From a virus: 29,146 nt of DNA. Shown here piece after piece: positions 1 through 29,146 of this stretch. The notes below the pieces were generated by a model. It worked only from the letters and a program-made list of their open reading frames with translations. It was not told the origin of the DNA and did not search any database. How positions within the stretch are numbered: position 1 is the first letter of the stretch; each line of letters starts with the position of its first letter. Position numbers and translations under genes: made by a program. The stretch covers positions 1-29,146 of the IMG/VR virus record IMGVR_UViG_3300009165_000025, one strand, 5' to 3'.

Positions 1-522
1 CGATGCAAGTGCTTAGGAGCAAATGTTCTTCGTGGTCCGGATCAAAAACCTTGGGACGGAAAACTGAATTATGATTGGCAACTTTGGATTGATAGCGACA
101 TTGTATTCAACAGTGAAAAGTTTTGGCAACTCGTTCTGATGGATAAGGATCTTGCTGCTGGTTGGTATTGTACCGAAGATGGTATGACTAGTTCAGTTGC
201 TCATTGGTTAGAGGAGGATGATTTCCGCAATAATGGTGGAGTTATGAATCATGAAACCATTGAAACAATGCAAAAGCGTAAGAAACCATTTACTGTTGAC
301 TATACTGGATTTGGTTGGCTCTTGATTAAGAATGGAGTATTTGAACATTCTGAAATGAAGTATCCATGGTTTGCTCCTAAGATGCAAGTATTTGAATCTG
401 GAGAAGTTCAGGATATGTGTGGTGAAGACGTATCATTCTGTCTTGATGCAAAAGAGGCAGGATTTGAAATTTGGTGCGATCCTCGAATTCGTGTTGGGCA
501 TGAAAAGACAAGAGTCATTTAA
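1..522 (+). CDS. Glycosyltransferase-like protein (5' end missing)
   Basis: The reading frame is open from the first base of the window, so this is the C-terminal 173 residues of a longer protein; the first internal ATG (139) is not the real start. Visible residues fit a GT-A-fold glycosyltransferase. There is a W-I-D-S-D segment at residues 29-33 of the fragment, which is a D-x-D-type nucleotide-sugar/metal site after a hydrophobic strand. A G-E-D-V-S-F-C segment near residue 141 resembles the acidic motif before the acceptor-side helix. The end is G-H-E-K near residue 166, where many GT-A enzymes carry a metal-binding His. The donor sugar and target (virion glycoprotein, host envelope or other) cannot be told. 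The stop codon overlaps the next small gene by 23 bases. The family call is an inference from motifs, not from a database match. Confidence 0.6.
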   Translation, partial: RCKCLGANVLRGPDQKPWDGKLNYDWQLWIDSDIVFNSEKFWQLVLMDKDLAAGWYCTEDGMTSSVAHWLEEDDFRNNGGVMNHETIETMQKRKKPFTVDYTGFGWLLIKNGVFEHSEMKYPWFAPKMQVFESGEVQDMCGEDVSFCLDAKEAGFEIWCDPRIRVGHEKTRVI

Positions 523-667
523 CATTCTTTGTAAGGGAAAGAAAATTTATTCAAATCTCACAGAAGAAGAATACTTCAATACTATGGAGGATCTGTCGGT
601 AGAATTCTATCGGACTGGTTCTCCAAATCCAAATGAAATCGAAACTGAAATTATAGGAGAAAACTAA
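500..667 (+). CDS. Small conserved-looking phage protein, 55 aa, function unknown
   Basis: The frame extends back to 371, but that part only shadows the upstream gene. The ATG at 500 gives a compact 55-residue protein beginning M-K-R-Q-E-S-F-N. It is acidic in its second half (T-E-E-E-Y-F-N-T-M-E-D-L) and ends in an S-P-N-P-N-E-I-E-T-E tail. It starts inside the end of the glycosyltransferase-like gene, and its TAA shares its last base with the ATG of the next gene (TAATG), so translation is probably coupled. The style resembles small proteins I associate with T4-like cyanophages, but I know no function. There is no signal peptide, membrane segment or metal motif. I rate it as coding because of the overlap pattern and sensible composition. 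Confidence 0.65.
   Translation: MKRQESFNILCKGKKIYSNLTEEEYFNTMEDLSVEFYRTGSPNPNEIETEIIGEN
655..659 (+). promoter_or_regulatory. Ribosome binding site (AGGAG) for the 48-aa gene
   Basis: AGGAG lies seven bases before the ATG at 667 and inside the end of the preceding small gene. It supports the reality and start of the short basic gene. Confidence 0.7.
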
Positions 668-813
668 TGGCTATTAAAAAATCTTTGAGTGGTAAAGAAA
701 TTATTGAGTCTCATCCAAAGAGTACTCGACAAGGATGTGGAGCAAATACAAAGTATGCCTCTACATCTCGTAATAAGGCTCGTAAAAAGTATAGAGGTCA
801 AGGTAAAGGATGA
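667..813 (+). CDS. Very small basic protein, 48 aa, function unknown
   Basis: This open frame encodes 48 residues, starting M-A-I-K-K-S-L-S-G-K-E and ending R-K-K-Y-R-G-Q-G-K-G. It is strongly basic (about a quarter Lys/Arg), rich in Ser/Thr/Gly, with one Cys, and has no hydrophobic core. It may be disordered and bind nucleic acid or an acidic partner, but that is inference from charge only. The start is well supported by AGGAG seven bases upstream and by the one-base TAATG overlap with the previous gene. Its stop overlaps the start of the 218-aa gene as ATGA. It is too short for most automatic gene finders. I believe similar short basic proteins occur in other marine T4-like phages at this place, but cannot verify it here. 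Confidence 0.7.
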   Translation: MAIKKSLSGKEIIESHPKSTRQGCGANTKYASTSRNKARKKYRGQGKG

Positions 814-1466
814 GTTGTTTAATTACCAATTTACCTACGACAAAAGTTTGGGTTCGTAAAGAATATTTACGCGACCTTAAGGATGGACATGGTGAGTTTG
901 TAGAAGGCGTTTGGGTATCGGCAAAGTCCATGCCTGGACGTGCTTTTTATTTTGAGACGTACTTACCTGAGTATGCGGCAATGTTCGATAAATTACCGAT
1001 ATCGGCTTTTGTCTCGTCTCCAGAAACACCAGAAGTTGATATGGACTTACCAAACTTACAGTTTTGGAACTGTATGGACTATGGTGTGCGGGCAATTGTA
1101 AAGCAACATATCTCTACCATGGACTTTGAAGTCCATACTCGTAACTATGAATTCCTGAAGGGCAAATATCTGTTCACATTAGACAACTATCACGTCGATC
1201 CAGATGTAATTGATACGAACGTCAGTGAATTTCCTGATGAACATAAGTCACATAACTGTATTATGCTTGAAAATGGTCAGTTCTGTCTATACCCAAACAA
1301 CCGAATGAGAGTATTTGACCTTTCAATCACTCCAGAAACTCCAAAAACACCCGATTTTAAGGTTTCGACTCATATTTTCCAAGTTGAAAACGGTATCAGA
1401 TGGGATAGGCTTGGTGATACAGACGATTATTTCTGGGAAACTGTGAAGGAAAGAGAAAATAAATAA
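810..1466 (+). CDS. Conserved-looking cyanophage protein, 218 aa, function unknown
   Basis: A soluble protein of 218 residues with no signal peptide or membrane segment, rich in aromatic residues and Pro. Segments such as H-G-E-F-V-E-G-V-W-V (near residue 27), L-P-E-Y (near 52), L-P-I-S-A-F-V (near 62) and Y-P-N-N-R-M-R-V-F-D (near 161) look like strand-loop packing of a compact beta-rich fold. I recognise the overall pattern as one common in T4-like cyanophages near speD and the baseplate genes, but no function is known to me and no catalytic motif is evident. The ATG overlaps the previous stop (ATGA) with AAGG just upstream, so translation is probably coupled. Base composition is clearly richer in GC than the baseplate genes to the right. 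Confidence 0.8.
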   Translation: MSCLITNLPTTKVWVRKEYLRDLKDGHGEFVEGVWVSAKSMPGRAFYFETYLPEYAAMFDKLPISAFVSSPETPEVDMDLPNLQFWNCMDYGVRAIVKQHISTMDFEVHTRNYEFLKGKYLFTLDNYHVDPDVIDTNVSEFPDEHKSHNCIMLENGQFCLYPNNRMRVFDLSITPETPKTPDFKVSTHIFQVENGIRWDRLGDTDDYFWETVKERENK

Positions 1467-1501
1467 GTTCTCTGCATAAAATTGAGTTGAAACAGCATTC
1501 G

Positions 1502-1828
1502 ATGGGCAAACATCTGCTTCTAGAGGTGTACAATGTTGATTTTGAAGCGATTAATGATGTGGAATCGCTTCGAAATGCAATGATCAGAGGTATCAATCGT
1601 GCCAAAATGACCATTTTAAACACATTTTCGCACGATTTTATTCCACAGGGATGTACAGTCGTGATTGCTCTTGCAGAAAGTCATGTTTCTTGCCATACTT
1701 GGCCAGAAAACGGTTGTTTAGCAGTAGATGTATATACATGCGGTGAAGGAAATCCACGTTTAATAGCACTCGAAATTTTAAAATACCTTAACTCAGACTC
1801 TTATTCGTTGCGTGAAGTAGATCGTTAA
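1502..1828 (+). CDS. speD: S-adenosylmethionine decarboxylase proenzyme
   Basis: SpeD decarboxylates S-adenosylmethionine to the aminopropyl donor used for spermidine synthesis. The proenzyme cuts itself to make a pyruvoyl group. The signature A-E-S-H-V-S-C-H-T-W-P-E is present. The new pyruvoyl residue would be the Ser coded at 1679-1681 (Ser60 from this start), with His five and Cys twenty residues later. That matches the Ser63/His68/Cys83 spacing of the Thermotoga maritima class 1B enzyme. The opening M-G-K-H-L-L-L-E-V-Y is also typical, and the length (108 aa) fits a small class 1B proenzyme. I chose the ATG at 1502 because family members begin close to the G-x-H-L motif. A TTG at 1487 would add five residues, and neither start has a strong ribosome binding site. 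It is a known auxiliary metabolic gene of cyanophages. Confidence 0.93.
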   Translation: MGKHLLLEVYNVDFEAINDVESLRNAMIRGINRAKMTILNTFSHDFIPQGCTVVIALAESHVSCHTWPENGCLAVDVYTCGEGNPRLIALEILKYLNSDSYSLREVDR

Positions 1829-1829
1829 A

Positions 1830-1837
1830 TATAAATG
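1830..1837 (+). promoter_or_regulatory. Late-promoter-like element (TATAAATG)
   Basis: TATAAATG lies just after the speD stop and differs by one base from the T4-type late -10 element TATAAATA. It is 60 bases before the ATG of the 79-aa gene and would produce a leader containing the hairpin at 1866-1890. The position is convincing; the mismatch lowers confidence. Confidence 0.5.
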
Positions 1838-1865
1838 TGCGATAGAAACCGCACGTTAATAAAAG

Positions 1866-1890
1866 TTCTGTTTTATTCATTAAAACAGGA
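1866..1890 (+). promoter_or_regulatory. Leader hairpin overlapping the ribosome binding site
   Basis: CTGTTTTA (1868-1875) pairs perfectly with TAAAACAG (1881-1888) around a five-base loop. A T-G wobble and a T-A pair can extend it to 1866/1890. The right arm contains most of the AGGAG at 1887-1891 that should serve the ATG at 1898. It could mask the ribosome binding site or protect the 5' end of the mRNA. It has no following T run, so it is not a typical intrinsic terminator. Confidence 0.55.
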
Positions 1891-1897
1891 GTTAAAA

Positions 1898-2137
1898 ATG
1901 TCAAATTCATCAACAGATAGAGATTCAAATTATATGAGAGAAATGTGGGGAACTACAAAATTGATCACTGATTATGAATTATCACCACAAAAAAGAGTTA
2001 TTCAGGAAGTAATGATGGATAATGCACCGAAACATAATCTATCTAAGCAATCAGAATTACATGAAAAAATTCGTAATGATGATGATTATGATGATTGGTC
2101 ATATGGAACTGAACCATCTTATGGATCTTCTTGGTAA
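1898..2137 (+). CDS. Hypothetical acidic protein, 79 aa
   Basis: The frame is open from 1835, but the ATG at 1898 is chosen because AGGAG sits seven bases upstream and the earlier ATG overlaps the late-promoter-like element. The product has 79 residues. The N-terminus is Ser/Asp-rich, the middle is probably helical (E-L-S-P-Q-K-R-V-I-Q-E-V-M-M-D), and the tail is very acidic and aromatic (N-D-D-D-Y-D-D-W-S-Y-G-T-E-P-S-Y-G-S-S-W). It has no Cys, no signal peptide and no membrane segment. I do not recognise the family. It stands alone between a late-promoter-like element (1830) and the late promoter of gene 25 (2143), which suggests late expression. A small virion or assembly protein is possible but unproven. 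Confidence 0.75.
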   Translation: MSNSSTDRDSNYMREMWGTTKLITDYELSPQKRVIQEVMMDNAPKHNLSKQSELHEKIRNDDDYDDWSYGTEPSYGSSW

Positions 2138-2142
2138 TAGGG

Positions 2143-2150
2143 TATAAATA
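2143..2150 (+). promoter_or_regulatory. T4-type late promoter upstream of gene 25
   Basis: A perfect TATAAATA lies in the gap between the 79-aa gene and gene 25, with its last base 21 bases before the gene 25 ATG. This is the -10 element recognised by the gp55-type late sigma factor in T4-like phages. It probably drives the 25-6-giant gene run. Confidence 0.85.
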
Positions 2151-2171
2151 AATCAAGATAACTTTTGTTTA

Positions 2172-2573
2172 ATGTCAATCACAAGGATATCAAGATCATT
2201 TAAGGATATTAGTTTATCTTTCGATCCACATCCAGTGACCAAGGATCTCCCAATTCTCAAAAATGAGAGTGCAATTCGTAGATCAGTAAGAAATCTAGTT
2301 GAGACTATTCCAACTGAAAGATTTTTTAACTCTCTTCTTGGTTCTGATGTGAGATCAAGTCTTTTTGAATTTGTTGATTATGGTACGGCATCTGTAATTG
2401 AGGATCAAATTTTATCAACTCTTTCAAATTTTGAACCAAGAATTAATAATGTGAGAGTTGAAGTTGATCCTCAACCGGATATTAACACATTTAATGTAAA
2501 TATTATATTTGATATCGTTGGACAAGAGTTTCCGACACAAGAATTCTCATTCATACTAGAGGCAACAAGATAA
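2172..2573 (+). CDS. 25: Baseplate wedge subunit gp25
   Basis: A 133-residue protein of the gp25/GpW family, close in length to T4 gp25 (132 aa). In contractile tails, gp25 sits at the inner baseplate and connects the wedges to the first sheath ring. The N-terminus carries R-S-F-K-D-I-S-L-S-F-D-P-H-P-V-T-K-D-L (residues 8-26). It is followed by I-R-R-S-V-R-N-L-V-E-T-I-P-T-E-R-F-F, the typical family helix with the conserved E-R-F, and a C-terminal beta region ending F-S-F-I-L-E. Gene 6 follows after a one-base gap. The ATG is 21 bases after the late promoter and has no strong Shine-Dalgarno sequence. Confidence 0.93.
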   Translation: MSITRISRSFKDISLSFDPHPVTKDLPILKNESAIRRSVRNLVETIPTERFFNSLLGSDVRSSLFEFVDYGTASVIEDQILSTLSNFEPRINNVRVEVDPQPDINTFNVNIIFDIVGQEFPTQEFSFILEATR

Positions 2574-2574
2574 A

Positions 2575-4500
2575 ATGCCTTTCACTAAGTTTACTAATTT
2601 AGATTTTGATCAGATAAAGACATCCATTAAGGATTATCTTCGTGCAAATTCCAATTTTACGGATTTTGACTTCGAAGGGTCCAATTTTTCTGTATTAATC
2701 GATACTTTAGCATATAACACTTATATTACAGCATTCAATTCCAATATGATTGTTAATGAATCCTTTTTGGATTCGGCAACATTAAGAGAGAATGTTGTTT
2801 CCTTAGCAAGAAATATTGGTTACGTACCCCGCTCAAGAACCGCTGCAAGAGCAAGTATATCCTTTCAAGTACCAACGACTACAACTAGTCAAACACTTAC
2901 GCTACAAGCGGGTCTAGTGTGTGTAGGAGCATCAGATAATACTTCATATACATTCTCAATTCCCGAAAATGTTACAACAACTGTATCTGGAGGTTTTGCA
3001 ACCTTTGGATCTACAGAATTTCCAATTGAAGTTTATCAAGGAACTTTTCTAACCAAGCAATTTGTTGTCGATGGATCATTAGATCAAAGATTTATTCTTG
3101 AAAATTCATTTATTGATTCATCTACAATAGTTTCTTATGTTAAAGGTATCAATGATAGTGGATTAGGGAGACAATATGAGCAAATTGATAATATTTTAAA
3201 TGTCAATTCCACATCAGAAACTTATTTAATTCAAGAAGTTCAAGATGAAAAGTACGAACTTCTTTTTGGTGATGGAATTTTTGGTAGAAAATTAGAAAAT
3301 GGAACTATTATAACTGTTACTTACATCATTACTGATGGAAAAGAAGGTAATGGTGCATCAAGATTCTCATTTCAGGGAACTTTTAAAGATTCTAACAATA
3401 ATATTTCTATACCATCAGGTTCAATTACTGTTAATACAGTTTCTTCAGCAAATAATGGTGGAGAAATTGAATCTATTTCTTCAGTAAAATATTTTGCTCC
3501 TCGTCTTTATTCTGCACAATATAGAGCAGTTACTTCGAGAGATTATGAGGCAATTATTCAACAAATATATCCAAATACCGAATCAGTATCAGTTGTTGGT
3601 GGAGAAGAACTTGATCCACCACAATTTGGAAAAGTTTTAGTTAGTATAAAACCGAAAAATGGAGATTTTGTTTCCGACTTCGATAAGCAAAATATCTTAT
3701 TGAAATTGAAAAATTATTCTTTAAGTGGAATTAAGCAAGAAATTATAGATCTTAAAGTTCTTTATGTAGAAATAGATTCTTCAATCTATTATAATTCTGC
3801 ACAAATTACAAATGTAGATAATTTAAAGACAACTATTACAACATCACTATCAGATTATGCTTCATCAGTTGATCTGAATAAATTTGGTGGAAGATTTAAA
3901 TACAGTAAAATATTACAAGTTATTGATAAAGTTGATACTGCGATTACATCAAACATTACCAAAATTAAAATTAGAAGGAATTTAAAGGCACTTCTAAATC
4001 AATTTGCTCAATATGAACTATGCTTTGGTAATAAATTTCATATTAATTCAAATGGATATAATATAAAAAGTTCTGGATTTTTTCTATCATCAACTACAGA
4101 TCCAGTATATTTGACTGATGTTCCAAATAAAGATTTAAATGGAAATTTAGATGGAAGTGGTAAGGGTGTCGTATCAATAGTTAAAAAACAAGCAGATGGA
4201 AGTTATCGCGTTATTGTAAAATCGGCAGGAACTGTTGATTATACTAAAGGTGAAATTATTCTCACCACAATTAATATTACATCCACAATAAAATCTGATA
4301 ATATTATTGAAATTCAAGCATTTCCAGAATCTAACGATGTAGTTGGATTGAAGGATTTGTATTTAAATTTTGATCTTTCGAACAGTAAGATAAATATGTT
4401 AAGAGACGTGATTGCTTCAGGAGAAGATATCTCTGGAGTTACATTTGCAAGAGACTACTATACATCAAGTTATTCAAATGGAGATCTGGAGAGGAAATAA
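2575..4500 (+). CDS. 6: Baseplate wedge subunit gp6 (baseplate J-like)
   Basis: A 641-residue protein, close to T4 gp6 (660 aa). gp6 dimers form the wedge ring that holds the T4 baseplate together; its core belongs to the baseplate J-like family. The N-terminus (F-D-Q-I-K-T-S-I-K-D-Y-L-R-A near 11-24) and the early helix with N-E-S-F-L-D-S-A-T-L-R-E-N-V are typical of viral gp6. The J-like signature L-L-F-G-D-G-I-F-G followed by G-x-x-I-T-V-T-Y and G-x-x-G-N-G is at about residues 228-260. The R-D-Y-E-A-I-I-Q segment is at about 321. The region after about residue 470 is probably a wedge-contact domain. Its end contains GGAGAGGA, which acts as the ribosome binding site of the next gene. Confidence 0.93.
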   Translation: MPFTKFTNLDFDQIKTSIKDYLRANSNFTDFDFEGSNFSVLIDTLAYNTYITAFNSNMIVNESFLDSATLRENVVSLARNIGYVPRSRTAARASISFQVPTTTTSQTLTLQAGLVCVGASDNTSYTFSIPENVTTTVSGGFATFGSTEFPIEVYQGTFLTKQFVVDGSLDQRFILENSFIDSSTIVSYVKGINDSGLGRQYEQIDNILNVNSTSETYLIQEVQDEKYELLFGDGIFGRKLENGTIITVTYIITDGKEGNGASRFSFQGTFKDSNNNISIPSGSITVNTVSSANNGGEIESISSVKYFAPRLYSAQYRAVTSRDYEAIIQQIYPNTESVSVVGGEELDPPQFGKVLVSIKPKNGDFVSDFDKQNILLKLKNYSLSGIKQEIIDLKVLYVEIDSSIYYNSAQITNVDNLKTTITTSLSDYASSVDLNKFGGRFKYSKILQVIDKVDTAITSNITKIKIRRNLKALLNQFAQYELCFGNKFHINSNGYNIKSSGFFLSSTTDPVYLTDVPNKDLNGNLDGSGKGVVSIVKKQADGSYRVIVKSAGTVDYTKGEIILTTINITSTIKSDNIIEIQAFPESNDVVGLKDLYLNFDLSNSKINMLRDVIASGEDISGVTFARDYYTSSYSNGDLERK

Positions 4501-4503
4501 AAT

Positions 4504-7500
4504 ATGATTGAAACTGGATTTAATAGTAGAGTTAAAATTCAACAGATAATTGATAATCAGATTCCTGAATTTTTACTTTCAGAATCACCAAAAGCTTCCG
4601 AATTCTTAAAGCAATATTATATTTCTCAAGAATATCAGGGAGGACCTGTTGATCTTGCAGATAATTTAGATCAATATTTAAAATTAGATAATTTAACACC
4701 AGAAGTTGTACAGGGAGATACTTTTCTTACTAATAGTATTACTGATAATTCGGATATCATTTCTGTAGATTCTACAAAAGGATTTCCTAATCAGTATGGA
4801 CTATTAAAAATTGATAATGAAATTATCACTTATACTGGATCTACTTCAAGTACATTTACTGGTTGTGTTAGAGGATTTAGTGGAATTACAACATATCATA
4901 AAGAAAATTCTCCAGAAGAATTAGAATTTTCAATTTCATCTAGTGCATCTCATTTAGATAATTCTAGAGTAATTAATTTAAGTTCTTTGTTTTTACAAGA
5001 ATTTTATAAAAAAATTAAATTTACTTTAACTCCAGGATTAGAAAATGTAGCATTTGTTCCTAATCTAGATGTTAGTAATTTTATAAAGGAAGCAAGAAGT
5101 TTCTACCAATCAAAAGGAACCGAGGAATCTTTTAGAATTCTTTTCAATATTCTATATGGAGAATCTCCAAAAGTTATTGATCTCGAAACTCTACTACTTA
5201 AACCATCAGATGCTCAATTCAGAAGAAGGGAAGTATCTATTGTAGAAAGAATTTCTGGAGATCCATTAAAATTACTTGGACAAACTATTCGAAGATTAGA
5301 AAATCCAAAAACTCAAGCAGCAGTATCAGAAATTGAAATTCTCACTAGAAGTGGAAAAACTTATTATAAGTTAAGTGCTTTTGTTGGTTATAATGATGAT
5401 GAATTAACTGAAGGTGAATTCTTTATTACTGGTAATACAAAATCACTCGAAACTGTTTCTATTGGATCATCTATTATTTCTGTAGATTCGACTATAGGAT
5501 TTTCAGAATCAGGAACACTTATATCTGGATCAAATTCAATTAAATATTCTGATAAAACTATTAATCAATTTTTAGGTTGTTCTAATATTACTGCAACTAT
5601 AAACCCCACAGATAATATTAGATCTAACGATATAGTTTATGGGTATGAAGATGGAGATACTACCAAAAAAGTTGAACTCAGAATTACTGGAGTTTTATCA
5701 GAATTCATTCCAACTTCGGACATTTATCTTGCTGAAGAAAAAGAAACTATCACTGTTAAAAATCTCGGTGAAGTAATTAATAATCCAGAAACTAATAAAA
5801 CATATAAAGAGATATTTGCAAATTCTTGGATTTACAATACTAGTTCAAGATATCAAATTGGACAAATTTCCGGATCTACATTTACATTATTGAGTAAGAT
5901 AGATAAATCAAGTTTAAAAATTGATGATAATGTAGATATTTTAGTCAGAGGAACACAAAATGTAGTTGTATCTAATGCACTAGTCGTTAATATCAATAAT
6001 TCAAATAATCAGATTACTTTAAATAATATTGGACCCTTTTCTCCATCAGTATCTTTAGATTATGATATTAGAAGAAAAATTAAAAAAGCATCTAGTTCTG
6101 GAGCAAGTTTAGAATTTGGGAATGCTAAATTAATTTCTGATATTCAAAATTTATATAATGATGAGCATTTTGGATATGTTGCATCAAATTCATTACCGAA
6201 TTATAATATAACAAAAAATCTTAATGATGCCTCAATATCTCAAGCAAGTCCTCCAAGACTACAAGATTTTGATGCAAATACTCAAAAATATTCTATTATT
6301 TCATTCTCTACAAATGTACCATTTATAACTGGTGACGCTGTAGTTTATGAATCGGAATTTGAACCAATGCCTGGTTTAGTTTCTGGAGAGACTTATTATA
6401 TTCAAGTATTAACTCCTCCTAATCAAATAAGACTTTATACATCAAGATCTTTTGTGGGAGGTTTAGATTATATTCAATTTGATTCCTTACAGACTTTAGG
6501 TTATCATAAATTTATTTTAGAAGAGCATAAAACTAAAGTTATTAGTCCACAAAAAAATCTTCGAAAATTTCCATTAAATCATAACTTTGAAGATGGGTTT
6601 GGAGAAGAAACCCAACCTGGACCTATTGGATTGCTAATAAATGGAGTAGAAATAGTTAGTCCAAAATCTGATGATAAGATCTATTATGGACCATTAGATT
6701 CTATCAAAGTAGTCAATAGTGGACAAGGTTATGATGTAATTAATCCCCCAAGAGTTGTTGTATCCAATCCACCATCAGGAGGAACTACTGCGAAAGTCAA
6801 TGTTGCTGTCAGAGGATCTGTAAAAAATGTTCTAGTAGATCCGCAAGATTTTGATTTAGATACTGTTGTTTCTGCTACTATTTCTGGAGGAAATGGAACT
6901 GGTGCAATTTTAAATCCAATTGTATCAAGAAGATTTAGAGAAGTTGAATTTGATGCTAGAACACTAATTAATGGTGGTGGATTAGATATTACCGATGAAA
7001 CAATTACATTTAGAAGTATTCATAATTTTATAAATGGACAACCAATTATCTACAGTCAAAATGGTAATGAACCTTTAGGAATTGGAACTTTTGGACCACC
7101 AGATTTAATTAATAATGAAGTACAGAATAAAACGTTAGTAAGTGGATCAATTTATTATCCAAAAGTCGTTAATCCAAGTACAGTTAAATTATATCCAACA
7201 TTTAATGATTATACTGTTGGTGTTAACACTATTGGAATAACAACAGAAAATAATAATGGAATTCATAAGTTTAGAACTATAGAGAAGAATACCTTAAGAT
7301 CTATAAAAGTTTTAAATCCTGGTAGTGGATATGAAAATAGAAATTTATATATTTCAACTGCAGGAGTATCGACAGCATTCAATACAATAACATTCAATAA
7401 TCATAATTTTAAAAGTGGAGATTTGGTAGATTACTCTACAACAGGAACTGCAATTTCTGGATTATCTACTAGTAATCAATATTATGTTCTTAAAATTGAT

Positions 7501-10500
7501 AATGATACATTCAAATTATGTGATGTTGGAATTGGTGCGTCAATTACTTCAAACTATGAAAGAGAAAATTATATAAAATTCTATTCTGTAGGTTCGGGAT
7601 ATCATATATTCAAATATCCAAATATCAATTTAACTGTTAATGTATCTTTTGGGAGCACAATTGTAGGAATAATTACCGCAATTCCTGTGGTTACTGGAGA
7701 AATTGTAGATGCATATCTTTATGAACCTGGAACAAATTATGGATCGGACATTTTAAATTTACAAAAAACTCCGACAATTTCATTTAAAACTGGAAAAAAT
7801 GCTCAATTAAGTGCAATAATTAAAAATGGAGTTATTAGTCAGGTTGATATTTTAACTGGTGGATTGGAATATAGTTCAACTCCAGAATTAATTGTTAGTG
7901 GAACTGGTACTGGAGCAATTTTAAGACCAATCATAGAAAATGAGAAAATCACCAAAGTAATAGTCATTAATGGTGGTACAAATTATAATGCTGAAAATAC
8001 TAAAATAAAAATTGAACCAGCAGGAAAAAATGCTCTTATAGTAAGTTCAATAAGATCCTTAACAGTCAATAAGCAATCTAAATTTGGTGATGAAATTTTA
8101 GAAGATACTTTAAATAATTTGGAGTATGCATTTGTTGGATATCCAGTTAATATTGGAAATTCTAATTTTGGTGACTCTGGGTTATTACACTCACCAATTA
8201 TTGGATGGGCATATGATGGAAATCCAATTTATGGTCCATACGGATATTCCAATCCAGAAAATATAACTTCTTCATTAAAAGTTTTAAGCACTGGATATAC
8301 TTTAAATACTTCAAATATTATAAATCGCCCTTCTCCATTTGGTCCTGGATTCTTTATTGAAGATTATAGTTTTGATGCTTCTGGAGATTTAGATATTCAC
8401 AATGGTAGATTTTGTAAAACTCCAGAATTTCCAAATGGGATATATGCTTATTTTGTCGGAGTCTCTACAGATATTAGTACAAATACTCTAGTAGCAAATT
8501 ATCCATATTTTATTGGTGATTCATACAGATCACCTCTTATTGAAGAAAATTTCACATTAAATCAAACATTTGATTTTAATAATTCATCTTTATCTAGAAA
8601 TACTTTCCCATATAAAGTAAATGATCCTTATGCTGATAATGATTTCTTAATTGAGTCTAATGAAATCGTAAATCAAGTATCTTTGATTGAATCAGTCTCG
8701 AAAGGATCAGTAGAATCATTTACAATTTTGGAATCTGGAGATGATTACAAAATTGGTGATGTTGCAGTGTTTGATAATGATGGAACTAATGGCGGTGGAT
8801 TAAGTGCAGTAGTTTCAAGTATTTTAGGAAAACAGATTAATAAAATCGAAAGTCAAATAGATGTTTACAACAATTCGATTTTAACTTGGAAAGATCAAAA
8901 TACTGTATTAGTTTCTTATCAACCTTATCACGAATTACTTGATGGAGATAATATTGTAATTTCTGGATTAACAACTTCTATTTCCAAATTATTTGGAAAT
9001 CATAAAGTAGGATTGACTTCAGAAAGAATTGTTTTATTCAAAGATGTACTTTCGAATGTAGTTCCAGGAAAGGTTGAAGATATTTTTGTTTCAAATATTC
9101 CACCATCAGTATCTGTTGGGAGTTCAATAACTATAGAAAGTGAAATCTTGTCAGTATTGAATATTTTTGATAGTAATTCAATTCTCAGAGTTCGTAGATC
9201 TGATATTGGTGCTGCTCATACCTCAACTACTATAGTCAATATTTTACCAAATAAATTTACCATTCCAATTAAAACAAGTTATTTCGATTCAACTCTTAAT
9301 GATCTTGTTTATTTTAATCCAAATCAATCTGTTGGAGTTGGGACAACTGCAGGAATTGGAATCAATTTAACTTATACTGTTGGGGAATATACTCAACAAA
9401 TTTCAGTTACAACTCAAAATATTTACTTACCGAATCATCCATTCAAAACTGGTCAGCAAGTAACTTTTAATAAAAAATCAGGAACTTCTGCATTAGTAGT
9501 ATCTAATACCTCAGGAGGTTCTAGTTTTAATTTACCGTTTGTAACTAATAGTGAAACTGTCTATGTAATTAATAAATCAAAAGATTTTATCGGATTAACA
9601 ACTTCCGTAGGATTAACTACTAACACTGGAGGTCTATTTTTCTTCAGTAATGGTTCAAATAATTATGAGTATTCTTTGGGTAGTAATTATGATCAAGTTA
9701 TTGGGACTGTAGAGAAAATAAAAACAACAGTTTCTGTTTCAACTTCCCATAATATGCAAAATGGGGATATTGTGAAACTGGAAGTAAAACCAAATATTTC
9801 TGTTGGAGTAGGTTCTTCAACATCAGTAAGAGTAAAATATGACCAAAATTCACAAAGATTATTAATTAATCCAGTAGGATTTAATTCTTCAAATATTAAT
9901 ACTACTACTGATACAATAACTATCAATTCTCACCATTTTGAGACTGGTGATAAAGTTCAATACAATTCTACAGATTTAATTGCATCTGGATTAACAACTG
10001 GTGGATATTTTGTATATAAAATTGATGATAATAAGATTCAACTGACAGAAACTTTCAAGGACTTGAATCAATCTATTCCAAAAGTTGTTGATATTATTGG
10101 TGTGGGAGGAACTAGTCATATTATTAGTCTTATTAATCCAAAACTTGACGTAGTTAAAAATTCGACTTTAAAATTTGATCTTTCGGATCCATCTTTAATT
10201 AATTATAAATTGAAATTCTATTATGATCAGAATTTTGATAATGAATTTATTTCTACAGGATTAGATTCTCAATTTAATATATCTGGAGTTGGAACAGTTG
10301 GTGTAGGAACTGTATCGACGTATTCACTCAGATACTCCGATGGATTCCCAACTAATCTTTATTACTCTTTCGAAAAAAATGGAGTTATTATTAATCCAGA
10401 TACTGAAGTAAGAAATTATTCAGAAATTTTCTTTATCGATAGTGTTTATAGTGGATCTCACGTAATTTCAGGTGTTGCTGCAACGACTTTTAATATTTCC

Positions 10501-13500
10501 TTATATAAAATTCCAGAACAATTATCATATAATCAATCACAATGTGATTTATTGAAATACTCTACCACATCAGAAACTGCAATTGGTGGAGTTAATAATT
10601 TACAAATCTTATTTGGAGGATATGCCTACAAAAAAATTCCAAAGTTTGTAGATATTTCTTCCGAAAATGGATTTAACGCCAATATATTATCAATTTCTAC
10701 TAGTATTGGTAGAATTAATAAAGTTAGAGTTTTGGATCAGGGATTTGAGTATTCTTCCGATAAAACTCTCAGACCAGAAGCATATATTTCTCCAATATTA
10801 TCAATAATAAATTCAAGCACTATTGATAATGTAAATGTATTGGATGGTGGTAAAAATTATTCATCCGCACCAAATTTACTTATATTCAATCCAGATATTT
10901 TACAAGTAGTTGATTCTGAATCACTTACCTGCAAAGTATATTCAAATTCAATTTCGGAAGTTGTTATTAACGTAAAATCTTATGGATTGAGTTCAATAAA
11001 TCATAAAATTATTGCTATTGATAATAGTAATGGAGTTGGAGTTAATTCCGTAACTTCTTCAGTATCTGGTATTGTTACATGTATTCTTTCAACTCCAATT
11101 ACTGGATTTTCAACCAGTGTTTTTGAAGTTGGTGATGAAATATTCGTCGAAGGAATTCAAAAAGAAGGAACAAACGGTACTGGATTTAATTCTTCAGATT
11201 ATAATTACCAGTTCTTTACAGTTACTTCATATCAAAATACCAATCCTGCAAGACTTGAATTTAATATTGCAGGATTAACTACTAATCCAGGATTTGCAAA
11301 AACTAATCAAACTGCATTTGCATCAATTATCAATAAGAAAAATTATCCCATATTTGAAGTTGTTCAAAGTTTTTCTACTTTTATAATTGGCGAAAAATTA
11401 CTTTCGAATACAGGAACTGGATTTTTTGAAAGAGATTTGACCATAAAAGAATCTAGACAAGAATATATTAAAGTTGATGGATTCTATACATTATCTAAAA
11501 ATGAGGTTATTAAAGGGAAAAATTCTGGAGTATTAGCAACTATAGCAGATATTGTTCCAAATACTGGAAAATTTCAAGTAGATTATTCAATTAGACAGGA
11601 TTATGGTTGGTTAACTGATAGTGGAAAAATTAATGAAAGTTATCAGGTAACAAGTGATAATGATTATTATCAAAATCTTTCATATTCTGTTAGAAGTTCA
11701 ATTCAATTTAATGATTTAGTAGATCCAGTAAATCGTTTATTGCATACTGCAGGTTTAAAGAATTTTGCAGATGTTCAAATTGAATCTAGATCCGGTATTG
11801 CTTCATATACACAAACTACAAATGACTTAATTGTTCTAGATGTAGTTGAAGAAAAGAGAGTTGATACTATTAATAATTTCGATTTAACCATCGATATCGA
11901 TACTTATGAAAATAAATCAAAATATCTTAAATTAAAAAATAAAAAACTGACAGATTATATTAGTTGTATTAGTAACAGAGTTTTAATTGTTGATGACGTA
12001 AGTAATAGATTTTCCAATAAAGAAAGTTCAAAAGATCCATATGTGGATATTTCTACTCTTGAAGATTCTTATTACAAATATCTTGTTCAGATAATTGATC
12101 CCAATAGTTCTTCCCGTCAGTTAACTGAATTGGTAGTTCTTTCTAATGATGATGATGTCTTTACTTTAGAAAAGGGAACACTAACAAATACAGAAATTGA
12201 ATTAGGGGATTTGATTGGAAGTATCGATACTTTTGATTCAAAATCTTTAAGATTTTTACCTAATGACATATTCGATACTGATTATGATATTAAAGTTCTT
12301 CAAAGTAACTTTAATTCAAATATTTCAGGTATTAATACTCAATCGGTAGGATTTGTTAACTTAACCGGATCAAATAGTGTTGTTGGTGTTGGATCTACAG
12401 CAACTATTATTTCAATCGAAAAGGATACAGTAGAATCATTATTCGTAAATATACAAATTCTGAACACTGTTACAAATAGGATGAATTATGTCGAATTATT
12501 CTTAGATCATGATGGAAATGATACTTACCTTGCAGAGTATTATTTTGATAGTAGTTCTGGTATCACCACTCAATTTATTGGTTCATTTAATCCAGTTATT
12601 AATGGATCAAAACTATCCTTAGAATATGCAAATAATGATATAAATTCAATTCTTGTTAGATCTAAAATAGTTGGATTTGGGACAACTTCAATTGGAATTG
12701 GTACTTATAGATTTACATCTATAAATCAACCAGATGGTTCTGAAAGAAGTGCTTATTTAACATCCAATTACAATATTTCATCTACAGTATCTGATATTAT
12801 TGGTATTAATACTGATAATTCAACAAGTGTCAAGTCACTTGTTTATGTCTCTTATGGGCAAACTAGTGCATTACATCAAGTGATGATGATTCAAGATAAA
12901 TTTGATGTATATACTTTACAATATCCATTTCTTTCTATCGGGAGTACATCTGGAATTGGAACTTTTGGAGGAGAAATAGTAGGATCTAATGCAATACTGA
13001 GATTCTACCCAGATTCTTCAATTTCTGCGAATTTACAAATTCAAAGTTATAATGAAGTATTATATACCGAAAATGATTATAATAATGAACCAGAAATCTT
13101 GAATTTTGGGACAGCAACTGAAGAAATTATCCTTTCAGCTTTTGATAGTATTAATGGGGATAGATCAAATAAACTCGATTTTGATTTAAACTATGGTGGA
13201 ATTCCAATCTATAAAAAAATCTTTAATCCATCAGATACTTCAGTTTTGGATACATCAACTGGAATATTTACTATTAAAGATCATTTCTTCAGTAATGCAG
13301 AACAATTAGTATATACACCAAAATCATCTTTTATTGGTGTAGGTGAGACTAGTGTTGGAATTGGAGCAACATTAAATTCTTCAGGAATTGTTACTAATCG
13401 TTTACCATCTGATGTGTACGCAATTAGTATAAATTCAGATCAATTCCAATTATCAACTAGAAAAGATTATGCTTTAGCGGGCATTTATGTTACATTTACT

Positions 13501-16377
13501 TCTTTTGGTCAAGGAAATGTTCATGAATTGGAGATGAGTAAGAAACTCGAAAAATCAATTATTTCTATTGATGGTGTAGTACAAAAACCAATAACATTTA
13601 CACCTATTTCACATAAACTAGAAAATAATGGTGGACAAATCAGCGTTGGTACAACTTATTTTGCATTAAGTGGTATTTCTACATTAAAACCAAAGGATTT
13701 GATTAAAATTGATCATGAGTATATGAATATAGTTTCTGTTGGATTAGGAACAACAAGTATTGGTCCAATTTCTGGAATAGGATCTGTACCAATTGTTCAA
13801 GTTGAAAGAGGATTTGTTGGATCTTCAGTAACAACTCACACTGATTCTGCAGAAGTTAGAGTTTATAGAGGTTCATTTAATATTGTGGGAAGTAAAATTT
13901 ATTTTACAGCACCACCTAAAGGTAGTGGTAGAGTGAAGAGAGATTTTTCAAATCTTCCTTTCCCAACTTCAAATTTTGCAGGTAGAGTTTATTTAAGAAA
14001 TGATTATTCTACTAATGTAATATACGATGATGTAGCAGATCAGTTTACTGGTATTGGACAAACATATACATTAAAAGTACAAGGAATTAATACTACAGGT
14101 ATTCAAACTGGTAGTGGAGTTTTATTCATTAATGATATTTTCCAAACACCTACTACTACAAATAATTCAGGAAACAATTATGAATTTTTTGGATCTGTTG
14201 GTATTTCTAGTGTAGTATTTACTGGTATTACATCCAGCAATGGAAGCATCATTAAAAATGATTTTGATGTTAATCAAAATCAACTCCCAAGAGGTGGAAT
14301 TATTGTTTCCTTAGGATCTACACCAGGATTGGGTTTTGCACCTCTTGTAGGATCTTCTGTGACCTCTGTAGTGAGTTCTGGATCTATTGTTTCTGTTGGT
14401 TTAGGAACAACTGATATTCTTGGTTCTGGTTATAATGGAATTGTTTCTATCGGTGTTACTGAAATTGGTCATATTGGATATGGAGCAACCATTACTGCAA
14501 CGGTAGGTGCTGGCGGGACTCTTACTTTCAATGTTGTATATGGAGGTACTGGATATACAAATCCAACTATCCAAATTTCATCACCATCATATGAAAATCT
14601 TCCTGTTATTGGAGTTTCTAGAAGAGGTATTGGTAATACTACAGATACTGGATCAAATTTATTAATAACTTTAGATGTTGGTGCAAGTTCAACAACTGGA
14701 ATTGGTTCTACATTATTTGAAGTTTCATCATTCAGTATTTCTAGACCAGGATATGGATTCCAGATTGGCGATGTATTCAAACCTGTAGGTCTAGTAGTAG
14801 ATAAAAATCTTTCCAATCCAGTAAGTGAATTTGAATTGACGGTTCTTGATACATTTACTGATTCATTCTCATCCTGGCAGTTTGGTGAACTGGATTATAT
14901 CGATTCAATTAAAAATTTACAAGATGGATCTAGAATTAGATTCCCATTATATTACAATGGACAATTATTGAGTTTTGAAAAAGATTTATCAAATCCAAGT
15001 TCTGTAGATATTGATTTGAATTCAGTTCTTCTCATTTTTATTAATGGAGTAATTCAGGAACCTGGATCAGCATATCAGTTCGAAGGTGGTACATCATTTA
15101 CATTCTCAAATGCACCTATAAATGAAGATGAAATTTCAATTTTCTTCTATAGAGGAACTAGAAACGTAGATAGTGCTAGTGTTAATGTTAATGAATCTGT
15201 AAAAATTGGAGATCTTGTTCAGGTATTTAAAAATGATTTGTATACAGAAACTATCACTCAAGATATAAGAAGAATTGATAATATACCAGGATCAGATAAA
15301 TTAGAAACTAATGTATATACTGGATTAGGAATTGATGAAATTAATTACAGACCATTTAGTTGGACAAAGCAAAAAGTGGATAGTATAATTAATGGAGACT
15401 ATGTTTATAAATCTAGAGATTCTATTGAACCACAAATATACCCGACTGCAAAAATAATTAAAAATATTTCAAATATATCAAATGAAATATTTGTAGATAA
15501 TGCAAAATTCTTTAATTATGAAGAAGATAATTATTCAACTACTATTAATAATTTTGAAGCTTTGATTGTTCAAGGAACAGATTCAGTATCTGCAGGTATG
15601 ACTGCTGTAGTTTCTGTTGGAGGAACAATACAATCTCTTGTAATTACTAATAGTGGATCTGGATATATTGGAACAACATTATCTGTTAAAATTTCCTCCC
15701 CTCAGCAAATTGGAGTTGGAATTGGTACAATAGCATCTGCATCAGTTTCAATTGTAAACGGGCAAATTGCATATCCAATTACTATTACAAATTCCGGATT
15801 TGGATATAGTCGAAATAATCCACCTCAAGTTATTGTAGATAGTCCAAATTTAAATTATGAATTAGTTACAAATATTACTGGTGTTGAGGGTTTCTCTGGA
15901 ATTATTACTGGTATAACTACGACCACTGGAATATACGGCAATCCTTTAGCGTTAAAGTTTTATATTAATACTCCATCACTCGTAGGTCTAGCAACTGGAT
16001 ATCCGGTTTATATTTTCGATACCTTAGTTGGTAATACAGTAACCTCTATTGATAGTGGAGAATCTTCTATAGTTGGTATTGGTACAACTTGTTTAGATAA
16101 CATTTATTATATTCATAATTTAATTCCAGATGGATCTAATGCTGAGATTATTACAAATATAAGTTCAACAACTAATATTTCTGGAATAACAACTAGTGGA
16201 TCTTTACTAGGTCGATTCTCTTGGGGAAGATTTTATAATTTAAGTAGATCTGCAAATCCAATTTCTATTGGAGTTACCGGATTGACGGTTGATTCTGGAT
16301 TATCAACATTTGCAAATATTCAAAGAAAGGGATATGGATTGAGAGATACTGGTGCAATAAGAAAGATTGTAGGATAG
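4504..16377 (+). CDS. Giant baseplate-associated structural protein in the gene 7 position (YHYH domain, beta repeats)
   Basis: One uninterrupted frame of 3957 residues, about four times T4 gp7 (1032 aa), between gene 6 and gene 8 where T4 has gene 7. The N-terminus has a helical region with F-Y-Q-S-K-G-T-E-E-S-F-R (about 200-211) that looks wedge-like. The long remainder is beta-rich and Gly/Ser/Thr/Asn-rich. About a dozen G-x-G-Y or related turns occur between about residues 730 and 3770. At least five H-x-F-x-x-G-D-x-V-x-Y units occur, and several units join an I-D-x-E segment to R-G and a His. A YHYH-type segment is at about 1225-1320 (I-I-G-W-A-Y-D-G-N-P-I-Y-G-P-Y-G-Y). Ribosome binding is by GAGAGGA inside the end of gene 6. 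I infer a gp7-like wedge protein enlarged by surface repeats; an adhesive role is possible. Virion presence is very likely, the exact equivalence to gp7 less so. Confidence 0.8.
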   Translation: MIETGFNSRVKIQQIIDNQIPEFLLSESPKASEFLKQYYISQEYQGGPVDLADNLDQYLKLDNLTPEVVQGDTFLTNSITDNSDIISVDSTKGFPNQYGLLKIDNEIITYTGSTSSTFTGCVRGFSGITTYHKENSPEELEFSISSSASHLDNSRVINLSSLFLQEFYKKIKFTLTPGLENVAFVPNLDVSNFIKEARSFYQSKGTEESFRILFNILYGESPKVIDLETLLLKPSDAQFRRREVSIVERISGDPLKLLGQTIRRLENPKTQAAVSEIEILTRSGKTYYKLSAFVGYNDDELTEGEFFITGNTKSLETVSIGSSIISVDSTIGFSESGTLISGSNSIKYSDKTINQFLGCSNITATINPTDNIRSNDIVYGYEDGDTTKKVELRITGVLSEFIPTSDIYLAEEKETITVKNLGEVINNPETNKTYKEIFANSWIYNTSSRYQIGQISGSTFTLLSKIDKSSLKIDDNVDILVRGTQNVVVSNALVVNINNSNNQITLNNIGPFSPSVSLDYDIRRKIKKASSSGASLEFGNAKLISDIQNLYNDEHFGYVASNSLPNYNITKNLNDASISQASPPRLQDFDANTQKYSIISFSTNVPFITGDAVVYESEFEPMPGLVSGETYYIQVLTPPNQIRLYTSRSFVGGLDYIQFDSLQTLGYHKFILEEHKTKVISPQKNLRKFPLNHNFEDGFGEETQPGPIGLLINGVEIVSPKSDDKIYYGPLDSIKVVNSGQGYDVINPPRVVVSNPPSGGTTAKVNVAVRGSVKNVLVDPQDFDLDTVVSATISGGNGTGAILNPIVSRRFREVEFDARTLINGGGLDITDETITFRSIHNFINGQPIIYSQNGNEPLGIGTFGPPDLINNEVQNKTLVSGSIYYPKVVNPSTVKLYPTFNDYTVGVNTIGITTENNNGIHKFRTIEKNTLRSIKVLNPGSGYENRNLYISTAGVSTAFNTITFNNHNFKSGDLVDYSTTGTAISGLSTSNQYYVLKIDNDTFKLCDVGIGASITSNYERENYIKFYSVGSGYHIFKYPNINLTVNVSFGSTIVGIITAIPVVTGEIVDAYLYEPGTNYGSDILNLQKTPTISFKTGKNAQLSAIIKNGVISQVDILTGGLEYSSTPELIVSGTGTGAILRPIIENEKITKVIVINGGTNYNAENTKIKIEPAGKNALIVSSIRSLTVNKQSKFGDEILEDTLNNLEYAFVGYPVNIGNSNFGDSGLLHSPIIGWAYDGNPIYGPYGYSNPENITSSLKVLSTGYTLNTSNIINRPSPFGPGFFIEDYSFDASGDLDIHNGRFCKTPEFPNGIYAYFVGVSTDISTNTLVANYPYFIGDSYRSPLIEENFTLNQTFDFNNSSLSRNTFPYKVNDPYADNDFLIESNEIVNQVSLIESVSKGSVESFTILESGDDYKIGDVAVFDNDGTNGGGLSAVVSSILGKQINKIESQIDVYNNSILTWKDQNTVLVSYQPYHELLDGDNIVISGLTTSISKLFGNHKVGLTSERIVLFKDVLSNVVPGKVEDIFVSNIPPSVSVGSSITIESEILSVLNIFDSNSILRVRRSDIGAAHTSTTIVNILPNKFTIPIKTSYFDSTLNDLVYFNPNQSVGVGTTAGIGINLTYTVGEYTQQISVTTQNIYLPNHPFKTGQQVTFNKKSGTSALVVSNTSGGSSFNLPFVTNSETVYVINKSKDFIGLTTSVGLTTNTGGLFFFSNGSNNYEYSLGSNYDQVIGTVEKIKTTVSVSTSHNMQNGDIVKLEVKPNISVGVGSSTSVRVKYDQNSQRLLINPVGFNSSNINTTTDTITINSHHFETGDKVQYNSTDLIASGLTTGGYFVYKIDDNKIQLTETFKDLNQSIPKVVDIIGVGGTSHIISLINPKLDVVKNSTLKFDLSDPSLINYKLKFYYDQNFDNEFISTGLDSQFNISGVGTVGVGTVSTYSLRYSDGFPTNLYYSFEKNGVIINPDTEVRNYSEIFFIDSVYSGSHVISGVAATTFNISLYKIPEQLSYNQSQCDLLKYSTTSETAIGGVNNLQILFGGYAYKKIPKFVDISSENGFNANILSISTSIGRINKVRVLDQGFEYSSDKTLRPEAYISPILSIINSSTIDNVNVLDGGKNYSSAPNLLIFNPDILQVVDSESLTCKVYSNSISEVVINVKSYGLSSINHKIIAIDNSNGVGVNSVTSSVSGIVTCILSTPITGFSTSVFEVGDEIFVEGIQKEGTNGTGFNSSDYNYQFFTVTSYQNTNPARLEFNIAGLTTNPGFAKTNQTAFASIINKKNYPIFEVVQSFSTFIIGEKLLSNTGTGFFERDLTIKESRQEYIKVDGFYTLSKNEVIKGKNSGVLATIADIVPNTGKFQVDYSIRQDYGWLTDSGKINESYQVTSDNDYYQNLSYSVRSSIQFNDLVDPVNRLLHTAGLKNFADVQIESRSGIASYTQTTNDLIVLDVVEEKRVDTINNFDLTIDIDTYENKSKYLKLKNKKLTDYISCISNRVLIVDDVSNRFSNKESSKDPYVDISTLEDSYYKYLVQIIDPNSSSRQLTELVVLSNDDDVFTLEKGTLTNTEIELGDLIGSIDTFDSKSLRFLPNDIFDTDYDIKVLQSNFNSNISGINTQSVGFVNLTGSNSVVGVGSTATIISIEKDTVESLFVNIQILNTVTNRMNYVELFLDHDGNDTYLAEYYFDSSSGITTQFIGSFNPVINGSKLSLEYANNDINSILVRSKIVGFGTTSIGIGTYRFTSINQPDGSERSAYLTSNYNISSTVSDIIGINTDNSTSVKSLVYVSYGQTSALHQVMMIQDKFDVYTLQYPFLSIGSTSGIGTFGGEIVGSNAILRFYPDSSISANLQIQSYNEVLYTENDYNNEPEILNFGTATEEIILSAFDSINGDRSNKLDFDLNYGGIPIYKKIFNPSDTSVLDTSTGIFTIKDHFFSNAEQLVYTPKSSFIGVGETSVGIGATLNSSGIVTNRLPSDVYAISINSDQFQLSTRKDYALAGIYVTFTSFGQGNVHELEMSKKLEKSIISIDGVVQKPITFTPISHKLENNGGQISVGTTYFALSGISTLKPKDLIKIDHEYMNIVSVGLGTTSIGPISGIGSVPIVQVERGFVGSSVTTHTDSAEVRVYRGSFNIVGSKIYFTAPPKGSGRVKRDFSNLPFPTSNFAGRVYLRNDYSTNVIYDDVADQFTGIGQTYTLKVQGINTTGIQTGSGVLFINDIFQTPTTTNNSGNNYEFFGSVGISSVVFTGITSSNGSIIKNDFDVNQNQLPRGGIIVSLGSTPGLGFAPLVGSSVTSVVSSGSIVSVGLGTTDILGSGYNGIVSIGVTEIGHIGYGATITATVGAGGTLTFNVVYGGTGYTNPTIQISSPSYENLPVIGVSRRGIGNTTDTGSNLLITLDVGASSTTGIGSTLFEVSSFSISRPGYGFQIGDVFKPVGLVVDKNLSNPVSEFELTVLDTFTDSFSSWQFGELDYIDSIKNLQDGSRIRFPLYYNGQLLSFEKDLSNPSSVDIDLNSVLLIFINGVIQEPGSAYQFEGGTSFTFSNAPINEDEISIFFYRGTRNVDSASVNVNESVKIGDLVQVFKNDLYTETITQDIRRIDNIPGSDKLETNVYTGLGIDEINYRPFSWTKQKVDSIINGDYVYKSRDSIEPQIYPTAKIIKNISNISNEIFVDNAKFFNYEEDNYSTTINNFEALIVQGTDSVSAGMTAVVSVGGTIQSLVITNSGSGYIGTTLSVKISSPQQIGVGIGTIASASVSIVNGQIAYPITITNSGFGYSRNNPPQVIVDSPNLNYELVTNITGVEGFSGIITGITTTTGIYGNPLALKFYINTPSLVGLATGYPVYIFDTLVGNTVTSIDSGESSIVGIGTTCLDNIYYIHNLIPDGSNAEIITNISSTTNISGITTSGSLLGRFSWGRFYNLSRSANPISIGVTGLTVDSGLSTFANIQRKGYGLRDTGAIRKIVG
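6697..8010 (+). repeat. Cluster of G-x-G-Y beta repeats coded in the giant gene
   Basis: At least five units of one degenerate protein repeat occur here. They have a pattern such as I-x-V-x-x-x-G-x-x-Y-x-x-x-P-x-V-x-V followed by a Gly-rich A-x-L segment. They are near residues 733 (N-S-G-Q-G-Y), 934 (N-P-G-S-G-Y), 1071 (E-P-G-T-N-Y), 1113 (T-G-G-L-E-Y) and 1152 (N-G-G-T-N-Y). Two H-x-F type units lie between them. The repeats are visible at protein level only; no long exact DNA repeat is evident. Confidence 0.7.
8176..8463 (+). other. YHYH-type domain within the giant structural protein
   Basis: Residues about 1225-1320 include S-P-I-I-G-W-A-Y-D-G-N-P-I-Y-G-P-Y-G-Y and later F-C-K-T-P-E-F-P-N-G-I-Y-A-Y-F-V-G. 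This matches my knowledge of the YHYH domain found in marine phage structural proteins and some bacterial secreted proteins. The role is unknown. It breaks up the surrounding beta repeats and is the most recognisable globular module in the protein. Confidence 0.75.
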
Positions 16378-16385
16378 TATAAATA
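16378..16385 (+). promoter_or_regulatory. T4-type late promoter upstream of gene 8
   Basis: A perfect TATAAATA begins right after the stop of the giant gene and ends 17 bases before the gene 8 ATG. With the usual T4 late start point the mRNA leader would be only about 10 bases. No Shine-Dalgarno sequence is present in the A-rich spacer. Confidence 0.85.
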
Positions 16386-16402
16386 GAAAAAAAAGTATTA
16401 AT

Positions 16403-17956
16403 ATGTCGGCAATTGTAACAGATCAGTTTAGAATACTGAATGCAAATAATTTTGTAGAATCTGTTGAGAATCCTGTAAATTCCTATTATATCTTTTTAAG
16501 TCTACCGAATCCCACACAAGTTGGATTCGGTAGATCTACCACATGGGATTCTAATACACCAACACCTATTGATAATTTTAATTATCAGAGTCATGTTTAT
16601 GACACGATGTTATTTGGAAAAAAAGTAACATCATCCAATATTAGAAGGATTGTTAGAAGAATCGATTGGGCAAAAGGTACTCGATATGAAATGTATAGGC
16701 AGGATTATAGTGTAACTTCACCTTCTCCTATTACACAATCATCTAGACTGTATGATTCTAATTATTATGTAATGAACTCCGATTATAAAGTTTATATTTG
16801 CATTAGTAATGGATCATCTGGTTCAAACTCAGTAGGAAATGCTTCACAGGATGAACCAACATTTACAGACTTAGAACCTTCAAAGGCAGGTGAAAGTGGA
16901 GATGGATATATTTGGAAATACCTTTTTACTGTTACTCCCGGAGATATCGTAAAATTCGACTCTACTGAATATGTAAGTGTTCCTAATGATTGGTCAATTT
17001 CAACAAACGCACAAATACAAGCAGTTAGAGAAAATGGAGACTCTAGTATTAATAATAATCAAATAAAAAAGGTTTATATTGATAGTAGTGGTTCTAATTA
17101 TTCAAATGGTCTTGGACAAGAAGTAAATATTCTTGGGGATGGGCAAGGAGCAAAAGTATTAATCGATGTTGTTAGTGGGAAAGTTGTTGATACAACAGTT
17201 TCATCTGGTGGAAGTGGTTACAGTTATGGAATTGTGGATTTGGGATCTATTAATGCTTCTGCAACAGGATCTTTTGCCGAACTAATTCCAATTATTCCAC
17301 CATCAAAGGGTCATGGATTTGATATATACAAAGAATTAGGAACAGACAAAGTTCTTCTCTATGCAAGATTTGATGATTCAACAAAAGATTTTCCAATTGA
17401 CACCAAATTTGCTCAAGTTGGAATTGTAAAAAATCCGACTTCAATTGGATCTACTGCTACATTTACTGATAGTCAATTTTCTTCAGTATATTCACTCAAA
17501 TTTTCAACAATAAGTGGTACACCTACAATTGGTGAAAAAATAATTCAAACGGTTTCCGGAGGAAGAGCAACAGGATATGTTTCTTCTTATGATGTAGAAA
17601 CAAAAGTTCTTAAATATATTCAAGATAGATCCCTATATTTCAATCAAACAACTTTAGATCAAACTGATTATATTGGAATTTCTACATCATCTAAAGTTTT
17701 TTCATTCCAATCATCAGCAAATCCGGTAAATGGATCCAGTTCCGGATTTTCTGCTTCTGTTGATACTTCATTTAGTGGAATTAGCACTAATCCAACTGGA
17801 AATAGGGTAATTAATCTAAGTGTAAATTTTACAAATGGATTAGCGAGTCCTGAGATAAATAAAAGATCGGGAGAGATTATTTACTTGGATAATCGTCCAA
17901 CAATCTCAAGAAATACTCGCCAAAAAGAAGACGTTAAAATTATCCTGGAATTCTAG
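16403..17956 (+). CDS. 8: Baseplate wedge subunit gp8, with an inserted repeat domain
   Basis: A 517-residue gp8; the T4 protein has 334. T4 gp8 forms dimers on the wedge and binds gp6, gp7 and gp10. Matches to T4 gp8 that I recognise are F-G-R-S-T-T-W (near residue 42), the R-R-I-D-W-A-K-G-T-R-Y segment (near 87), G-D-G-Y-I-W-K-Y-L-F (near 167), and the C-terminus R-S-G-E-I-I-Y-L-D-N-R-P followed by I-I-L-E-F. The extra length includes about residues 222-283, with two G-x-x-Y turns like those of the giant neighbour. Another added region lies near 330-470. The gene starts at an ATG with no Shine-Dalgarno sequence 17 bases after a late promoter. A strong hairpin lies in codons 33-44. The next gene follows after three bases. 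Confidence 0.93.
   Translation: MSAIVTDQFRILNANNFVESVENPVNSYYIFLSLPNPTQVGFGRSTTWDSNTPTPIDNFNYQSHVYDTMLFGKKVTSSNIRRIVRRIDWAKGTRYEMYRQDYSVTSPSPITQSSRLYDSNYYVMNSDYKVYICISNGSSGSNSVGNASQDEPTFTDLEPSKAGESGDGYIWKYLFTVTPGDIVKFDSTEYVSVPNDWSISTNAQIQAVRENGDSSINNNQIKKVYIDSSGSNYSNGLGQEVNILGDGQGAKVLIDVVSGKVVDTTVSSGGSGYSYGIVDLGSINASATGSFAELIPIIPPSKGHGFDIYKELGTDKVLLYARFDDSTKDFPIDTKFAQVGIVKNPTSIGSTATFTDSQFSSVYSLKFSTISGTPTIGEKIIQTVSGGRATGYVSSYDVETKVLKYIQDRSLYFNQTTLDQTDYIGISTSSKVFSFQSSANPVNGSSSGFSASVDTSFSGISTNPTGNRVINLSVNFTNGLASPEINKRSGEIIYLDNRPTISRNTRQKEDVKIILEF
16501..16534 (+). other. 12-bp perfect hairpin inside the start of gene 8
   Basis: TCTACCGAATCC (16501-16512) pairs without a mismatch with GGATTCGGTAGA (16523-16534) around a ten-base loop. 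An overlapping palindrome GGTAGATCTACC lies at 16529-16540. GAATCCCA (16507-16514) can instead pair with TGGGATTC (16544-16551). The codons involved include CCG and CCC for Pro, unusual in this AT-rich gene. Function is unknown. Confidence 0.75.
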
Positions 17957-17959
17957 AAA

Positions 17960-20900
17960 ATGCCACAAAAAACTAATCTTAATATAAGTCCATATTATGA
18001 TGATTTTAACATTGACAAGAATTTTTATAAAGTTCTTTTTAAACCAGGATACCCTGTACAAGCAAGAGAATTAACTACATTACAATCGATTCTACAAAAC
18101 CAAATAGAATCTTTTGGTAGTCATATATTTAAAGAAGGATCCATGGTAATTCCAGGATCTATTACTTATGATGGAGATTATTTTTCAGTTAAAATTAATC
18201 AAGATCATTTAGGTATTGATGTTTCATTATATCTCTCCAAATTAGTAGGAAAAAGAGTAAAAGGTCAGAATACCGGAATTGTTGCGGTTGTTACTAAGTA
18301 TAGTATTCCTCCAAATGATAATGTTGAGGAAATAACCCTATATGTTAAATATTTGGATTCTGGGGAAGATTTAGAAATATCTCAATTTCAAGATGGAGAA
18401 CTTTTAATTGTTCAAGAGAACTTAACTTACGGAAATACAACTATTAATTCTGGAGATACTGTATGCACAGTATTTGATACTAATGCTACTGCTGTTGGAT
18501 CTGCGGTTGGTTTAAGTAAAGGTGTATATTTCATTAGAGGAACCTTTGTAGATGTTCCATCATCATTAATAGTTCTAGATGCATATTCAAATACTACATC
18601 ATATAGAGTAGGTTTAAATATTTTTGAAGAAATTATTACATCTGATGATGATTCGAGTTTAACTGATAATGCTAGAGGATTTTCTAATTACGCTGCACCT
18701 GGTGCAGACAGATTTAAAATTAGTACAATTCTAGCTAAAAAATCTTTAAATGATTTTGATGACAAAAATTTCGTAGAACTTATCAGAATTGATAATGGAG
18801 AAATTAAAAAACTTCAGGATAAATCTGTATATTCTACAATTAAAGATTATTTTGCAAAAAGAACTTTTGAAGAATCTGGAAATTATTCGGTAGATAAGTT
18901 TGAACTCGATGTTCTAAATTCTTTAAATGATGGAATTTCTAATGAAGGAATTTATTTAGAAAATCAAAAAACTGAACAAGGAAATACTCCTTCAGATAAT
19001 TTGATGTGTGTTAAAATATCTCCAGGCAGAGCATATGTAAGAGGGTTTGATATTGGTTCTCAAAGTTTAACAATTATTGACGTAGAAAAACCAAGAGATA
19101 CTGAAACGATAAGTACATCACTTGTTCCCTTTGAAATGGGGAATCTTCTTAGAGTCAATAACGTAGTTGGAACTCCATTTGTTGGTATTAATACAAGTGG
19201 AAATGTTGTAGAATTTTATAATCAAAGAAGAAATTCTACTTCAGGTGGAACAGGAACTTTAATTGGTAAGGGTAGAATATATTCATTTAGTGTTACTGAT
19301 GCAGCATATACCGGAGCAACAACTGAATGGGATTTATACTTATTTGATGTTCAGACATATACTGTTTTAACTTTAAATGAAGCATTAAATGCTACCCAAT
19401 GTCCAGCAACTTCATATATTAGAGGGTTGAGTAGTGGTGCCTCTGGATATGTTGTAACTGCAGCAAATTCCACATCCTTAACTTTAAGTCAAACTTCTGG
19501 TCAATTTATTGTCGGAGAACAAATATTAATTAATGAGAGTTTATTAAATTCAAGATCTATCAATAGTTTTTTCTCATATGGGACTGAAGATATAAAATCA
19601 GTTTATCAAGATTCAACAGCACTCACTCCACAACTCAAAACTGATTTTGTTGCCGATAGTGTAATTTACAGAAAAATTGCTCAAGGGTTTAGTGTTGCAG
19701 ATAGGATAACAATAACATCGGCAGGTATTGCTACTTGCGCCGGAAAATCATTCTCAAGAATTAAAACCAATTCAATTATAAGATATCAAAAATCTGGATT
19801 TGTAACTGAAACTTTCAATAGAGTTGTCTCAATTTCGGGTGATGGAAATCAAATGGTTCTTGGAACTGTTCCAAATGTATCTGGAATATGTGATGGAGCA
19901 CTACCTCTCTCAACTGAAAATGCAACATTTAGTATTGGATATCCTGAAATTAAAAATCAGGATAAAGCAACGCTTTATACTCCTTTAAATGCTAAAAATA
20001 TATCATCTGTAGATTTATCTGGAGCAAATCTTTTAGTTACAACTCAGGTTAGAGAACTAACAACGGATTCTAATGGTGGATTAACTGTCAATGTTAGTAA
20101 TACTGGAATTACTAGTGCATTTTTTGAGGCATTTGACTCTGAAAGATATTCAATTTTTTATTCAGATTCCTCTATAGAAGATTTAACTTCTGATCAAGTT
20201 GTAATAAATGGAAATGGTACAAATATTACATTTACTGGATTAAAAACAAGTCAAACTTCTAACGTAACATTAAATGCAACATTACGAAAAAATATAGTAC
20301 AGAATAAATCTAAAGTTTTTGTTAGAAGTGAAAAATTAGTCGTTACTAAAACAAACACTGGTTTTTCCACATCAATTAGTGGACTTACAACAAGTCAATA
20401 TTATGGATTAAGAGTAGAAGATCCAGAAATTTCATTAAATTTACCCGATGTAGTTGAAGTTCTTGCAGTTTACGAATCTTTAAATAATTCACAACCAATT
20501 TTAGATAAATTAACTTTTGTTTCTGGATTAAATTTAGACACAAATTCCATTCTGGGTGAAAGGATTATTGGAGCAAAGAGTGGTTCAATTGCTCAATTAG
20601 TTACCCGAACATCTTCTACAGAAATAGAAATAGTATACTTAAATTCTAGAAAATTTGAATCGGGGGAAACTGTAACATTTGAAGAATCTAAAATTATTTC
20701 AAATATTCAGGTCATTACTTTAGGTAGTTACTTAGATATTAGCAAAAGATTTAATTTAGATAAGGGGCAAAAAGATCAATATTATGATTACTCTAAAATT
20801 GTTAGATCTTCAGAATCTCCTTCACCTTCCAAACAATTATTAATAATCTTTAATTATTATGATATTCCTACAAATGATCTTGGGGATATTATTACAGTAA

Positions 20901-23900
20901 ATTCATATGGCGATGAAAGATATAATGGGGACGTACCAATCTTAACAAATGGTTTAAGATCTTCTGATACTTTAGATTTTAGACCGAGAGTTGTTAAATT
21001 CACTTCAACTACAAGTTCTCCTTTTGATTTTGGAAGTAGGAGTTTTGTAAACCTACCATCCACTTATATAATAACTCCCGATGAAAGTTCATTTATTGGA
21101 TATAGTTATTATTTACCAAGAATTGATAAAGTAGTTTTAAATAAACTTGGAGAATTTTCAGTCATTAAAGGTGTCTCTGCTGATAGTCCAAAAACACCTT
21201 TAAATATCGAAGAGGCAATGGAAATTGCTACTATCAATCTTCCTGCTTATCTTTACAATCCAAATGATGCAATTATCACACTAGTTGATAATAGAAGATA
21301 CACAATGCGTGATATTGGTAAATTAGAAGATAGAATTGAAAATCTTGAAATTGTATCTTCACTTTCCCTTTTAGAGTTAAACACCAAAACTTTACAAGTT
21401 CAGGATGCTGATGGACTATCCAGATTTAAGAGTGGATTTTTTGTAGATGACTTTAAAAATACTGATCTGATCGATAAGGAAAATACTGATGTTAAATGTG
21501 ATGTTGATATTGAAAATAATGAATTAATTAGTCCTGTAGATTTCTGGTCACTTAAAGCTCAACTTGCTTTAAATCCATCTATCAATACAGATACTGTCGA
21601 TTTTTCAGAAAATCTTCAATTACTGGATCCAAATGTAAGAAAAACTGGAGATCTTGTAACTTTAAATTATGAAGAAACTAAATGGATTGAACAACCACTA
21701 GCATCGGAAGTGGAAAATGTTAATCCATTTAATGTAATTGAGTATTCTGGGCAAATTTTATTAAATCCTGCTTCGGATAATTGGGTTCGTAACATCTATA
21801 TTGAAAATAGAAGAACGATTACTGATGGTCAAATGGATGGTAGAAGTTATGATTATGTTGAAACTGTTAAGGTAACAACATCAGTTGATCCTTATATGAG
21901 ATCCAGAAATATTGAATTTAGATCTGGAGGGTTAAAACCATTAACTCAACATTATGCCTTCATCGATGATATAAGTTCAATTGATATTATACCAAAACTT
22001 ATTGAAATCAATATGTCTTCTGGATTATTCCAGGTAGGAGAAGAAGTGTTTGGTTTTGTTGGAGGAACAAAAATTCTTTCTTGTAGAATTGCTCGTCCAG
22101 ATCACAAATCCGGACCTTATGCAAATCCATCAGTAAGATATAATGCAAATCCATATTCAAGAGGAAATACTTTACCTACATCATATTCGGCATCATCAAC
22201 AGTTTTAAATATTGATACATTCTCTCTTGCAGAAGAATCAGTTACTAAATATGGAGGATTTATTCAAGTTGGAATGCAACTTGTTGGTAAAACTAGTGGA
22301 GCAGTTGCTAATGTTGGTGATTTAAGATTGGTAACAGATACATTTGGTGATTTACTTGGATCATTCTTTATTAGAAATCCAAATCAATCTCCACCTCCTC
22401 TAGTTAGACTAAAAACTGGACAAAGAGTATTTAAGTTAAATGCTAGTTCAACAAATACAAATCCAATTCCAGGAAGCACTACTTTTGGAAGTAATGCTCA
22501 AACTAGTTACAGTGCAAGTGGAGTTATTCAGACTCAGATTACAAATATTGTAGAAGTAAGAAATCCACCACCACCGCCACCTCCTGGACGTGGAGGAAAG
22601 GATCCATTAGCACAATCTTTTACTGTAGATGAAACAGGAGCATTCTTAACATCCGCAGATGTTTATTTTGCATCTAAAGATCCTAATGAAAAACTTTATG
22701 TCGAATTAAGAACTGTAGAATTAGGAACTCCTACTAATGCGTTAGTACAAGATTATGCAAGAGTTATTCTTGAACCTGATGATATTAATGTTTCAAATGA
22801 CTCATCAGTACCTACAAGAATTACTTTTCCATCCCCAGTATATTTACAACCTAGAACTGAATATGCTTTAGTATTTTTAGCACCAACTTCTGATAAGTAT
22901 GAGATGTGGGTTGGAACTATGGGTCAAAAGACGATAGAAACCCAAGATCTTCCCTTTGCCGAAAGTGTTGTTGTAACTAAACAATATAGTGGAGGAAGTC
23001 TATTTAAATCTCAAAATGGTACTATTTGGACAGCAAGTCAATATCAAGACTTAAAATTCAAACTATACAAAGCAAACTTTATTAGTTCTTCTGGTGACGT
23101 AGTTTTCTATAATCCACCATTAAGAGTAGAAGAATCTACAATTCAACCACTAAGAGATAATGCAGTCAAGACTCTTCCAAGAAAACTGAGAGTTGGTATT
23201 ACAACAACTACAACTATGAATTCTATCCTTACAACAGGAAGAAAGGTTAGTGATGGCACTGTTAATGCTGGTCCTACAGGATTTATTGAAAAAATTGGTG
23301 GTCCAGTAGCAACAGTTTCGATTGCTAATACTGGAATTGGATATTCAACTGGATCTTATTCTTCAGTACCATTATATCCGATTACAGGATCTGGGCAAGG
23401 TGCAACATTAAATATTGTAGTTAATTCATCTGGTTTTGTTAGCAGTGCTTCAATAGTTAGTACTGGTAATGGTTATACTGTTGGTGATGTACTGGGTATT
23501 ACAACTTCGAATGTAACTAAAGGTAGAGATGGAATAATTTCAGTATCAACAATTAATGGAATTGATACTTTATATCTCACTAATGTTCAAGGTGAACAAT
23601 TCACTTCCGGACATGATTTGATCTACTTCGATGGATCAACAGGTGTAGCAGTAGCAAATACTGATATTAGAGGAACTTCATCAGTTATTGATCCATTATA
23701 CTCTGGAAATGTCTTTGAAGTTACTCAATATAATCACGGAATGCAAGCTTCAAATAATCTGGTAGAAATTAAAAATATTTTACCAGATTCTCCACCTGTA
23801 GTGTTAACTTCCCCTCTTAATATCAATTCCACTTCTATCTCCTTAGCAAGCACAGTATCATTTGCAACATTTGAAGGAATTTCAACTTCTAAAGGTTATA

Positions 23901-25042
23901 TTAAAGTCAATAATGAAATTATCTATTACGATAGTATTGGATCAGGTATTCTTGGAATTAGTACTAGGGGTGTTGATGGAACACTAATAACAAACCATGT
24001 TTCTGGTAGTATTGCATATAAGTATGAATTAAATGGCGTTTCACTGACAAAAATTAATACTACTCATAATATGGCATCGATAAATAATGCCCAATTGCAA
24101 AATATTAAGGAGTTTGATAAGTATTATTTGGCATTTGATAGACAACCTGAAAGATCTGCTGGAGATGATCAACTCAGTTTTGCTGATGAAAAATTTGCAG
24201 GAAGTTTCCTAGATGCCGAAAATGCTCCTTCAGCATCGCAAAATTATCAATTTAATTCCATAGTTCCACAATTTAATATCATAACTCCAGGACAAAATAC
24301 TACAGTTTCTGCTCAAATGATAACAGTTTCTGGAACAAGTGCTGGTGGAAATGAATCTTCCTTTATTAATCAAGGTTCTGATGCAATTGAAATTAATAAG
24401 GTTAATTTCACAACTACTCCCAGATTAGTATGTTCAGAAATAAATGAAATTGCAAGGTTATCAAATAGTAAATCTCTAACGTTAAAAGTTAGAATGAATT
24501 CTGATGATCCAAATTTATCTCCAGTTTTAGATCTACAAAATGCCTTTATGATTCTTGGAAGAAATAAGGTCAATAACCCGGTTAAAAACTATGCATTTGA
24601 TGGAAGAGTTAATTTAACTTCTGGAGATCCACATAGTTCAGTCTATATTTCCAAAAAAGTTGATCTTGCTCAACCAGCAACTTCGTTGAAAGTATTAGTT
24701 TCTTCATATAGATCATCTTTCTCTGATTTTAGAGTTCTCTATAAATTGTTTAAATCCGATTCCAGTGAAATTGATCAATCTTTCATATTATTCCCTGGAT
24801 ATGATAATTTAATTGATACTAATGGTGATGGTTATGGAGATAAAGTAATTAATTCCGCATTAAATAGTGGAAGATCTGATTCTTTTGTAAGAGCAAGTAG
24901 AGATAATGAATTTCTAGAATATCAATTTACTGCTGATGAACTAGATCAATTTACCGGATTCCAAATTAAAATCGTAATGAGTTCAACTAATGAATCGTTT
25001 GCTCCTAAATTTAAAGATCTTCGTATAATTGCTTTAGCATAA
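17960..25042 (+). CDS. Large DUF4815-type baseplate/tail structural protein, 2360 aa
   Basis: It lies after gene 8, where T4 has genes 9 and 10. The N-terminus, with S-P-Y-Y-D-D-F-N-I-D-K-N-F-Y-K-V-L-F-K-P-G and Q-A-R-E-L-T-T-L-Q-S-I-L-Q-N-Q-I (residues 10-50), matches what I know as the DUF4815 family of phage structural proteins. A short charged helix follows at about 1113-1130 (M-R-D-I-G-K-L-E-D-R-I-E-N-L-E). Then comes a seven-Pro run with G-R-G-G (about 1536) leading into D-P-L-A-Q-S-F and a beta domain (about 1547-1720). A G-x-G-Y repeat pair is at about 1783-1855, and an I-N-N-E...R-G...H unit is at about 1950-2020. The C-terminal part is a beta domain ending in L-R-I-I-A-L-A. No membrane segment is seen. 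I infer a peripheral baseplate protein, perhaps the fibre-attachment or host-contact part; equivalence to gp10 is uncertain. Confidence 0.85.
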   Translation: MPQKTNLNISPYYDDFNIDKNFYKVLFKPGYPVQARELTTLQSILQNQIESFGSHIFKEGSMVIPGSITYDGDYFSVKINQDHLGIDVSLYLSKLVGKRVKGQNTGIVAVVTKYSIPPNDNVEEITLYVKYLDSGEDLEISQFQDGELLIVQENLTYGNTTINSGDTVCTVFDTNATAVGSAVGLSKGVYFIRGTFVDVPSSLIVLDAYSNTTSYRVGLNIFEEIITSDDDSSLTDNARGFSNYAAPGADRFKISTILAKKSLNDFDDKNFVELIRIDNGEIKKLQDKSVYSTIKDYFAKRTFEESGNYSVDKFELDVLNSLNDGISNEGIYLENQKTEQGNTPSDNLMCVKISPGRAYVRGFDIGSQSLTIIDVEKPRDTETISTSLVPFEMGNLLRVNNVVGTPFVGINTSGNVVEFYNQRRNSTSGGTGTLIGKGRIYSFSVTDAAYTGATTEWDLYLFDVQTYTVLTLNEALNATQCPATSYIRGLSSGASGYVVTAANSTSLTLSQTSGQFIVGEQILINESLLNSRSINSFFSYGTEDIKSVYQDSTALTPQLKTDFVADSVIYRKIAQGFSVADRITITSAGIATCAGKSFSRIKTNSIIRYQKSGFVTETFNRVVSISGDGNQMVLGTVPNVSGICDGALPLSTENATFSIGYPEIKNQDKATLYTPLNAKNISSVDLSGANLLVTTQVRELTTDSNGGLTVNVSNTGITSAFFEAFDSERYSIFYSDSSIEDLTSDQVVINGNGTNITFTGLKTSQTSNVTLNATLRKNIVQNKSKVFVRSEKLVVTKTNTGFSTSISGLTTSQYYGLRVEDPEISLNLPDVVEVLAVYESLNNSQPILDKLTFVSGLNLDTNSILGERIIGAKSGSIAQLVTRTSSTEIEIVYLNSRKFESGETVTFEESKIISNIQVITLGSYLDISKRFNLDKGQKDQYYDYSKIVRSSESPSPSKQLLIIFNYYDIPTNDLGDIITVNSYGDERYNGDVPILTNGLRSSDTLDFRPRVVKFTSTTSSPFDFGSRSFVNLPSTYIITPDESSFIGYSYYLPRIDKVVLNKLGEFSVIKGVSADSPKTPLNIEEAMEIATINLPAYLYNPNDAIITLVDNRRYTMRDIGKLEDRIENLEIVSSLSLLELNTKTLQVQDADGLSRFKSGFFVDDFKNTDLIDKENTDVKCDVDIENNELISPVDFWSLKAQLALNPSINTDTVDFSENLQLLDPNVRKTGDLVTLNYEETKWIEQPLASEVENVNPFNVIEYSGQILLNPASDNWVRNIYIENRRTITDGQMDGRSYDYVETVKVTTSVDPYMRSRNIEFRSGGLKPLTQHYAFIDDISSIDIIPKLIEINMSSGLFQVGEEVFGFVGGTKILSCRIARPDHKSGPYANPSVRYNANPYSRGNTLPTSYSASSTVLNIDTFSLAEESVTKYGGFIQVGMQLVGKTSGAVANVGDLRLVTDTFGDLLGSFFIRNPNQSPPPLVRLKTGQRVFKLNASSTNTNPIPGSTTFGSNAQTSYSASGVIQTQITNIVEVRNPPPPPPPGRGGKDPLAQSFTVDETGAFLTSADVYFASKDPNEKLYVELRTVELGTPTNALVQDYARVILEPDDINVSNDSSVPTRITFPSPVYLQPRTEYALVFLAPTSDKYEMWVGTMGQKTIETQDLPFAESVVVTKQYSGGSLFKSQNGTIWTASQYQDLKFKLYKANFISSSGDVVFYNPPLRVEESTIQPLRDNAVKTLPRKLRVGITTTTTMNSILTTGRKVSDGTVNAGPTGFIEKIGGPVATVSIANTGIGYSTGSYSSVPLYPITGSGQGATLNIVVNSSGFVSSASIVSTGNGYTVGDVLGITTSNVTKGRDGIISVSTINGIDTLYLTNVQGEQFTSGHDLIYFDGSTGVAVANTDIRGTSSVIDPLYSGNVFEVTQYNHGMQASNNLVEIKNILPDSPPVVLTSPLNINSTSISLASTVSFATFEGISTSKGYIKVNNEIIYYDSIGSGILGISTRGVDGTLITNHVSGSIAYKYELNGVSLTKINTTHNMASINNAQLQNIKEFDKYYLAFDRQPERSAGDDQLSFADEKFAGSFLDAENAPSASQNYQFNSIVPQFNIITPGQNTTVSAQMITVSGTSAGGNESSFINQGSDAIEINKVNFTTTPRLVCSEINEIARLSNSKSLTLKVRMNSDDPNLSPVLDLQNAFMILGRNKVNNPVKNYAFDGRVNLTSGDPHSSVYISKKVDLAQPATSLKVLVSSYRSSFSDFRVLYKLFKSDSSEIDQSFILFPGYDNLIDTNGDGYGDKVINSALNSGRSDSFVRASRDNEFLEYQFTADELDQFTGFQIKIVMSSTNESFAPKFKDLRIIALA

Positions 25043-25242
25043 TGATACCAATTGAAGGTGATAAAAATTTATTCAGAGATGAAAATTCAGGTGCTGTTGT
25101 AAATTATGACACATTTGGATATACCCAATATATTAAAATGAGAAGTGAAAAGAAAAAGCAAAAAGATGAAATTGATAAAATGAAAGAAGATATTAGTGAA
25201 ATTAAAATATTATTGAGGGAGTTAATTAATGGATCCAAATGA
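25042..25242 (+). CDS. Small coiled-coil protein, 66 aa
   Basis: The 66-residue product starts M-I-P-I-E-G-D-K-N-L-F-R-D-E-N-S-G-A-V-V-N-Y-D-T. The second half is a highly charged helix with hydrophobic residues at heptad spacing (I44, M47, I51, I54, L58, L61), so it probably forms a coiled coil or packs on a helical partner. The ATG overlaps the stop of the 2360-aa gene (TAATG), so expression and stoichiometry are probably coupled to it. The last 14 bases overlap the next small gene. I have the impression that similar proteins occur at this place in other T4-like cyanophages. Virion component versus assembly factor cannot be decided. Confidence 0.8.
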   Translation: MIPIEGDKNLFRDENSGAVVNYDTFGYTQYIKMRSEKKKQKDEIDKMKEDISEIKILLRELINGSK

Positions 25243-25399
25243 AATTGAACTGGAGACTATTGATAAATTATTTGAATATGAAAAACATTCCAGATTCATC
25301 GATGAATTAGAATTTGAGCAACTTAAAAACTTTGCTAAGATATATTGCAAATTATATCTTAGACAACAAGAGGTTGTTAAAACTATTGGAATCTCTTGA
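25229..25399 (+). CDS. Very small helical protein, 56 aa, function unknown
   Basis: This 56-residue frame begins M-D-P-N-E-I-E-L-E-T-I-D-K-L-F-E-Y-E-K-H and ends V-V-K-T-I-G-I-S. It looks fully helical and amphipathic, with acidic residues in the N-terminal half and Q-L-K-N-F-A-K-I-Y-C-K-L-Y-L-R-Q-Q-E-V-V in the C-terminal half. The ATG is inside the end of the previous gene, with GAGGGAG about ten bases upstream, a good ribosome binding site. The stop lies two bases before the late promoter at 25401. It is short enough to be missed by automatic callers, but the start signal and exact fit of the gap argue that it is real. A 10-bp hairpin lies in its 3' half. Confidence 0.75.
   Translation: MDPNEIELETIDKLFEYEKHSRFIDELEFEQLKNFAKIYCKLYLRQQEVVKTIGIS
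25335..25362 (+). other. 10-bp perfect hairpin at the 3' end of the gene 8 transcription unit
   Basis: CTAAGATATA (25335-25344) pairs with TATATCTTAG (25353-25362) around an eight-base loop. A second short stem, ACAAC/GTTGT, follows at once (about 25363-25377). Both lie within the 56-aa gene, about 25-65 bases before the next late promoter. There is no T run, so this is not a standard intrinsic terminator. It could be a 3' stabilising or processing structure. Confidence 0.5.
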
Positions 25400-25400
25400 A

Positions 25401-25408
25401 TATAAATA
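25401..25408 (+). promoter_or_regulatory. T4-type late promoter upstream of the fibre and neck genes
   Basis: A perfect TATAAATA lies in the 39-base gap between the 56-aa gene and the 75-aa gene, ending 30 bases before the ATG at 25439. It should drive the fibre-like genes and probably genes 13 and 14. Confidence 0.85.
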
Positions 25409-25438
25409 TATTTTAGATCCTGAAAATCCTTTTTATAG

Positions 25439-25666
25439 ATGGCAGAGATTAAAGTTAGGGTAGGGCAACAAAACGCTGTTAAAGTTGTATCTTCGCTGGC
25501 TGGAGCTCAAGGTTTAGCTTTAAGTGAACTAACTGATGTCAATATTAATAATCCACTCGATGGAATGGTTCTTGTATATAATGGATCCACTAAAAAATGG
25601 GATGCTACATTAACATTAACACCTGGAAGCACACAGAATTTAGACATCAACGGGGGAAATTTCTAA
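25439..25666 (+). CDS. Small fibre-associated structural protein, 75 aa
   Basis: The 75-residue product contains L-S-E-L-T-D-V-N-I-N-N-P-L-D-G-M-V-L-V-Y-N-G-S-T-K-K-W (residues 28-54). This L-x-D-V...G-x-V-L-V-Y-x...K-W pattern is one I know as a short module in phage tail-fibre and head-fibre proteins. The N-terminus (A-E-I-K-V-R-V-G-Q-Q-N-A-V-K-V-V) is a probable beta strand pair. It ends in a Gly/Asn-rich tail and is separated by one base from the large fibre-like gene, so the two proteins may assemble together. There is no Shine-Dalgarno sequence before the ATG. It is the first gene after the late promoter. Structural role inferred; exact partner unknown. Confidence 0.75.
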   Translation: MAEIKVRVGQQNAVKVVSSLAGAQGLALSELTDVNINNPLDGMVLVYNGSTKKWDATLTLTPGSTQNLDINGGNF

Positions 25667-25667
25667 A

Positions 25668-27347
25668 ATGGCAAGTATTATCAGGATCAAAAGATCTGCT
25701 GGAACAAATAAACCTGCCAGTCTAAATTGGGGTGAACTAGCATATGTAACTGGCATTGGTAGTTACGGCGGAACAAATCAATACAAGGACAGAATGTTCT
25801 TGGGTGACGATGGTAATAATGTAAATCCAGTTGGTGGTTACTATTATACCTCAATGATGGAGCACCAACCTGGTGCTATTGATGGGGTAACAAATACCCG
25901 AAATCAAGATGGTGGAATTGTTGTCATTCTCGATAATAATAGAAAAGTCGATCAGTGGAATGTTGATAACTTACGTTTAGATCTTAACACTTTATCATCT
26001 ACGAATACTGATGGAGATATTATTTTCAATCCCAATGGGACTGGAGAAATTAATATTGTCGATGATACTTATTTAAGTTTTGGTGATAATAAAGATGTAA
26101 AATTTAGATATGATGAGGCAACTGATAATAGATTTGAGATTGAAGGTGCTGATTGGGCATTTGCTGATGGAGTTGCAATTAATATTGGAGATGTAACTCA
26201 ATCCAATACCAAAGATAACGGTGCCTTAGTTGTTGAAGGTGGTGTTGGTATCGAGAAGAACCTTAATGTAGGTGGAACTCTAAATGTTGTCGGCGTAGTA
26301 ACTGTAACTGGTGGAGCAGTTATAGACAACATAAAGATTAAAGATAATGTAATCTCAACATTACCAGGATATGGAAATGTTCTTTATATTGATCCATATC
26401 CAGATGGACTAAGTAATGATGGAACTGTTGTAGTTAAAGGAAATTTACAAGTTGATGGAACTACAACTTCAGTCAACTCTACTGAAGTTTCAATTAATGA
26501 TCCAATTATAACTTTAGGTGATGTTACAAGTGTTCGCACTGTAATGTCACCAGTTGTTATTGGTGTTAGCACTATTACTTTAGATTCTGTAATAGGAATT
26601 AATACCGGAGACATTATTCAAGGTAGTGCATCCCTACCAAATGCGGGCATTACTACCATTACTGGTTATGATACTATAACCAAAATAATTACTATTAATG
26701 GTGCTACAACTGCAGGTATTTCTACTGGTGTTCAATTAACAGTTACTCACGCATACGATACAAATACTGATCGCGGTATTGCATTCAATTATAATACTGG
26801 TTCGGGAATTGTAGACAATAAAAGTGGATTTTTTGGTTATATTGATGGAAGTAATGTTGGTAGTAGTTCAACTATTAGAGCATGGACATATATTCCAGAT
26901 GCAACTATTTCAAATAGTGTTGTAACTGGAACTAGAGGTTTCATTGATATTAAAGGAATTTATTATCAAACTGGAGACTACAGCACTAACGGTGTAGTAT
27001 ACTTTGATGTTAATGGATTACAAACTTCAACTAATGATCCAGCATCACCAACAATAACTTCAAAGCAAGTATTGACTGCGATTACTGAAATTACTCTGAC
27101 TTTTGGTAGTTCCGTAACAGTAAGTCAAGGTGATTTAATTCTTCAAGAGACTAGTGGTGCTTATGGTGTTGTAAAAACTGGAGTAACTGCATCAACTATT
27201 ACATTAGTTGGAGTTGAAGGGACATTTACTAATACATATAATTTATTAAAAAATAGTATTAGCATGGTAATAATTCCAACAACTGTTAATACCATATATA
27301 CTAATAAACCAACTTGGACATCAACTTTAGATGGAGGAACCTTCTAA
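25668..27347 (+). CDS. Fibre-like virion structural protein, 559 aa
   Basis: The N-terminus I-I-R-I-K-R-S-A-G-T-N-K-P-A-S-L-N-W-G-E-L-A-Y-V (residues 4-27) is the well-known fibre-type opening, a short strand followed by L-x-x-G-E-L-A. A segment near residues 186-212 (N-G-A-L-V-V-E-G-G-V-G-I-E-K-N-L-N-V-G-G) matches a trimeric beta repeat frequent in marine phage fibres. After it come N-L-Q-V-D-G-T-T-T-S-V-N and several Gly/Thr-rich strands to a C-terminal beta region. There is no chaperone-like or enzymatic C-terminal domain, so receptor binding versus structural spike is open. It lies where T4 carries gene 11, 12 and wac, before gene 13. GGGGGAAA upstream, inside the end of the 75-aa gene, can act as ribosome binding site. 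Confidence 0.8.
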   Translation: MASIIRIKRSAGTNKPASLNWGELAYVTGIGSYGGTNQYKDRMFLGDDGNNVNPVGGYYYTSMMEHQPGAIDGVTNTRNQDGGIVVILDNNRKVDQWNVDNLRLDLNTLSSTNTDGDIIFNPNGTGEINIVDDTYLSFGDNKDVKFRYDEATDNRFEIEGADWAFADGVAINIGDVTQSNTKDNGALVVEGGVGIEKNLNVGGTLNVVGVVTVTGGAVIDNIKIKDNVISTLPGYGNVLYIDPYPDGLSNDGTVVVKGNLQVDGTTTSVNSTEVSINDPIITLGDVTSVRTVMSPVVIGVSTITLDSVIGINTGDIIQGSASLPNAGITTITGYDTITKIITINGATTAGISTGVQLTVTHAYDTNTDRGIAFNYNTGSGIVDNKSGFFGYIDGSNVGSSSTIRAWTYIPDATISNSVVTGTRGFIDIKGIYYQTGDYSTNGVVYFDVNGLQTSTNDPASPTITSKQVLTAITEITLTFGSSVTVSQGDLILQETSGAYGVVKTGVTASTITLVGVEGTFTNTYNLLKNSISMVIIPTTVNTIYTNKPTWTSTLDGGTF

Positions 27348-27350
27348 TTT

Positions 27351-27563
27351 ATGCAACAAAATAATGGTGAAGTTGATATTAATGTATTAGTTACTTTATA
27401 TCATAGAAAAATTTCTCAATTAACCAATGACAATGTTCTTTTAGAAGCAAAACTTCAGACTTTATCGAAAGATTTTAATGAGGAAAAGACTACTCTATTA
27501 GAAACTAATCTTGAACTTCAAGAAAAATATGATGCACTTGTAAAGAAAAAACAGGAATCATAA
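27351..27563 (+). CDS. Small coiled-coil protein before the neck genes, 70 aa
   Basis: A 70-residue, almost entirely helical protein. Hydrophobic residues keep heptad spacing from about residue 21 to 63 (I21, L24, L31, L35, L38, F42, L49, L56, L63), so a dimeric or trimeric coiled coil is likely. The C-terminus is Lys-rich (V-K-K-K-Q-E-S). It sits three bases after the fibre-like gene and one base before gene 13. Its last codons contain AGGAA, which can be the ribosome binding site of gene 13. T4 has the coiled-coil whisker protein fibritin (wac) at this position, but that protein is far longer, so only a loose analogy is justified. Confidence 0.8.
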   Translation: MQQNNGEVDINVLVTLYHRKISQLTNDNVLLEAKLQTLSKDFNEEKTTLLETNLELQEKYDALVKKKQES

Positions 27564-27564
27564 A

Positions 27565-28395
27565 ATGTCACAACCAGCATCCAGACAACAACTCATAGAT
27601 TACTGTCTAAGGCGTCTAGGTGCCCCTGTGTTGGAAATTAACGTAGATGATGACCAAGTGGACGATTTGGTTGATGACGCCCTACAGTACTTCCAAGAAC
27701 GCCACTTTGATGGTGTTGAAAGAATGTACTTAAAATATAGAATTACCGAAGAAGATATTGAGCGAGGATCTGCACCATCCCCAAATGGTCCAGGAATTAC
27801 GACTACTACTGCAACATCAACTACAGGTCTATCCTTCAATTGGTATGAATCTGGAAATTATATACAAGTTCCAGATTCGATAATTGGTATCGAAAAAGTA
27901 TTTAAGTTTGATACTAGTTCCATTTCTGGAGGAATGTTTAGTATTAAATATCAATTATTCTTAAATGATCTTTACTACTTCAACTCTGTTGAACTTTTAC
28001 AGTATGCAATGGTAAAAAGTTATTTGGAAGATATTGATTTCCTTTTAACTACTGATAAGCAATTAAGATTTAATAAGAGACAAGGTAGGTTATATCTTGA
28101 TATTGATTGGGGAGCACAAAATGAAGGAAATTTTCTAGTTCTTGATTGTTACAGAGCATTAAATCCAAATGACTTTAATAAAGTTTGGAATGATAGTTTC
28201 ATCAAAAAATATTTAACCTCATTAATAAAAAGACAATGGGGGCAAAATCTTATTAAATTTAGAGGAGTCAAACTTCCTGGAGGAATTGAACTTAATGGAA
28301 GAGAAATATATGAAGATGCTGAAAAAGAACTAGAACAACTTAAGCAAGTAATGGCATTAGAGCACGAACTTCCTCCGTATGATTTTATTGGATAA
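27565..28395 (+). CDS. 13: Neck protein gp13 (head completion)
   Basis: A 276-residue homologue of T4 gp13 (309 aa). gp13 and gp14 form the neck that closes the filled head and joins it to the tail. The N-terminus R-Q-Q-L-I-D-Y-C-L-R-R-L-G-A-P-V-L-E-I-N-V-D-D-D-Q-V-D-D-L-V-D-D-A-L-Q-Y-F-Q-E-R-H-F-D-G (residues 8-50) carries the family's most conserved part, comparable to L-R-R-L-G-A-P and Y-H-F-D-G in T4. Gene 14 overlaps by one base (TAATG). The first 180 bases have a markedly higher GC content and C-ending codons compared with the rest of the gene. Confidence 0.95.
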   Translation: MSQPASRQQLIDYCLRRLGAPVLEINVDDDQVDDLVDDALQYFQERHFDGVERMYLKYRITEEDIERGSAPSPNGPGITTTTATSTTGLSFNWYESGNYIQVPDSIIGIEKVFKFDTSSISGGMFSIKYQLFLNDLYYFNSVELLQYAMVKSYLEDIDFLLTTDKQLRFNKRQGRLYLDIDWGAQNEGNFLVLDCYRALNPNDFNKVWNDSFIKKYLTSLIKRQWGQNLIKFRGVKLPGGIELNGREIYEDAEKELEQLKQVMALEHELPPYDFIG

Positions 28396-29146
28396 TGGCA
28401 TTAAATCCCTTCTTCCTACAAGGATCACCAAGCGAACAGCGACTTGTTCAAGATTTAATTAATGAACAGTTGAAAATTTATGGTGTAGAGGTAACATACA
28501 TTCCTAGAAAGTTTGTAAGAAAACAAACTATAATTGAAGAAATTCAATCTTCTAAATTTGATGATAATTATGCTATTGAAGCGTATGTCCAAACTTATGA
28601 AGGATATAGTGGGGCAGGAGATATCTTAACTAAATTTGGAATGAGTTTGAGAGATGAACTAACTATTATTATTTCGAAAGAAAGATTTGAAGACTTCATT
28701 TCCCCATTTTTGGCGGCAGATGAAGGTGGAGAAGAAATAACATTATCAACTAGACCAAGAGAAGGTGATTTAGTATATTTTCCGCTTGGACAAAGAATAT
28801 TTGAAGTTAAATTTGTAGAGCATGAACAACCATTTTATCAACTAGGTAAAAATTATGTTTACGAAATAAAATGTGAACTATTTGAATATGAAGATGAAGT
28901 TATTGATACTACTATTGAAGAAATTGATACTCAAGTTCAAGATCAGGGATATATTAGCACTTTATTATTGACCGGAGTTGGAAGAACAGCAACTGCAACA
29001 GCAACTATTGGAACTGGATATATTCGTAAAATATTCTTAAATAATGATGGATATGGGTATAGTACAGCACCTATAGTTTCAATTTCAACATCACCAACAG
29101 GAAATCCAAATAATGATGCCTTTGGTATCGCAAGAATAACCAATAA
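28395..29146 (+). CDS. 14: Neck protein gp14 (3' end beyond the window)
   Basis: The frame starts at the ATG that overlaps the gene 13 stop and stays open to the right edge (250 complete codons), so the gene is partial here. T4 gp14 has 256 residues. The start M-A-L-N-P-F-F-L-Q-G-S-P-S-E-Q-R-L-V-Q-D-L-I-N-E-Q and the Y-I-P-R-K segment near residue 36 match the gp14 family. F-Y-Q-L-G-K-N-Y-V-Y-E-I-K-C-E-L-F-E-Y (near 149-167) is its conserved core end. After about residue 195 the sequence changes to Thr/Ala/Gly-rich. It includes R-K-I-F-L-N-N-D-G-Y-G-Y-S-T-A-P-I-V-S-I, the same G-x-G-Y repeat as in the giant protein. The full protein is therefore probably longer than in T4. Confidence 0.93.
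   Translation, partial: MALNPFFLQGSPSEQRLVQDLINEQLKIYGVEVTYIPRKFVRKQTIIEEIQSSKFDDNYAIEAYVQTYEGYSGAGDILTKFGMSLRDELTIIISKERFEDFISPFLAADEGGEEITLSTRPREGDLVYFPLGQRIFEVKFVEHEQPFYQLGKNYVYEIKCELFEYEDEVIDTTIEEIDTQVQDQGYISTLLLTGVGRTATATATIGTGYIRKIFLNNDGYGYSTAPIVSISTSPTGNPNNDAFGIARITN

Follow-up and report, generated by a model that had tools for sequence, protein, structure and literature searches.

The window, by which we mean the whole 29,146-base stretch of viral DNA that was analysed, is probably a fragment of a larger genome. Its genes follow each other in the order gp25 - gp6 - giant - gp8 - VrlC-type - 559 aa - gp13 - gp14, the 559-aa gene being one without assigned function (Table 1). T4's own order 6-7-8 was checked, and the giant gene occupies the place of gene 7, between gp6 and gp8 and downstream of gp25, as the preliminary description had proposed. 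That description had also spoken of a single 11.9-kb frame of 3957 residues that fills more than 40 % of the window, and this is accurate: the coordinates are exact, the frame opens with ATG and is free of stops, and the gene takes up 11,874 of the 29,146 bases (40.7%). Complete open reading frames of this type were seen 35 times, the window's included, and the 34 distinct ones are 3583-4530 aa long; the window giant is close to the short end of this range of aligned complete giants. A contig that is 99.7% identical to the window (L004) differs from it, in the covered part of the giant, by 21 synonymous and 13 non-synonymous codons. Judged by these codon differences, the gene is under constraint. 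The same pattern, together with the 35 complete frames, argues that the frame is not a product of chance or of a frameshift. The heptamer ATAAATA, which forms the core of the T4 late-promoter sequence TATAAATA, is present seven times in the window, always on the + strand (positions 1459, 2144, 4390, 16379, 17855, 24080 and 25402), and is thus rarer than expected (25.6 by shuffling, both strands). Three copies stand 24-28 bases upstream of ORF starts, at 1487, 2172 (gp25) and 16403 (gp8), and the TATAAATA ahead of gp8 starts immediately past the stop codon of the giant.

Table 1. Positions in the window of the giant gene, its parts and the genes around it
Feature	Coordinates	Strand	Basis
gp25 wedge protein	2172..2573	+	phrog_261, phrog_43 (annotated baseplate wedge subunit); placed as gp25 in P-SSM2
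gp6 wedge protein, 641 aa	2575..4500	+	phrog_219 E 9e-199; placed as gp6 in P-SSM2
Giant gp7-type baseplate wedge protein (by sequence)	4504..16377	+	3957 aa, ATG start, no internal stop
Core part A, residues 1-330: helical start, inserted beta-barrel, KG-motif helices, domain-V-like beta region	4504..5493	+	profile, AF2
Beta-barrel inserted in part A, residues 72-158	4717..4977	+	AF2 secondary structure, VIA, domain positions
gp7 signature FYQSKGTEESFRILFNILYG, residues 200-219	5101..5160	+	Y201, K204, G205 invariant in 90 sequences
Region aligned to T4 gp7 domain V, residues 239-309	5218..5430	+	hhalign, window 193-309 = T4 727-823
First arm, between parts A and B, residues 331-2359; GxGY repeats and YHYH	5494..11580	+	
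YHYH domain, residues 1229-1325	8188..8478	+	PF14240 88.9 bits vs cut-off 25; conservation in 136 sequences
Core part B, residues 2360-2470; stretch 2394-2428 (YSVRSSIQFNDLVDPVNRLLHTAGLKNFADVQIES) = T4 864-898	11581..11913	+	profiles, tblastn
Second arm, C-terminal extension, residues 2471-3957	11914..16374	+	
Length hot spot among giants, residues 3305-3403	14416..14712	+	alignment of 36 giants
gp8 wedge protein, 517 aa	16403..17956	+	phrog_438 E 2e-165; PF09215 over cut-off
VrlC-type protein, 2360 aa	17960..25042	+	blastp to VrlC relatives; PF16075

The giant belongs to a known and annotated family, and giant gp7s are already present in GenBank and PHROGs. PHROG_2885 ("baseplate wedge subunit", 4179 positions) matches it in two stretches (E=0, 3994.8 bits), the better of which aligns residues 2-3298 with profile positions 2-3325 of 4179. 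By tblastn the first 1000 residues match 462 phage records, which by first word are Synechococcus (372), Cyanophage (61), Prochlorococcus (24) and Marine (5); identity is 38-53% among the 60 matches listed of these 462 records. The last 957 residues match 99 phage records. A 68-residue piece with the KG motif of core part A finds 394, including Methylophilales (4) and Pseudomonas (2), and core part B finds 200, including Caulobacter (2), Pseudomonas (2), Ochrobactrum (1) and Pseudoalteromonas (1). Judged by these relatives, the source phage would be a cyanobacterial T4-like phage of the family Kyanoviridae. Among the known giants are P-SSM2 gp7 (PSSM2_111, 5195 aa), which carries this name in GenBank, P-SSM4 gp7 (7312 aa), S-TIM4 ORF_101 (6603 aa), S-SRM01 gp7 (3895 aa) and S-PM2p081 (3048 aa), which lies between gp6 and gp8; tblastn adds further giant gp7s in S-T4, S-CAM7 and ACG-2014f. 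The excerpts searched in the S-TIM4 paper do not name ORF_101. The P-SSM2 and S-SRM01 giants are like the window in gene order and in having both core parts, whereas cyanophage giant gp7s differ from the window's in length and arm content. In the S-SKS1 (HQ633071.1 / NC_020851.1) gp7 region, 127908-140282, the C-terminal match overlaps two annotated genes and the N-terminal match overlaps no annotated gene, which suggests a frameshift or a split annotation. A C-terminal motif of the form RxxYGLRxxG (window 16324-16374) is found in the window giant and in S-SRM01 gp7 and, in a looser version, in P-SSM2 gp7; it is absent at the ends of the eight other gp7s compared. What this analysis adds is the two-part core, the location of the extra mass in the protein and the correction of the published absence of gp7.

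On the sequence comparisons, the assignment of the giant as a true gp7-type wedge protein and homologue of T4 gp7 holds. When a profile built from 90 N-terminal regions was run against 177,635 PDB sequences, the two best matches were T4-type gp7 (2.2e-5 and 6.3e-5). The third match, a Rifin at 3.4e-4, is an unrelated protein and was judged to be chance, indicating that E-values not far from those of the gp7 matches can arise by chance. With a profile of 37 compact relatives, T4-type gp7 again gave the two best matches (2.5e-7 and 1.2e-5), and a weaker match placed part B at residues 862-920 of one T4-type gp7. In hhalign, where each E-value stands for one single comparison, part A matched five T4-type gp7s at 95.2% (E 2.8e-8). 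The Cr30-type profile matched five Straboviridae gp7s at 97.4% (E 9.4e-12), Cr30 7-200 corresponding to T4 644-829, an alignment that takes in the larger part of the Pfam helical domain (643-689) and a good part of domain V (766-861 in T4 gp7). Part B aligned at T4 864-898 with 68% (E 4.7e-5), or 52.6% (1.4e-4) with pf16 as master; with a profile from giants alone the E-value was 0.022, and the match covers about 35 residues. Part B, an HPxG-type segment, corresponds to the VHPVGF segment of T4 gp7.

Controls place these similarities specifically at gp7. Among 14 T4 proteins, gp7 was best for part A (4e-6, next 0.14), for the Cr30-type profile (9e-9, next 0.15) and for part B (5e-4, next 0.01, a factor of about 20); for part A and the Cr30 type its lead over the other T4 proteins amounts to four to seven orders of magnitude. 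When the giant was cut into 22 sliding windows of 330 residues, the two with part A were best (6e-8 and 7e-8) and the two with part B came next (0.063 and 0.065), at the matching T4 place. In a ranking of 35 windows of 111 residues the KG piece led (3e-7), followed by the domain V piece (0.013) and the part B piece (0.026). The gp7 signature reads FYSTKGIEASYKFLFKVLY at 734 of T4 gp7 and FYQSKGTEESFRILFNILYG at 200 of the giant. Narrower tools behave differently. The Straboviridae gp7 families PF21427, PF21428 and PF21456, all three of which T4 gp7 matches, gave no match to the window giant at E <= 1, and we therefore regard it as a homologue and not as a member of these narrow models. PF23786 (Baseplate_wedge) reached 18.9-19.8 bits (E 0.0006-0.0012) on the N-terminal pieces of the window giant, below its cut-off of 27; it matched 75 of the 90 aligned sequences at E <= 0.01, at best with 3.4e-12. 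Direct phmmer of residues 1-1000 against the PDB gave nothing useful. The 1432 records found by tblastn with T4 gp7 included no cyanophage among the 60 matches listed or the ten groups named, 27 smaller groups being unlisted. Tail_P2_I (PF09684) had no match in the window, and kinship with P2 gpI is at most presumed. We take P2 gpI and TssG to be the third chain of the wedge, so that the group of XM1 gp17, P2 gpI and TssG would have the same wedge role as we infer for the giant; XM1 gp17 was not retrieved by the PDB searches with the N-terminal and compact-relative profiles.

A separate T4-type gp7 did not appear in related phages: none of 11 related non-T4 phage records had a PF21427 match over the cut-off, while the positive controls T4 and RB49 score, and in each of 13 phage records one gene holds the main part-A match, with weak extra matches of the barrel region in four. 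The preliminary description had named a lack of structural similarity of any part to gp7, together with a separate gp7 gene elsewhere, as grounds for giving up its proposal. What we find is a protein of gp7 type by sequence profiles, Foldseek ranking and gene order, and no separate gp7 in the related phage records tested, the window itself being probably a fragment. The identity as gp7 is thus supported.

The structure models point to the same protein. AF2 of residues 1-330 (mean pLDDT 69) predicts helices, a beta-barrel at about 72-158, the KG-motif helices and a beta region. A Foldseek search of 350,542 chains ranked chains of 9f4a, 5iv5 and 5hx2, which have 1004-1031 residues and belong to entries listed under gp7 in the PDB profile search, first to third both for this model (E 2.4e-4, 3.0e-4 and 0.028) and for a Cr30-type model (1.0e-5, 1.2e-5 and 5.6e-4), with low TM-scores of 0.14 or less. 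The Cr30-type AF2 model is poor (mean pLDDT 50), and only its Foldseek ranking was used. A Foldseek comparison had been suggested for this protein; with models of modest quality and such TM-scores, the fold ranking leans partly on sequence. The inserted barrel is similar to barrels of phage heads and baseplates (VIA: Z 10.8, rmsd 2.2, 76 residues aligned to 9in6_M; Z 10.5, rmsd 1.9, 76 aligned to 8rk3_b), and F1-ATPase barrels score lower (Z about 7). The VIA list for the window model does not contain gp7, an absence that we do not interpret because the barrel region, 66-162, filled the list. Unlike the window, the pf16 and Cr30 sequences are without the barrel insert. In P-SSM4 gp7 (L176:1-21939) and S-TIM4 gp7 (L175:1-19812), about 500 further residues lie within part A at the place of the barrel.

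The wedge core is in two pieces. Only the N-terminal few hundred residues had been described as wedge-like; part A (residues about 1-310) is indeed N-terminal, but a second conserved piece, part B, lies near residue 2400. By hmmsearch both parts are present in 11 of 11 non-T4 proteins, three of which are in the profiles, and A always comes first. In five T4-type gp7s part A is found at E 5e-7 to 7e-6 and part B at 0.03 to 0.08, in a constant place. Among IMG/VR-derived ORFs, 392 have A, 301 have B and 289 have both. The complete ones among these 289 number 200, of which 180 are distinct, with the window's ORF among them, and every one of the 200 has A ahead of B. Of the 180, 114 are 707-1395 aa long with A-to-B gaps of 256-619, and 66 are 2837-4543 aa long with gaps of 1484-2438. 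These length classes, measured stop to stop, rest on the hits of five queries and not on a systematic survey; that no length falls between 1,500 and 2,500 aa may be an effect of sampling. Named phages fall in the same way. The compact gp7s of pf16 (523 aa), Cr30 (767), Mosig (874), Melnitz-1 (896) and HTVC008M (1016) have A and then B like the window, but with a short gap (214 in pf16, 296 in Mosig, 349 in Melnitz, 488 in HTVC008M, 541 in Cr30) and a short tail, while the gaps of giants are 1497 (S-PM2), 2030 (window), 2031 (S-SRM01), 2121 (P-SSM2), 2615 (S-TIM4) and 2708 (P-SSM4). As far as can be read from the sequences, a giant is a compact gp7 in which a very long insertion separates A from B and to which a long C-terminal extension is added; given a core in two pieces, the arm consists of this insertion and this extension. 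T4 gp7 (1032 aa) shares with the window the position 6-7-8, the KG motif, the helical and domain V regions and B after A. However, its core lies at the C-terminal end (640-1032) with an arm of its own ahead of it, whereas the core of the window giant begins with the first residue, has about 2,030 residues between its two parts and about 1,490 more behind it. We found no description of a split gp7 core in the excerpts of the literature searched. One relative, an ORF of 3151 aa at 4961 of contig L190, matches part B best near residue 2752, which leaves it a tail of only 292 residues, while no other giant has a tail of under 900 residues after part B; this relative has either a different architecture or a second B-like copy.

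The arms carry the beta repeats and the YHYH domain that had been noticed before. A loose GxGY-type pattern has 18 matches in the 3957 aa, scattered through the arm. Such a repeat is also seen near the end of the visible gp14 (28395-29144), which in addition matches phrog_19630 and phrog_701, and in the VrlC-type protein (17960-25042), so that it looks like an element shared by several virion proteins. The YHYH domain scores well over the cut-off, but the match covers only positions 93-187 of the 193 in PF14240, leaving the first half of the domain unrecognised. A PsbY match at 0.0037 (phmmer of the YHYH region against the PDB) was ignored, and nothing useful was found there. An alignment of 36 giants shows where the arms vary. 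Mean pairwise identity per 100 residues is 0.60-0.66 in residues 1-400, 0.36-0.58 in 401-3200, 0.60-0.63 in 3201-3500 and 0.47-0.60 beyond. At the length hot spot about 150 aa are inserted on average, and up to 529, with few insertions elsewhere. The stretches around it (3201-3500) are conserved as much as the core, which speaks against a fast-evolving receptor site; a modular site would account for such length variation within conserved surroundings better than a fast-changing receptor surface would.

Published statements, cited here and below from excerpts of the papers, have denied cyanophages a gp7. Cyano- and pelagimyophages are said to lack T4 Gp7 and to have VrlC in its stead (PMC7029224), and gp7 has been counted among the non-cyanophage core genes (PMC3037559). 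With P-SSM2 gp7 so named in GenBank, the published record, as far as these excerpts go, contradicts itself. If the statements were right, the giant would be unrelated to gp7 and merely sit at its place, gp7 having been lost and functionally replaced by VrlC. We consider this very improbable in view of the profile matches to gp7 with their controls and of the related phage records, in which neither PF21427 over cut-off nor the part-A profile detects a separate gp7. The window's VrlC-type protein matches S-PM2p084, PSSM4_084 and PSSM2_113 by blastp, as well as parts of HTVC008M and S-SRM01 VrlC. HTVC008M has both a 1016-aa gp7-type gene and VrlC, and the two genes also occur together in Mosig, P-SSM4, S-SRM01 and the window. 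VrlC is thus a separate gene beside a gp7-type gene and does not replace it, which corrects the published statement that gp7 is missing and VrlC-replaced.

The function of the arms is a different matter. Taken together, the data are best explained by a cyanophage gp7 with a split core, whose arms are wedge-borne peripheral or host-contact parts, and we regard this as likely. Parts A and B would fold together and form, with two gp6 chains, the core of one of six wedges, as T4 gp7 does. Each wedge would then carry two long, built-in, beta-rich arms projecting from the baseplate rim, which would do the work of peripheral parts and either take part in host-surface contact or hold parts that do; the length-variable segment 3305-3403 would be the most likely outer, host-adapted stretch. 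The main rival also accepts gp7 by descent, but takes the arms for a scaffold that stands in for peripheral components of T4, for example gp10 and gp11, and holds separate fibres without touching the host. We think this quite conceivable, though short of probable. T4 gp7 contacts gp8, gp9 and gp10 (PMC3004832), the loops of XM1 gp17 hold tail spikes and not the host (PMC10457771), the large VrlC-type gene and the 559-aa gene follow the giant, and the sequence around the length hot spot is conserved, all of which a scaffold would accommodate. However, the arms are far larger than T4 gp7 (1032 aa) or XM1 gp17 (242 aa), beyond the need of a holder, and the single length hot spot has the look of a variable contact region. 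An improbable alternative would make the arm mainly an enzyme device, with YHYH as a metal-dependent hydrolase carried on the tail to breach the cell wall. YHYH domains are predicted to be zinc hydrolases with three His and one Asp (PMC7824862), and in 136 sequences Asp1238 and Asp1297 are invariant (136/136) and His1229 is kept in 130. Yet unlike other PF14240 proteins the window matches the second half of the profile only, a single His is kept above 90% within residues 1195-1365, which is not a triad, and the domain makes up only about 100 of 3957 residues.

Returning to the arms as peripheral or host-contact parts of the wedge, host contact by the giant is plausible by analogy. XM1 gp17, a gp7 orthologue of 242 aa, binds tail spikes by an internal loop (80-106) and its C-terminus (201-242) (PMC10457771). 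Its attachment sites are comparable to the sites of the cyanophage arms by position only, in a protein of 242 residues and without a sequence match here. In addition, S-PM2d081 (3048 aa), described by the authors as hypothetical and exceptionally large, acquired a mutation early on when the phage was grown with Synechococcus in a chemostat (PMC9910659). In all, 33 early non-synonymous changes, this one among them, affect 18 ORFs; 8 of these ORFs are predicted virion genes. Most of the early S-PM2d changes are also in the deposited sequence (PMC9910659). S-PM2p081 corresponds to S-PM2d081 by number and length. The spike-binding sites of XM1 gp17 and the mutation of S-PM2d081 in co-culture favour a role in adsorption. 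The further proposal that such an arm stands in place of a separate fibre finds no support, because the giant is followed by genes for a VrlC-type protein of 2360 aa and a protein of 559 aa, and further annotated wedge and connector genes adjoin the 7312-aa gp7 of P-SSM4.

A more far-reaching reading, which we offer tentatively and consider rather unlikely as a whole, is that T4 and cyanophages grew host-interaction arms independently at different sites of one core, the T4 arm ahead of the core and the cyanophage arms inside and behind it, at XM1-like spike sites. In cyanophages the wedge would on this view be an adsorption device made in one piece, with a receptor-contact module near 3305-3403. 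If true, one of the main targets of coevolution would be the giant and not a classical fibre. Little is known of the adsorption proteins of marine cyanophages, and candidate host-contact segments can now be named, residues 331-2359 and 2471-3957 with the hot spot 3305-3403. S-PM2d081, mutated during host co-culture, would be identified as gp7, and giants that are often deposited as 'hypothetical' or 'structural protein' would gain a defined place as the third chain of the wedge.
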